From: Mesorhizobium sp.
GTDB lineage: Bacteria; Pseudomonadota; Alphaproteobacteria; Rhizobiales; Rhizobiaceae
DNA length: 57,514 bases
Reading direction: 5' to 3'
NCBI GenBank assembly: GCA_022833215.1
Contig: JAIPUZ010000056.1
Coordinates: 1 to 57,514, forward strand
Shown here: positions 1 to 57,514 of the stretch, piece after piece
Layout: each line of letters starts with the position of its first letter
How positions within the stretch are numbered: position 1 is the stretch's first letter
The notes under the pieces: model-generated
Told to the model about the DNA's origin: nothing
The model's database searches: none
The model's input: the letters and a program-made list of their open reading frames with translations, nothing else
Position numbers and translations under genes: made by a program

Positions 1-1
1 G

Positions 2-1339
2 GCGCTGATCTCGATCGCGCTGCCGCCGGCCATCGCGCTCGGCCTGCTGTTCGTGGCGTGGCCGCTGGGTGTCGCGGCGCTCATCGCCGTGCCGCTCCTG
101 TTTGGCGCGCTGCTCACCGGCGGCGGCTTCATCCGCCGCGCGGAAGCCGATTTCTCCGCCGCTTCCGGCGAGGCCGCGGCCCGCACCGACGAGTTTGCCC
201 GCAACCAGCTCGTGCTGCGCGCGGCCGGGCGCACCGGCACCGCCGGCACGCCTCTAGGCGAAGCCATCGAGGCCCAGAAGGCGAAGAGCCTGCGCCTGAT
301 CTGGTTTACCGTGCCCGGCACGCTGCTGTTTTCGCTGGCCATGCAGGCCACGCTGCTGGCCATGATCGCCATTCTGGCGCTGATGTATGCGCAAGGGGCC
401 ATGGATGCCGCCCGCACCGTGGCGCTGATCGTTGTGGTGCTGCGCTTTCTGGAGCCGCTGAACACGCTGTCGGATCTGTTCGTGGCGCTGGAATCCACCC
501 ACGCGGCGGCGCAGCGCACGCTGGCCGTGCTTGACGTTCCGGCCCTGCCGTCGCCGGCGCGGGATGCGGTGTCGCAGGCGCCGGCAATCGCGTTCCGCAA
601 CGTGCATTTCCATGCCAACGGCAATCACATTCTCGACGGCATCACCTTTGATGTGCCGGAAGGCAGCACTACGGCGCTGGTCGGGCCATCGGGATCGGGC
701 AAGAGCACCATCCTGTCGATGATTGCGCGCATGCATGATGTGAGCGAGGGCGAAGTGCGGGTCGGCGGGCACGATGTGCGCGCCTATGCGCCCGCGACCC
801 TGATGGACCAGCTTTCCATCGTATTCCAGAACGTCCAGCTGTTCGAGGGTGGCATTGCCGAGAACATCCGCCTTTCGCGCCCGGATGCCACCGAGACCGA
901 GTTCATGGAGGCCGCGAAAGCCGCCTGCGTCGACGAGATCGTCGACAGGCTGGGAAGCTGGGATGCGCCTGTCGGCGAAGGCGGCGGCAACCTGTCGGGC
1001 GGTGAGCGCCAGCGCGTCAGCATCGCCCGCGCGCTTCTGAAGAACGCGCCGATCCTGCTTCTGGACGAAGCCACCAGCGGCCTCGACACCATGAACGAGG
1101 TGGCGGTGGCCGCGGCGCTTAGCCGTTTCGGCCATCGCACCGTGCTGGTCGTCGCGCACCGGCTGGAAACCATCGCCCGCGCCGATCATGTGGTCTTCGT
1201 CGAAGGCGGCCGCATCGTCGAGGCTGGAGCGCGCGAGGCGCTGATCGCCGCCGGCGGCCGCTTCGCCGCCTACTGGAGCCATCGCCGCAGCGCCCGCGAC
1301 TGGACGCTTGAGGCGCGGGAAGAGACGGCGGCCATCTGA
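2..1339 (+). CDS. ABC transporter, fused permease and ATP-binding half-transporter (5' truncated)
   Basis: This is the C-terminal part of an exporter-type ABC half-transporter; the frame is open from base 2, so the true start lies outside the window. The first ~150 visible residues are hydrophobic membrane segments. The nucleotide-binding domain follows, with Walker [10 protein letters not shown] (about nt 685-712), signature LSGGERQRVS (about nt 991) and Walker B ILLLDEATS (about nt 1051), then the H-loop VVAHRLETI. The layout resembles the siderophore/iron half-transporters of the IrtA/IrtB and YbtP/YbtQ type, which normally come as adjacent pairs, so a partner is expected upstream. The substrate cannot be read from this fragment; iron-siderophore transport is a family-level guess. 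Confidence 0.85.
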   Translation, partial: ALISIALPPAIALGLLFVAWPLGVAALIAVPLLFGALLTGGGFIRRAEADFSAASGEAAARTDEFARNQLVLRAAGRTGTAGTPLGEAIEAQKAKSLRLIWFTVPGTLLFSLAMQATLLAMIAILALMYAQGAMDAARTVALIVVVLRFLEPLNTLSDLFVALESTHAAAQRTLAVLDVPALPSPARDAVSQAPAIAFRNVHFHANGNHILDGITFDVPEGSTTALVGPSGSGKSTILSMIARMHDVSEGEVRVGGHDVRAYAPATLMDQLSIVFQNVQLFEGGIAENIRLSRPDATETEFMEAAKAACVDEIVDRLGSWDAPVGEGGGNLSGGERQRVSIARALLKNAPILLLDEATSGLDTMNEVAVAAALSRFGHRTVLVVAHRLETIARADHVVFVEGGRIVEAGAREALIAAGGRFAAYWSHRRSARDWTLEAREETAAI

Positions 1340-1347
1340 GGCCGCCG
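1326..1347. terminator. Hairpin between convergent genes
   Basis: Perfect 8-bp stem CGGCGGCC / GGCCGCCG with a 6-nt loop, overlapping the stop codon of the ABC exporter and lying 18 bp from the convergent lyase stop. There is no clear T-run, so it is a weak intrinsic terminator or simple 3'-end hairpin. Confidence 0.4.
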
Positions 1348-1364
1348 TTGCGTGCCGCCCTGCT

Positions 1365-2327
1365 TCAGCCCAGTGCGACGCGGTGAATGGTCTGGCGGTC
1401 GAAATTCGCGCCGCACAGCAGCACCACGCTGGTCTGCCCGGCACAGCGCGCCGCCACCTTCGTGAAGCCGGCCATGGCAAGGGCCGCCGAGCCTTCGACC
1501 AGCATGTTCTCGTCCTGCGCCATGACGCGCAGCGCCGCCGCGATCTCGTCCTCGGAGCAGGCCACGACCTCGTCCACCACGGCCGTGGCCATCGGCAGGG
1601 TCAGCGTGTCGTCGTCTATGCCGCCGGCGACCGCATCGGCCAGCGTGTCGAGATGATCGCATTCGACCACGCGCCCGGCCGCCATCGACAGCGCCAATGC
1701 CTGCGAATTGATGGCCGCCACGCCCCAGACGCGGGTACGCGGGCTGAAGGATTTGAGCACCGCGCCGATGCCGCTGATCAGGCCGCCGCCGCCCATGGCG
1801 ATGAAGACGTTGTCCACGCCGGCGCATTGTTCGAGCAGCTCGATGCCGATCGTGCCCTGGCCGGCGACGACCTCTGCGTCATTGTAGGGTGAGATGTAGC
1901 GCCAGCCCTTTTCGGCAGCGAGTTTCTGCGCGTGCAGTTCCGCAAGGCCGGTCTCGGCGCCGTGCAGGATCACCTCGACGCCGTAGGAGCGGATTTTTTC
2001 AAGCTTGGACGGAACGACGGATTCGGGCAGCACCACGACCAGATCCTGACCGAGCGAGCGCGCCGCCAGCGACGCGCCGATGCCGTGGTTGCCGGACGAG
2101 GCGGTGACCAGCTTCTGGCCGGGTTCGGCCGCGGTCATGACCGAGGCCGCGCCGCGGATCTTGAAAGAGCCGGTAAGCTGGAAGTTCTCCGCCTTGAACA
2201 GAAGGCGCGTGCCCCCGGGGCCGTAGCTGCCGCGCGCCGGGATCAGCGGGGTGCGATAGACGTGGTCGCGGATGCGGGCGCGCGCCTGCATGGATCGCGC
2301 CGCCGAGGCGAAAACGATGTCGGTCAT
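1365..2327 (-). CDS. PLP-dependent threonine-dehydratase-family lyase (EutB-like)
   Basis: A fold-type II PLP enzyme of 320 aa, the size of the catalytic domain of biodegradative threonine/serine or 3-hydroxyaspartate ammonia-lyases; no regulatory ACT domain follows. The PLP lysine is in GSFKIRGA (Lys56), the phosphate-binding glycine loop is MGGGGLISG, and SSGNHG is present. Such enzymes dehydrate beta-hydroxy amino acids to an enamine/imine. It is the last gene of a minus-strand operon that begins with an OCD-family reductase and contains an amino-acid importer; the start at 2327 has an AAGGA about 8 nt upstream and lies 12 nt from the ATPase stop. A lyase/OCD pair resembles EutB-EutC (hydroxyectoine) and BhcB-BhcD (beta-hydroxyaspartate cycle). 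The substrate is not determined. Confidence 0.85.
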   Translation of the reverse strand: MTDIVFASAARSMQARARIRDHVYRTPLIPARGSYGPGGTRLLFKAENFQLTGSFKIRGAASVMTAAEPGQKLVTASSGNHGIGASLAARSLGQDLVVVLPESVVPSKLEKIRSYGVEVILHGAETGLAELHAQKLAAEKGWRYISPYNDAEVVAGQGTIGIELLEQCAGVDNVFIAMGGGGLISGIGAVLKSFSPRTRVWGVAAINSQALALSMAAGRVVECDHLDTLADAVAGGIDDDTLTLPMATAVVDEVVACSEDEIAAALRVMAQDENMLVEGSAALAMAGFTKVAARCAGQTSVVLLCGANFDRQTIHRVALG

Positions 2328-2339
2328 TTCAATGGTCCT

Positions 2340-3074
2340 TCAGTGTGTCCGCGGCCCGATCTGACGGAGGAATTCGCGGGTGCGGTTGTGTTGCGGATGA
2401 TCGAAGAAGGCGTCGGGAGCCGCCTCCTCGAGGATCACGCCGCCATCCATGAACACGATGCGGTCGGCCACGTTGCGGGCGAAGCCCATTTCGTGGGTCA
2501 CGACGATCATGGTCAGCCCTTCGCGCGAGAGGGCTGTCATCACGTCCAGCACCTCCTGCACCATTTCGGGGTCGAGCGCCGATGTCGGCTCGTCGAACAG
2601 CATCACCTTCGGCTTCATGCACAGCGCGCGTGCGATGGCGACGCGCTGCTGCTGCCCGCCCGACAGTTCGCGCGGATAAGCCTTCGCCTTGGCGCCGAGC
2701 TGCATGCGCTCCAGCATGGCCATGGCCTGCGCCTCGGCCTCTGCGCGTGGCGTCTTGCGGACCCGGCGCATGGCAAGCGTCAGATTGTCGAGCACGTTCA
2801 TGTGCGGGAAGAGATTGAACTGCTGGAACACCATGCCGACATCGCCGCCGAGTTCCAGCACGTTGGAGCAATCCGCCCTGAGGACGTGCCCGGCGATCTC
2901 GATGTCGCCGGCACTGCGCTGCTCCAGCCCGTTGATGCAGCGCACCAGCGTCGACTTGCCCGAGCCGGAAGGGCCGCACAGCACGATGCGCTCGCCCTTT
3001 TCGACATTCAGGCCGATGCCGTCCAGCACCCTGGTCGGGCCGTAATATTTGACGAGGTTGCGGACCTTGATCAT
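2340..3074 (-). CDS. Polar amino acid ABC transporter, ATP-binding protein
   Basis: Import ATPase of the GlnQ/HisP family, 244 aa. Walker [11 protein letters not shown]-loop FQQFNLFPH, signature LSGGQQQRV, Walker [13 protein letters not shown] and switch histidine VVTHEMG are all intact. It energises the two permeases encoded immediately upstream; its ATG overlaps the stop of the preceding permease in an ATGA arrangement (3071-3074), a sign of translational coupling. The binding protein of the system is of the lysine/arginine/ornithine type, so a cationic or modified amino acid is the likely cargo. Confidence 0.95.
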
Positions 3075-3778
3075 GCGCTGGCCTCCGGTGCCGGGGTGCG
3101 TGTGCCGGTTATGCCGTAGCGGCGTTCGAGCAGGCGGAAGAGGAAGGTGAAGGCGAAGCCGATGGCGAGGTAAAGAATGCCGGCGGTGATGAACACCTCG
3201 AACGGCGCGAAGGTGCGCGCGGTGAAGGCCCGCGCCACGCCGGTGATCTCCATGATGGTGATGGCGCTGGCCAGCGACGAGGATTTCAGCACCAGGATGA
3301 TCTCGTTGCCGATGTTGGGCAGCTGTTCCCGGTAGACCTGCGGCAGGAGCACGTCGGTGAAGCGATGGCGGCGCGATATGCCGAGCGAGATGCAGGCTTC
3401 GGTTTGGCCCTTCGGTACGCGCCGGAGCGCGCCTGCCACCACCTCTGCCATATAGGCCGCCGAATTCAGGGCGATGGCGATGATGCCGCAATAGAGCGGC
3501 TCGCGCAGGATCGGCCACAGGATGCTGTTGCGCACCGCCGGAATCTGGCCGAGCCCGTAGTAGATGATGAAGAGCTGCACCAGAAGCGGACTGCCGCGGA
3601 TGAGGAACGTGTAGATGGCAGCCGGCCAGCGCAGCAGCGGCGAGTTCGCCTGCCGGGCAAGGCCGAGCGGAAGCGCGAGGATCTGGCCGAGCACGAAGGA
3701 GCAGATCGTTATGATCAGGGTGAGTTGAAGGCCCTGCAGGACGATCGGCGTGGCCTTGATGAAAATATCCGGCGACAT
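3071..3778 (-). CDS. Polar amino acid ABC transporter, permease
   Basis: Inner-membrane permease of the HisM/GlnP family, 235 aa with about five hydrophobic segments and the EAA loop in the C-terminal half ([17 protein letters not shown] region) that docks with the ATPase. It pairs with the permease encoded at 3782-4447 to form the heterodimeric channel; only 3 nt separate the two genes. The N-terminus [16 protein letters not shown] is typical for the family, supporting the start at 3778. Confidence 0.93.
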
Positions 3779-3781
3779 CCT

Positions 3782-4447
3782 CTACCTGCCTCTCGCCGCG
3801 CGCCGGTCGGCGGCGCCGATGATCAGTGTCGAAACGCCGGTTATGGCGACATAGAGGGCGCCGACCGTCAGGTAGAATGTCATCGGCGAATGGGTGGCGC
3901 CGGCGGCGACCACGCCCTTGCGCATCAGCTCTTCCAGCCCGATGATGGACACCAGCGCGCTTTCCTTCAGGATCACCAGCCACTGGTTTCCAAGGCCGGG
4001 AACGGCATAGGCCAGCATCTGCGGCAGCACCACGTCCCGGAAGGCGGTCATGCGGCTCAGCCCAAGGCTGGTGGCGGCTTCCCACTGGCCCTGCGGAACC
4101 GTCAGCAGCGCGCCGCGCAGGATCTCGGTCAGATAGGCGCCCGCCACCACCGACAGGGCGCAAATGCCGGCCGTCAGCGCATTGACCTCGACATAGGTGC
4201 CGAAGGCGCCGCTCAAAAGCACGGTGCCGCCGTAGAACACCAGAAAGATGATCAGAAGCTCCGGCAGGCCGCGCACCACGGTGACATAACCGGAGATGAA
4301 CCATCTGAGCGGGCGCGGGCCGAAGTTCCAGCCGAAAACCGCGACGATGGCGATCAGCAGGCCGATCACGAAGCTGCCGGCGGCGACCTGCAGGGTAACC
4401 AAAAGGCCCTGAAGCAGATGCGGCAGATAGGTGAGGATGGCGGACAT
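3782..4447 (-). CDS. Polar amino acid ABC transporter, permease
   Basis: Second permease of the importer, 221 aa with about five membrane segments and the EAA motif ([18 protein letters not shown]). The ATG at 4447 has AGGAG 6 nt upstream; reading further upstream adds a hydrophilic stretch over the intercistronic hairpin and is rejected. It belongs to the minus-strand operon OCD - binding protein - permease - permease - ATPase - lyase. Confidence 0.93.
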
Positions 4448-4465
4448 CGGCGCTCCTGCCCCGTG

Positions 4466-4491
4466 CCGCGCCGCCTTTGCAGACGGCGCGG
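4466..4491 (-). promoter_or_regulatory. Intercistronic hairpin between binding protein and permease genes
   Basis: Perfect 8-bp arms CCGCGCCG / CGGCGCGG, extendable with a bulge, around a 10-nt loop in the 54-nt gap after the binding-protein gene. No T-run follows. Hairpins here commonly protect the upstream mRNA so that binding protein exceeds permease; that role is inferred. Confidence 0.5.
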
Positions 4492-4501
4492 GCAGCAAGG
4501 A

Positions 4502-5287
4502 TTACTCGGCCTTGTAGGACAGGTCGTAGCCGAACCACTTGTTGGACAGCTCGGCGATCTTGCCGTCCGCCAGCATGGAGGCGACGGCTTCGTCGACGCG
4601 CTTCTTCAGGTCGTCGCTGCCCTTGCGCATGGCGATGGCGGTGCCGTTACCGAACTCGGCATAGTCGGCGCTCGACAGCAGCGGGCCGGCTAGGGATAGC
4701 TGGCCTTCACGCGCTTCCATGAGCTGCTCCCAGACCGACTGTTCGAGCAGTCCGGCATCGATGCGGCCGGCATTCAGATCGTCGGCGATCTGCTCGTTGC
4801 GTTCGTAAAGGCGCGGCTCGGACTTCGGCAGATGGGCGCGCACGACCGCTTCATGGGTCGAGCCGGTCTGCACACCGATGACCTTGCCTTCCAATGCGGC
4901 TTCGAGGTCTTCGCGCTTCTCGATCTTGGTCAGATCGCTGCCGGCGGCAACAGCGAAACGATAGGGCGGCTCGGCATAGGCATTCGAGAAATCGACCTGT
5001 TCGGCGCGCTCCTCGGTGATCGACATGCCGGAGATCACCATGTCGAACTTGCCGACCTGGAGAGCCGGGAGCAGACCGTCGAACGCCTGGTTGGCGACGT
5101 TGCATTCGGCTTCGATGCGCTTGCAGACTTCGTCGATCACGTCGCGGTCGAAGCCGATGACATCGCCGGCCTCATTGACCGATTCCCATGGCGGGAAGTC
5201 GGCGCTGGTGCCGACGCGCAGCGTGTCCGCCATCGCGGTGCCGGCCAGAAGGCAGGCGAGAAGGGAAGAAAGGGCAAGCGTCTTCAT
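4502..5287 (-). CDS. Amino acid ABC transporter substrate-binding protein (LAO/ArgT-like)
   Basis: Periplasmic solute-binding protein of family 3, 261 aa. A signal peptide covers about residues 1-20 ([20 protein letters not shown], cleavage after AMA). The mature part starts [14 protein letters not shown], followed by [14 protein letters not shown], the [25 protein letters not shown] region that is characteristic of lysine/arginine/ornithine-type binding proteins, and GVQTGSTHE. It delivers substrate to the permeases encoded just downstream. The two-cysteine segment near CKRIEAEC is as in the LAO group. The exact ligand is unknown; the adjacent lyase and reductase suggest an amino acid used as a nutrient. 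Confidence 0.93.
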
Positions 5288-5312
5288 GATCTGGTTCCTG
5301 TTGAAACGTCGG

Positions 5313-6284
5313 TCAGTCCCGACCGTTCTGCTTCACCGTGGCCCGTTCCAGAACGGTCCGGGCCATGGCGATGTCCTGTGTGGCGACGCCGGTCAAGTCG
5401 GCGATGGTGATGTTTTCGTCCGAGCGGCGTCCCTGAAGGGTTCCTGCTAATACGCCGCCGAGTTCGATGCAATCGTCGGAGCCGATCAAACCGGCAGAGC
5501 GGGCATGCGAAAACTCGCCATGTCCGAGGCTCTGGGTCTTCATGTCGGCCACCCGGACGTCGGCGCGGGCGACAAGCGCGGCCTCCAGTTCCTGCTTGCC
5601 TGGGCCGTCGGCGCCCATGGCGGTGATGTGGCTGCCGGGCGCCACCCAGTCCGATTTGACCAGCGGTTCGGTGGAAGGTGTGGTGGTGATTATGATGTCG
5701 GCTTCGCGGCAGGCGGCTTCGAGGTCCGGCGCAACCGAGGCGTCCAGCCCGTCCCGCTTCAGTTCGGCAACGATTGCTTGCGCCTTTTCGCCCGAACGGC
5801 CCCAGATGCGGAAGGAAAGCGGCCGGCCTGCAAGCGCGGCAAGAGCACGGCTCTGGTAGCGCGCCTGTATGCCGGTGCCGACGATCAGCACGTTGGCCGC
5901 ATCGGCGCGCGCCAGCGCCAGCGTGGCCACCGCGCCGCCAATGCCTGTGCGCAGGTCGGTCAGGTAGCCCTCGTCGTTGAGGATGGCGCGTACCTCGCCG
6001 GTCTCGGCCGAAATGGCAAGGATGATGCCGGTGGAGGATGGCAGGCCCCTGGCCGGATTGTCGTAGAAGCCGGCGGCGATCTTTACCGCAAAGATCGGGT
6101 CGCCGGCGATGTGGCCATATTTGATGTGGCAGTCGCCATTGGCGGCAGGGAAAGCGATGTGGCCGACCGGGGGAACGTTGCCGCGCCCGTCGACGATGGC
6201 GACATAGGCGTCGCGGACGGCGGCGACGGTCCCTTCATCGACCGTGACGAGTTGTTCGATTTCGGCGCGCGAAAGCTGGATCAT
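5313..6284 (-). CDS. Ornithine cyclodeaminase / mu-crystallin family NAD(P)-dependent protein (EutC/DauB-like)
   Basis: OCD-family protein, 323 aa, first gene of the minus-strand importer operon. The Rossmann dinucleotide site is VLIVGTGIQAR; HIKYGH and KIAAGFYDNP fit the family's substrate pocket; the catalytic loop reads GADGPGKQEL, retaining the aspartate position used by true OCD and ketimine reductases. Members interconvert alpha-imino and amino acids (EutC, BhcD iminosuccinate reductase, DauB arginine dehydrogenase) or cyclise ornithine. Together with the PLP lyase it could dehydrate a beta-hydroxy amino acid and reduce the resulting imine (inference). The combination of OCD family, YheO-type regulator and LAO-type importer also recalls the dauBAR arginine system, but no DauA is present. 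Confidence 0.88.
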   Translation of the reverse strand: MIQLSRAEIEQLVTVDEGTVAAVRDAYVAIVDGRGNVPPVGHIAFPAANGDCHIKYGHIAGDPIFAVKIAAGFYDNPARGLPSSTGIILAISAETGEVRAILNDEGYLTDLRTGIGGAVATLALARADAANVLIVGTGIQARYQSRALAALAGRPLSFRIWGRSGEKAQAIVAELKRDGLDASVAPDLEAACREADIIITTTPSTEPLVKSDWVAPGSHITAMGADGPGKQELEAALVARADVRVADMKTQSLGHGEFSHARSAGLIGSDDCIELGGVLAGTLQGRRSDENITIADLTGVATQDIAMARTVLERATVKQNGRD

Positions 6285-6338
6285 GACAGTCCCGGATGAT
6301 TGAAAAAAATCGGCTCCTGCGGAACCACGCCTCCCTTG

Positions 6339-6354
6339 TCGCTAATCCTAGCGA
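6339..6354. promoter_or_regulatory. 16-bp palindrome upstream of the importer operon (candidate operator)
   Basis: TCGCTA-ATCC-TAGCGA, perfect 6-bp arms, in the 109-bp gap between the amidohydrolase stop and the start of the OCD-led operon. It lies 55-70 nt upstream of the OCD start, a typical promoter/operator distance. The divergent YheO-type regulator encoded at 7678-8325 is the obvious candidate to bind it. Confidence 0.5.
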
Positions 6355-6393
6355 GAATTGGACGTAGCTGTCCACAATAAATTTTTTAGTCCA

Positions 6394-7599
6394 TTATCTC
6401 CGCCCGGACAGGGCGAGCTCTGCCGAGCGCGTCAGAAGCATGGCTGCGGGCAGGATGATGTCGTCGTTGAAGTCGTAGAGCGGCTGGTGCAGGCCGGCAT
6501 CCGGCTGGAGCGGCCCGTTGCCGACCCACGCATAGGCACCCGGCACATGGACGAGAAAATCGCCGAAATCGTCGCCTGCCATGCTGGGGCGCGTATCGCC
6601 GGGCGCGAGCGTGAGCCCGGCCGTTCGGGCCGCCTGGCGCATGATGTCGCGTTCCTCCGCGGTGTTGACCACTGGCGGGCACAGGAATGCGTCGAATGTC
6701 ACCTCGCTGCGGCAGCCGGCGATGGTGGCGGCAGCGGCTGCGACGCTTTCGACGCGGGAGCGCAGCAGTTGCAGCGTTTGCGTGCGATAGGCGCGCAGCG
6801 TTCCGGTCAGGCGCGCTTCCTGCGGGATGATGTTCTGCGCATGACCGGCCTGAAACGAGCCGACCGTCGCCACCGCGCTCTCATGCGGATCGACGGCGCG
6901 CGCGACGGCCTGCTGGATGCCGGTCATGAAATGGCCGCCGGCAAGGATCGGGTCGCCCGCCATATGCGGCATGGCCCCATGCGCGCCCTCCCCCTTGAAG
7001 GTTGCGGTGAACTCGCTTGTGCCCGCCATCACCGGGCCGTCATGCACCACCACCTCGCCGGCGGCGAGGCCCGGCCAGTTGTGCAGGCCGAAAAAGCGCT
7101 GCACGGGAAAGCGGTCGAGCAGGCCCTCCGCAACCATCTCGCGCGCGCCGCCGTAGCGCTCCTCGGCGGGCTGGAAAACCAGATATACTGTGCCGGCGAA
7201 ATTGCGTGTGCGCGCCAGATGCATGCCGGCTGCGAGCAATATCGTCATGTGACCGTCATGGCCGCAGGCGTGCATCTTGCCGGGCTGCTTCGACGCATGG
7301 GGCCGTTGCGACAGTTCGGTGATTTCCAGTGCGTCCATGTCTGCGCGCAGGGCCACCGCAGGCCCCTCGCCCAGCCCTTCCACGGTGGCGACGATGCCAT
7401 GGCCGCCGATGTTCGCCTCGAACGGAATGCCTTCCTCGCGCAGTCTGTCCGCCACATAGGAAGCGGTCCATGCCTCCTCGCGCGCGATCTCCGGATGCGC
7501 GTGGAGCGCGTGGCGGATGGCGACCAGTTTCTCGCGGTCTGCGGCAAGCGGATGAGGCACGACTACGGCTCCGGATATACTTTTCAGTCCAGATTGCAT
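6394..7599 (-). CDS. M20D-family amidohydrolase (N-acyl amino acid / hippurate hydrolase type)
   Basis: Metal-dependent aminoacylase, 401 aa, the normal length for the HipO/IAA-amino-acid hydrolase group. Visible family motifs are ALRADMDALEI, HACGHDGH with the Cys and His metal ligands, the PAEE general-base pair, LHNWPG, and near the C-terminus LHQPLYDFND with the last His ligand. It hydrolyses an N-acyl (or similar amide) bond to free an amino acid. It lies in the same direction as the importer operon, 109 bp upstream with a palindrome between, and is divergent from the YheO-type regulator. Paralogues such as DoeB2 act on N-acetyl-diaminobutyrate in ectoine breakdown, but the ectoine hydrolase is not here. 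Confidence 0.9.
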   Translation of the reverse strand: MQSGLKSISGAVVVPHPLAADREKLVAIRHALHAHPEIAREEAWTASYVADRLREEGIPFEANIGGHGIVATVEGLGEGPAVALRADMDALEITELSQRPHASKQPGKMHACGHDGHMTILLAAGMHLARTRNFAGTVYLVFQPAEERYGGAREMVAEGLLDRFPVQRFFGLHNWPGLAAGEVVVHDGPVMAGTSEFTATFKGEGAHGAMPHMAGDPILAGGHFMTGIQQAVARAVDPHESAVATVGSFQAGHAQNIIPQEARLTGTLRAYRTQTLQLLRSRVESVAAAAATIAGCRSEVTFDAFLCPPVVNTAEERDIMRQAARTAGLTLAPGDTRPSMAGDDFGDFLVHVPGAYAWVGNGPLQPDAGLHQPLYDFNDDIILPAAMLLTRSAELALSGRR

Positions 7600-7677
7600 A
7601 TGCTAGTACAACTTCCAAGTCGATGGCGTCACCTTATGCCAGCGTCGCGCCGCGTGCCGGCCACAACACCGTTGCAG

Positions 7678-8325
7678 ATGAGAGACATGCCGCAAACGCT
7701 TCAGCCCGCTGCCTCGTCTCCTGCCCAGCTTGCTCCCTATCATCCGGTCTGCGACGCCATTGCACTTCTGCTGCAGCCGCATGCCGAGGTGGTGCTGCAC
7801 GATCTTGGCACCGAAACGGTCGTCCACATCGCCAACAATTTTTCCCGTCGTTCGCTGGGCGAGCCATCGCTGCTGCATGAAATCGACTTCCGTCCGGACG
7901 ATCATCTGATCGGCCCCTACGAGAAGGTGAACTGGGACGGAAGGCGGCTGAAATCCGTCAGCGCCGTGCTGCGCTCGCCGGAAGGACGGCCGGTCGGCGT
8001 GCTGTGCATCAACATGGATGTCTCGCACATCCATGCCGCCATCGACGTGCTTTCCTCGCTGGCGAAGGTTGCCACGGATCAGGAAAAGCCCGCCGCGCTG
8101 TTCAGGGAAGACTGGCACGAGCGCATCAACGAATATGTGAACGGCTGGACGCACCGCAACGGCGTCGCCATCGCCGATCTCACCCGGAGCCAGAAGCAGC
8201 AGCTGGTGCGCGAACTGGCGCAGAACGGAGCGTTCAGCGGCAAGCATGCCGCCGCCTATATATCGCGCGTGCTGCAAATGGGCCGAGCCACCGTGTACAA
8301 CTATCTGCGGGCCGGGCGGGACTGA
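7678..8325 (+). CDS. YheO-like PAS / helix-turn-helix transcriptional regulator (DauR type)
   Basis: About 215 aa: an N-terminal YheO-type PAS-like domain (residues ~20-130; HPVCDAIALLLQPHAEVVLHD and GVLCINMD are typical) and a C-terminal HTH_22 domain ending ISRVLQMGRATVYNYLR. The founding DauR represses D-arginine catabolism; others control amino acid or sugar utilisation. It is divergent from the amidohydrolase and probably regulates that gene and the importer operon. The start is uncertain: ATG 7678 and ATG 7687 are in frame and earlier in-frame ATGs (7600, 7636) would add a low-complexity arginine-rich leader; 7678 is chosen as a compromise. Confidence 0.85.
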   Translation: MRDMPQTLQPAASSPAQLAPYHPVCDAIALLLQPHAEVVLHDLGTETVVHIANNFSRRSLGEPSLLHEIDFRPDDHLIGPYEKVNWDGRRLKSVSAVLRSPEGRPVGVLCINMDVSHIHAAIDVLSSLAKVATDQEKPAALFREDWHERINEYVNGWTHRNGVAIADLTRSQKQQLVRELAQNGAFSGKHAAAYISRVLQMGRATVYNYLRAGRD

Positions 8326-8508
8326 CACGCATCACGGCAGGAGTATCGCGCGTTCCGGGCTGCGATTGTCGGGCGGGGTATCACCGGCGGCGGACTTGGA
8401 CTAATGTTGCCCTTCACATATCGAGAATGATGAGGTGAATTTCAGACCCGGCTGGCCAGATTGCCGGCCACATTGGAAGAGTAGTCCGCGCACATTCGGG
8501 AGGAGAAA

Positions 8509-9477
8509 GTGAGCAGAACTGCGGTCGTCCAGCATGCGCAGCGCATTCACGCCGCCATCGAATCCGACGAGGCGGCCCGGTCGGCCCTGGTTGCGTCCTG
8601 GCGCAGGTCCTCGACCCTTTACCATCTCGATCCCGCCGAAGGGCAGCCGCCCAGCCGCCTGACCGATTTCGAACTTCGACAGGCGCGCCAGCGTATCGAA
8701 CCGCTGATCCGCGCTTCGCAGGCCAGCCTCGACCGGCTTTACAGCGCCGTCGGCGGCATTGGCTGCTGCGTGCTTCTGGCAGACCGCGACGGCGTGCCGG
8801 TCGAACGGCGCGGCGCGCCCGCCGACGACCGCCTGTTCAACGACTGGGGCCTGTGGACGGGTTCGGTGTGGAGCGAGGAGGCGGAAGGCACCAATGGCAT
8901 TGGCACCTGTCTGGTCGAGCAGCGGGCGCTCACCATCCACCGCGACCAGCACTTCCACACCCGCAACACGTTGCTGTCCTGCACAACGGCGCCGATCTAC
9001 GACCACGAAGGCAATCTCGCCGCGGCCCTCGATGTCTCGTCCTGCCGGGCCGACCTCACCGAAGGCTTCGTGAACCTGATCGCGATCGCGGTCGGTGACG
9101 CCGTGCGCAAGATCGAGGCCGAGAACTTCCGCATGGCCTTTCCGCGCGCCCGCATCGTGCTGGCGCCGGGCGGCGAACGCGCGCCAAATGCACTGGTGGC
9201 TGTGGACAGCGACGATCTGGTGATCGGCGCCACGCGCTCTGCCCGCCAGATTCTGGGCATTACCCGCGAGGCGTTGCAAAAGCCCCTGCCCGCCTCGGAC
9301 CTGCTGGGCATCGGCAACGCAGCCACCAGCGACCTCGCGCAGGCGGAACGGGCGGTGCTTCAGCGCGCCGTGATGAAGGCGGGCGGCAATGTGTCCGCCG
9401 CCGCGCAGGATCTTGGCATCTCCCGCGCGACGCTGCATCGCAAGCTCGCGAGATTCGGAATCCAGCGCCTGAGGTAG
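8509..9477 (+). CDS. GAF - Fis-type HTH regulator, AcoR-like but lacking the sigma-54 AAA+ domain
   Basis: 322 aa, GTG start at 8509 preceded by GGGAGGAG. Residues ~1-210 match the N-terminal half of AcoR/acetoin-type activators (ALVASWRRS and a GAF domain with [14 protein letters not shown] and EGTNGIGTC), and residues ~275-322 are a Fis-type HTH ([19 protein letters not shown]). The ~240-residue AAA+ domain with GAFTGA that would contact sigma-54 is absent, so it cannot open a sigma-54 promoter in the usual way and must act differently, for instance as a sigma-70 activator or repressor. It sits directly upstream of an aldehyde dehydrogenase, its likely target. The GAF domain may sense an aldehyde or alcohol (inference). 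Confidence 0.85.
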
Positions 9478-9490
9478 TATCATGCGCCTC

Positions 9491-9518
9491 GTCGCGGGAA
9501 GTGTCTCATTCCCGCGAC
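9491..9518. promoter_or_regulatory. Inverted repeat GTCGCGGGAA-N8-TTCCCGCGAC
   Basis: Perfect 10-bp arms with an 8-bp spacer, 13 bp after the GAF-Fis stop and about 110 bp upstream of the aldehyde dehydrogenase start. No T-run follows, so an operator is as likely as a terminator. A related dyad with the same GCGGGAA/TTCCCGC core lies at 11157-11184. Confidence 0.45.
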
Positions 9519-9553
9519 AGGTTACCCGGCCGGCGTGCCCCGGCCCGATGACA

Positions 9554-9568
9554 GCAGGACTGTCCTGC
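9554..9568. promoter_or_regulatory. 15-bp palindrome GCAGGAC-T-GTCCTGC
   Basis: Perfect 7-bp arms around a single central base, 58-72 bp upstream of the aldehyde dehydrogenase ATG. The spacing fits an operator for the adjacent Fis-type HTH regulator; unproven. Confidence 0.4.
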
Positions 9569-9625
9569 GCCACCTTTCATCCATGCGCTGCCTGTCGCAG
9601 CGTCGGTTTTTCGGGAGGAAAGACG

Positions 9626-11143
<1,518 letters not shown>

Positions 11144-11156
11144 TCGCTGCAACGCC

Positions 11157-11184
11157 GGAGTGCGGGAAATCCTTCCCGCGCTCC
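11157..11184. promoter_or_regulatory. Inverted repeat between aldehyde dehydrogenase and DUF779 genes
   Basis: Arms GGAGTGCGGGAA and TTCCCGCGCTCC pair over 12 bp with one G-U wobble, around a 4-nt loop. Lacks a T-run. It could trim or stabilise the mRNA between the two genes or, given the shared core with 9491-9518, be a second binding site for the local regulator. Confidence 0.4.
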
Positions 11185-11246
11185 GCATCGCATCAATCCC
11201 GCCGGCAGCAGATGCCGGACTGCACGGTTACAGGAAGGCCGAAACC

Positions 11247-11600
11247 ATGACCGAGCGCCTTTCCCTCGACAAGGTTTCCGCGACGCCGGAAGCTGTAGAG
11301 TTCCTGAACGAAATCATCGCCGATCATGGGCCGGTGCTGTTCCACCAGTCAGGTGGCTGTTGCGACGGCTCGTCGCCCATGTGCTACAAGCGCTCCGAAT
11401 TCATCGTCGGCGATCAGGACGTGCTGCTTGGCATGATCGCCGATACGCCCGTCTATATCAGCGCCTCGCAATATGAGGCATGGAAGCACACCGATCTGAT
11501 CATCGACGTGGTGCCAGGCCGGGGCGGCATGTTCTCGCTCGACAATGGTCGTGAGAAGCGTTTTCTCACCCGTTCGACCGTGTGTGCCGTGCCGGACTGA
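11247..11600 (+). CDS. DUF779 family protein
   Basis: 117 aa protein of the DUF779 family (about 110-120 aa), recognisable by the N-terminal LLxLxxxHGPVLFHQSGGCCDGSSPMC-like segment: here HGPVLFHQSGGCCDG then SPMCYK. Three cysteines in this patch suggest a metal or redox role. Members are repeatedly found directly after Adh-type aldehyde dehydrogenases, as here, but I know of no established function. The ATG at 11247 has AGGAAGG about 9 nt upstream; the longer frame from 11160 runs through the hairpin and is rejected. Confidence 0.85.
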   Translation: MTERLSLDKVSATPEAVEFLNEIIADHGPVLFHQSGGCCDGSSPMCYKRSEFIVGDQDVLLGMIADTPVYISASQYEAWKHTDLIIDVVPGRGGMFSLDNGREKRFLTRSTVCAVPD

Positions 11601-11623
11601 AGGCTTCGGTTTGCACATAGCAA

Positions 11624-11653
11624 ATCGCCATGCGCCTCGCGGCGCATGGCGAT
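11624..11653. terminator. Strong hairpin between convergent DUF779 and hyuB genes
   Basis: Perfect 13-bp stem ATCGCCATGCGCC / GGCGCATGGCGAT with TCGC loop. On the minus strand it is followed by a short TTT; on the plus strand there is no T-run. Its place between convergent stops fits a shared terminator. Confidence 0.65.
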
Positions 11654-11674
11654 CTGTACGTCGGGATTGCGACC

Positions 11675-13630
11675 TCAGGCCCAGCAGGAAGCCGTGCGCT
11701 TGTGGAACATCTCGCGGAACTGTTCCGTCGATTTCGGCAAAAGCGTGCCCTTGTCCCAGTCGAGGATCACCGCATAGCGCCGGACCGCATCGAGCGCATT
11801 GATCCGGCCTGCGCGGAACATGGCGGCCACCTCCTCCGGCGCGGTTTCCAGCCAGCCGACGCGCTCGGCCCGGATGCGTTCGCGCTCCTTTCTGGTCGCT
11901 TCGTCATCGATCTGATATTCGCAGATTTCGGGATCGACCGGGGTGATGACCACGCCATAGTCCAGTGCGGCGCGCTCCACAGAGACATAGTCGTCGATGA
12001 CGTCCTGAAGCACACGCTCGGGGTCGCGCTCCAGCGGGTCGCCGAAGCCGCCGCCGCCGGCGGTCGGGCGGCCGAACTCGTCATCCTGCCCGATGGCGAC
12101 ATTGGAGAAGACCGAGCCGAGCCATTCGGGTTTCTCCGAGCCATGGCGGCGCAGCGTCAGCCCGTGCGGCATGGATGGCAGGCCGCCCTCGATGCCCCAC
12201 ACCACGGCGCGTTCGCGGTCGCAGATGTAGGAGATCACCGTGTTCTCGGCTTCCAGCATGACGGAGGTTTTCTGCACGCCGGCACCACCGCGCCATTTGC
12301 CCGGGCCGGCGGAATCCGTCAGCACCTCGAAGCGCGTGGTCATCATCGGATTGGCGCGCTCCTGCCCTTCCACCGGCTGCGCCATCAGTCCGGTACCGAA
12401 GCAGGCCGTGGTGACGTTGCAGCCGTCGCGGCCGTTGCGCCCGCCCCAGCCGCCCGGCAGCCAGTCGTAGAACATGAAGATCGGTTTTTCGGGACTGCGT
12501 GCATCGCGACCGCCGGTCAGCAGATATTCGAGGTTGAAGGCGCAGGCGATGGCGCGTTCGGGCAAGATCTTGGACCACATCTCGTAGATGGCGTTCATGA
12601 TCTTCTCGAACGGCATCAGGAAGCCCGTCACCGCCACCGGCCATCTGGCATCGACGATGGAGCCTTTCGGGGCCACGATGTCGAACAGCCGGTAGAAGCC
12701 GCTGTTGAGCGGCAGGTCGGGGAAGAAGGTCTTCATGCCCGCCGCCACGGCTGAGAAGGTGGAGCCGAAGGCGGAATTGTAGATCGAGCCGATGGTGGCG
12801 TGGCTGCCGCTGAAATCGTAGCTGACGCTGTCGCCCCTGATCGTCAGCTTCACCTTGATCGGGATCAGCCCTTCTTCGCCGGCCGGGTCCTGATCGATGA
12901 AGTCCTGCGTTTCCCACTCGCCGTCCGGCAGGGCGGCAATGCGCTGGCGCATGGCGCGCTCGACATAATCCTGCACAGCGGCCATGCCAAGCTTTATGGT
13001 CCCGACCCCGTATTTGGCGACGAGGCGCAGGATCTCGCGTTCGCACACCTGCGTGGCCTGCGCCTGTGCATGGATATCGCCGATGATCGAGGCCGGGTCA
13101 CGGGTGTTGGAAGCAATCAGGCGGGCGACGTCCTCGCAGAAGCGGCCCTTGTCGAACAGGCGCACCGGGGTGATGCGCATGCCTTCCTTGAACATGTCGG
13201 TGGCGCTGACATCGAACGAGCCGGGCACTGAGCCGCCGAGGTCGGACCAGTGACCGTTCGACTGTGAAAAAGCGATCACTTCGCCTTCGTGGAAGATCGG
13301 CCGGATCAGGCGCACGTCGTTGAAGTGGGTGCCGCCGGCATAGGGGTCGTTGATGGCGTAGACGTCGCCCGGATGCATGTCGCCGGCAAAGGCCCGGATC
13401 ACCTCCTTGCAGGTGAAGTGCAGCGTGCCGACATGCACGGCGATGTCCTGGTTGCCCTGCGCCACGCAGTTGCCTTCGGCGTCATGCAGCGCGCTGGAGA
13501 AGTCGCGGTTGTAGATGACGAAGGAATAGCAGGTGCGCAGGATCTGCTCCGCCATCTGGTCGACAGAGGTGATGAAGGAGTTCTTCAGAACCTCGAAGGT
13601 GACGGGATCGAGAGTTGGCTTGGTCAGCAT
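11675..13630 (-). CDS. hyuB: Hydantoinase B / oxoprolinase family protein (ATP-dependent hydantoinase beta subunit)
   Basis: 651 aa, the HyuB/N-methylhydantoinase B subunit family. Typical family segments are VHVGTLHFTCKE, GDVYAINDPYAGGTHFNDV, FSQSNGHWSDLGGSVPGSF and, near the C-terminus, the glycine-rich TAGGGGFGDPLERDP. With HyuA it forms an ATP-dependent amidohydrolase that opens a cyclic amide such as N-methylhydantoin, hydantoin or 5-oxoproline; close relatives are acetone and acetophenone carboxylases. hyuA is 11 nt upstream in the same operon. The NCS1-type permease encoded nearby argues for a hydantoin- or allantoin-like ring compound as substrate (inference). Confidence 0.9.
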   Translation of the reverse strand: MLTKPTLDPVTFEVLKNSFITSVDQMAEQILRTCYSFVIYNRDFSSALHDAEGNCVAQGNQDIAVHVGTLHFTCKEVIRAFAGDMHPGDVYAINDPYAGGTHFNDVRLIRPIFHEGEVIAFSQSNGHWSDLGGSVPGSFDVSATDMFKEGMRITPVRLFDKGRFCEDVARLIASNTRDPASIIGDIHAQAQATQVCEREILRLVAKYGVGTIKLGMAAVQDYVERAMRQRIAALPDGEWETQDFIDQDPAGEEGLIPIKVKLTIRGDSVSYDFSGSHATIGSIYNSAFGSTFSAVAAGMKTFFPDLPLNSGFYRLFDIVAPKGSIVDARWPVAVTGFLMPFEKIMNAIYEMWSKILPERAIACAFNLEYLLTGGRDARSPEKPIFMFYDWLPGGWGGRNGRDGCNVTTACFGTGLMAQPVEGQERANPMMTTRFEVLTDSAGPGKWRGGAGVQKTSVMLEAENTVISYICDRERAVVWGIEGGLPSMPHGLTLRRHGSEKPEWLGSVFSNVAIGQDDEFGRPTAGGGGFGDPLERDPERVLQDVIDDYVSVERAALDYGVVITPVDPEICEYQIDDEATRKERERIRAERVGWLETAPEEVAAMFRAGRINALDAVRRYAVILDWDKGTLLPKSTEQFREMFHKRTASCWA

Positions 13631-13641
13631 CTTAGTTCCTC

Positions 13642-15663
<2,022 letters not shown>

Positions 15664-15740
15664 CGTGTTCTCCTGTTTTCGCGATGTAATCTGGAATGCG
15701 CGCCGGCAGCGCCTTCAGCTGGTTACGCCGGCACTGTGTG

Positions 15741-16700
15741 TCAGGGCGATTTCATGCGGCTTCGCTCTCTGGTGCCGCTGGGCGTTTCGCCGAACTCGGC
15801 GCGATAGAGCCGGCTGAACTGGGCCTGATCGCTGAAGCCCCATTCATAGGCGATTTCAGAGACCTTCTTCCAGCAGGCGGGATCGCACAGCATCTGCCTG
15901 CACATCAAAAGCCGCTGCAACTTCACCCATTCGCTGACCGAGCGGCCAAGCCCGGTGAAAAGCTGGTGCAGGTAGCGCACCGAGATGCCGCAAGCGTCGG
16001 CGATGGCTTGCGGATTGAGCGAGGGCGAGGCGAGATTGAGCCGGATGAAATTCTCCACCCGGTGAAGATGCGCCATCTGCACGGAAGAGGCGTTCGGGTT
16101 GAGCATCTTCTCGTCGGCGGAAACCGCCATGGCCAGCATGTCGACCAGATGACGGCCGGACAGGGTGCGCGCCTGCTCGTCCATCTCCTCCAGCCGGGCG
16201 GCGACCAGTCGCATCATGTCGACGAACAGCGCGCCGGCCCCGCAGGTGGCGTCGAAGCTCAGGGAGGCCAGCCGCTCCGGCAGCACGACGCGCGAGCGCA
16301 ACACATTGCCCGGCACCTTCAGCACCCACAGCGCATTGGCCTCGGCATAGGAGAAATCATAGGGAAGATGGCTGCGCTCGACCAGGATCTGTCCGGGCTT
16401 GCAATGCGCCTCGCGGCCATCCTGAAGGAAATGCACATCGGCGCGTTCCGGAACGGTGATCAGATAGCTCTCGTCGCGCTCGTGCAGAAGATGGTGCTTG
16501 TGGCGGCGGTAGAGCAGGCCGTCCGAAGCCAGCCGCGACAGCGACAGCGTGCCAAGGTTCCAGTTGTTGAGGGAGCCGTCGAAACGCGGCTCGTTCCTGA
16601 AGGTCAGGTCGAGCGAGAAATAGGTCTGCGATACAGCTTCGTTCCAGTAACGCTTGCGCTCGGCAGGACTGGCATCGGCGGTGGAATATCTGATGTCCAT
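15741..16700 (-). CDS. AraC family transcriptional regulator
   Basis: 319 aa: an N-terminal AraC_binding_2-type sensor domain (residues ~20-190) and a C-terminal double HTH (residues ~215-315) with ISVRYLHQLFTGLGRSVSEW and IAYEWGFSDQAQFSRLYRAEFG. The start at 16700 (MDIRYSTADA) is chosen because GGGAGG lies 5 nt upstream; longer frames lack this. It is placed between the hydantoinase genes and the NCS1 permease, all on the minus strand, and probably activates both in response to the ring substrate (inference). Confidence 0.88.
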   Translation of the reverse strand: MDIRYSTADASPAERKRYWNEAVSQTYFSLDLTFRNEPRFDGSLNNWNLGTLSLSRLASDGLLYRRHKHHLLHERDESYLITVPERADVHFLQDGREAHCKPGQILVERSHLPYDFSYAEANALWVLKVPGNVLRSRVVLPERLASLSFDATCGAGALFVDMMRLVAARLEEMDEQARTLSGRHLVDMLAMAVSADEKMLNPNASSVQMAHLHRVENFIRLNLASPSLNPQAIADACGISVRYLHQLFTGLGRSVSEWVKLQRLLMCRQMLCDPACWKKVSEIAYEWGFSDQAQFSRLYRAEFGETPSGTRERSRMKSP

Positions 16701-16864
16701 TCGAACCTCCCATTCCGTGGTCAGGCGCAGTGTCGCGCCGCCGTCGAACGAATTTCCCCGGAGCCTCGAGCTATCGTCTCCTGCAATAGTCTCGTCATAT
16801 GAATACGCTAGTTTCGCCATGCTGCCGAGTCTTGCATCTGCGTGCACCCAGTGTTGTGCGCGGG

Positions 16865-16890
16865 CGCACCCGCCGGCCTGAACCGGCAGG
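16865..16890 (-). terminator. Hairpin downstream of the NCS1 permease gene
   Basis: Arms CACCcGCCGG / CCGGCaGGTG with one mismatch, 13-38 nt past the permease stop on the minus strand, before the AraC gene. No T-run, so termination is only suggested. Confidence 0.35.
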
Positions 16891-16902
16891 TGCGGGACCT
16901 TG

Positions 16903-18255
16903 TCATCCTGCGGCAAAGAACCAGGATCGTTTCGCGCTGCGAAGACCCGCCGCGTAGATTGCGAAAGCGACGACTGCCGTGGCCGGAGCGGAGAAATCCG
17001 CGTAGCTTCCGCCCGAGACGTGGAGCAGGATGCCGATGGCGGCCGCCCCGAACCATGCGGTGAGACCGAGCGGGTTGAAGGCCGGCACCTGTTCGGACCT
17101 GTACTCCACGGTGCCGCCGGACAGGCGGTCATAGCGGTCGCTGAGAATATGGGCCATGGCGACAGCCACCCATGCGACGACGAATATGCCCTGGTAGGCC
17201 AGGGCCTGAAGCAGATAGGCGAAAACGTCGGCCAGCATCAGTACATAGACGATGGCGCCGACGGCAATCGCCCAGCCGATGCGGCCGAAAGGCATCTTGC
17301 CGAATGCCGCGACCAGCGCCTCCATGTTGACCGCCGCCAGATAGTAGTTGGCGGTGTTGATGCGGGTCTGGGTGATCCACACGAACGCCAGCCCCCAGAT
17401 GCCCATCAGCTTGAGCAGCGCCAGCAGCACGGAGACTTCCGTCGCGCCGACATCCGGCACGGTGGCCACCATGAACATGCCGAACAGGCCGCTGACGAGG
17501 AACACCATCAGATAGAAGGGCGTGCCGAAGTTGAAGTAAGCGTGATAGTCGGCATCTTCCTGCCGGCCGAAGCGGGCATAGTCGAAGGTGAACATCATCA
17601 GCACCCACACGCCCATATAGGCGACGAAGCAGGACCACCAGCCATTGGCGGGCGCGCCGCCCTCCGGGCCGAGGTCGAGCCATTTGTCGCTGTAGCCATA
17701 TTCGCCGATGGCCAGCGCAACGGCGACGATCAGGCCAAGGATGTAGAAGGGCAGCAGCACGCCGTTGAACTTGTCGAGCCAGTTCTGGATGCTGCCGAAG
17801 ATCAGCGGCACGCTGTAGAGCACCACGATCAGCGCCCCCACCGGATAGGCGACGGACGGAAATACGGTGTTGATGCCGACCGCAATCACCGAGCCTTCGA
17901 ACACGGCGTAGTATATGGCCGTGGCGCAGAAGATGAGCGTGGCGATGCCGGCGCCGACATTGCCGAAGAGCACACGCGAGAACAGGGCGACCGACAGGCC
18001 GGTCCTGATCGCATAGCGGCTCAGCACCGCGTTGACTGCGGCATAGGCGATCACCGACAGCACCATGCCGATGATGGCGTTCCTGGAGCCGAAGCCGAGC
18101 GCGAGCGCCGCGCCCACGACGATGTAGAACAGGGCGCTGCACACGGCCCACCAGGCCATGGTCAGGCCGAATTTCGGCATGCGCGCATTCGGCGGCACAG
18201 CCGTGGTCGAGAAGTCGAGCGCGTCGACCTCTTCCATCGAAATCTTTCCGGACAT
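16903..18255 (-). CDS. NCS1-family purine-cytosine/hydantoin-type permease
   Basis: 450 aa membrane protein with about 12 hydrophobic segments, of the cytosine/purine/uracil/thiamine/allantoin (NCS1) family. The N-terminal region (PPNARMPKFGLTMAWWAV) and the long runs of Gly/Ala-rich helices are as in CodB/Mhp1 relatives; the length is also right. ATG at 18255 (MSGKIS) has AGGGG about 9 nt upstream. It likely imports the nucleobase- or hydantoin-like compound handled by HyuA/HyuB; the same-strand order permease - AraC - hyuA - hyuB supports this. Substrate not proven. Confidence 0.88.
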   Translation of the reverse strand: MSGKISMEEVDALDFSTTAVPPNARMPKFGLTMAWWAVCSALFYIVVGAALALGFGSRNAIIGMVLSVIAYAAVNAVLSRYAIRTGLSVALFSRVLFGNVGAGIATLIFCATAIYYAVFEGSVIAVGINTVFPSVAYPVGALIVVLYSVPLIFGSIQNWLDKFNGVLLPFYILGLIVAVALAIGEYGYSDKWLDLGPEGGAPANGWWSCFVAYMGVWVLMMFTFDYARFGRQEDADYHAYFNFGTPFYLMVFLVSGLFGMFMVATVPDVGATEVSVLLALLKLMGIWGLAFVWITQTRINTANYYLAAVNMEALVAAFGKMPFGRIGWAIAVGAIVYVLMLADVFAYLLQALAYQGIFVVAWVAVAMAHILSDRYDRLSGGTVEYRSEQVPAFNPLGLTAWFGAAAIGILLHVSGGSYADFSAPATAVVAFAIYAAGLRSAKRSWFFAAG

Positions 18256-18597
18256 GGGTTTTTCCCCTCGCAGCGCGAAGCCTCGTCGCGATATGTGCGC
18301 TTCCGAGACGTTCCCGAGCCTCGTTGACACTTTCCGTTCCGGGAAACGGAACGGATTGCCGGTGTCTTTTGCACCGTGCAGCCGGAAAGCTAGGCCGCCC
18401 GGATATGCTTGTCTTTGCCGAGGGAGCAGGATTGTTTGCGCGACAGTGCACGGCCGTCATGACGGCGGCGCCGATGCCCACAGGCGTTTGCGCCGGCCGG
18501 CGTTGACCTGCGCGCCGACAAAGGCCACGCTGACGGCGACCGATCTTGCAGCACATTGCGCCAGAACCCTGAAAGGACGGCCGGACGCCCGAACGAC
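18256..18597. other. Divergent intergenic region, NCS1 permease / nadQ
   Basis: 342 bp without a convincing gene. It carries the dyad described at 18334-18354 next to a TTGACA hexamer (18324-18329). The rest is GC-rich with no clear terminator, repeat or RNA structure that I can see. Confidence 0.6.
18334..18354. promoter_or_regulatory. Dyad CCGTTCC-N7-GGAACGG upstream of the permease
   Basis: Perfect 7-bp arms 80-100 bp upstream of the permease ATG and 244 bp from nadQ; an overlapping alternative pairing TTCCGTT (18332-18338) / AACGGAA (18345-18351) also exists. A TTGACA hexamer is 5 bp to the left. It resembles an operator for a dimeric regulator; which one is unknown. Confidence 0.45.
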
Positions 18598-19566
18598 ATG
18601 CAGCAGCAGGCAGCGACAGAAAAGAATGCACCGGACGCCGGCAAGGCCCAGGACGTGCATGTGGACCTCATTGCGGTCGTCGCGGCGGTGAATGGCTGCG
18701 AGCCCTGCGCGCTGACCATCGGCGAGGCGGACACCCTGCCTTCCGGTCCGTTCGAACTGGGCCACCGCTCCCTGCAATCGGGACTGAGGGCATGGGTGGA
18801 ACGGCAGACCGGCCATCCGCTCGGCTATATCGAGCAGCTCTACACCTTCGCCGACCGCGACCGCGTGGGCGACGAGCCGCAGCAGCGCGTCATCTCGATC
18901 AGCTACCTTGCGCTTACGCGTGACGAGCGCGCGCCCGCTTCACCGGCGCGGCGATGGCGGAGCTGGTATGATTATTTCCCGTGGGAGGATCATCGTGCCG
19001 GAATGCCCCCGCTCGTCAGCGACCTGATCGGACCGGCGCTGCGGCAATGGGCGCAGAGTGCCGGTGATGGCAGCCTGCGCGCAGAGCGCGGCCAGCGCAT
19101 CGCAGTTGCATTCGGCTTCGACGACAGGCCGTGGAACGAGGAGCTTGTTCTCCAGCGCTACGAACTGCTCTACGAGGCGGGCCTGGTGGCGGAGTCGCGA
19201 CGGGGGCGTCCGGAGGCTGGCGTGGCCCCGATGCCCGGGCGGGCAATGGTCCTCGATCATCGAAGGATTCTCGCCACCGGAATTGCCCGGCTGCGTTCCA
19301 AGATCAAATATCGCCCGGTGGTCTTCGAACTGATGGCCCCTGCATTCACGCTGTTGCAGCTTCAGCGCACGGTGGAGGCGCTGGCGGGCCGGCTGGTGCA
19401 CAAGCAGAATTTCCGTCGCCTCATCGAGCAACAGGAACTGGTCGAGGAAACCGGCGAAATGGCCGCCGATACGGGCGGACGACCGGCAAAGCTGTTCCGC
19501 TTCCGCCACGCGGTACTTGCCGAACGGCAGGCCATCGGAACGAAATTACCGCTTACGCGCTCTTGA
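18598..19566 (+). CDS. nadQ: NadQ-type Nudix-like transcriptional regulator of NAD biosynthesis
   Basis: 322 aa protein of the COG4111 type: a Nudix-like N-terminal domain (residues ~20-125; [27 protein letters not shown]) without a proper Nudix-box catalytic signature, and a C-terminal winged-helix part (residues ~200-310; [24 protein letters not shown]). Alphaproteobacterial NadQ represses nadABC and senses NAD-pathway metabolites. Its position just upstream of nadA with two dyads in between is the expected arrangement. The start is not secure: ATG 18598 has no strong Shine-Dalgarno and an in-frame TTG lies at 18556. Confidence 0.87.
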
Positions 19567-19568
19567 CA
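19563..19568 (+). promoter_or_regulatory. -35-like TTGACA of the nadABC promoter
   Basis: Consensus TTGACA overlapping the nadQ stop codon, 63 bp upstream of the nadA ATG. No good -10 hexamer stands at 16-18 bp; the expected position falls inside the first operator dyad (19574-19592), which fits repression by steric exclusion. Confidence 0.45.
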
Positions 19569-19573
19569 TCCCT

Positions 19574-19592
19574 TATGCTCTAAGTAAGCATA
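19574..19592. promoter_or_regulatory. NadQ operator candidate 1 (TATGCT-N7-AGCATA)
   Basis: Perfect 6-bp arms, 19 bp overall, in the 64-bp nadQ-nadA gap. It shares the half-site TATGCTC with operator 2; the two centres are 26 bp apart. Confidence 0.7.
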
Positions 19593-19597
19593 TCTCC

Positions 19598-19620
19598 ATT
19601 ATACTCATTCAGAGCATAAT
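19598..19620. promoter_or_regulatory. NadQ operator candidate 2 (ATTATaCTC-N5-GAGcATAAT)
   Basis: 23-bp dyad with 9-bp arms and a single mismatch, ending 10 bp before the nadA ATG. Its half-site (ATTATgCTC) matches that of operator 1. Confidence 0.7.
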
Positions 19621-19630
19621 GGAGACGCTT

Positions 19631-20608
19631 ATGACCGCCGCTCTGCTCCCGACTTCCTCGGCCCTTTATGAACGGGTTCAGCGGATTATTCCGCCCATGG
19701 AGTGGCCTGTCTTCTCCGGGGACATAGACGCGATCCTGAAGCTCAAGCGTGAGCGCGATGCGGTCATTCTGGCGCACAACTACCAGACCCCGGAAATCTT
19801 CCACTGCGTGGCCGATATCGTTGGCGACAGTCTGGCGCTGGCCCGCAGGGCGATGGAGGTGGATGCCGGGACTATCGTGCTGGCGGGCGTGCATTTCATG
19901 GCCGAGACGGCCAAGCTGCTCAATCCGGGCAAGACGGTGCTCATCCCTGATTCCGGCGCAGGCTGTTCGCTGGCCGATTCCATAACCGCCGAAGATGTGC
20001 GGCTGATGCGGCAGCGCTATCCGGGCGTGCCGGTCGTCACCTATGTCAACACCTCGGCGGCGGTGAAGGCCGAATCCGACATCTGCTGCACCTCCGGCAA
20101 TGCGCTTGCGGTGGTGGAATCGCTTGGCGTGCCGAGGGTGATGATGCTGCCCGACGAATATCTGGCGCAGAACATCGCCGCCCAGACCGATGTGGAGATC
20201 ATTCCCTGGCAGGGACATTGCGAGGTGCATGAGCGGTTTACCCCGGCCGATATTCGCGAGCTGCGCGAGGCGCATCCGGGCGTCACCGTGCTCGCCCATC
20301 CGGAATGTCCGCCGGAGGTGGTGGCCGAGGCGGATTTCGCCGGCTCAACGGCGGCGATGTCCGACTATGTCGGGCGCCACCGCCCGGCGAGCGTGGTGCT
20401 GATGACCGAATGTTCGATGAGCGACAATGTCGCCGTGGATCATCCGGACGTCGAGTTCGTGCGGCCATGCAACCTGTGCCCGCACATGAAGCGCATAACG
20501 CTCGCCAATATCCGTGCCGCGCTGGAGGAGAATCGCCACGAAGTGACGATCGATCCGCTGGTTGCCGACGGTGCGCGCCGCGCCGTCGAGCGGATGCTCG
20601 AAGTATGA
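19631..20608 (+). CDS. nadA: Quinolinate synthase A
   Basis: 325 aa quinolinate synthase, a [4Fe-4S] enzyme that condenses iminoaspartate with dihydroxyacetone phosphate to quinolinate in de novo NAD synthesis. Motifs: [11 protein letters not shown] near the N-terminus, the cysteine-bearing [19 protein letters not shown] and the C-terminal [10 protein letters not shown], plus [12 protein letters not shown] 19631 is preferred because GGAG lies 6 nt upstream; an in-frame ATG at 19619 sits inside an operator dyad. The stop overlaps the nadB start (ATGA, 20605-20608). Confidence 0.97.
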
Positions 20609-22161
20609 GCGCAGCGATCGATCCGGAAATGCACGAACTGCGCGGGCGTCCGGTGATCGTCGGGGCGGGCGTCGCCGGCCTGATGACGGCGCTTCTGGCT
20701 CCGGAGCCAGTGGTGCTGGTGTCGCGCGGGCCGCTGGGCGACTGTTCTTCCTCCATTCTGGCGCAGGGTGGGCTGGCTGCGAGCCTTGGCGCGGACGACA
20801 GCCCCGAACTGCATTGCGCCGACACGCTGGCCGCCGGCGGCGGCCTGTGCGACGAACGTGCGGTGCGGCGCATGGTCGAAGCCGCTCCGGAAGCGATCGA
20901 CAGGCTGGCGCGGCTGGGTGTCGCCTTCGACAGCGCCCCGGACGGCTCGCTGCGGCTGGGGCTGGAAGCCGCGCATTCGCGCCGGCGCATCGTGCATGCG
21001 GCCGGCGATGCGACGGGGCGCGAACTGGTGCGGTCGCTTTCGGCGGCGGTGCGCGCCACACCTTCCATCACGGTGATGGAAGGCCGGGAGGTGCGCAGAC
21101 TACTGGTCGAGGATGGCGTCATTGCGGGTCTGCTCGTCGTCGGGCCTGCCGGCGCGGCGGTGCTTGCAACCGGCCGTATCGTTCTGGCGACCGGTGGCGT
21201 GGGCGGCCTGTTTCCTGACACGACCAACCCCCTCGGCTCGTTCGGTCAGGGTCTTGCCCTTGCCGCCCGTGCCGGTGCGGTGATTGCCGATCCGGAATTT
21301 GTCCAGTTCCACCCAACCGCGCTGGCGTCCGGCACAGGTGGAGCGCTGCCGCTGATCAGCGAGGCCGTGCGCGGGGAAGGCGCCACTCTGGTGGATGAAA
21401 GCGGGGACCGTTTCCTTGCCGGCACGCCGGGGGCCGAGCTTGCCCCGCGCGATGTGGTGGCGCGGGCCGTCTGGCGGCACCGTGCCGCCGGCCACGGAAC
21501 CTTTCTCGATGGCCGGCAGAGCGTTGGCGCTTCCTTTGCCCGCCGCTTCCCGACAATCGACCGGCTTTGCCGCGAGGCGGGCATCGATCCGGCGCATCAG
21601 CCGATCCCGGTGCGGCCCGCCGCGCACTACCATATGGGCGGCATCGCGGTGGATGCGGAAGGGCGCAGCTCCGTGCCGGGCCTGTGGGCCTGCGGCGAGG
21701 TGGCACGCACCGGCCTGCACGGCGCGAACCGGCTGGCGAGCAATTCGCTGACCGAGGCCATGGTCAGTGCCGGCCATGTGGCGGCGGGTATTGCCGCGGC
21801 AGCATCCCGCGAAGGCGTCCCGCCGCGTCCCGCTGTCCTGCCTCCCGCGCCGGATGTTTCCGCCGTTCGCCCTGTCGTGGCCAGAGCGCTCGGCATCGTG
21901 CGCGATGGTGAAACGTTGAGCCATGCCATCGCCATGCTGACGCCGCTGGCAACCGGTGGCGGGCCTGCCGCCGACCCCGCCCTTGTCGCGCTGATGATGA
22001 CTGTGGCCGCACGGCGGCGCGAGGAAAGCCGCGGCGCGCATTTCCGTGCCGACTTTCCCGGACAAGCCTTGCAGGCGCATCCCTCGCTGCTGACGCTCGA
22101 CGAAGCGCTTTCCGCTGCCGCCGACCTTACCATACAGATTCCACTCGCCCGGAGCGCCTGA
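20605..22161 (+). CDS. nadB: L-aspartate oxidase
   Basis: 518 aa FAD flavoprotein that oxidises L-aspartate to iminoaspartate for NadA. The FAD site is [15 protein letters not shown]; the succinate-dehydrogenase-like signature [15 protein letters not shown], the substrate-loop HPTAL, and [16 protein letters not shown] near the C-terminal half are all present. Translationally coupled to nadA through a 4-nt overlap and followed by nadC after 2 nt. Confidence 0.96.
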
Positions 22162-22163
22162 CC

Positions 22164-23015
22164 ATGCCGCATCTGCCCACCCTGCCCCGGATACTCTGTG
22201 AGCCGCTGGTGCGCGCTGCGCTGCTGGAGGATCTGGGCCGTGCCGGCGACATCACGACGGATGCCATCGTGCCTGCCGACGCGGTCGCCACCATGGCGCT
22301 GGCCGCGCGGCAGGACGGCGTGGTCGCCGGTCTGGACGTCGCGGCCTGTGCGTTCACGACCATCGACCCGCGCGTGGAAATGGACATCGGGCATGCGGAT
22401 GGCAGCGCCGTTGCTGCGGGGGGCGTGATCGCCACGGTATGGGGGCCGGCGCGCGCCCTGCTGACCGCCGAGCGCACCGCGCTCAACCTGCTCTGCCATC
22501 TGAGCGGCATCGCCACCGCCACCGCCGCGGTGGTGCAGGCCGTTCGCGGCCACAAGGCGCGGATCGTCTGCACCCGCAAGACGACGCCCGGCCTGCGTGC
22601 GCTGGAGAAATATGCCGTGCGTGCCGGCGGTGGAAGCAACCACCGCTTCGGGCTCGACGATGCCGTGCTCATCAAGGACAACCACATCGCCATTGCCGGG
22701 GATATCCGCACGGCCATCGCGCGGGCGCGTGAGGGAACGGGCCATATGGTGCGCATCGAGGTGGAAGTGGATTCGCTTGCCCAGCTTGAGATCGCGCTTG
22801 CGGCAGGTGTCGATGCCGTGCTCCTCGACAATATGTCGGTTGAGCAACTGGCCGAGGCCGTTTCCATGGTCGGCGGGCGGGCGCTCACCGAAGCCTCGGG
22901 CCGGGTGACGCCGCAGACGGCTCCCGCCATTGCCGCCACCGGAGTGGATCTGATCTCCATCGGATGGCTAACGCACAGCGCCCCGATCCTCGATATCGGG
23001 CTGGATGCGGTGTAA
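22164..23015 (+). CDS. nadC: Nicotinate-nucleotide pyrophosphorylase (quinolinate phosphoribosyltransferase)
   Basis: 283 aa, converts quinolinate and PRPP to nicotinate mononucleotide, CO2 and PPi. Family motifs: ALLEDLGRAGDITTDA, NLLCHLSGIATAT, the arginine/lysine-rich CTRKTTPGLRALEKYAV with GGGSNHR, and IKDNHI; the C-terminus has LDNMSVEQL and EASGRVT. Last gene of nadABC. Confidence 0.96.
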   Translation: MPHLPTLPRILCEPLVRAALLEDLGRAGDITTDAIVPADAVATMALAARQDGVVAGLDVAACAFTTIDPRVEMDIGHADGSAVAAGGVIATVWGPARALLTAERTALNLLCHLSGIATATAAVVQAVRGHKARIVCTRKTTPGLRALEKYAVRAGGGSNHRFGLDDAVLIKDNHIAIAGDIRTAIARAREGTGHMVRIEVEVDSLAQLEIALAAGVDAVLLDNMSVEQLAEAVSMVGGRALTEASGRVTPQTAPAIAATGVDLISIGWLTHSAPILDIGLDAV

Positions 23016-23074
23016 GGCGGGGTCATCCATTCCCCGGACGCAGTTGATCCGCATTCACGGAGCACGTATTCATC

Positions 23075-23084
23075 CTGTCGACAA
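23075..23084. promoter_or_regulatory. GTCGAC-centred palindrome upstream of the GntR gene
   Basis: TGTCGACA core (23076-23083) in CTGTCGACAA, 13-22 bp before the GntR start. Same core as the perfect palindromes at 23871-23880 and 23904-23913 upstream of the deaminase gene; likely autoregulation by the GntR protein. Confidence 0.55.
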
Positions 23085-23096
23085 CGAGGCATGGAT

Positions 23097-23801
23097 ATGA
23101 ACGACAGGACGGCGGCATCGCAGGCGGAGCGCAAGCGTGGCGAAGGGGCGAAGTTCGTCTACGACATCCTGCGCGACGATATCATCGATCTGGTGTTGCC
23201 GCCCGGCAGTCCCATTGACGAAGTCCAGCTTGCCGAGCGGCTTTCGATGTCGCGCACGCCGATCCGTGAGGCGCTGGTGCGCCTTGCCGGCGAGGGGCTG
23301 GTGACGACGCTGCCCAACCGCTCGACCGTCGTGTCGAACATCGACTTCCTCAACCTGCATACTTTCTTCGACGCGCTGACGCTGATGTACCGCGTGACGA
23401 CACGTCTGGCCGCCGAATTCCGCAGCGACGAGGATCTGGAGATCATCCGCGCCCGGCAGGCCGCGTTCAGCCGTGCCGTGGAAGCGCACGATGCGCTGGC
23501 CATGATCGCCACGAACCGCGATTTCCACGCCGCAATCGCCGAAGCCGGCCGCAATCCCTATTATACGGGCCTGTTCTGTCGCCTGCTCGATGAGGGGCGG
23601 CGCATCTTGCGCATCTACTATTCCTCCTTCGGCGACCACCTGCCCCGCCGTTATGTAGAAGAGCATGAGGATATGATCGCGGCCATCGAAGCACGCGATG
23701 TGGCAGGGGCCGACCGGCTGGCGCGCGCCCATGCCGACCAGATCGTGCGCCAGATCCAGGACATGATCGCCCGCGACCGCCGCCAGCCCATCGCGCTGTA
23801 G
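23097..23801 (+). CDS. GntR family (FCD/FadR subfamily) transcriptional regulator
   Basis: 234 aa: winged-helix GntR domain (residues ~20-85; QLAERLSMSRTPIREAL) followed by an all-helical FCD effector domain (residues ~95-225) with the usual Asp/His metal-binding positions such as NRDFHAAIAEA and YVEEHEDMIAAI. ATG 23097 is preferred because GAGG lies 7 nt upstream; ATG 23091 is in frame but has only 1 nt spacing. It heads the hydroxyproline island and GTCGAC palindromes occur before its own gene and the deaminase gene, making it the probable regulator. Confidence 0.92.
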   Translation: MNDRTAASQAERKRGEGAKFVYDILRDDIIDLVLPPGSPIDEVQLAERLSMSRTPIREALVRLAGEGLVTTLPNRSTVVSNIDFLNLHTFFDALTLMYRVTTRLAAEFRSDEDLEIIRARQAAFSRAVEAHDALAMIATNRDFHAAIAEAGRNPYYTGLFCRLLDEGRRILRIYYSSFGDHLPRRYVEEHEDMIAAIEARDVAGADRLARAHADQIVRQIQDMIARDRRQPIAL

Positions 23802-23839
23802 GCGAAAACTCTCTTTCTTTCATATCGCAGGAGGCGGTT

Positions 23840-23859
23840 CCGGCAGAGGCATCTGCCGG
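23840..23859 (+). terminator. Hairpin after the GntR gene
   Basis: Perfect 8-bp stem CCGGCAGA / TCTGCCGG with GGCA loop, 38 nt past the GntR stop, followed by a T-rich stretch (TTGAATTTCTT). Plausible terminator separating the regulator from the catabolic gene. Confidence 0.6.
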
Positions 23860-23870
23860 CGTTGAATTTC

Positions 23871-23880
23871 TTGTCGACAA
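23871..23880. promoter_or_regulatory. Operator palindrome TTGTCGACAA
   Basis: Perfect 10-bp palindrome at the -35 side of the likely deaminase-gene promoter; TATTAT (23896-23901) is a good -10 hexamer 19 bp after TTGTCG. Confidence 0.65.
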
Positions 23881-23903
23881 ATAAAATACAAATGTTATTA
23901 TGG

Positions 23904-23913
23904 TGGTCGACCA
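23904..23913. promoter_or_regulatory. Operator palindrome TGGTCGACCA
   Basis: Perfect 10-bp palindrome sharing GGTCGACC/GTCGAC core with 23871-23880, just downstream of the TATTAT -10 and 24 bp before the deaminase ATG. Two sites bracketing the promoter suggest repression. Confidence 0.6.
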
Positions 23914-23936
23914 ATCCGGCATATGGGAGAGCCCTC

Positions 23937-24899
23937 ATGAATGCGCAGATTTTTTCCGGCTGCATGCCGGCGCTGATGACCCCGTGCACCGAAGACCGCA
24001 GGCCCGATTTCGATGCGCTCGTGCGCAAGGGGAAGGAACTGATCGCGGCCGGCATGTCGGCTGTCGTCTACTGTGGCTCGATGGGCGACTGGCCCCTGCT
24101 CACCGACGAGGAGCGCATGGAGGGCGTGGAGCGTCTGGTGAGCGCCGGCGTGCCGGTCATCGTCGGCACGGGGGCGGTCAACACGGCCAAGGCCGCGGCC
24201 CATGCCGCCCATGCGCAGAAGGTGGGCGCAAAGGGCCTGATGGTCATCCCGCGCGTGCTGTCGCGCGGCCCGTCCGTCACGGCTCAGCGCAACCATTTCA
24301 AGGCGATCCTGTCCGCCGCGCCTGACCTTCCGGCCGTGATCTACAACAGCCCGTATTACGGTTTCGCCACCCGCGCCGACCTGTTTTTCGCGCTCCGCAC
24401 CGAGCACCCGAACCTTGTCGGCTTCAAGGAATTCGGCGGTGCGGCCGACATGACCTATGCGGCCGAAAACATCACAAGCGGCTCCGATGATGTCACGCTG
24501 ATGGTCGGCGTCGACACCTGTGTCTTCCACGGCTTCGTGAATTGCGGCGCAACCGGCGCCATCACCGGGATCGGCTGCGTGTTGCCGCGCGAGGTGCTGC
24601 ATCTTGTATCGCTGTGCCGGGCGGCGGCTCAGGGCGATGTCGAAGCGCGCCAGCGTGCGCAGGAGCTGGAGAAGGCGCTCGCCGTGCTGTCGGCCTATGA
24701 CGAAGGCCCCGATCTGGTCCTTTATTTCAAGCATATGATGGTGCTGAAGGGAAACCCGGAATACAGGCTGCATTTCAACGAGACCGACGCCCTGAGCGCG
24801 AGCCAGCGCGGCTTTGTCGAGGCGCAGCTTAAACTGTTCGACACATGGTATGCGGGATGGTCGAAGCAGTCCGGCGCGGTGCAGAAATACGCAGCCTGA
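23937..24899 (+). CDS. DapA-family lyase, probable 1-pyrroline-4-hydroxy-2-carboxylate deaminase
   Basis: 320 aa class I aldolase-fold protein of the dihydrodipicolinate synthase family. The Schiff-base lysine is in GFKEFGG (Lys164) and the catalytic tyrosine in YNSPYYG (Tyr136). DapA-family proteins beside a 4-hydroxyproline epimerase and a D-amino-acid dehydrogenase are typically the deaminase that turns 1-pyrroline-4-hydroxy-2-carboxylate into 2-oxoglutarate semialdehyde; the neighbourhood supports that assignment over lysine biosynthesis. ATG 23937 has GGGAGA 6 nt upstream. A bidirectional terminator follows. Confidence 0.88.
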   Translation: MNAQIFSGCMPALMTPCTEDRRPDFDALVRKGKELIAAGMSAVVYCGSMGDWPLLTDEERMEGVERLVSAGVPVIVGTGAVNTAKAAAHAAHAQKVGAKGLMVIPRVLSRGPSVTAQRNHFKAILSAAPDLPAVIYNSPYYGFATRADLFFALRTEHPNLVGFKEFGGAADMTYAAENITSGSDDVTLMVGVDTCVFHGFVNCGATGAITGIGCVLPREVLHLVSLCRAAAQGDVEARQRAQELEKALAVLSAYDEGPDLVLYFKHMMVLKGNPEYRLHFNETDALSASQRGFVEAQLKLFDTWYAGWSKQSGAVQKYAA

Positions 24900-24932
24900 A
24901 ATCCGCGTCCTCGCGGGAGTTTTCCTGAACAG

Positions 24933-24966
24933 AAAAAAGCCCTCCGCAATGGAGGGCTTCTTTTTT
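24933..24966. terminator. Bidirectional intrinsic terminator
   Basis: AAGCCCTCC / GGAGGGCTT 9-bp perfect stem with GCAAT loop, flanked by an A6 run on the left and a T6 run on the right, so it works on both strands. It lies between the convergent deaminase (ends 24899) and Ldh_2 reductase (ends 24970) genes; the clearest intrinsic terminator in the window. Confidence 0.93.
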
Positions 24967-24969
24967 AAC

Positions 24970-26007
24970 TCAGGAAATGGCGTCCAGCCCCAGAGCCTCG
25001 AGCCTGTCGAGTTGTCCGGCTTCGTCCGGAGTAAGGGCGATGCCTTGCGCCAAGGTCCGTTCCCGTGCGGCGAAGCGGCGCTGCGAGGGCAGACGCGCGC
25101 CCTGTCCAACGATGGCCTCGAACAACACCTCTGCCCGTGCCAGCGGATCTCCCGGCCGCCCGGCCGCGAACCGTTCGGGGCTCATGGCGATAATCAGTTC
25201 GCCATGGCGTGGAGCAAGCGTGGTGGTGCCGAGGAAGTCCAGCGCCTCGCTGCTGGTGAAGTCGCCGATCATCACACCCGCCAGCAATTCGATCATGGTC
25301 GAGATGGCGGAGCCCTTGTGCCCGCCGAAGGGCAGCATCGCACCGGCGAGCGCGGCTTCCGGATCGGTGGTCGGTTTGCCGTTGGCGTCCACGGCCCAGC
25401 CCTCGGGCAGTTGCCGGCCCTCGCGGCGGTGCAACTCGATCTCGCCGCGCGCGGCAACGCTTGTTGCGAAGTCGAACACATAGGGCGGACGGTTTTCACC
25501 GCGCGGCCAGCCGAAGGCGAAGGGATTGGTGCCCAGCAGGGGATCCTTCCCGCCAGCCGGCGCCACCGTGGCGTAGCTCGGGCACATGGCAATTGCCGCG
25601 ACGCCCAGCTCGGTGAGCCTTTCAACCTCCGGCCACAGGGCGGAGAAATGAGTGCAATCGTTGATGACGAGCGCGGCGATGCCGAGGCTCTTCGCGCGTG
25701 CGGCAAGAACGGGAGAGCCCAGCTCGAACGCCGCGCATGAATAGCCGCCGCCGGCATCCACACGCACCACCGCCGAGCCATCGTCGTGCAATGCCGGCTT
25801 TGAGTCGGGCGCGACCTTGCCTGCCTTCACGGTGCGCAGGCAACCTTCGATGCGGTATATGCCATGCGACTTGCAACCGTCCCGCTCGCCGGCGACGATC
25901 ACTCCGGCCAGCGCCCCGGCATGATCTGACGAAAGCCCTGCCTTGCGGAAGATCGCCGCAACCCGGCTTTTCAGCGCCTCGACGCTCACGATAACGGTCC
26001 CACTCAT
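24970..26007 (-). CDS. Ldh_2-family oxidoreductase, probable 1-pyrroline-2-carboxylate / 1-piperideine-2-carboxylate reductase
   Basis: 345 aa member of the malate/L-lactate/ureidoglycolate dehydrogenase-like (YlbC/DpkA) family. Features are the catalytic-histidine segment CKSHGIYRIEG, NDCTHFSALW, SYATVAPAGGKDPLLGTNPFAF and FDFATSVAARGEI. Members near proline racemase-type genes reduce cyclic imines from D-lysine, D-proline or 3-hydroxyproline with NAD(P)H. Here it is divergent from the FAD dehydrogenase and convergent with the deaminase. It may recycle pyrroline-2-carboxylate formed as a side product or from proline isomers (inference). Confidence 0.85.
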   Translation of the reverse strand: MSGTVIVSVEALKSRVAAIFRKAGLSSDHAGALAGVIVAGERDGCKSHGIYRIEGCLRTVKAGKVAPDSKPALHDDGSAVVRVDAGGGYSCAAFELGSPVLAARAKSLGIAALVINDCTHFSALWPEVERLTELGVAAIAMCPSYATVAPAGGKDPLLGTNPFAFGWPRGENRPPYVFDFATSVAARGEIELHRREGRQLPEGWAVDANGKPTTDPEAALAGAMLPFGGHKGSAISTMIELLAGVMIGDFTSSEALDFLGTTTLAPRHGELIIAMSPERFAAGRPGDPLARAEVLFEAIVGQGARLPSQRRFAARERTLAQGIALTPDEAGQLDRLEALGLDAIS

Positions 26008-26031
26008 TGCAATGTCTTCTCCATTTTCAGT

Positions 26032-26055
26032 TGCAAATTTGCATACATTATGTAT
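26032..26055. promoter_or_regulatory. Two abutting palindromes in the divergent promoter region
   Basis: TGCAAATTTGCA (26032-26043, perfect 12 bp) directly followed by ATACAT-T-ATGTAT (26043-26055, perfect 6-bp arms), the only AT-rich patch of the 119-bp gap between the Ldh_2 and FAD-dehydrogenase genes. Candidate operator/promoter; different in sequence from the GTCGAC motif, so perhaps a different regulator or a second mode of binding. Confidence 0.55.
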
Positions 26056-26126
26056 TCAAAAAGCCGACAAATTTTCAAGCCGAGGGTGCGCCGGACGGCA
26101 GACCCTTCAGGCACTGGAGCACAGCC

Positions 26127-27365
26127 TTGAGCGCACTGCCAGATGTGATTGTCATCGGCGCGGGTGTGATTGGCCTTTCGTCGGCGCTGGCCTTGCAGGC
26201 GGAAGGGCGGCGTGTCGTCGTAATCGACCGTGAAGGGCCGGCAGCTGGCGCTTCCGCCGGCAATGCAGGGGCTTTCGCCTTCACGGACATATTGCCGCTC
26301 GCTTCGCCCGGAATATTGCGAAAGGCGCCGAAATGGCTGCTCGATCCGCTGGGCCCCCTTTCCGTGCCACCTGCCTATGCCTTGCGAATCGCCCCCTGGA
26401 TGTTCCGCTTCTGGCGGGCCTGCGCGCCGCATCGCGTGGCGCAGTCGACGGCGGCACAGACCGGGCTGATGGATCTGTCGAAAGCCCTGCTTGAGCCTTT
26501 CCTCGAGCGCACTGGAACGCTGCCAATGCTGCGCAAGGACGGCAATTTGCAGGTTTATGAAGGTGAGGCCGAGTTTCGCGCTTCCCTTGCAGGCTGGCAG
26601 GCGCGTGCCGGGCACGGTATAGATTTTCATCATATGAACGCGCGTGAAATGGCGGAAATCCAGCCCGGTATAGCACCTCGATTCACGCATGGCACCTTCA
26701 CGCCCGGCTGGTATTCGATCAGCGATCCGAAACTCTACACGCTGGCGCTGGCCGAACGCTTCATTGCCGGCGGCGGGCTTGTCGAGCGGGCAGAGGCCAG
26801 GGCGCTCAGGCCGGTCGAAAGCGGTGTCGAGGTGACGGCTGGCACAACGCTGCGCGCCGGCCATGTGGTGCTTGCTGCCGGAGCCTTTTCACACCGTATC
26901 GCCCGCACTCTGGGCGAATGCATTCCGCTCGAGGCCGAGCGCGGCTACAACACCACGCTGCCAGCCAGCGCCTTCGATCTGCGCACGCAGATCACATTCG
27001 GCGGGCATGGTTTCGTCATCACCCGTCTTTCGACAGGCATCCGTGTCGGCGGTGCGGTGGAACTGGGCGGGCTCGACCTGCCGCCGAATTTCGGACGCGC
27101 CCGCGCCATGCTGCGCAAGGCGAAAACCTTCCTGCCCGGGCTCGATGCTCGGGGCGGCACCGAATGGATGGGTTTTCGCCCTTCCCTGCCCGACAGCCTG
27201 CCGGCCATCGGAGTTGCCCGGGAAACGCCGCGCGTGGTGTATGCCTTCGGCCACGGCCATCTGGGGCTCACCCAGTCCGTTGGCACGGCGCGGCTCGTCG
27301 CCGATCTGGTGGCGGGCAGGAAACCCGCAATCGATCTTTCTCCCTTCTCGCCCCGGAGGTTCTGA
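26127..27365 (+). CDS. FAD-dependent D-amino acid (D-hydroxyproline) dehydrogenase, DadA family
   Basis: 412 aa DAO/DadA-type flavoprotein. The N-terminal dinucleotide fold is VIVIGAGVIGLSSALAL; ASAGNAGAFAF and the C-terminal GHGHLGLTQSVGTARLVADL are typical of D-hydroxyproline/D-proline dehydrogenases. The TTG at 26127 is chosen as start because GGAG lies 7 nt upstream and the FAD motif starts a few residues later; upstream in-frame ATGs would add an untypical leader through the palindromes. It would oxidise cis-4-hydroxy-D-proline to the pyrroline imine used by the deaminase. The epimerase gene follows after 3 nt. Confidence 0.88.
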   Translation: MSALPDVIVIGAGVIGLSSALALQAEGRRVVVIDREGPAAGASAGNAGAFAFTDILPLASPGILRKAPKWLLDPLGPLSVPPAYALRIAPWMFRFWRACAPHRVAQSTAAQTGLMDLSKALLEPFLERTGTLPMLRKDGNLQVYEGEAEFRASLAGWQARAGHGIDFHHMNAREMAEIQPGIAPRFTHGTFTPGWYSISDPKLYTLALAERFIAGGGLVERAEARALRPVESGVEVTAGTTLRAGHVVLAAGAFSHRIARTLGECIPLEAERGYNTTLPASAFDLRTQITFGGHGFVITRLSTGIRVGGAVELGGLDLPPNFGRARAMLRKAKTFLPGLDARGGTEWMGFRPSLPDSLPAIGVARETPRVVYAFGHGHLGLTQSVGTARLVADLVAGRKPAIDLSPFSPRRF

Positions 27366-27368
27366 CCC

Positions 27369-28370
27369 ATGGCCACACACACCTTCTCCTGCATAGACGG
27401 CCACACCTGCGGCAATCCGGTGCGCCTTGTCGCGGGCGGCGGCCCGCGTCTGGAAGGCGCGAACATGCTGGAAAGGCGCGCCCACTTCCTGCGCGAGTTC
27501 GACTGGATCCGGACCGGGCTGATGTATGAGCCGCGCGGCCACGACATGATGTCGGGCTCGATCCTCTATCCGCCGACGCGCCCCGATTGCGACGTGGCGG
27601 TGCTGTTCATCGAGACATCGGGTTGCCTGCCCATGTGTGGCCACGGCACCATCGGCACCATCACCATGGGCATCGAGAACGGCCTGATCGCGCCGCGCGA
27701 ACCGGGCCGGCTTTCCATCGACGCGCCGGCCGGCAAGGTGGACATCACCTATCGCCAGGAAGGCCGCTTCGTGGAGGAGGTGCGGCTGACCAATGTGCCG
27801 TCCTTCCTCCATGCAGAGGGGCTGACGGCGGAGGTCGAGGGTCTCGGCGAAATCGTCGTCGATGTCGCCTATGGCGGCAATTTCTATGCCATCGTCGAGC
27901 CGCAGAAGAATTTCCGCGACATGGCCGACCATTCCGCCGGCGATCTGGTGGGCTGGTCGCCGAAGCTGCGCGCCGCGCTCAATGCCAGATACGAGTTCGT
28001 TCATCCGCAACATCCGGAAATCCGCGGCCTGTCCCACATCCAGTGGACCGGCAGGCCCACGGTGGAAGGCGCTCATGCCCGAAACGCCGTGTTCTATGGC
28101 GAGAAAGCCATCGACCGCTCGCCCTGCGGCACCGGCACCTCGGCGCGCATGGCGCAGCTTGCCGCGAAGGGAAAGCTGAACGTGGGCGACGAGTTCGTGC
28201 ACGAATCCATCATCGGCTCCCTTTTCCGGGGCCGCGTGGAGGCGGCCGCCAGAGTGGGTGAGCGCGATGCGATCGTGCCCTCGGTTGCCGGCTGGGCGCG
28301 GATGACCGGCTACAACACCATCTTCATCGACGACCGCGATCCCTTCGCCCACGGCTTCGTGGTCAGGTAG
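27369..28370 (+). CDS. 4-hydroxyproline 2-epimerase (proline racemase family)
   Basis: 333 aa member of the proline racemase family. Both catalytic cysteines are present: Cys90 in PMCGHGTIG and Cys253 in SPCGTGTSA, which separates it from the trans-3-hydroxyproline dehydratases that have Ser or Thr at the first position. It interconverts trans-4-hydroxy-L-proline and cis-4-hydroxy-D-proline. It is cotranscribed with the FAD dehydrogenase (GGAGG before the ATG overlaps the upstream stop region) and its stop is 7 nt from the convergent exporter permease. Confidence 0.92.
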   Translation: MATHTFSCIDGHTCGNPVRLVAGGGPRLEGANMLERRAHFLREFDWIRTGLMYEPRGHDMMSGSILYPPTRPDCDVAVLFIETSGCLPMCGHGTIGTITMGIENGLIAPREPGRLSIDAPAGKVDITYRQEGRFVEEVRLTNVPSFLHAEGLTAEVEGLGEIVVDVAYGGNFYAIVEPQKNFRDMADHSAGDLVGWSPKLRAALNARYEFVHPQHPEIRGLSHIQWTGRPTVEGAHARNAVFYGEKAIDRSPCGTGTSARMAQLAAKGKLNVGDEFVHESIIGSLFRGRVEAAARVGERDAIVPSVAGWARMTGYNTIFIDDRDPFAHGFVVR

Positions 28371-28377
28371 CCCGGCC

Positions 28378-29490
28378 CTATCGCAGGTAATCGCGGAAGC
28401 GGCGCAGCGAGAGGACGAACAGCACCGAACCGATCGCAAACAGCGCAAGTATCTGCGGCCAAACCACCTCTATGCCGGCTCCCCGGAACAGTACACCCTG
28501 CGCCAGGATGACGAAGTGCGTGTTGGGGGCGGCCAGCATGATGTCCTGCACGATCTGCGGCATGCTCTCGCGCGGCGTGAGGCCGCCCGACAGAACCTGC
28601 AACGGCAGCAGGATGAGCATCAGCAACAGGCCGAACTGCGGCATGGAGCCGGCCATGGTGGCAAGGAAAATGCCCATCGAGGTCGTGGCGAAGAGATGCA
28701 ACGCAGCCCCGAACAGGAACAGCGCCACCGAGCCCTGAATGGGCACGTGCAGAAGCCCCTGCACCACGAAGACGATGGAGGCGGCCGAGGCGGCAAGCAC
28801 CACCAGCCCCATCGACAGCACCTTGCTGATCATGATCTCGGCCGGCGTCACCGGCATGACCAGAAGATGTTCGATGGTGCCATGCTCGCGTTCGCGGATA
28901 AGTGCGGCGCCCGTCAGCACGATGGAGAGCATGGTGATGGAGAACACCACGTTGGACAACGCACCGAACCAGCCCTTGTTGAGCTGCGGATTGAAGCGCA
29001 TACGCATCGCCAGATCCACGGGAAGTTCCGTCGCGCCGCGATGGCGGGCGAGGAATTCGTTGACCTCGCTGGACACGATCGACTGTACATAGGTGCCGCC
29101 GGTGAATGCCTGGCTGACCCGGGTGGCGTCGATGTTCAGCTGGATCGCCGGCGAGCGCCCGGCCAGCAGGTCGCGCTGGAAATTCGGCGGGATGTCGAGC
29201 GCGAAAGTGTCGAGCCCCGCATCCATGCGCGTGTCCATCTCGGACTGGTCGATCAGCTTCGGCACCACGAAATAGGGTGGATAGAAGGCTGTCGTGATGC
29301 GCGACGACACCGGCGACTGATCCTCGTCGACGATGGCGATGGCGGCGCGGTTGAGGGTTTCCGGCATGGCGGTCACCGCCGTGTAGATCGCCACCGTGAA
29401 GGCGTAGACGATCAGGGCCAGCAGCATCTTGTCGCGACCGAGACCGCGCAGCTCCTTGACACCCAGATTGTAGATGTTGGCAACACGCAT
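28378..29490 (-). CDS. ABC-2 type permease (YhhJ-like)
   Basis: 370 aa ABC-2 family permease: one N-terminal membrane segment, a large extracytoplasmic domain (residues ~50-175), then five or so helices including the ITMLSIVLTGAALIREREHGT region with the EREHGT motif typical of the family. It is the third gene of an operon with an HlyD-type fusion protein and an RbbA-like double ATPase, matching the E. coli yhiI-rbbA-yhhJ order. Likely part of an efflux system; the substrate is unknown. Confidence 0.9.
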   Translation of the reverse strand: MRVANIYNLGVKELRGLGRDKMLLALIVYAFTVAIYTAVTAMPETLNRAAIAIVDEDQSPVSSRITTAFYPPYFVVPKLIDQSEMDTRMDAGLDTFALDIPPNFQRDLLAGRSPAIQLNIDATRVSQAFTGGTYVQSIVSSEVNEFLARHRGATELPVDLAMRMRFNPQLNKGWFGALSNVVFSITMLSIVLTGAALIREREHGTIEHLLVMPVTPAEIMISKVLSMGLVVLAASAASIVFVVQGLLHVPIQGSVALFLFGAALHLFATTSMGIFLATMAGSMPQFGLLLMLILLPLQVLSGGLTPRESMPQIVQDIMLAAPNTHFVILAQGVLFRGAGIEVVWPQILALFAIGSVLFVLSLRRFRDYLR

Positions 29491-29493
29491 GGT

Positions 29494-32283
29494 TCAGGAC
29501 GCCTGTTTCTTCAAAAGCAGGATGCCGAGGCCGAACAGCACCGGCACGGCAATGAGCAGCGGAACGAACAGCGGGGCGAGATCCCCGAACTCCAGCGCCT
29601 TCGAGAATGCGCCGCGCGAGATGGTGACGAAATAGGTCGTCGGGTAGATGTTGCCGATGACCGCACCAAAACCACGCAACGACGAGACCGGATCGATCAG
29701 GCCCGAATACTGAACCGCGGGAATGAGCGTCAGCAGCGCCGTGGCGAAGATCGCCGCGATCTGGCTCTCGATGAAGGTGGAGATCACCAGCCCCATGCCG
29801 GTCGTGAAGATCACATAGAGCAGCGCCGCTGCCGCATAGGCCGCGAAGCTTCCGGTGAAGGGCACGCCGAATATGTAGACGGCGAAGAAGGACAACATCA
29901 CGAAATTCAGCATGGCAAGCGCCACATAAGGCAATTGCTTGCCAAGCAGGAATTCCGTGCGGGTCACCGGCGTCACGTAGAAATTGACGATGGAGCCCAG
30001 CTCCTTCTCGCGCACCACGCTCAGCACCGCCAGCATGGCCGGTATCATCAAAAGCAGGATGGGGATGATCGCGGGAACGATCGCCACAAGGCTCTGGACG
30101 TCGGGATTGTAGCGGTAACGCACCTCAAGCCGGAATTTTCCGACGGTGGCGGCATCGCCATAGATTTCACGCGCCTTCTGCATCAGCCACGTCTGGTGCA
30201 CGCCCTGCACATAACCGCGGACGGTTTCGGCGCGCATCGGCATGGCGCCATCCACCCATGCGCCGATCTGGACATTGGTGCCGCGCGAGACATCCCGCCC
30301 GAAGCCGGGCGGTATCTCTATGGCGAGGCTGAGCTTGCCGCTCGCCATGCGCCGGTCGAGATCGTCATAATCCCGGATCGGCTCCTTTTCGATGAAGTAG
30401 CGAGACCCGGCGAGCTGAAGCGCATAGTCGCGGCTGATGGTGGTGTCGTCGTGGTCGAGCACGGCGAAGGACAGATCCTCGACGTCCATGCTGATGCCGA
30501 AGCTCACGACGAACATCAGAAGCACCGAGCCGATAATGGCGAGACTGGCGCGGATCGGATCGCGGCGAAGCTCCAGCGCCTCGCGCTGCGTATAGGCGAA
30601 CATGCGCCGGAAGCTGAAGAAGGCGCGGTCGGAGGTCTTTTCCGGCACGATCTCCGGTTCGGGCTCCACCGGCACATCGGCGGCGGCCTGCGGCTTGCCG
30701 GTGTCGCCGATCGCCTCTTCCAGATAGGCGACGAAAGCTTCCTCCAGCGTTTCCGCGCCCTTGCGCTCGATGATGCCGTTCGGCGTGTCCGACACCAGCA
30801 CCTTGCCGGCATGCATGAGCGATATGCGGTCGCACAGAGCGGCCTCGTTCATGAAGTGGGTCGACACGAAGATGGTGACGCCATCCTTGCGCGACAGTTC
30901 CGCCAGGATTTCCCAGAACGCGTCACGCGCCACAGGATCGACGCCCGATGTCGGTTCGTCGAGGATGAGGATTTCCGGCGAATGGATCATTGCCACGGCC
31001 AGCGACAGACGCTGGCGGATGCCGAGCGGCAGCGCTTCCGGCAGCGATTCCATCACGGCGGCGAGATCGAAGCGGCGCACCATTTCCTCGATGCGGCCGG
31101 GAATGGTTTCCGGCGCCATGGCGAACAGGCGCGCATGGAGTTCGAGATTCTGGCGGACGGTGAGTTCCGAATAGAGCGAGAATGCCTGGCTCATATAGCC
31201 GACGCGGCGGCGTATCTCCACGTCGCGCGTATCGACCTGCTTGCCGAACAGCATTGCGGTGCCTTCGCTTGCCGGCAAAAGGCCGGTCAGCACCTTCATG
31301 GTCGTGGTTTTGCCGCAGCCGTTGGAGCCGAGGAAGCCGAAGATTTCGCCGCGCGGAATCTCGAAGCTCACATTGTCGACGGCGGTGAAGTTCCCGAAGC
31401 GAACGGTGACGTTCCTGGCGCCGATGGCGATGTCGTCTGCGGCATCGTCCGGGCGCGGCGGGATGACGACCTGCCTGTGGCCGCTGCGCTTTTCCTCAGG
31501 CAGCAAGGCCACGAATGCGGCGTCGAGATTGTCGGTGCCGGTCTTTGCCAGCAATTCCGCCGGCGTGCCGGTGGCAAGGACCTTGCCGTCGTCCATGGCG
31601 ACAAGCCAGTCGAAGCGCTCGGCCTCTTCCATGTAGGCGGTGGCGACGATGACGCTCATGCCCTCACGCTCGCCGCGAATATCGTCGATCAGTTCCCAGA
31701 ACTGCCGTCGCGACAGAGGATCGACGCCGGTGGTCGGCTCATCGAGGATCAGCAGGTCGGGGTCGTGAATCAGCGAGCAGCAAAGGCTGGTCTTCTGCTT
31801 CATGCCACCGGAAAGCTTGCCTGCAGGGCGCGGTGCGAAGGGCGACATGCCGGTGCGCGCCAGAAGCGTGTCGATGCGGTGCTTGCGCTCTTCCTTCGAG
31901 TGACCGAACAGCCGCCCGAAGAAGTCGATGTTCTCGAAAACCGACAGTGTCGGATAGAGATTGCGGCCGAGGCCCTGAGGCATGTAGGCGATGCTGGAAT
32001 AAGCCTCGCGCCGGTGGCGGCGGTCGCCAATGTCGCCGCCCAGCACCTCGACGCGGCCTTCCTGTATCACGCGCGCGCCGGCGACGAGCGACAGGAGGCT
32101 CGACTTGCCCACGCCGTCCGGGCCGATCAGGCCGACCATGCAGCCGGCCGGAATGTCGAGATCGATCCCGTCCAGCGCGCGCACGTCGCCATAGCTCAGC
32201 CCGACATCTTTCAGCCGCGCGACGAACTCGCCGCCCGGCTTCGCGCCCGATGGCGTCGCGGCTCCGGCAGCTTCTGCGATCAC
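29494..32283 (-). CDS. rbbA: RbbA-like ABC protein: two ATP-binding domains fused to an ABC-2 permease
   Basis: About 929 aa with this start. Domain 1 (residues ~20-230): Walker [10 protein letters not shown], signature LSGGMKQK, Walker [13 protein letters not shown]. Domain 2 (~290-510): Walker [10 protein letters not shown], a degenerate signature [11 protein letters not shown], Walker [15 protein letters not shown]-terminal ABC-2 permease (~560-929) has membrane helices and [10 protein letters not shown]. coli RbbA has the same layout and was named for ribosome association, though its genomic context here is an exporter. GTG 32283 overlaps the fusion-protein stop (GTGA); an in-frame ATG at 32316 is the alternative start. 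Confidence 0.92.
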
Positions 32284-33347
32284 GGCGAGACAACCTCGCG
32301 CAGCTGCGCCGGCCATTCGGCCTCAGGGTCGAGCTTGACGTAAGCCACACCCGGGAGGCCGGTCTTGACGTACTGGATGTACTGCCGCAGCAGCTCGGGA
32401 GAGATCTGCGCCTTGACGCGGAACATCAGCTTCTGGCGCTCTTCCTCGGTCTCCACGGTCTTGGGCGTGAACTGCGCGACGTCGGCGACGAAGCTCACCT
32501 TCGCCGGAATGACATATTGCGGAACGGCGTCGAGCACGATCCGCACCTCCGTGCCCATGGCGACGCGGCCGGCCTGTGCCGTCGGCAGGAAGAAGGTCAT
32601 GTAGACGTCGCCGACATCGACCAGATTGAGCACGCGTCCGCCGCTTGGCAGAATCTCGCCCGGCTGAGCGACACGGTACTGCACGCGTCCGGCGCGCGGA
32701 GCGGTAAGAACGGCGTCGTTGATGTCGGCGCTGATGCTTTCGATGGCCGCTCTGGCAGCATCGACCGCCGCTTCGGCATCCACCACCTGCGCCTGCGCGG
32801 CGCTGATGCCGGCTTCGGTCGCGGCAAGCTGCGCGCGCGCCGCGTTGACGGCGGCAGCGGCTTCGAGCGCGGCCGCGCGGTCGTTGTCGAGCAACTGCTG
32901 GGAGAGGTTGCCGGTACGGGCGAGCTGCTCGGAGCGGACGAGCTTCTTGTCGATGACGTCCTGCTGCGCTTCACGCTGAGCCACGACCGCCTGCGCAGCC
33001 GCGTTTTCGGACTCGCGCTGCTTCACCAGGGCATGGGCGGTCTCGATCCCGATGGTCGCGCGCTTGAGTTGCGCTTCGAGCTGGCGACGCTGCGCCTCCA
33101 TCTGCTCGGTATCCATGCGGGCCAGAACCGCGCCGGCCTCCACGAAGACACCTTCATCGGCCATGATTTCCCTGATGCGCCCCGGCGTGCGGGCGGAGAT
33201 GTCGATCTCGATCGCCTCGATGCGCCCGTTTCCGGCGGCGATGCCGGCCGGCAGGGCGGAGCTGTCGTAATATCTCCAGAAATAGTAGCCGCCGCCGACC
33301 ACCGCGGCCGCCACGATGGCCAGAATCCAGTTCTTCGCAGACTTCAT
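32280..33347 (-). CDS. HlyD family periplasmic adaptor (YhiI-like)
   Basis: 355 aa membrane fusion protein: N-terminal anchor (residues ~5-22, [19 protein letters not shown]), biotinyl-lipoyl-like segments flanking a long alpha-helical coiled coil (~75-215, rich in Ala, Glu and Gln), and the barrel-sandwich part [19 protein letters not shown]. It bridges the inner-membrane exporter and an outer-membrane channel. First gene of the operon; ATG 33347 has AGGGG about 10 nt upstream. Operon order adaptor - RbbA - YhhJ-like permease. Confidence 0.92.
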
Positions 33348-33560
33348 GATGCTGTAACCCCTGCAATTGCGGCCGCGACAAGATTGCATTCAGGATGGTG
33401 CGTGCGCACCAGAACCCACGCCGACCAGAATCGGATGTCCCTCATATGACCCTCTCGCTGCCTGACCCGCCGAAATCCGGCGGCCATAGTTCTCAAAAAT
33501 TCCTGTCTCCGGCCGAGCCGGCACTTCGTTGCCCCGGCCGCACGGCCGCCGTGTCCCCCA

Positions 33561-33893
33561 TCAGCCCGTCTGCCTCGACGAGGCGATGAGCGCAACGTTC
33601 CTGTCGAAGACATGCCTGCCTTCGTCGAGCCAGCCGGTTACCATTTCACGAGTGAAAGCCCTGCTGCAGGCGATCACGTCGGATGGTTGTCCGGCCTCCG
33701 ACAGTTTCCTGGCATAGTCGGCCTGCAACTGGAGTTGCCGTGCCGCAGCACTCAGTGCATCGCGGCAGAGGCCGGCGCAGAACCGCACCTGAGCTGCCGA
33801 CGCCGTTGCCAGCCAATCGGTGCGGAACAGGGAAGGAAACAGGATATCCTGTGGCTGCGTGTCTCGATTTTTCCCTTCAGCCATCGCGTTCAC
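33561..33893 (-). CDS. Small phasin-like protein
   Basis: 110 aa, mostly helical and without membrane segments or signal peptide. The central stretch ARQLQLQADYARKLSEAGQPSDVIACS has the pattern seen in phasins and phasin-like proteins (LQLQ.DYA.K...A..P.EV). Divergent from a TetR regulator and followed on that side by a PHA-synthase-like gene, which supports a role on polyhydroxyalkanoate granules. Too short and weakly marked for certainty. Confidence 0.65.
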   Translation of the reverse strand: MNAMAEGKNRDTQPQDILFPSLFRTDWLATASAAQVRFCAGLCRDALSAAARQLQLQADYARKLSEAGQPSDVIACSRAFTREMVTGWLDEGRHVFDRNVALIASSRQTG

Positions 33894-33958
33894 TCCTCGA
33901 AATCAGAGAGCCTGTAGACGCACAATCCGCGCAATGGGTGCAATCGTCATTGATCTAT

Positions 33959-33973
33959 GTCAACAGTGTTGAC
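33959..33973. promoter_or_regulatory. 15-bp palindrome GTCAAC-AGT-GTTGAC (candidate TetR operator)
   Basis: Perfect 6-bp arms in the 141-bp divergent gap between the phasin-like and TetR genes. It contains TTGAC -35-like sequences on both strands, so binding would block both promoters. Natural candidate target of the adjacent TetR protein. Confidence 0.7.
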
Positions 33974-34034
33974 CTCTTATCCCGCTAGAAGCAAGCTGTA
34001 TTGCGAAGACTCCCTCGCGACAACGGATTGACCA

Positions 34035-34754
34035 ATGACCGGCCCGCAAGCCCTGACAGCAGAAAGCCCCGTGCCCGGTTCCGGCGACACGACCAGAGAT
34101 CGTATCCTCAAGGCGGCGATGGCGCGGTTCTCCACGCAGTCCTACAGCACCACCTCGCTGCGCGATCTTGCGTCCGATGTCGGTGTCGACGTGGCCTATG
34201 TGCACCGCTGCTTCGGGTCGAAGCGGAATTTGTTCCGGGCTTCCATCCGTGCGGCGATGCGCCCGGACTGGATGTTCGCAGGCGACGGGCACGCGCTGGC
34301 AGCCACGCTGGCGAGGCAGATGCTGGGCGAAGCGCCGCGCAGCGAGATACGCATGCTCGACATCGTCTTCCGGTCCTTTTCGAGCCCCGATGCCTCGCAG
34401 GTGCTGCGCGAGGTGCTGATGGAAGATTTCATCAGCCCGCTCATCGCAGCGCATCCGCATGTCACCGAGCGTCAGGCCGCGCTTGTCGCGGCTTTCGCGG
34501 CAGGTGTCAGCATTCTGCACGACGTGATCGGCAGCGAGCCGCTGCTCGAAGGCGATGACGGCGAGGCAGAACGCCTCGTCGTACAGGCGCTTGGCCAGTT
34601 GCTGGGCAATGGCCGGCTTGCCGAATCCTCTTCTCCTTTGTGGAAAGGTGAATCCAGTGAATGCTCGAACGTCCCCCAGGACCCGCACCCCGGCCAGGAG
34701 CCGGACGCAACTGCCGAAAGCCGGCAAAAGTGCCGCTATGCCGCGGGTGATTGA
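34035..34754 (+). CDS. TetR family transcriptional regulator
   Basis: 239 aa: N-terminal TetR HTH (residues ~20-65; TSLRDLASDVGVDVAYVHRCFGSKRNLF) and a helical ligand domain. The last ~40 residues (after GRLAESS) are of odd composition and overlap the likely start of the PHA-synthase-like gene by about 100 bp, so translation of that tail may simply be read-through to the next in-frame stop. Probably represses itself and the phasin-like gene and may control the downstream operon. Confidence 0.87.
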   Translation: MTGPQALTAESPVPGSGDTTRDRILKAAMARFSTQSYSTTSLRDLASDVGVDVAYVHRCFGSKRNLFRASIRAAMRPDWMFAGDGHALAATLARQMLGEAPRSEIRMLDIVFRSFSSPDASQVLREVLMEDFISPLIAAHPHVTERQAALVAAFAAGVSILHDVIGSEPLLEGDDGEAERLVVQALGQLLGNGRLAESSSPLWKGESSECSNVPQDPHPGQEPDATAESRQKCRYAAGD

Positions 34755-36489
34755 CGAGAGCGTCTCGTCAGAAGCCTACCGTGCCATCGACCAGATGCGC
34801 GAGGCGCTGAGCGCGCATCTCACCGGAGGGCTGTCGCCGGCCTCTCTCGCACTCGCGCTCATCGACTGGTACATCCATCTTGCCGCAGCCCCCGGCAAGC
34901 GCCTTGAACTCATCGACAAGGCCGTGCGCAAGTCCGCCCGGCTTTCCACCTATCTGGCGGCGGCCGGAGTGGACCCCGAAACGCCACCCTGCATAGAGCC
35001 GCTGCCGGGCGACTACCGTTTCAAGGCGCCAGCCTGGACGCAGCAGCCCTTCTCTTCCTTTGCACAATCCTTCCTGCTGGCACAGCAATGGTGGCACAAC
35101 GCGACCCATGAAGTGCCGGGTGTGACCCCGCATCACGAGGATGTCGTGTCGTTCATGGCGCGCCAGATGCTTGACGTCTTCTCCCCGTCCAACAACCCGT
35201 TCACCAATCCGGAGGTGCTTTCCAAAACCATCGAGGCCGGCGGCACGAACTTTGTCAAAGGCTTCCAGAACTGGATGGAAGATGCCGCACGGGCTGCTTC
35301 GGGCCGTCCGCCGGTCGGCACGGAGAACTTCACGCCGGGCGAGGAGGTTGCCGCCACACCGGGCAAGGTGGTGTATCGCAACCATCTGATCGAACTGATC
35401 CAGTATGAGCCCGCTACCGACAAGGTGCTGGCCGAGCCGGTGCTGATCGTGCCGGCGTGGATCATGAAATACTACATTCTCGACCTGTCGCCGCACAACT
35501 CGCTGGTGCGCTATCTGGTGGAGAAGGGCCACACGGTGTTCTGCATCTCGTGGCGCAACCCGACCGCGGACGACCGCAACCTGACGATGGACGACTATCG
35601 CAAGCTCGGCGTCATGGCCGCGCTCGATGCGATCAATGCCATCGTGCCGGACCGGAAGATCCATGCGACCGGCTATTGCCTGGGCGGGACGCTGCTTTCG
35701 ATAGCGGCTGCCGCAATGGCGCAGCACAAGGACGACAGGCTGGCCTCCCTCACCCTGTTCGCAGCGCAGACCGACTTTGCCGAGCCGGGCGAACTTGCGT
35801 TGTTCATCGATCACAGCCAGCTTCATTTCCTTGAAAGCATGATGTGGAACCGCGGCTACCTGTCGGCCGACCAGATGGCCGGCGCCTTCCAGCTTCTGCG
35901 TTCCAACGACCTCATCTGGTCGCGGATCGTGCGCGATTACATGCTGGGCGAACGCACGCCGATGAACGACCTCATGGCGTGGAACGCGGATTCCACCCGC
36001 ATGCCCTACAGGATGCATGCGGAGTACCTGAAGCGGCTGTATCTCGACAACGAGCTCGCCACCGCCCGTTTCATGGTGGATGGCCGCCCGGCCGCACTGC
36101 AGAACGTGAGGGTGCCGATGTTCGTCGTCGGCACCGAGCGCGACCATGTGGCGCCATGGCAGTCGGTCTACAAGATTCATCAACTGACCGATACCGACCT
36201 CGTCTTCGTGCTGACAAGCGGCGGCCACAATGCCGGCATCGTCAGCGAGCCGGGTCACAAGGGGCGCCGCTACCGGATCGCGGAGAGGCGCCAGCACGAT
36301 CCTTACCTGGACCCGCAGGAATGGGTCGAAACGGCTTCTGCCCGGGATGGCTCGTGGTGGCTCGAATGGTCGGACTGGCTGCTCGGGCGCTCGACGCCGG
36401 AGCGCGTTGCTCCGCCCGCGATGGGTGCGGCCGACAAGCGCTATGCGCCGCTCGAAGACGCCCCCGGCACCTATGTGTTTCAGCGATAG
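34657..36489 (+). CDS. phaC: Polyhydroxyalkanoate synthase-like (PhaC class I type) protein
   Basis: About 610 aa alpha/beta-hydrolase of the class I PHA synthase family. The lipase-like box is GYCLGG with the nucleophile Cys (~341), the catalytic Asp is in GTERDHVAP and the His in SGGHNAGI, so the triad is complete. The usual N-terminal conserved region (SSEAYRAIDQMREALSA) precedes it. GTG 34657 (AAGG 8 nt upstream) is chosen; ATG 34738 is an alternative that would nearly remove the overlap with the TetR gene. It leads an operon with a MaoC-Pta fusion and acetate kinase, an arrangement reported for rhizobial phosphate-stress-type ackA operons (from memory). Confidence 0.88.
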   Translation: MNARTSPRTRTPARSRTQLPKAGKSAAMPRVIDESVSSEAYRAIDQMREALSAHLTGGLSPASLALALIDWYIHLAAAPGKRLELIDKAVRKSARLSTYLAAAGVDPETPPCIEPLPGDYRFKAPAWTQQPFSSFAQSFLLAQQWWHNATHEVPGVTPHHEDVVSFMARQMLDVFSPSNNPFTNPEVLSKTIEAGGTNFVKGFQNWMEDAARAASGRPPVGTENFTPGEEVAATPGKVVYRNHLIELIQYEPATDKVLAEPVLIVPAWIMKYYILDLSPHNSLVRYLVEKGHTVFCISWRNPTADDRNLTMDDYRKLGVMAALDAINAIVPDRKIHATGYCLGGTLLSIAAAAMAQHKDDRLASLTLFAAQTDFAEPGELALFIDHSQLHFLESMMWNRGYLSADQMAGAFQLLRSNDLIWSRIVRDYMLGERTPMNDLMAWNADSTRMPYRMHAEYLKRLYLDNELATARFMVDGRPAALQNVRVPMFVVGTERDHVAPWQSVYKIHQLTDTDLVFVLTSGGHNAGIVSEPGHKGRRYRIAERRQHDPYLDPQEWVETASARDGSWWLEWSDWLLGRSTPERVAPPAMGAADKRYAPLEDAPGTYVFQR

Positions 36490-36496
36490 AATCATC

Positions 36497-37903
36497 ATGC
36501 AGGACCAGCTTCTGACCAACCGCACCTTCGACCAGCTTCAGATCGGCGACAGCGCCTCCATCGTGCGTGTCGTTGGCCGCGACGACATCGAACTGTTCGC
36601 GACCGTTTCCGGCGATGTGAACCCGGTGCATCTCGACGCAGCCTTCGCCTCGACCGATTTTTTCGGCCATATCGTCGCCCACGGCATGTGGACAGGCGCT
36701 CTGGTCTCCTCTGTCCTCGGCACCCGGTTGCCCGGTCCCGGCACGATCTATCTCGGGCAGGAATTGCATTTTCTCAAACCCGTTGTGCCCGGCGATACCA
36801 TCACCGCCAGCGCAACCGTGAAGGAGAAACGGCCTGCCGGGCGCATCGTGCTGCTCGACACCATCTGCACCAACCAGAAAGGCGAGGAAGTGCTTTCCGG
36901 AATCGCGACTGTCGTGGCGCCGGACCGGACCATAAAATGGCCGGCCGCGAAGCTGCCCGACGTCTCGTTGCGGAGGCATGAGCGCTACGAGGCTTTCGTG
37001 CGCGAGGCGAGAAACCTGCCTTCGATCCGTGCGGCGATCGTGCATCCCTGCTCGGCCGCCGCCATTCTGGGCGCGGTCGAAGTGCGCGACGAAGGTCTGT
37101 TCGAGCCATTGCTGATCGGTCCGGAGGCGAAGATCCGTGCGGCGGCGGAAGCCGCCGGGGCTGATCTTTCCGGCATAGCCATCGAGCCGGTCGAGCATAG
37201 CCATGCAGCGGCAACGCGCGCGGTCGAACTGGCCGTGGCCGGCAAGGTTTCCGTTCTGGTCAAGGGCAGCCTGCATTCGGACGAACTGCTGGGGGCCGTG
37301 GTGGCGAAGGATTCCGGCCTGCGGACCGAGCGGCGCATCAGCCATGCCTATGGCATGGATATCCCCGCCTATTCCAAGCCGCTGATCATTACCGACGCCG
37401 CCATCAATATCCAGCCGACTCTGGAGCAGAAACGCGATATCTGCCAGAACGCCATTGATCTGCTGCATATACTGGGCGTCGAGACGCCGCGCGTCGCCGT
37501 TCTGGCAGCGGTAGAGACGGTCAACCCAAAAATGCAGGTGACGCTCGATGCCGCCGCCCTCACCGTGATGGCGGCACGCGGCCAGATCACCGGGGCGAAG
37601 GTGGACGGCCCGCTTGCCTTCGACAACGCCATCAGCATGGATGCGGCAAGGACCAAGGGCATCGTGTCCGATGTCGCCGGTCAGGCCGACATCCTGCTCA
37701 CCCCCGATCTGGAATCGGGTAACATGCTGGCCAAGCAGCTCATTCATTTCGCCGGCGCGACGGCGGCCGGGCTGGTGCTTGGCGCCCGCGTTCCGATCGT
37801 GCTGACGAGCCGGTCCGATCCGCTCAGCGCCCGCATCGCGTCGGCGGCTCTTGCCAAGCTTGTCGCGGCCAGAAAGTCTCTCGCGGGGAAGCTGCCGGCA
37901 TGA
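36497..37903 (+). CDS. Fused MaoC-like enoyl-CoA hydratase / phosphate acetyl(butyryl)transferase
   Basis: 468 aa two-domain enzyme. Residues ~1-145 are a MaoC hotdog domain with the hydratase motif DVNPVHLD and FGHIVAHGM; residues ~165-465 are a PTA/PTB domain (AIVHPCSAAAILGAVE, KGSLHSDELLGAVV, ITDAAINIQPTLEQK). The phosphotransferase half makes acyl-phosphate from acyl-CoA, to be used by the acetate kinase encoded next; the hydratase half handles enoyl-/(R)-3-hydroxyacyl-CoA and could feed the PHA synthase. ATG 36497 is 7 nt after the phaC stop; the 3' end overlaps ackA by ATGA. Confidence 0.92.
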   Translation: MQDQLLTNRTFDQLQIGDSASIVRVVGRDDIELFATVSGDVNPVHLDAAFASTDFFGHIVAHGMWTGALVSSVLGTRLPGPGTIYLGQELHFLKPVVPGDTITASATVKEKRPAGRIVLLDTICTNQKGEEVLSGIATVVAPDRTIKWPAAKLPDVSLRRHERYEAFVREARNLPSIRAAIVHPCSAAAILGAVEVRDEGLFEPLLIGPEAKIRAAAEAAGADLSGIAIEPVEHSHAAATRAVELAVAGKVSVLVKGSLHSDELLGAVVAKDSGLRTERRISHAYGMDIPAYSKPLIITDAAINIQPTLEQKRDICQNAIDLLHILGVETPRVAVLAAVETVNPKMQVTLDAAALTVMAARGQITGAKVDGPLAFDNAISMDAARTKGIVSDVAGQADILLTPDLESGNMLAKQLIHFAGATAAGLVLGARVPIVLTSRSDPLSARIASAALAKLVAARKSLAGKLPA

Positions 37904-39087
37904 GCCAGAAAATGCTTGTAACCTTCAATGCCGGCTCATCGACAGTGAAGATCGGCCTGTTCGCGCTCGATCAGGGCAAGGCCCGGCGTATCGGCAAGGG
38001 CATGATCGATTTCCGCAAGGCCCCGCTTCGCTTCGAGCTGTCCGAAGGGCCAGACCGTTTCGACGTGGAGCTCAAGGCCCCTCCTGGAGGTGAACTGGAC
38101 GAGGTTCTGGGCGAAGCCTTCGAACGGCTGTCATGGCATTACGACCTCGACGATGTCGCCGCCATCGGCCACCGCGTCGTGCATGGCGGCGATCTGTTCA
38201 CCGATCCTGTCGCGGTCGACGGGGAAAGCCTTGCGCGCATGGAGGAGCTGGTGGCGCTCGCGCCCCTCCACCAGCCGCAGGCGCTGAGGCTTATCTACGC
38301 CATCGCCCGGCTGCGGCCCGGCATAAGGCAGACAGCGTCCTTCGACACCGCCTTCCATCGCACCAATGCTGAAATCGTACAGCGTTTCGCCCTGCCGCGC
38401 GAGCTGCACGATCAGGGCATCAGGCGCTACGGTTTCCATGGCCTGTCCTACAAGTTCATTGCCGCGGAGCTGGCGCGGCGCGATGCGAAGGCGGCATCGG
38501 GCAAGGTTGTCGCCGCCCACCTCGGTTCGGGGGCCAGCCTGTGCGGGCTGGACAACGGCATCAGCCGCGACACCAGCATGGGCTTTTCCACGCTCGACGG
38601 TGTCCCGATGGCAACCCGCTGCGGCGCGCTGGACGCGGGCGTGCTTCTGCATCTCATGGGTGCCGGCGGACGCACACTGGATGACGTCGAGGACATTCTT
38701 TACAACCGTTCCGGCCTGCTTGGCCTGTCCGGTATCAGCGCCGACAGCCGCGTGCTGCTGGAGAGCGACAGGCCACAGGCGCGCGAAGCGATCGAGGTCT
38801 TCACCTTCCGCATCGCCGGCGAGATCGCCCGTCTGGCCGCCACGCTCGGCGGGCTCGACGCCATCGTCTTTACCGCCGGCGTGGGCGAGCATCAGCCCGC
38901 CGTGCGCGCCGATATCTGCAAACGGCTGGAATGGCTTGGCGTCGATATCGACCGGATTGCGAACGCGGCCAATGCAACTTCCATCGGCAGCGAGAGAAGC
39001 CGTGTTTCCGTCTTCGTCATCCCGACCGATGAGGAACAGGTGATCGCTGACGAGGCCCTGTCCATCGCCAACGGCGCCCGCCCCTGA
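37900..39087 (+). CDS. ackA: Acetate kinase (acetate/butyrate/propionate kinase family)
   Basis: 395 aa acetokinase. Motifs: NAGSSTVKIGLF at the N-terminus, FDTAFHRT, RYGFHGLSYKFI, AHLGSGASLCGLDNG, DTSMGFSTLDGVPMATRCG and FTAGVGEHQ near the C-terminus. Converts acyl-phosphate and ADP to the acid and ATP, or the reverse. Translationally coupled to the MaoC-Pta gene. Confidence 0.95.
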   Translation: MSQKMLVTFNAGSSTVKIGLFALDQGKARRIGKGMIDFRKAPLRFELSEGPDRFDVELKAPPGGELDEVLGEAFERLSWHYDLDDVAAIGHRVVHGGDLFTDPVAVDGESLARMEELVALAPLHQPQALRLIYAIARLRPGIRQTASFDTAFHRTNAEIVQRFALPRELHDQGIRRYGFHGLSYKFIAAELARRDAKAASGKVVAAHLGSGASLCGLDNGISRDTSMGFSTLDGVPMATRCGALDAGVLLHLMGAGGRTLDDVEDILYNRSGLLGLSGISADSRVLLESDRPQAREAIEVFTFRIAGEIARLAATLGGLDAIVFTAGVGEHQPAVRADICKRLEWLGVDIDRIANAANATSIGSERSRVSVFVIPTDEEQVIADEALSIANGARP

Positions 39088-39110
39088 CGCCGGGGGCAGG
39101 CGGCAACTCC

Positions 39111-39134
39111 GCGGCCGACAAGTTTGTCAGCCGC
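39111..39134. terminator. Hairpin between ackA and the DUF3016 gene
   Basis: GCGGC-C-GACAA / TTGTC-A-GCCGC with one internal mismatch and 2-nt loop, overlapping the DUF3016 stop between convergent genes. Short, without T-run; tentative. Confidence 0.35.
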
Positions 39135-39627
39135 GCGGAGGCTGCATCTGCACGAAGCGCTTGCGGAACCAGTCGCGCAGCATCTCCTTTTCATAGGCGA
39201 ACCGTTCGATGGAATTGCGCGCCGATGAACTCCAGAGGTAGCTGAGGTTACTCACGACCTCTTCGCCGCTGGCGATGACCTTGCCGTCCTGCCGGAGTTT
39301 GTAGCGGATGACGAAGCGCGGGGGCGTCGTGTCCCTCAGGATGCGCACGTCGCTGAACTCCGGCTGCCATCTCTCGTAACGGCCAGCCAGCCGGGCATCG
39401 AGCACTTCGATGTCGAGCTTCTGCCCCTTTTTCAGGTAGCGCTTGTCGAGACGCTCGAAATAGCGCGTAAACTCCTCGATGACCCCCTGCCGCTTCGACG
39501 CGCTGCGGAAGTCATCGTCGCGCCAGGTCTGCGGATTGGAAAAAGTGACGTTGACGGCTGCGCCGGCGCCGGCCGTTGCAAGCATCATTCCGGCAATCGC
39601 GACCGTGGCAAAGCTCATGGTGCGCAT
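39127..39627 (-). CDS. DUF3016 family exported protein
   Basis: 166 aa with a signal peptide (residues ~1-24, MRTMSFATVAIAG then a hydrophobic run ending AGAGA) and a mature domain of the DUF3016 type: VTFSNPQTWRDDDFRSAS, then DIEVLDARLAGRYE. AAGGAGGG lies 4 nt upstream of ATG 39627, which fixes the start against longer frames. Function not known; probably periplasmic. Confidence 0.85.
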   Translation of the reverse strand: MRTMSFATVAIAGMMLATAGAGAAVNVTFSNPQTWRDDDFRSASKRQGVIEEFTRYFERLDKRYLKKGQKLDIEVLDARLAGRYERWQPEFSDVRILRDTTPPRFVIRYKLRQDGKVIASGEEVVSNLSYLWSSSARNSIERFAYEKEMLRDWFRKRFVQMQPPRG

Positions 39628-39825
39628 TGCACCCTCCTTCTTCGAGTTGCCGCCTGCCTTACACATAGGCGTGAAAAGCACCGATTCCACCATGAATCGC
39701 AAAGAAGCGGCTACCTTTCGCCTTAATAATATGACAATAGAAGTCATGTTTAAAGGCGGGGTCCGGACTGAACTCCGGTAGCCGCAGTGCGTGCTGTGTC
39801 AGGCAGCGCAATCCGAACAAATTCG

Positions 39826-40704
39826 ATGGCGACAGGAAAAAATTCAAGGATTGCCGGTACGCGCAATCGTGGCCCGATCCCGGCCTTTTCCGGCGGACGG
39901 TCTGCGAGCCGGATGTCGGCTATCCCTCCCCTGTCGGCGCTGTCCATTTCCATCATCGTCCATGCGAGTGCCGCCGCAGCGCTGGTGATTCTGGCCGGAC
40001 CTGCCGATCCGCCGGTTCCGGAGCCCGAGCCGATGGCGATCATGGTCCAGTTCGTATCCGACCCCATGACCGAGAACGAGGAGGCGCAGGAAGTTCAGAA
40101 AGGGGATCCGGAGGAGGCCGAGCCCGAAGAAGCTGCGCCGGAAAAGAACGATATCGAAGAGATTGAGGAGACCGCCGAGGCGCAAACCGTTGTCGAACAG
40201 GAAGAACTGCCTGACAATGTGCCCGTTCCGGTACAGAAGCCCAGGCCGGAACCACGAAAGACCGAGGAAAGGGTTCCAGACAAGTCGAAGGTGGCAGCCG
40301 CGCGGGGACTGGAAGACGATCCCCGGCCCGACATCGTTCCGGGCGACCGGCTTCAGCTTGCCAATGAAGCGGATGCGAGCTTTGCCCGGGAAGCGATGCG
40401 CGGGGTGGCGCGGAATGTGGACGCCGAGCAGAAGTGGCTTGGACGCCTTGCCGCGCATCTGGAGCGGCGCAAGCGCTACCCGCATGCAGCCCTGTCGAAG
40501 CGCAGGGAGGGGCTGGTTCAGGTCCGCTTCGTCGTCGCTCCCGATGGCAGCATCGTGTCGCCCGAACTGGTCGGACCCTCCGGCGTTCCGGAACTGGACG
40601 AGGAGGCGCTCGATCTTCTGCGCCGCGCCTCGCCGGCACCGAAGCCGCCGCCGGACGTGAACCCGTTCGTCACCGTGCCGATCAGCTTCACGGTGAAACG
40701 GTGA
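39826..40704 (+). CDS. TonB-like energy-transducing protein
   Basis: About 292 aa: a cytoplasmic stretch, one membrane helix (LSISIIVHASAAAALVILAG), a long Pro/Glu-rich periplasmic linker (about 100 residues with repeated PE and EE) and a C-terminal TonB domain (YPHAALSKRREGLVQVRF, DGSIVSPELV). It would couple the proton motive force to an outer-membrane receptor with ExbB/ExbD, which are not in the window. ATG 39826 is used; ATG 39913 is a shorter in-frame choice that would start just before the helix. Confidence 0.83.
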   Translation: MATGKNSRIAGTRNRGPIPAFSGGRSASRMSAIPPLSALSISIIVHASAAAALVILAGPADPPVPEPEPMAIMVQFVSDPMTENEEAQEVQKGDPEEAEPEEAAPEKNDIEEIEETAEAQTVVEQEELPDNVPVPVQKPRPEPRKTEERVPDKSKVAAARGLEDDPRPDIVPGDRLQLANEADASFAREAMRGVARNVDAEQKWLGRLAAHLERRKRYPHAALSKRREGLVQVRFVVAPDGSIVSPELVGPSGVPELDEEALDLLRRASPAPKPPPDVNPFVTVPISFTVKR

Positions 40705-40740
40705 GGAGAAACCGCCGGCAGCGGAACCCTGGCCGGCCGG

Positions 40741-41520
40741 TTATCTTTCCTGCAGGCGTGCAAGCGCCTGTGCGTGCAGGGATTCGTCGCCAGCGGCGAT
40801 GACACGTCCCCTCCAGTCCAGATCGAGCGGCGCACCCTGCCAGTCCGTCACGATCCCGCCCGCCCCTTCTATGATGGCGGTCGGGGCAAACAGATCGTAG
40901 GTGTCGAAGCCGGCGTCGACAGCCAGATCGGTGCGCCCACGGGCAAGGCATGCATAGGCATAACAGCTGCCGCCATATTGCGTGAACCGCACGGCCTCAT
41001 CCAGACGGCTGAAGGGGACGCGATCGGGCTCCGGTATGAAGCGGGGGTTCGACGAGGTCATGTAGGCATCGGCAAGCGCAGTGCCCTTGCGGCACCGGGT
41101 CGGGGAACCGTTGTACCAGGCACCGCGACCGGAAATGCCCGTGGCGCGCTCGCCGGTTGCCGGAAGATCGATGACGCCGGTCAGCGGGCGGCCGCCCCGC
41201 GCCACCGAGATCAGCGTGCCGTAGACGGGAATGCCCGCAATCCAGGCAGCGGTGCCGTCTATCGGATCGAGCACCCATACGAACTCGGCGTCGAGTTGCT
41301 CGGAGCCATGCTCTTCGCCCTGAATGCCATGATCGGGAAAGGCGGACCGGATTTCCTCGCGCAGCCGCGCTTCCACGGAACGGTCGGTGGCGGTGACGAA
41401 GCTGGCATCCTCCTTGAGGTCGATGCGCAGCGCGTCCCGGGTGGCGGCCTGAAGCATGGCGCGCGAGAGGTCGGCCAGTTTTTCGGAAAAAGCCAGGAGG
41501 GTTTCGGCAATGTCTGTCAT
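40741..41520 (-). CDS. Inositol-monophosphatase family phosphatase (histidinol-phosphatase HisN type)
   Basis: 259 aa Mg-dependent phosphatase of the IMPase fold: GEEHG, the DPIDGTAAW motif with the two metal-binding Asp residues, and the C-terminal segment DLFAPTAIIEGAGG. The family includes inositol monophosphatase and the histidinol-phosphatase of alphaproteobacteria; the sequence and length suit the latter. It directly follows the ABC ATPase gene on the minus strand (8 nt), perhaps as part of that operon, although the functional link is unclear. Confidence 0.85.
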   Translation of the reverse strand: MTDIAETLLAFSEKLADLSRAMLQAATRDALRIDLKEDASFVTATDRSVEARLREEIRSAFPDHGIQGEEHGSEQLDAEFVWVLDPIDGTAAWIAGIPVYGTLISVARGGRPLTGVIDLPATGERATGISGRGAWYNGSPTRCRKGTALADAYMTSSNPRFIPEPDRVPFSRLDEAVRFTQYGGSCYAYACLARGRTDLAVDAGFDTYDLFAPTAIIEGAGGIVTDWQGAPLDLDWRGRVIAAGDESLHAQALARLQER

Positions 41521-41528
41521 GTGAGGTC

Positions 41529-42266
41529 TCAATGCGCCAGGATCTGGCCGAGGAAGGCTTTCGCGCGTTCTGTGCGGGGCGATGCGAAGAAATCCAGCGG
41601 GACCGCTGTCTCGATGATCTCGCCATTGTCCATGAAGACGATGCGATCGGCGACCGACCTTGCGAATCCCATCTCGTGGGTCACGCAGATCATGGTCATG
41701 CCCTCGCGCGCCAGATCGGTCATGACGTCCAGCACCTCGGAGATCATTTCCGGATCGAGCGCGGACGTGGGTTCGTCGAACAGCATCACCTTGGGGTTCA
41801 TGCAGAGCGCCCGCGCAATCGCCACGCGTTGCTGCTGTCCGCCTGAAAGCTGCGAGGGATATTTGTTCGCCTGGTCCGGGATGCGCACGCGCGTCAGATA
41901 CTTCATGGCGATCTCTTCCGCTTCCGGGCGCGACTTGCCGTGTACGAGCCGTGGCGCCAGCGTCAGGTTCTGCAGAATGGTCATGTGCGGAAAGAGATTG
42001 AAGCTCTGGAACACCATGCCGACTTCGCGCCGGATTGTTTCCACTTTCTTCTCGTCGTCGGACAGTTCGAGCCCGTTGACCGAGATGCGGCCGCTGTCGT
42101 GCTCTTCCAGCCGGTTGATGCAGCGGATCATGGTCGATTTGCCCGAGCCGGAAGGCCCGCAGACCACCACCTTCTCACCCTTGGCGATGGAGAGATTAAC
42201 GTCTCTCAGCGCCTGGTAGGTGCCGTAATACTTGTTCACATTTTCCAGAACGATGATGTCGGTCAT
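41529..42266 (-). CDS. Polar amino acid ABC transporter, ATP-binding protein
   Basis: 245 aa GlnQ/HisP-type ATPase: Walker [10 protein letters not shown], signature LSGGQQQRV, Walker [13 protein letters not shown] and [13 protein letters not shown] 42266 ([10 protein letters not shown]) is the family start; longer frames are arginine-rich leaders. With two permeases and a binding protein upstream it forms the second amino-acid importer of the window. Confidence 0.95.
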
Positions 42267-42270
42267 GGTG

Positions 42271-42963
42271 CTAGCCCTTCCTGACATGACGGTTCGCATA
42301 TGTCTCCGCCATCGAGAATGCCGTTTGTATGATCCAGACGAGCACCAGATAGATGATCGTGGCTGCAATGAAGATTTCGTAGGGCGCGAAGGTATTTGCC
42401 ACGATGGTGCGGGCGACGCCGGTCATTTCCATCAGGGTCACGGTGGAAGCGAGCGCCGTCGATTTCAGCATCGAGACGATCTCGTTGCTGTAGGCCGGCA
42501 GAGCCAGCCGGACCGCCAGCGGCGCGGTGATGCGGGTGGCGCGCTGGAACCTGGTGAGGCCAAGCGCCTTGCCGGCTTCCGTCAGCCCCTTGTCCACGCC
42601 CATAACGCCGCCGCGCAGGATTTCGGACACATAGGCCGCCGTGTTCAGCGAAAGGGCGATGACCGAACACCAGTATGGCTCGCGAAGAAGCGGCCACAGG
42701 ACGCTCTGCCGCACGAAGCCGAACTGGGGCAGGCCGTAGTAGATGATGAAGAGCTGAACCAGCAGCGGTGTGCCGCGAAAGAAATATATGTAGGCTTTGG
42801 CTGGCCACACCAGCCATGACCGGCCGGAGAGCCGCATCAGCAGGATCAGGACGGCCAGCATCAGGCCGAGAAGGGTTGAAACCGCAAGCAGGTTCAGCGT
42901 CAGGCCGAGACCCTGCAGGATTCGTGGCAGGCTGCTGCCGATCAGGGAGATGTCGAAGCTCAT
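42271..42963 (-). CDS. Polar amino acid ABC transporter, permease
   Basis: 230 aa permease of the HisM/HisQ family with about five helices and the EAA loop [20 protein letters not shown]. It overlaps the preceding permease gene by 4 nt (42960-42963), so both are translationally coupled. Confidence 0.94.
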
Positions 42964-43655
42964 CGTGCGCCCCGCACATGGCGGTTGGCCCGAACCTCAA
43001 GCTGCCCGACGGCCCAGGTGATCACCGTCGTCATGGCCAGATAGATGATCGCCACGATCACATAGAGCGTGAAGGGACGGTGCAGCACCGAATTGGCCAT
43101 CTTGGCGACAAAGAGAATCTCCTCCAGCCCGATGATGGAAATAAGGGCCGTGTCCTTCATGATCGAAAGCATGTGATTGCCGAAGTTGGGCAGCGCCAGC
43201 CGCCACATCTGCGGAATGCGCACATACCAGAACACCTGATGCGGTTTCAGGCTCAGCGCTCTTGCGGCTTCTATCTGTCCGCGGTCCACTCCCAGAAAAG
43301 CACCGCGGAATGTTTCGGTCATATAGGCGCCGACGATAAGCCCGATCGCTATGGATCCTGCCCAGAAGGGCGGCAGATCCACGAACTGGACGGAAGGGTC
43401 GAAAAGCCTTGCGATCCAGGTCAGGGTGAGGGCCATGCCGAAATAGAACAGCAGCAACACCAGCAGTTCGGGCGTGCCACGAAAGACCACCGTATAGCCC
43501 TGAGCCACGGTGCGCAGGACGCGGCTGCCCGAAAGCTTCGCCGAGGCCCCCAGAAGGCCCAGCGCCACCGCCAGTACCAGTGCCACGGCAAATATCCGCA
43601 GCACCATCAGCAGTCCGAAAAAGAAGTCGTCCCACCACCCGCTCAGCAGCGACAT
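42960..43655 (-). CDS. Polar amino acid ABC transporter, permease
   Basis: 231 aa HisM/HisQ-family permease; EAA loop ALSLKPHQVFWYVRIPQMWR and the usual amphipathic N-terminus (MSLLSGWWDDFFFGLLMVLR). Together with the next gene it forms the heterodimeric channel. It lies 61 nt downstream of the binding-protein gene, with a strong hairpin between. Confidence 0.94.
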   Translation of the reverse strand: MSLLSGWWDDFFFGLLMVLRIFAVALVLAVALGLLGASAKLSGSRVLRTVAQGYTVVFRGTPELLVLLLFYFGMALTLTWIARLFDPSVQFVDLPPFWAGSIAIGLIVGAYMTETFRGAFLGVDRGQIEAARALSLKPHQVFWYVRIPQMWRLALPNFGNHMLSIMKDTALISIIGLEEILFVAKMANSVLHRPFTLYVIVAIIYLAMTTVITWAVGQLEVRANRHVRGAR

Positions 43656-43676
43656 GCAATACCTCCCCCGCTTTCA

Positions 43677-43703
43677 CGGGCACCGCTTTCGACGCGGTGC
43701 CCG
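43677..43703 (-). promoter_or_regulatory. Intercistronic hairpin between binding protein and permease genes
   Basis: Perfect 10-bp arms CGGGCACCGC / GCGGTGCCCG with a 7-nt loop, in the 61-nt gap. No T-run. Same position as the hairpin at 4466-4491 in the other importer; a likely mRNA-stability element that sets binding-protein excess. Confidence 0.6.
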
Positions 43704-43716
43704 CAGGCCCCGTTGA

Positions 43717-44523
43717 TCAGTCGACTCCCTTCCAGTTTTCAGGCTGGATGGAGAAGGGGAAGTATTTGAGACTGTACTCTTCGAGCGACCCGTCCTTGAT
43801 CATGTCGGCGAGCGCGGTGTTGATGCGCTCCAGCAGCGCATCGTTGCCCTTGCGCAGGCCCACGCCGACGCCCGGACCGAAATACTCGACCTCGTCGATC
43901 GGCGGCGACACGAACTCGAAACCGGCGCCGTTCTCCTTGCTCAGAAAATCGAGATAGGCCTTCATCGGGTTTGTGATGGCTATGTCCAGCCTGCTGCTCT
44001 GCAGATCGAGCAGCATGGACAGGTTGCCGTCGTAGTAGACGACTTCCGCGCCCGGAAGCGTCGCTTCGATCCATTTTGCATAGGTGGAAGCGCGCTCGAC
44101 ACCAAAGCGCAGACCCTTGAAGGCTTCGGGAATGGGCTTGCCCTCATCGTCGAACAGCTTGAGGTCGGCGCTTTTCGAGCCGAGGATGCGGCCCACCGAC
44201 ACGCGATAGGGGATCGAGAAGTCGATTTTCTGCTGGCGCTCCTCGGTGATGGACATGGACGCGACGATCAGGTCGAATTTGTTGGCCAGAAGCGAGGGGA
44301 GCATGCCGTCCCATTCCTGACAGACGTAGTTGAGTTCAACGCCGATGCGCTCGGCTATGCCCTTCGCGACATCCACGTCGTAGCCCGCCATCTCGCCTTC
44401 GGGCGTGCGGTAATTAAAGGGAGCATAGGTGCACTCCATTCCCACCCGCAGCGTTTCGGCGTGAACGGGCGCGGCGAGCAGCAGCGCGGCAACAGTGGAT
44501 AGCAGACCGACCCTGAAATTCAT
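43717..44523 (-). CDS. Amino acid ABC transporter substrate-binding protein
   Basis: 268 aa family-3 binding protein. Signal peptide about residues 1-22 (MNFRVGLLSTVAALLLAAPVHA). The mature part has TLRVGMECTYAPFNYR, GYDVDVAKGIAERIG and the DGMLPSLLANKFDLIVASMS region shared with lysine/arginine/ornithine/histidine-type proteins. First gene of the minus-strand importer operon, divergent from an aminotransferase across 191 bp that must hold both promoters. Confidence 0.94.
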   Translation of the reverse strand: MNFRVGLLSTVAALLLAAPVHAETLRVGMECTYAPFNYRTPEGEMAGYDVDVAKGIAERIGVELNYVCQEWDGMLPSLLANKFDLIVASMSITEERQQKIDFSIPYRVSVGRILGSKSADLKLFDDEGKPIPEAFKGLRFGVERASTYAKWIEATLPGAEVVYYDGNLSMLLDLQSSRLDIAITNPMKAYLDFLSKENGAGFEFVSPPIDEVEYFGPGVGVGLRKGNDALLERINTALADMIKDGSLEEYSLKYFPFSIQPENWKGVD

Positions 44524-44714
44524 CTTCTTGATCCCCGTATCTTTGTTCTTTGGCTATCGTTTTTGCGACGCCTCCGACGTCGATCCCGCATCGATACGCC
44601 CATGCCGGAAAGGAGAATATCCTCCCAAGGGATGATGGATGCCATCGGCCTCGGGGTGGATGGCGAACCGCGCATTTGAGGCATAGCCATTCACCGAACT
44701 GGTCCCGGAGGAGA

Positions 44715-45833
44715 ATGACCGTGAACTACGTCCGCATGCCAATCGAGCTCGAGTCGCCGGAGCAGCTCGGCTATGACACCATCCGGTACAATCTGTCTGA
44801 AAGCTCCGTCGCCGATCGCCGGCTGGGCGATCTCAACCTGAAGCTCGACGATATCCTGCTGTGTTACGGTGACCATCGCGGCTCACCGGACCTGCGCAAC
44901 CTGATCGCGGCCTCGGGCGACGGGCTGTCGGCCGATGACGTGCTGGTGACCGCGGGAGCGGCCGGCGCGCTGTTCATCATTGCGACATCGATGCTCGATC
45001 GAAGCGACCACATCGTCGTGGTGCGGCCCAACTATGCCACCAATATCGAGACGCCGCGCGCCATCGGATGCCGGATCAGCCTCATCGACCTGGAGTTCGA
45101 GAATGGCTTCCGGCTCGATCTGCCCAAGATCGAGGCAGCGATAGAACCGGGCACGAAATATGTGTCGGTGACCTATCCGCACAATCCGACCGGTGTCATG
45201 ATCTCGGAAGAAGAACTCCGGGCCCTGGCGGACCTTGTGGAGCGCAAGGGTATCCATCTGCTCTTCGACGAAACCTATCGGGAGATGAGTTTCGGGCCGG
45301 TGCTGCCCGTCGCCGCCACCCTGTCGAAACGGGTCATCAGCGTGTCGTCGCTTTCCAAGACCTACGGCATTCCGGGCATCCGCACAGGATGGCTCATCAG
45401 CCGCGATCCCGAACTGATGGAGCTGTTTCTTGCCGCCCGCGAGCAGATCGGCATTTCCGGCAGCACGGTCGATGAATACATCGCCTACGTCGCGCTCAGC
45501 CGGCGCGAGGAATGGCTTCGTTTCAACAACGCCCGCATCGCCAGCGCCTTTGCGATCGTGAAGGAGTGGATCGCTTCGGAGCCGCTGGTGGAGTGGATCG
45601 AGCCATCGGGCGGCTGCGTCTGCTTTCCCCGCATCGCGAGTTCCGCGAATATCGATGTGGCGGGCTTTCACCGGCGTCTCTATCACGACCACGGAGCCTA
45701 TGTCGGGCGCGGGCGCTGGTTCGAGCAGGACGACCGTCACTTCCGCATAGGCTACGCATGGCCGGACGAGGATGAATTGCGCGGAGGACTGGCCGCGATA
45801 TCGGCGGCGCTTCGCGAAAGCATCAAAGGCTGA
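44715..45833 (+). CDS. PLP-dependent aminotransferase, class I/II fold
   Basis: 372 aa fold-type I enzyme. PLP lysine in SSLSKTYGIPG, PLP-phosphate arginine in GIRTGW, Asp ligand in LLFDETYREM and HNPTG (PHNPTGVM). The subgroup has a short N-terminus without a clear family name; aspartate-type aminotransferases are normally ~390-400 aa, so it is somewhat short. ATG 44715 follows a GGAGGAG. Divergent from the importer and tail-to-tail (11-bp overlap) with the LuxR gene. A second enzyme of the same length is encoded at 47792. Substrate unknown. Confidence 0.9.
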   Translation: MTVNYVRMPIELESPEQLGYDTIRYNLSESSVADRRLGDLNLKLDDILLCYGDHRGSPDLRNLIAASGDGLSADDVLVTAGAAGALFIIATSMLDRSDHIVVVRPNYATNIETPRAIGCRISLIDLEFENGFRLDLPKIEAAIEPGTKYVSVTYPHNPTGVMISEEELRALADLVERKGIHLLFDETYREMSFGPVLPVAATLSKRVISVSSLSKTYGIPGIRTGWLISRDPELMELFLAAREQIGISGSTVDEYIAYVALSRREEWLRFNNARIASAFAIVKEWIASEPLVEWIEPSGGCVCFPRIASSANIDVAGFHRRLYHDHGAYVGRGRWFEQDDRHFRIGYAWPDEDELRGGLAAISAALRESIKG

Positions 45834-46644
45834 GGCTTTTCAGGAAGGTGGAGAACAGTTCCTGCTGGGTCGAAAGGTTCAGCTTGGCATAGAGCTTCTG
45901 GCGATGGGTCTTCACCGTCGTCGTCGAGATGCCGAGGTGATATCCGATGGATTCGCTGGAATGTCCTTTCAGGATGAGCAGAGCGACTTCCCGCTCCCTC
46001 GGACTGAGCAGCCCGTGCCCGAAGCTGGAAAACAGATGATCGATGGGCCGGGACTGAGGGCTTGGCCTCGCGGGCGAAAGATGCGCCCACAGCCGCCGGA
46101 AGATCGAGGCGATCAGGGGGTGAGCCTGCCGCAAGCCCGCAATCGATGCCTCGTCGAAACCGCCCTCGCTGCGGATGCGCGACAGGCTGATCTCGGCCAT
46201 CTCGTCACCGGGAAGGTCGATGGCCAGGATCAGCTCCTCCAGACCTTCCGGCCATCCATGGGTGCGATAGCCCAGCTCTTCGTCCTCGTGCCGGCGAATG
46301 TCGAGGTTGCGATAAAGGTCGGAGTGGAAATAGTGGTCGGGCGCGAGATCGCGGATCAGATAGACGCCGGGTTTCAGGCCATCGAGGTAGGAGTTGTAGA
46401 CCGGGTTCAGGGCATAGGTCCCGGCAACATAGAGCTCGACGGCGCGTTTGGCGCGCGGGCCGGAAAACGTGTCGAAGACATAGCTTGGGCCCCCGGTTCG
46501 CCGATAGACGACCGACAACGCAAGCTGAAATCCGGCGACCGATCCTATCGCCGCAAGCAGGGCCTTTATCCCGTCGGGTTGATCATGCCGGTCGAAAGCA
46601 TGTGCGAACGGTTCTATCCAGCGGTCGGTCGATGTTTCGGACAT
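45823..46644 (-). CDS. LuxR family transcriptional regulator
   Basis: 273 aa: an N-terminal ~200-residue domain without a motif I recognise and a C-terminal GerE HTH (LSPREREVALLILKGHSSESIGYHLGISTTTVKTHRQKLY). ATG 46644 (MSETSTDRW) is chosen from the domain limits. The N-terminus is not obviously an acyl-homoserine-lactone domain and no LuxI homologue lies in the window, so it may be a solo sensor of a nutrient. A 25-bp dyad stands just upstream of its start. Convergent with the first aminotransferase, divergent from the OCD-family gene. Confidence 0.88.
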   Translation of the reverse strand: MSETSTDRWIEPFAHAFDRHDQPDGIKALLAAIGSVAGFQLALSVVYRRTGGPSYVFDTFSGPRAKRAVELYVAGTYALNPVYNSYLDGLKPGVYLIRDLAPDHYFHSDLYRNLDIRRHEDEELGYRTHGWPEGLEELILAIDLPGDEMAEISLSRIRSEGGFDEASIAGLRQAHPLIASIFRRLWAHLSPARPSPQSRPIDHLFSSFGHGLLSPREREVALLILKGHSSESIGYHLGISTTTVKTHRQKLYAKLNLSTQQELFSTFLKSLSL

Positions 46645-46663
46645 GGCCTGTATGGGGTTGGCT

Positions 46664-46688
46664 GTTGCGCAGCCGGTCTCTGCGCAAC
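46664..46688. promoter_or_regulatory. 25-bp dyad GTTGCGCAG-N7-CTGCGCAAC upstream of the luxR-type gene
   Basis: Perfect 9-bp arms, 20-44 bp from the luxR-type ATG. Best candidate for an autoregulatory operator in the divergent 188-bp gap. Confidence 0.65.
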
Positions 46689-46757
46689 TGCGATCCGAAA
46701 CTTTCTGACACAGATTTTCCGGCCGCGTCCAGTCCCGGCTGTGCCCGCCTCGCAGGT

Positions 46758-46773
46758 CCACCCTGGGGTGGAT
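46758..46773. promoter_or_regulatory. 16-bp palindrome TCCACCC-TG-GGGTGGA upstream of the OCD-family gene
   Basis: Perfect 7-bp arms, 60-75 bp upstream of the OCD-family ATG, a suitable place for an activator site. Differs from the 46664-46688 dyad. Confidence 0.55.
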
Positions 46774-46832
46774 AGCGCAACCGGCAGGCCCGTGCATGAT
46801 GGCCTGCGTAAATTCCGTGAAAGGCCCTCCTG

Positions 46833-47795
46833 ATGACGATTCCCCCTCCCCTGATTCTGGACGCGGCTGCCGTCGGCAGGCTCCTCCCGCAGGTGGATGC
46901 CCTTGGCACGATGCGCTCCCTGTTCTCCGAGCTGGGACGCGGCCGTGCGGTGCAGCCGGCGCAGACCCTCACGCTCTTTCCCGATGGCGGCGGGGATTTC
47001 ATCCTCTATTCGGGTGTGCTGGCAAGGCAGGGCGTGTTCGGCGCCAAGCTCTCTCCCTACATCCCGACCGAGGGACGTCCGATCGTTACGGCGTGGACGC
47101 TGCTGATGTCGACCGAAACCGGACAGCCGCTGCTGTTGTGCGATTCAGCCACGCTCACCACAGAGCGGACCGCCGCGACCACGGCGCTGGCGGTCGATCT
47201 GCTGGCGCGGCCGCAGGCACGGCGTCTCGCCATTTTCGGCAGCGGGCCGGTGGCGGCCGCCCATCTGCATCATCTCGTGGGCCTGCGCGACTGGACCGAT
47301 ATCCGCATCTTCTCGCCGCGGCTCGCCGCCAACGCCGACCGCCGCAGGGCCCTGCAGGTGGACCCGCGAATCGCCTTCCCGGAAACGGCCGCAGAATGCG
47401 CCACCGGAGCGGATGTGATTGCGCTTGCAACATCTTCGGGCAAGCCGGTCATCGATCCCGCTTGTATCGGGCAGGACACGCTTGTGACTTCCATAAGCAC
47501 CAACGCCATGGAGGCGCATGAGGTGCCCCCGGCCTTCCTGCATGACGCTCAGGTCTATTGCGACAATCGCGCCACGACACCCGCCAGCGCGGGAGAAATG
47601 GTGATCGCCCGGCGCGAGCGTGGATGGGACGCTGAAGCCATACGCGGCGATCTCGCCGGGCTGTGCTGTGGAGACTGCCCGCTGCCCGAGGAAGGGCGCC
47701 CCGTCTTCTTCCGGTCCATAGGTCTGGGACTGGAGGATGTGGCCATCGCGCATGCACTTTGGACGGTTGCACGAGAGGAAAGAGAAAAAGCATGA
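46833..47795 (+). CDS. Ornithine cyclodeaminase / mu-crystallin family protein, divergent catalytic loop
   Basis: 320 aa OCD-family protein with Rossmann site LAIFGSGPVAAAH and the KLSPYIPTEGRP substrate region. At the place where the family usually has a GxDxPGKxEL loop it reads TSISTNAMEAHEV, so the aspartate used by ornithine cyclodeaminases is missing; a reductase or dehydrogenase role is more likely than cyclodeamination. The second aminotransferase follows with an ATGA overlap (47792-47795), meaning the two products act together, for example imine reduction coupled to transamination (inference). Confidence 0.87.
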   Translation: MTIPPPLILDAAAVGRLLPQVDALGTMRSLFSELGRGRAVQPAQTLTLFPDGGGDFILYSGVLARQGVFGAKLSPYIPTEGRPIVTAWTLLMSTETGQPLLLCDSATLTTERTAATTALAVDLLARPQARRLAIFGSGPVAAAHLHHLVGLRDWTDIRIFSPRLAANADRRRALQVDPRIAFPETAAECATGADVIALATSSGKPVIDPACIGQDTLVTSISTNAMEAHEVPPAFLHDAQVYCDNRATTPASAGEMVIARRERGWDAEAIRGDLAGLCCGDCPLPEEGRPVFFRSIGLGLEDVAIAHALWTVAREEREKA

Positions 47796-48910
47796 AGATC
47801 AGGGAATTCGGCGTCGAAATATGGATGAACGCCTACGAGAACGACGCAAAATACAACCTTGCGGAAACCTGCGTCCACTCGCTTACCATTTCGGAACTGC
47901 TGAAGCTCTCGGGGCGCAATGACGAGGCGCTTGCCGAGTTGCTGCCCATGTGGATGGGTTATGGCGACATCGAAGGCTCCGACAGGCTGAAAGACGCCAT
48001 CTGCAATCTTTATGAGAAGCAGAAGCGCGACAATGTCATCGTCACCCATGGAACGATCGGCGCGAACCACCTCGTCCATTCGGCGCTGGTCCGGCCGGGC
48101 GATGTGGTGGTTTCCATCGTGCCGACCTATCAGCAGCACTATTCGATTCCGGAAAGCTGTCTGGCGGAAGTACGGCTCGTCTGGCTCAAGCCCGAAAACG
48201 ACTTCCTGCCCGACCTTGCGGAGCTTGCAGAGGCTGCAAGGGGGGCGAAGCTGATTGCCCTCACCAACCCCAACAACCCGACGGGCGCGCTGATCGACCG
48301 TGCCGGGCTGGAAGCGATCGCCGCCATTGCCCGTGCAGAAGGCGCATGGGTGCTGTGCGACGAGGTCTACCGGGGCATAGATCAGGAGGGCGACGGTTTC
48401 ACCCCGTCCATGTGCGACCTTTACGAGAAAGGCATTTCGACCTGTGGCATGTCGAAGGCCTACTCGCTTGCAGGACTGCGCCTGGGGTGGGTTGCGGGTC
48501 CGGAAGAGATCATCAGGGCGGTCTCGGTCCATCGCGACTATACGACGATCAGCGTCGGCCGGATCGACGACCATTTTGCTGCCCTTGCCCTTGAAAACAG
48601 CGAGCGGGTTCTGGGGCGCAGCCGCAGGATCACCCGCGCCAACCTGGCCATTCTCGATGCGTGGGTCGCCGGGGAACCGCGCATCAGCTATGTGCGGCCG
48701 AAGTCGGGCACCACGGCCTTTCTTCGCTACGATCTCGACATGCCTTCAGCCGAACTGTGCCGGACCTTGCAGGAGCGGACGGGCGTGATGCTCCTGCCCG
48801 GCTCGACGCTCGACATGGAAGGCTGGCTGCGCATCGGCTATGCCTGCGATACGGAGGTGCTGAAAAAGGGCCTTGCCCTGTTCTCGGAGTTCCTCGCCAG
48901 ACCGGATTGA
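47792..48910 (+). CDS. PLP-dependent aminotransferase, class I/II fold
   Basis: 372 aa, the same length and subgroup as the enzyme encoded at 44715-45833. PLP lysine in CGMSKAYSLAGLRLGW, Asp ligand in LCDEVYRGI, NPNNPTG, and a short N-terminus with EIWMNAYENDAKYNLAE. Translationally coupled to the OCD-family gene. The two paralogous enzymes and the reductase-like protein form a small, unassigned amino-acid pathway with the importer next door. Confidence 0.9.
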   Translation: MKIREFGVEIWMNAYENDAKYNLAETCVHSLTISELLKLSGRNDEALAELLPMWMGYGDIEGSDRLKDAICNLYEKQKRDNVIVTHGTIGANHLVHSALVRPGDVVVSIVPTYQQHYSIPESCLAEVRLVWLKPENDFLPDLAELAEAARGAKLIALTNPNNPTGALIDRAGLEAIAAIARAEGAWVLCDEVYRGIDQEGDGFTPSMCDLYEKGISTCGMSKAYSLAGLRLGWVAGPEEIIRAVSVHRDYTTISVGRIDDHFAALALENSERVLGRSRRITRANLAILDAWVAGEPRISYVRPKSGTTAFLRYDLDMPSAELCRTLQERTGVMLLPGSTLDMEGWLRIGYACDTEVLKKGLALFSEFLARPD

Positions 48911-48916
48911 TCTGAA

Positions 48917-48937
48917 CAGGGCGATAATCCCGCCCTG
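48917..48937 (+). terminator. Hairpin after the second aminotransferase gene
   Basis: Perfect 7-bp stem CAGGGCG / CGCCCTG with a 7-nt loop, 6 nt past the stop, followed by CCCTTTC and a T-rich stretch. Plausible terminator between convergent transcription units. Confidence 0.55.
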
Positions 48938-49032
48938 CCCTTTCAAATCTTCTTCATATGCCGGCCCGGACGGGGTTAGCGCACGCCGCTCCGTCCCTGT
49001 TCTGCCGTCCCGCACGGCTTCGCGTGCCGGAT

Positions 49033-50466
49033 TTACAGGGAGGAATAGGGAACGAAGGTGCTCCTCGTCTCATCGATGCGCAGCGCCTGGGTTACCGGCG
49101 GAAAGGCACGCTGCGGACATGAAGGCCGCTCGCAGATCTTGCACCCTGCCCCGATCGGCGTCCGGGCCTCGGCGTCATCCAGCCGCAGACCCTTGGAATA
49201 GACCAGCGACGGTGCGTGCTGGAGATCGCAGCCAAGCCCGATGGCGAATGTCTTGTCCGGTGTGCCGTAGCCTCCGACCGTGTGGTCGACGGTGCGCGCC
49301 ACCCACAGATAGGTGCGCCCGTCAGGCATTTCGGCAAGCTGGGTGACGATGCGTCCCGGCCGGGTGAATGCCTCATAGACGTTCCACAGGGGGCATGTGC
49401 CCCCTGCCCTCGAGAAATGGAAATCGGTAGCCGACTGGCGCTTGGATATGTTGCCTGCCCGGTCCACGCGGATGAAGAAGAAGGGTACGCCGCGCGCGCC
49501 CGGCCGCTGCAACGTGCTCAGCCGGTGGCAGACGGTCTCGAAGCCGACGCCGAACGTCTGGCCGAGCAGATCGATGTCGTAGCGCAGTTCCTTTGCCGAT
49601 TGCAGGAAGGCGGCGTAAGGCAGGACCAGTGCGCCGGCGAAATAGTTGGCAAGGCCGATGCGGGCGAGCGCCCGGGTTTCGGCATTGGAAAAGAACGCTT
49701 CCGCCAGCTCCGCTTCGATCAGCCTGCCATATTCGAGGAAAGCCAGTTGGGTGGCCATCTGGAATGCCTGCTGGCCGCCGCTCAGCCGTTCAGAAAGCCG
49801 CAGAGCCCGCGTCTCCGGTTCGAAAGCGCGCTGGACGCCGGACCCGGTCGCCTGCGCATGGCGAAGCACCCGCACGCCATGCTTCCCGGCGAGATATGCC
49901 TCCAGAGCCGGAACCATACGGCCCGGGGTAAGGCCGAGCGCGGCCGCAGCCGCCTCGGCAGCCCGGTCGAGCGTATCGATGTGGTTGTGCCGTGAGTAGA
50001 AGAAGTCCCGCACCTCTTCGAATGGCGCGGCGGCGACAGGCGAGAGCCCCTGCCCACTGTCGCCCATCCGGTTGTCACCCAGCCGTGCGGCCAGAGCGGC
50101 CGACTGCTCCAGAGCGCGCGCCAGACGCTTGTGCAGCCCGACGATGGCGCGCCCCACCGCCGGCATGCCGGTGGCGATTTCCTTCATCTCGGCGCTTGAA
50201 ATCTCCTCCCCTATCCCCGGATCGAACAGCGCCTCGCGAAGCTCGCCCACCAGCCGGGCCTCGTCCTCGCCGGAAAACAGCTGCACGTCGACGCCGAAGG
50301 CGGCGTTGAGTTTCAGCAGCACCGCAACGGTGAGCGGACGCTGGTTGTTCTCGATCTGGTTAAGGTAGCTCAGCGAAATGCCAATGGCGTCTGCCAGCGC
50401 CTGCTGGGTGAGCTGGCGCTCCTCCCGCAGTCGCTTCAACCGCACGCCCATAAACAGCTTTTTCAC
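49033..50466 (-). CDS. XRE-family / short-chain fatty acyl (ScfR/PrpR-type) regulator of the methylcitrate genes
   Basis: 477 aa: N-terminal XRE HTH (residues ~8-62; QALADAIGISLSYLNQIENN), a central IrrE/ImmA-like domain in which the peptidase HExxH is not intact (FLEYGRLIEAE), and a C-terminal DUF2083-type domain with conserved cysteines (GGTCPLW, GCDLQHA, GCKICERPSCPQRA). This is the RamB/ScfR/MccR-like architecture known to control propionate and acetate metabolism. It is divergent from the thioesterase-prpDCB operon, with TTTGCAAA motifs between, as for RamB targets. Likely senses an acyl-CoA or methylcitrate-type metabolite (inference). Confidence 0.92.
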   Translation of the reverse strand: MKKLFMGVRLKRLREERQLTQQALADAIGISLSYLNQIENNQRPLTVAVLLKLNAAFGVDVQLFSGEDEARLVGELREALFDPGIGEEISSAEMKEIATGMPAVGRAIVGLHKRLARALEQSAALAARLGDNRMGDSGQGLSPVAAAPFEEVRDFFYSRHNHIDTLDRAAEAAAAALGLTPGRMVPALEAYLAGKHGVRVLRHAQATGSGVQRAFEPETRALRLSERLSGGQQAFQMATQLAFLEYGRLIEAELAEAFFSNAETRALARIGLANYFAGALVLPYAAFLQSAKELRYDIDLLGQTFGVGFETVCHRLSTLQRPGARGVPFFFIRVDRAGNISKRQSATDFHFSRAGGTCPLWNVYEAFTRPGRIVTQLAEMPDGRTYLWVARTVDHTVGGYGTPDKTFAIGLGCDLQHAPSLVYSKGLRLDDAEARTPIGAGCKICERPSCPQRAFPPVTQALRIDETRSTFVPYSSL

Positions 50467-50489
50467 GGCGTCCCCCTCGCCTCACAATC

Positions 50490-50587
50490 TTCGCAAACTT
50501 TGCAAATTCACCGATCTTGCTTTGCAAATGTCTGCATTTTCAGTGGTTTACGATTTTCAACATATGCGGATATTGCGGATTAGCAAA
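50490..50587. promoter_or_regulatory. TTTGCAAA repeats in the divergent prp control region
   Basis: Perfect TTTGCAAA palindromes at 50499-50506 and 50521-50528, 22 bp apart (two helical turns), with related TTCGCAAA at 50490 and TTAGCAAA at 50580. This matches the core recognised by RamB/ScfR-type XRE regulators (TTTGCAAA-like). Between regulator ATG (50466) and thioesterase ATG (50620). Confidence 0.8.
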
Positions 50588-50619
50588 GAGGCTCTCGAGC
50601 CAAGGAGCACGTTTCAGGA

Positions 50620-51030
50620 ATGCCGGAGGAACTTTCCCTGCAAAGCGATGCGCGCTTCAGCGAACTGGTCCTGCCTGCGCTGACAAATCACTACGGCACC
50701 CTTTATGGCGCCAATGCGCTGCATCTCATGGGGAAGACCGCATTCCTGTGCGCTTCGCGTCATGCCGGGTGCGATGTGGTCATGGCAAAGGCCGACGGCA
50801 TCGAATTCCACCGTCCGGTCAGGCTGGGCGAGATCATCGACATCAGCGCCCGCATCGTCTTTCGCGGTCGTTCCTCCATGACCGTTCTGGTCAACGCCTT
50901 CACCGAAGACAACGGTGAAAAGACCCCCGCCGTCAGCGGCCATTTCATGATGGTCGCCGTCGATGGCGGCGGCAGGCCGACCCCCCTCCCAACTTCCGAT
51001 CAATGCAACACAGAGGATATTCATTCGTGA
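50620..51030 (+). CDS. Acyl-CoA thioesterase, hotdog fold
   Basis: 136 aa 4HBT/YciA-type hotdog protein. [23 protein letters not shown] is the N-terminal active-site region typical of acyl-CoA thioesterases, with the helix-forming [13 protein letters not shown] following. First gene of the prp operon; it probably hydrolyses propionyl- or a related acyl-CoA to relieve CoA trapping. Its stop overlaps the prpD start (GTGA). Confidence 0.88.
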
Positions 51031-52541
51031 AGTCGCATAAGGTCCGTACCTACAAATCCGCCGAGAACCTGGTCCGCGAGGACCAGCTCGCCTGGAAGAT
51101 CGCCTCGATCGCCGCAGACAACGTCGCGCTCGACGCCGATGTGGTCGAGATGATCGGCAACCGCATCATCGACAATGCCGCCGTCGCCGCCGCATCGCTG
51201 GCCCGCCGCCCGGTGGCGAGCGCCCGGGCGCAGGCACAGGCTCATCCCTTCCTGCCGGGCGCCACGGTGTTCGGACTTTCCACCGCCAAGCGCGTGTCGC
51301 CGGAATGGGCCGCATGGGCCAACGGCGTGGCGGTGCGCGAACTTGACTTCCACGACACCTTCCTCGCTGCCGACTATTCGCACCCGGGCGACAACATCCC
51401 GCCGATCCTTGCCGTGGCTCAGCATTGCGGCCTGTCGGGTGCGGCGCTCGCCAGGGGCATCGCCACCGGCTACGAAGTGCAGGTCAATCTCGTCAAGGGC
51501 ATCTGCCTGCACGAGCATAAGATCGACCACATCGCCCATCTCGGCCCCTCGGCCGCCGCTGGCATCGGCACGGCGCTCGGCCTTTCCGCCGAAGTGATCT
51601 ATCAGGCCGTGCAGCAGGCGCTGCATGTCACCACCACCACACGCCAGTCGCGCAAGGGCGAGATTTCGAGCTGGAAAGCCTATGCCCCGGCCTTCGCCGG
51701 CAAGATGGCCGTCGAGGCGGTGGACCGCGTGCTGCGCGGCGAAGGTGCCCCCTCCCCCGCTTGGGAAGGCGAGGACGGTTTCATCGCCTGGCTGCTCTCG
51801 GGCCCGAAGGCCGAATATGTCGTGCCGCTGCCCGAAAAGGGCGAAGCCAAGCGCGCCATCATGGACACCTACACCAAGGAGCATTCAGCCGAATACCAGA
51901 GCCAGGCGCTCATCGACCTTGCGCGCCGCATGGGGCCGAAGATCGGCGACCTCAAAAAGGTGAAGGATATCGTCATCCACACCAGCCATCACACCCACTA
52001 CGTGATCGGCACCGGCGCCAACGACCCGCAGAAGATGGACCCGAAGGCGAGCCGCGAAACGCTCGATCACTCGATCATGTACATCTTCGCCGTGGCTCTG
52101 GAGGACGGCGGCTGGCACCACGAGCGCTCCTATGCGCCCGAACGCGCCAACCGGCCGGAAACGGTGGCCCTTTGGCACAGGATCTCCACCGTGGAGGACC
52201 CTGAGTGGACGCGCCGCTACCACAGCCATGACCCGAAGGAAAAGGCGTTCGGTGGCCGCGTTGTCGTCACCCTACAGGACGGCTCGGTCATCGAGGACGA
52301 ACTGGCGATTGCCGACGCGCATCCGCTGGGCGCCCGTCCCTTCTCCCGCCCCGACTATGTCAACAAGTTCCGGACGTTGGCAGAGGGCGTCGTGGAAAAG
52401 GCCGAGCAGGACCGCTTCATCGCCACCGTCGAGCGCCTGCTGGAGCTGAAGCCGGAAGAACTATCCGGCCTCACCTTCACGGTCGCGCAGGACAAGCTCG
52501 GCCCGGCCGCCGCCACCGGCATTTTCGACTGGAAGAGGTAG
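51027..52541 (+). CDS. prpD: 2-methylcitrate dehydratase
   Basis: 504 aa MmgE/PrpD-family enzyme that dehydrates 2-methylcitrate to 2-methylaconitate in propionate breakdown. Typical motifs: [36 protein letters not shown], and [20 protein letters not shown] 51027 is preferred: the stop of the thioesterase overlaps it, GAGG lies about 11 nt upstream, and [15 protein letters not shown] is the family N-terminus; ATG 51003 is an alternative. Confidence 0.95.
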
Positions 52542-52551
52542 GGAGGAACCC

Positions 52552-53718
52552 ATGAGCGCTTTCAAGCCCAAGAAGTCCGTTGCCCTCTCCGGCGTCGTTG
52601 CCGGCAATACGGCGCTGTGCACCGTCGGGCGCACCGGAAACGATCTCCACTATCGCGGCTACGATATTCTTGACGTGGCCGAAACCTGCGAGTTCGAGGA
52701 GATTGCCCATCTCCTCGTCCACGGCGCGCTGCCGACGCAGGCCGAGCTTGCCGCCTACAAGGCGAAGCTGAAGGCCCTGCGCGGGCTGCCGGATGCGGTG
52801 AAGCGCACGCTGGAGTTGTTGCCGGCGGCCACCCACCCGATGGACGTGATGCGCTCCGGCGTCTCCGCTCTCGGCTGCGTGCTGCCGGAGGCGACGGACC
52901 ACAACCTGCCCGGCGCGCGCGACATCGCCGACCGGCTGATGGCGTCGCTCGGCTCGATGCTGCTCTACTGGCATCACTACGCCCATAACGGGCGGCGCAT
53001 CGAGGTCGAAACCGACGACGACTCCATCGGCGGCCACTTCCTCCACCTTCTGCACGGCAAGGCCCCGAAAGCCTCGCATGTCAAGGCGATGCACATCTCG
53101 CTGATCCTCTATGCGGAACACGAGTTCAACGCCTCGACCTTCACCGGCCGCATGATCGCCGGCACCGGCTCGGACGTGTACTCGGCCATCACCGGAGCCA
53201 TCGGCGCGCTGCGCGGGCCGAAGCACGGCGGGGCCAACGAGGTCGCTTTCGAGATTCAGAAGCGCTATGCCGATCCGGACGAGGCGGAAGCCGACATCCG
53301 CCGCCGCGTCGAGGAAAAGCAAGTCGTCATCGGCTTCGGTCACCCGGTCTATACGGTGAGCGACCCGCGCAACAAGGTCATCAAGACCGTGGCGCGCCAG
53401 ATCTCCGTCGAGGCCGGATCGACGAAGATGTTCGACATTGCCGAGCGCATCGAATCCACCATGGCCGATGCCAAGGCGATGTTCCCGAACCTCGACTGGT
53501 TCAGCGCCGTCTCCTATCACATGATGGGCGTGCCGACGGCCATGTTCACGCCGCTGTTCGTCATCTCGCGCACCAGCGGCTGGGCGGCGCATATCATCGA
53601 GCAGCGCATCGACAACAAGATCATCCGGCCTTCCGCCAATTATACGGGGCCGGAGAATCAGGAATTCGTGCCGATCGAACGCCGCGGCCGGCCCGTAGAA
53701 AACTCCAAGGCAGCCTGA
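52552..53718 (+). CDS. prpC: 2-methylcitrate synthase / citrate synthase
   Basis: 388 aa citrate-synthase-family enzyme. Histidine and aspartate active-site regions are visible ([22 protein letters not shown], and the C-terminal segment with the catalytic Asp in [13 protein letters not shown]). Condenses propionyl-CoA with oxaloacetate. GGGAGGAA precedes the ATG. The position between prpD and prpB identifies it as PrpC rather than the TCA enzyme. Confidence 0.95.
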
Positions 53719-53726
53719 GGAAAAGC

Positions 53727-54641
53727 ATGCCCTATCTCGTCTCTTCTGACCTTCCGCAACAGTCCGCGGGCGAGCGCTTCCGGGCGCTTGTCGAGCGCGG
53801 TGGCATCGCAAGGCTTCCCGGAGCCCATAACGGCATGGCCGCCTTGCAGGCCAGAGCAGCCGGCTTCGAGGGGCTCTACCTGTCGGGCGCGGCCATGACC
53901 GCCTCGATGGGCATTCCCGATCTCGGCATCATCACCGTGGATGAGGTGGCCTTCTTCATCCGCCAGATCGCCCGCGCTTCCGGCCTGCCGCTGCTGGTCG
54001 ACGGCGATACGGGCTATGGCGAGGCGCTCAACGTCATGCACATGGTGCGCACTTTCGAGCAGGCGGGGGCAGGGGCCGTCCATCTGGAAGACCAGCTCCT
54101 GCCCAAGAAGTGCGGCCACCTCAACGACAAGAAGCTGGCCGCTCCAAACGATATGGCGGCAAAGGTGGCTGCTGCGGCAAAAGCCCGGCGCCATCTCTAC
54201 ATCATCGCCAGAACGGATGCGGCGGCGAGCGAGGGCATCGACGGTGCCGTCGCGCGGGCAAAGCTCTACATGGAGGCGGGCGCGGATGCGATCTTCCCCG
54301 AGGCGTTGAACACGGCCGAGATGTTCCGCGAATTCGCGGCGCGCATGCCTGGCGTTCCCCTGCTCGCCAACATGACCGAATTCGGCCGAACGCCCTTCTT
54401 CACCGCCGACGAGTTCGAGGCGATGGGCTACAAGATGGTGATCTGGCCGGTATCATCCCTGCGTGTCGCCAACAAGGCGCAGGAGAAGCTGTATGCGACG
54501 CTGAAGCGTGACGGCTCGACCGAGGCGATGGTGCCCGAAATGCAGACGCGCGCCGAACTCTACGACACGATCGATCTGGCGGCATATGAGGCGCTGGACG
54601 CCTCGATCGTCGCCACCGTGGTGCCGGAGCAGGCCGTCTGA
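53727..54641 (+). CDS. prpB: 2-methylisocitrate lyase
   Basis: 304 aa isocitrate-lyase/PEP-mutase-family enzyme. The active-site loop is PKKCGHLNDKKL with the catalytic Cys, and DGDTGYGEALNV holds the metal-binding Asp residues. Cleaves 2-methylisocitrate to pyruvate and succinate. Last gene of the operon; a hairpin follows. A propionyl-CoA synthetase (prpE) is not in the window. Confidence 0.95.
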   Translation: MPYLVSSDLPQQSAGERFRALVERGGIARLPGAHNGMAALQARAAGFEGLYLSGAAMTASMGIPDLGIITVDEVAFFIRQIARASGLPLLVDGDTGYGEALNVMHMVRTFEQAGAGAVHLEDQLLPKKCGHLNDKKLAAPNDMAAKVAAAAKARRHLYIIARTDAAASEGIDGAVARAKLYMEAGADAIFPEALNTAEMFREFAARMPGVPLLANMTEFGRTPFFTADEFEAMGYKMVIWPVSSLRVANKAQEKLYATLKRDGSTEAMVPEMQTRAELYDTIDLAAYEALDASIVATVVPEQAV

Positions 54642-54664
54642 GTGCTGCGGCCATCTGATGATCC

Positions 54665-54700
54665 GCATCGGGGCACGAGCCCGGCTTCATGCCCCGATGC
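54665..54700 (+). terminator. Hairpin after prpB
   Basis: Perfect 11-bp stem GCATCGGGGCA / TGCCCCGATGC with a 14-nt loop, 23 nt past the prpB stop. No T-run, so it may act as a 3'-end stabiliser or a factor-assisted terminator. Confidence 0.55.
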
Positions 54701-55055
54701 CGACGCCCGGACGTAAGAGCCGTCCCGACACAAGGTCCGGCCGAACTGGGCTCTGAAATGCGGGAAGGCGTCTGTGCGTCACGTTCTGATGGCAAGGCCG
54801 CCTGCACTATAATAACGCCCCACCCCGTTCTCGCACAGCGTCAGCCGATGGCTGCTTGCAGTCAGGGCCGGCTGCCTGATTCTCTCCCGCCTGTTCGACG
54901 ATTGGCAGCGGAAGCAACGATTACCGCTGTATCTTCGACAGAACTATCCTGTGCAAATCCCCATCCGGGCTCGGCCACATGCGAATGGCGCGACATCGGC
55001 AATGACGCTTGTCCGCTGACAAAACCCACCATTACATGTTGAATATCAAGAGGTT

Positions 55056-55074
55056 GATTCGGAGGCCGCGAATC
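55056..55074. promoter_or_regulatory. Dyad GATTCG-N7-CGAATC upstream of repA
   Basis: Perfect 6-bp arms about 75 bp before the predicted repA promoter and 136-154 bp before the repA ATG. Possible extra RepA/RepB site; unproven. Confidence 0.35.
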
Positions 55075-55125
55075 GGCGCCCCGCCTTTTAACGTTCCTGG
55101 GCCTTTCCTTCGCTGACGTAAAATT

Positions 55126-55155
55126 CCTTGCCGCAAGGTCCGAATCGGGCATAAT
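55126..55155 (+). promoter_or_regulatory. repA promoter with overlapping palindrome CCTTGC-C-GCAAGG
   Basis: TTGCCG (55128-55133), 16-bp spacer, CATAAT (55150-55155), about 55 bp before the repA ATG. The 13-bp palindrome 55126-55138 covers the -35 hexamer, the usual position for RepA-mediated autorepression of repABC operons. Confidence 0.6.
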
Positions 55156-55209
55156 CACGGTTGTTTGGAAAAACATCTCCAAAAATCGTTATTAGGAAAT
55201 GCAGCCCGA

Positions 55210-56418
55210 ATGAACGTGAGTTCGCCAAGACCCACCAGAGAGCCGTTGCATTTCGAGAAGCACATTCTCGAGCAGGGCGACCAGATTTCGCAGAAGCTGC
55301 ATTTGCTCAGCCTGCAGCGGTTCCCGCCGCTTGCCAAGAAGGATCTCCGGTCCTTCAGCCTGGCGGAGGTCGCAACCTATCTTGGCGTCTCGCAGAGCCA
55401 CCTGAAGAAGCTGCATCTTGAAGGGAAGGGGCCGGTACCGGAAACCTCGTCTTCCGGGCGACGCTCCTACACGGCGCAGCAGATGCTGGAGCTGCGGCAG
55501 TATCTGGATCAGTACGGACGTTCGGAAGCGCGCATGTATGTGCCGCACCGCCGGCCCGGCGAAAGGCTGCAGGTGGTCGCTGTCGTCAACTTCAAGGGCG
55601 GCTCAGGCAAGACCACTACCGCGGCGCATCTCGCGCAATATCTGGCTCTGACCGGGCATCGTGTGCTTGCGATCGATCTCGATCCGCAGGCTTCGCTCTC
55701 GTCATTGCATGGTTTCCAGCCGGAACTGGACCGCATCAAGTCGCTTTACGACGCGATCCGCTATGACGACGAGAAGGTGGCGCTTTCGGACATCATCCAT
55801 TCCACGAATTTTCCCGGCCTCGACATCGTGCCGGCCAATCTCGAGTTGCAGGAGTTCGAGTACGACACGCCGCTGGCGATGACCGATCGCAGCTCCAATG
55901 CCGGCAAGGCCTTCTTCACGCGGATTGCGACGTCACTCGAGGAGGTGGAGGACCGCTACGATGTGGTCATTGTGGATTGCCCCCCGCAACTCGGATATCT
56001 GACGATCGCCGCGCTGACCGCGGCGACCTCGGTACTCATCACCATCCACCCCCAGATGCTCGACGTGATGTCGATGGGCCAGTTCCTTCTCATGCTCGGC
56101 AACATACTGGAACCGATCCGCAGCGCCGGAGCGGCGGTCAATCTGGAATGGTATCGCTATCTGATCACCCGGTATGAGCCCATGGACCAGCCACAGGCAC
56201 AGATGGTCGCCTTCCTGCAAACCCTGTTCGGCGAGTTCATTCTGAAGAATCACATGCTGAAATCGACGGCTGTCTCGGATGCCGGGATCACGAAGCAAAC
56301 CCTGTACGAGGTGGAAAAGAATACGATGACGCGCTCGACATACGAGCGTGCCATGGAAGCGCTGGATGCGGTGAACGGGGAGATCGCCGAGCTTATACAC
56401 AAGGCGTGGGGTCGATGA
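55210..56418 (+). CDS. repA: Plasmid partitioning protein RepA (ParA-like ATPase)
   Basis: 402 aa, the standard length for repABC RepA. An N-terminal HTH region (residues ~45-95; SLAEVATYLGVSQSHLKK) is followed by the deviant Walker ATPase: NFKGGSGKTTTAAHLAQYL with Lys129 region, LAIDLDPQASLS, and VVIVDCPPQLGY. It segregates the replicon and represses the operon. ATG 55210 fits the family N-terminus; a TTG at 55165 would add 15 residues and is rejected. repB begins 71 nt downstream. Confidence 0.96.
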   Translation: MNVSSPRPTREPLHFEKHILEQGDQISQKLHLLSLQRFPPLAKKDLRSFSLAEVATYLGVSQSHLKKLHLEGKGPVPETSSSGRRSYTAQQMLELRQYLDQYGRSEARMYVPHRRPGERLQVVAVVNFKGGSGKTTTAAHLAQYLALTGHRVLAIDLDPQASLSSLHGFQPELDRIKSLYDAIRYDDEKVALSDIIHSTNFPGLDIVPANLELQEFEYDTPLAMTDRSSNAGKAFFTRIATSLEEVEDRYDVVIVDCPPQLGYLTIAALTAATSVLITIHPQMLDVMSMGQFLLMLGNILEPIRSAGAAVNLEWYRYLITRYEPMDQPQAQMVAFLQTLFGEFILKNHMLKSTAVSDAGITKQTLYEVEKNTMTRSTYERAMEALDAVNGEIAELIHKAWGR

Positions 56419-56489
56419 TCTTGCCAGCCGACAAAATCACGGTTTCACCTTTTTCCTTCAATGGATTAGGCAAGGAAGGGAGCTGTTAG

Positions 56490-57473
56490 ATGGCGCGGAA
56501 GAATCTGCTGGCTGGCCTTGTAGAAGCCGGCGAGGCCGAACAGGGCGCAGCCAGCGCCCCGTCCTATCCCATGCGCGGTGCTTCCAAATCGATGATCCGC
56601 TCGGTCAGCGAGCTGGCGCGACAGGCCGATGCCTATCTGGAAGGCGAGCAGGTCGTCGATCTCGATCCGAAGCTGATCGATGGGTCATTCGTCTGCGACC
56701 GGCTTGCCGACGATGACGAGCATCATCGCGACCTGTTGGAAGCGATCCGGGAGAACGGCCAGAATTCGCCGATACTGGTGCGTCCGCATCCGGAACGGGA
56801 TGGCCGCTATATGATCGTTTTCGGCCATCGCCGCGTTCGCGTTGCGAAAGAGCTTGGCCGCAAGGTCAGAGCGGTCGTCAAGGCGATCGACGACAAGGCG
56901 CATGTCATCGCACAGGGGCAGGAGAACTCGGCCCGGGCAAATCTGAGCTTTATCGAAAAGGCGGCTTTTGCCAAGCGGCTGGAGGATCTGGGCTACGGTC
57001 GCGACGTCATCTGCTCGGCACTGGCATCGAACGAGGCCGCCGTATCGAAGATGATTTCCGCAGTTACACGTATTCCCGAGACGATCGTGCAGGCCATTGG
57101 CCCGGCTCCATCCGTTGGACGCGAGCGCTGGGTGGAATTGTCTCTCGTTGCACCGCGGCGGCCGGATATGGCGGCTGTAGTGATTGAAAGCGACGGGTTT
57201 GCTGAGCTGGACAGCAATGCGCGCTTCGAGACGCTGTTCAAAGCCTTGACTGTAGCGGGCAAGCCGGTGCGCAAGACCGCAGCGCAGCCGGCGTCCGCAG
57301 CATGGCAGCCTCGCGACAAGACCGTCAGCGTCAGTCTCAGGCAGTCGGGCAAGACAGCAACGCTCGCACTGGGCTCGTCGGATGGGCCCCGGTTTGCGAA
57401 ATGGATTTCGAGGAATCTGGACAGCCTCTATGAGGCGTTCAGGACGTCGGAGAAGACTGAACAGGAGAACTGA
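56490..57473 (+). CDS. repB: Plasmid partitioning protein RepB (ParB-like)
   Basis: 327 aa, the usual length of repABC RepB. N-terminal basic stretch MARKNLLAGL as in the family, a ParB/sulfiredoxin-like domain (residues ~65-150; IRENGQNSPILVRPHPE, YMIVFGHRRVRVAKELG) and a helical DNA-binding part (~150-215; NLSFIEKAAFAKRLEDLGY, then VSKMISAVTRIPE). It binds parS and works with RepA. AAGGGAGC precedes the ATG. repC should follow just outside the window. Confidence 0.96.
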   Translation: MARKNLLAGLVEAGEAEQGAASAPSYPMRGASKSMIRSVSELARQADAYLEGEQVVDLDPKLIDGSFVCDRLADDDEHHRDLLEAIRENGQNSPILVRPHPERDGRYMIVFGHRRVRVAKELGRKVRAVVKAIDDKAHVIAQGQENSARANLSFIEKAAFAKRLEDLGYGRDVICSALASNEAAVSKMISAVTRIPETIVQAIGPAPSVGRERWVELSLVAPRRPDMAAVVIESDGFAELDSNARFETLFKALTVAGKPVRKTAAQPASAAWQPRDKTVSVSLRQSGKTATLALGSSDGPRFAKWISRNLDSLYEAFRTSEKTEQEN

Positions 57474-57480
57474 AGCAGCA

Positions 57481-57514
57481 AAAGAAAAAGGCCCCCAAGC
57501 GACCTGCGTCGTGG
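57481..57514 (-). terminator. Probable terminator arm of the antisense ctRNA (incA) in the repB-repC gap, cut by the window end
   Basis: GGCCCCC (57490-57496) preceded by an A-rich run (AAAGAAAAAG). Read on the minus strand this is a GGGGGCC arm followed by TTTTTCTTT, the 3' end of an intrinsic terminator; the other arm must lie beyond 57514. Antisense ctRNAs in this position of repABC plasmids are transcribed opposite to repC. Only the arm and T-run are seen. Confidence 0.55.

What the first reader, a model, noticed from the sequence alone, without database searches (positions are those of the whole stretch)
41529..48910. Unassigned amino-acid pathway: importer, two same-length aminotransferases, reductase-like OCD homologue, LuxR regulator
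Seen: a complete polar-amino-acid ABC importer (four genes), two class I/II PLP enzymes of identical length (372 aa each) with similar short N-termini, an OCD-family protein coupled by ATGA overlap to one of them, and a LuxR-type regulator in between. The OCD-family protein lacks the usual GxDxPGK catalytic loop. I do not know a described pathway with two paralogous aminotransferases and an OCD-like reductase. Hypothesis: import and interconversion of an unusual amino acid (perhaps guanidino-, D- or cyclic), with imine reduction and two transaminations. Alternatively the paralogues act on two enantiomers or form a heterodimer.
Basis: partly seen in the sequence, partly recalled or inferred. 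Interest (0 to 1): 0.72.

Follow-up and report, generated by a model that had tools for sequence, protein, structure and literature searches.

The report
Arginine-type amino acid uptake and conversion locus
A gene cluster, probably on a plasmid of a Mesorhizobium-like bacterium, that is predicted (not tested) to import an unusual arginine-like amino acid and turn it into ordinary arginine.

Summary
The "OCD-like reductase" is 58% identical to DauB, which makes L-arginine from 2-ketoarginine; lacking GxDxPGK is normal for that subfamily. PLP2 is its recurrent partner: in 30 other DauB-like loci the partner was PLP2 (16), the flavoenzyme DauA (8), a DadA-like flavoenzyme (4) or neither (2). PLP2 therefore most likely supplies 2-imino/2-ketoarginine. 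PLP1 and PLP2 (29% identical) fall in the clade of GntC, OrfR and VioD, which dehydrate and cyclise hydroxyarginines; both keep that clade's N-terminal Glu, PLP1 also its Ser-Ser pair. Their equal length is coincidence. PLP1 belongs to a second block (HisN-like phosphatase, importer, PLP1, LuxR). A ~22-bp candidate operator marks the importer/PLP1 promoter and, in other bacteria, LuxR-linked PLP2 or OCD-PLP2 promoters; the copy before OCD here is weak. Best model: a substituted arginine is imported, PLP2 makes the imine, OCD reduces it to L-arginine. The substrate is unproven and D-arginine is a serious rival. Canavanine looks unlikely. New variant of a known kind.

The parts
40741..41532 (-). 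HisN-like inositol-monophosphatase family phosphatase, overlaps the ABC ATPase gene
   Evidence: PF00459 165 bits; NCBIfam HisN 251.9 bits, below its 275.15 cutoff; occurs with the importer in both blocks
41529..42368 (-). ABC importer ATPase, polar/basic amino acid type (probable start near 42266)
42271..42963 (-). ABC permease (ArtM/HisM type)
42960..43655 (-). ABC permease (HisQ/ArtQ type)
43717..44523 (-). Substrate-binding protein, lysine/arginine/ornithine-histidine type
   Evidence: 186.5 bits to TIGR01096 (below its cutoff of 256.35); best PDB matches are cationic amino acid, histidine and LAO binding proteins
44618..44639 (+). Candidate LuxR operator, site 1, in the SBP/PLP1 divergent promoter
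   Evidence: PWM 26.8, best hit of the window with a matrix built without window sites
44643..44664 (+). Candidate LuxR operator, site 2
   Evidence: PWM 19.1
44715..45833 (+). PLP1: fold-type I PLP enzyme nearest to GntC/3OP7/OrfR
45823..46644 (-). LuxR/GerE-type regulator, convergent with PLP1, divergent from OCD
   Evidence: PF00196; homologues beside PLP1 or OCD-PLP2
46755..46776 (+). Candidate LuxR operator, weak copy, in the LuxR/OCD intergenic region
   Evidence: PWM 15.2; 0.0007 expected in 190 bp of random sequence, but unrelated places of the window score higher (16.7 at 10852, 16.3 at 53925)
46833..47795 (+). DauB-like 2-keto/iminoarginine reductase (OCD/mu-crystallin family)
   Evidence: 58% to P. 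aeruginosa DauB; 341 bits to PDB 8J1C; SISTN..AHE loop as in DauB and 10 other DauB-like relatives checked
47792..48910 (+). PLP2: fold-type I PLP enzyme, NCBIfam PRK07324, ATGA-coupled to OCD
   Evidence: 496.6 bits over the 476 cutoff; with DauB-like OCD in 16 of 30 other loci

Best explanation
The locus takes up a guanidino (arginine-type) amino acid and converts it to L-arginine. Step 1 (inferred): the ABC importer, of the lysine/arginine/ornithine-histidine type, brings it in. Step 2 (inferred): PLP2 binds the arginine-type side chain with its N-terminal Glu9 and turns the substrate into 2-iminoarginine/2-ketoarginine, most likely by eliminating a beta or gamma substituent (for example the OH of a hydroxyarginine), as the characterised relatives do before they cyclise. 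Chemically, loss of water from hydroxyarginine gives a tautomer of 2-iminoarginine, the compound the DauB route handles. Step 3 (family function known in Pseudomonas, inferred here): the DauB-like OCD protein reduces it with NAD(P)H to L-arginine. PLP1 acts in the same regulon on a related arginine-type substrate with the Glu/Ser-Ser active site of the arginine cyclases (inferred). The LuxR-type regulator controls importer, PLP1 and probably OCD-PLP2 through a ~22-bp near-palindrome (inferred from sequence). The logic is that proposed for hydroxyectoine (EutB dehydratase + EutC, OCD family) and described for trans-3-hydroxyproline (dehydratase + OCD-family reductase). My confidence is about 0.6 that PLP2 feeds imino/ketoarginine to OCD and about 0.3 that the substrate is a hydroxy- or otherwise substituted arginine.
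Against: The guanidinium-pocket residues of GntC (T84, H250) are not conserved in PLP1 or PLP2 (my reading of the alignments), and PLP2 has Thr-Cys for Ser-Ser. The alternative partners of DauB are D-amino-acid dehydrogenases, which fits a D-amino-acid substrate at least as well. The operator copy in front of OCD in the window is weak (15.2), and two unrelated window places score higher. One strong operator-like hit (21.1 at 41404) lies inside a coding region. L079 and L143 have a LuxR homologue but no good operator. In the nearest relative, M. composti, the locus has PLP1, LuxR and PLP2 but no OCD, so OCD is not always beside PLP2. The phosphatase has no place in the model.
Confidence: 0.45

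Rival explanations
1. D-arginine (or another basic D-amino acid) route: PLP2 is a transaminase-like replacement of the flavoenzyme DauA; it turns the D-amino acid into 2-ketoarginine, and OCD makes L-arginine. The pair inverts D- to L-arginine without a flavin enzyme.
For: PLP2 occupies the slot of DauA (8 loci) and DadA-like flavoenzymes (4 loci) beside DauB (the Caballeronia one matches the D-amino acid dehydrogenase model at 164 bits under a cutoff of 383); DauR-type regulators in 4 PLP2-type loci; AST arginine genes nearby in Enterobacter.
Against: The characterised relatives act on L-configured arginines by elimination/cyclisation (PMC10367076; OrfR was crystallised with PLP-L-Arg); I recall no fold-type I class I/II D-arginine transaminase; no transaminase co-substrate can be inferred.
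Confidence: 0.27
2. PLP2 is an O2-using L-arginine oxidase like MppP, RohP or Ind4, and OCD reduces the imine, as the imine reductase Ind5 does in indolmycin biosynthesis.
For: Such PLP enzymes make 2-ketoarginine or unsaturated/hydroxylated derivatives from L-arginine (PMC7497351, passages).
Against: None of the 60 best PDB sequence matches shown for PLP2 (of 111) bears these names; nothing in the contexts read points to a biosynthetic cluster. The role of Ind5 is recalled, not checked.
Confidence: 0.08
3. Two unrelated modules are neighbours by chance on a plasmid; PLP1+importer and OCD+PLP2 act on different compounds.
For: The blocks usually occur apart; the window contig carries repA/repB-type plasmid genes; the OCD operator is weak.
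Against: LuxR homologues (38-45% to the window's) and the same operator type go with both blocks; a HisN-like phosphatase plus same-type importer occurs with either block (Shinella L169 and L173, Ensifer L240); PLP1 and PLP2 also sit close in M. composti L069 and R. etli Mim1.
Confidence: 0.17
4. Canavanine utilisation: one of the PLP enzymes is canavanine gamma-lyase.
For: Basic amino acid importer with a PLP enzyme in Rhizobiales; a canavanine gamma-lyase pathway is known in Pseudomonadaceae and Rhizobiales (reference title seen; the paper itself is not held).
Against: Locus L217 of an unnamed relative has a B3/4 tRNA-editing gene, which PMC10018355 places beside the canavanine operon (passages), with a basic amino acid importer and a homoserine dehydrogenase (that this enzyme belongs to the pathway is recalled). 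Its PLP enzyme is of family PF01053, without meaningful similarity to PLP2 and 22% over 242 aa to PLP1. The window has no B3/4 or homoserine dehydrogenase gene beside the block; the host's stand-alone B3/4 gene lies among other genes (judged by eye). Odds raised from 0.02 to 0.03 on checking, because the link of L217 to canavanine is partly recalled.
Confidence: 0.03

Closest known systems
DauB-DauA of Pseudomonas aeruginosa (D-arginine to L-arginine)
   Same: DauB-like reductase (58%), same slot order of dauB and partner, DauR-type regulator in 4 PLP2 loci
   Different: The partner is a PLP enzyme instead of FAD DauA; LuxR regulator here; own importer
GntC (L-enduracididine cyclase), OrfR and VioD (capreomycidine-type cyclases)
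   Same: Nearest characterised fold-type I relatives, N-terminal Glu, K and R of the active site; Ser-Ser in PLP1
   Different: Roughly 30% identity or less, below the NCBIfam cutoffs; guanidinium-pocket residues T84 and H250 differ; catabolic-looking context with an importer
EutB/EutC (hydroxyectoine) and trans-3-hydroxyproline dehydratase + OCD-family reductase
   Same: Proposed or shown logic: dehydrate a hydroxylated amino acid to an imine, reduce it with an OCD-family enzyme (PMC5924519, PMC4113996, passages)
   Different: Different dehydratase families and substrates; the review itself says the EutABC conversion has not been biochemically evaluated
PRK07324 family / PDB 3OP7 (Streptococcus suis)
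   Same: PLP2 exceeds the NCBIfam cutoff (496.6 vs 476)
   Different: Named only 'aminotransferase'; I know of no assigned reaction
Canavanine gamma-lyase operon
   Same: Basic amino acid importer plus PLP enzyme in rhizobia
   Different: In L217 a PF01053 lyase, homoserine dehydrogenase and B3/4 editing protein, none of them in this block

Membership tests
DauB (anabolic L-arginine dehydrogenase) | OCD/mu-crystallin family, close sequence relation to DauB | tested here: met
   58% over 314 aa; PF02423 105 bits
DauB (anabolic L-arginine dehydrogenase) | No GxDxPGK ornithine-cyclodeaminase loop; SISTN..AHE instead | tested here: met
   window protein, DauB and 10 other DauB-like relatives share it; true OCD L001 has GxDxPGK
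DauB (anabolic L-arginine dehydrogenase) | NAD(P)H-dependent conversion of 2-ketoarginine to L-arginine | not testable with these tools
   -
DauBA system | FAD DauA as partner | tested here: not met
   PLP2 is the partner
GntC/OrfR/VioD arginine cyclases | Curated model cutoffs | tested here: not met
   GntC model: PLP1 222.7, PLP2 301.6, cutoff 415; VioD model: 204.6 and 229.9, cutoff 390.9
GntC/OrfR/VioD arginine cyclases | Conserved N-terminal Glu (GntC E9) | tested here: met
   25 of 25 PLP2 and 31 of 31 PLP1; in PLP1 a second invariant Glu two residues on leaves the register open
GntC/OrfR/VioD arginine cyclases | Consecutive Ser-Ser (GntC S25/S26) | tested here: inconclusive
   met in PLP1 (31 of 31), Thr-Cys in PLP2 (25 of 25)
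GntC/OrfR/VioD arginine cyclases | Guanidinium-pocket residues GntC T84, H250 | tested here: not met
   different residues in both, read by eye from the alignments
PRK07324 aminotransferase family | Curated cutoff | tested here: met
   PLP2 496.6 over 476; PLP1 218, not met
Canavanine gamma-lyase | Neighbouring B3/4 editing gene; lyase of the family found in locus L217 | tested here: not met
   the link of L217 to canavanine is itself partly recalled
MppP/RohP/Ind4 arginine oxidases | Close sequence relation | tested here: inconclusive
   not seen by name among the 60 of 111 (PLP2) or 60 of 124 (PLP1) PDB matches shown
HisN histidinol phosphatase | Curated cutoff | tested here: not met
   251.9 vs 275.15

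The most novel reading that the evidence does not exclude
OCD-PLP2 is a widespread, unrecognised two-enzyme dehydroxylation unit: a hydroxyarginine dehydratase from the capreomycidine/enduracididine cyclase clade plus a DauB-type imine reductase, which returns hydroxylated or substituted plant or antibiotic arginines to L-arginine. PLP1 opens or processes a second (perhaps cyclic) arginine analogue in the same LuxR regulon.
Probability: 0.25. Interest if true: 0.7.

Novelty: new variant of a known kind. Interest (0 to 1): 0.5.

Why it matters
If true, a gene pair annotated only as 'ornithine cyclodeaminase family protein' and 'aminotransferase' on plasmids of rhizobia, roseobacters, Burkholderia, Enterobacter and Pantoea is a route into arginine catabolism in which a PLP enzyme stands in for the flavoenzyme DauA. 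It would also show a nutritional role for an enzyme clade known from antibiotic and cyanotoxin biosynthesis, and point to environmental hydroxy- or D-arginines as nutrients. The question can be tested with two purified enzymes.

Tried and rejected
Canavanine gamma-lyase: disfavoured after finding a canavanine-type operon (L217) with another enzyme family. Heterodimer of PLP1 and PLP2: not supported, as 76 of 80 fetched PLP1 loci show no PLP2 in the stretch held (some stretches are short) and 15 of 16 OCD-PLP2 loci show no PLP1 (four of the 16 are stretches of about 4 kb). Mimosine degradation (because R. etli Mim1 and a Leucaena symbiont carry PLP1): one paper search, no link seen, not pursued. 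Thermoleophilia contigs with both PLP1 and PLP2 (L091, L093, L095): the genes between them, judged by eye, suggest no pathway. Structure of PLP2: model too poor (pLDDT 56.1, 4 sequences), not used. Second LuxR/cysteine-desulfurase-like unit of the host genome: gave no clue to the substrate. The binding-protein pocket shows substitutions against LAO (D11 to E, F52 to W, D161 to N, read; which residues line the LAO pocket is recalled); no ligand could be named.

Literature: the searches listed no paper that, by title and start of abstract, describes a DauB-PLP2 pair; the library holds open-licence papers only. The canavanine gamma-lyase paper (PMC9533460) is not held. Passages of PMC13188858 and PMC3187862 on EutB/EutC were seen too: in H. 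elongata eutBC deletion did not impair growth on ectoine, which does not test hydroxyectoine.
Full report
What is there. The window has the four importer genes (41529-44523, minus), PLP1 (44715-45833), a LuxR/GerE regulator (45823-46644 by its likely start, minus), the OCD-family gene (46833-47795) and PLP2 (47792-48910), with an ATGA overlap between the last two. A HisN-like phosphatase gene (40741-41532) overlaps the ATPase gene. The host is probably near Mesorhizobium: its best named PLP1 match is Mesorhizobium composti (84%), and same-genus genomes carry PLP1 at the 57-61% seen in named Mesorhizobium. The window ends in RepA/RepB-type plasmid genes, so the locus probably lies on a plasmid.

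The OCD protein. It is not an ornithine cyclodeaminase by its sequence. It is 58% identical to P. aeruginosa DauB, matches PDB 8J1C at 341 bits (I recall that entry as an L-arginine dehydrogenase, not checked), and has SISTN..AHE where a true OCD of the same genome has GGDCPGKTE. DauB itself and 10 other DauB-like relatives have the same loop. In P. aeruginosa DauA makes iminoarginine from D-arginine and DauB converts 2-ketoarginine to L-arginine (PMC5619798, passages). DauB-like genes are rare near the host: 3 of 199 genomes searched in its family at E <= 1e-40, the host included, and 11 of 398 in its phylum at E <= 1e-60, the host included, with the five best candidates per genome scored.

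Its partner. PLP2 is adjacent or nearby in 16 (Leisingera, Sulfitobacter, Shinella, Rhizobium, Agrobacterium, Ensifer, Burkholderia, Enterobacter, Pantoea and four unnamed); DauA in 8; a DadA-like flavoenzyme in 4; neither in 2; PLP2 with one of these flavoenzymes in none (the DadA label rests on the Caballeronia protein, and its homologues). The 13 records not opened are further Sulfitobacter, Caballeronia, Microvirga, Ensifer and Klebsiella plasmids. In four PLP2-type loci the regulator is DauR-like. In Enterobacter astA, astD and a succinylornithine transaminase lie upstream (with an IS5 element between) and an LAO-type binding protein downstream. In R. etli Mim1 the pair shares its region with a RidA-family gene, and Rid2/Rid3 proteins deaminate iminoarginine (the subfamily of the Mim1 protein was not tested). 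The simplest reading is that PLP2, like DauA, supplies 2-imino/2-ketoarginine, and that the product is L-arginine.

Two blocks, one regulator. Of 80 PLP1 loci kept (248 candidates had matched), 14 carry the phosphatase and all four importer genes, one more lacks only the ATPase, and 65 do not, 37 of these from records named Mesorhizobium (58-62% PLP1); some stretches are cut short by contig ends. A LuxR homologue is near PLP1 in 15 of 80. PLP2 lies nearby in 4 of 80 (L069, L091, L093, L095); in none of the 80 stretches does a match to OCD exceed 26% identity. The phosphatase and same-type importer also occur with OCD-PLP2 (Shinella L173, Ensifer L240). In M. composti a TIGR01976 cysteine-desulfurase-like gene stands where the window has OCD; the host has a 62-63% copy elsewhere beside a LuxR paralogue of 57%.

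Operator. A near-palindrome (N)ATCCNCCYNGGGGATGATGGC recurs in the SBP/PLP1 promoters of the first block and between LuxR and OCD in Leisingera and Sulfitobacter. A matrix from seven such sites, none from the window, puts its best window hit in the SBP/PLP1 promoter (26.8 at 44618), with a second there (19.1 at 44643) and a weak one in the LuxR/OCD region (15.2 at 46755; 0.0007 expected in 190 bp). 4 Mb of random sequence gave no hit at 19.1 or more; the best of 20 window-sized surrogates was 17.4. Further hits that are not training sites: SBP/PLP1 (25.3) and upstream of PLP2 (22.6) in M. composti, upstream of the cysteine-desulfurase-like gene in Shinella (22.7), upstream of PLP1 in R. etli (19.4) and Rhizobium CB3060 (15.8), and between LuxR and a PLP2 without OCD in Leisingera NJS204 (same letters as a training site). 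Eleven regions upstream of OCD or its operon with another or unidentified regulator score 6.1 or less. Against: a 21.1 hit inside the phosphatase gene (41404); unrelated window places at 10852 (16.7) and 53925 (16.3) that beat the OCD copy; loci L079 and L143 with a LuxR homologue but no good site; and a Paraburkholderia site (25.3) away from PLP1. A pattern search of the host genome found three places: the perfect one at 44619, the one in the phosphatase gene and one on another contig.

Mechanism. An elimination from hydroxyarginine yields a tautomer of 2-iminoarginine, the compound the DauB route handles; reduction gives L-arginine. This 'dehydrate, then reduce with an OCD-family enzyme' logic is proposed for 5-hydroxyectoine (PMC5924519, passages) and described for trans-3-hydroxyproline (PMC4113996, passages). 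The chemistry and the substrate here are inference. A D-arginine substrate, with PLP2 as a transaminase-like replacement of DauA, remains a serious rival, because the alternative partners of DauB are D-amino-acid dehydrogenases. Canavanine looks unlikely. The phosphatase has no assigned place in any of these models.

Verdict. A real, partly conserved locus built from two blocks. The genes are of known kinds; I saw no description of the DauB-PLP2 pairing or its operator in the listings. New variant of a known kind, interest 0.5.

Noticed in passing
window 55165-57473: RepA (ParA-like) and RepB plasmid-partition genes: the contig is probably part of a plasmid.
   Followed up: partly
window 49033-54641: A RamB/ScfR-type short-chain fatty acyl-CoA regulator gene on the minus strand, then MmgE/PrpD, citrate-synthase and PEP-mutase/isocitrate-lyase family genes: looks like a methylcitrate (propionate) cluster directly after PLP2.
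   Followed up: partly
window 5313-6284: A second OCD-family gene in the window, with the GxDxPGK loop (L003), not close to the DauB-like one.
   Followed up: no
L253 / G000:C5:107866-109095: The host has a second LuxR paralogue (57%) next to a cysteine-desulfurase-like gene, with a weak operator-like site (15.3) upstream of it.
   Followed up: partly
   Followed up: yes
L221 9150-10112: In Sulfitobacter faviae a PLP2 relative is followed by a serine/threonine-dehydratase-like enzyme (PRK06815 314.9 bits under a cutoff of 371) that also matches the EutB models below cutoff, and urease genes follow.
   Followed up: no
L178 12090-13001: In Sulfitobacter pontiacus OCD-PLP2 is followed by a dihydrodipicolinate-synthase-family gene, which might be an aldolase for a 2-oxo acid.
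   Followed up: no
window 36230-39087: MaoC/phosphate-acyltransferase fusion and acetate kinase genes side by side.
   Followed up: no
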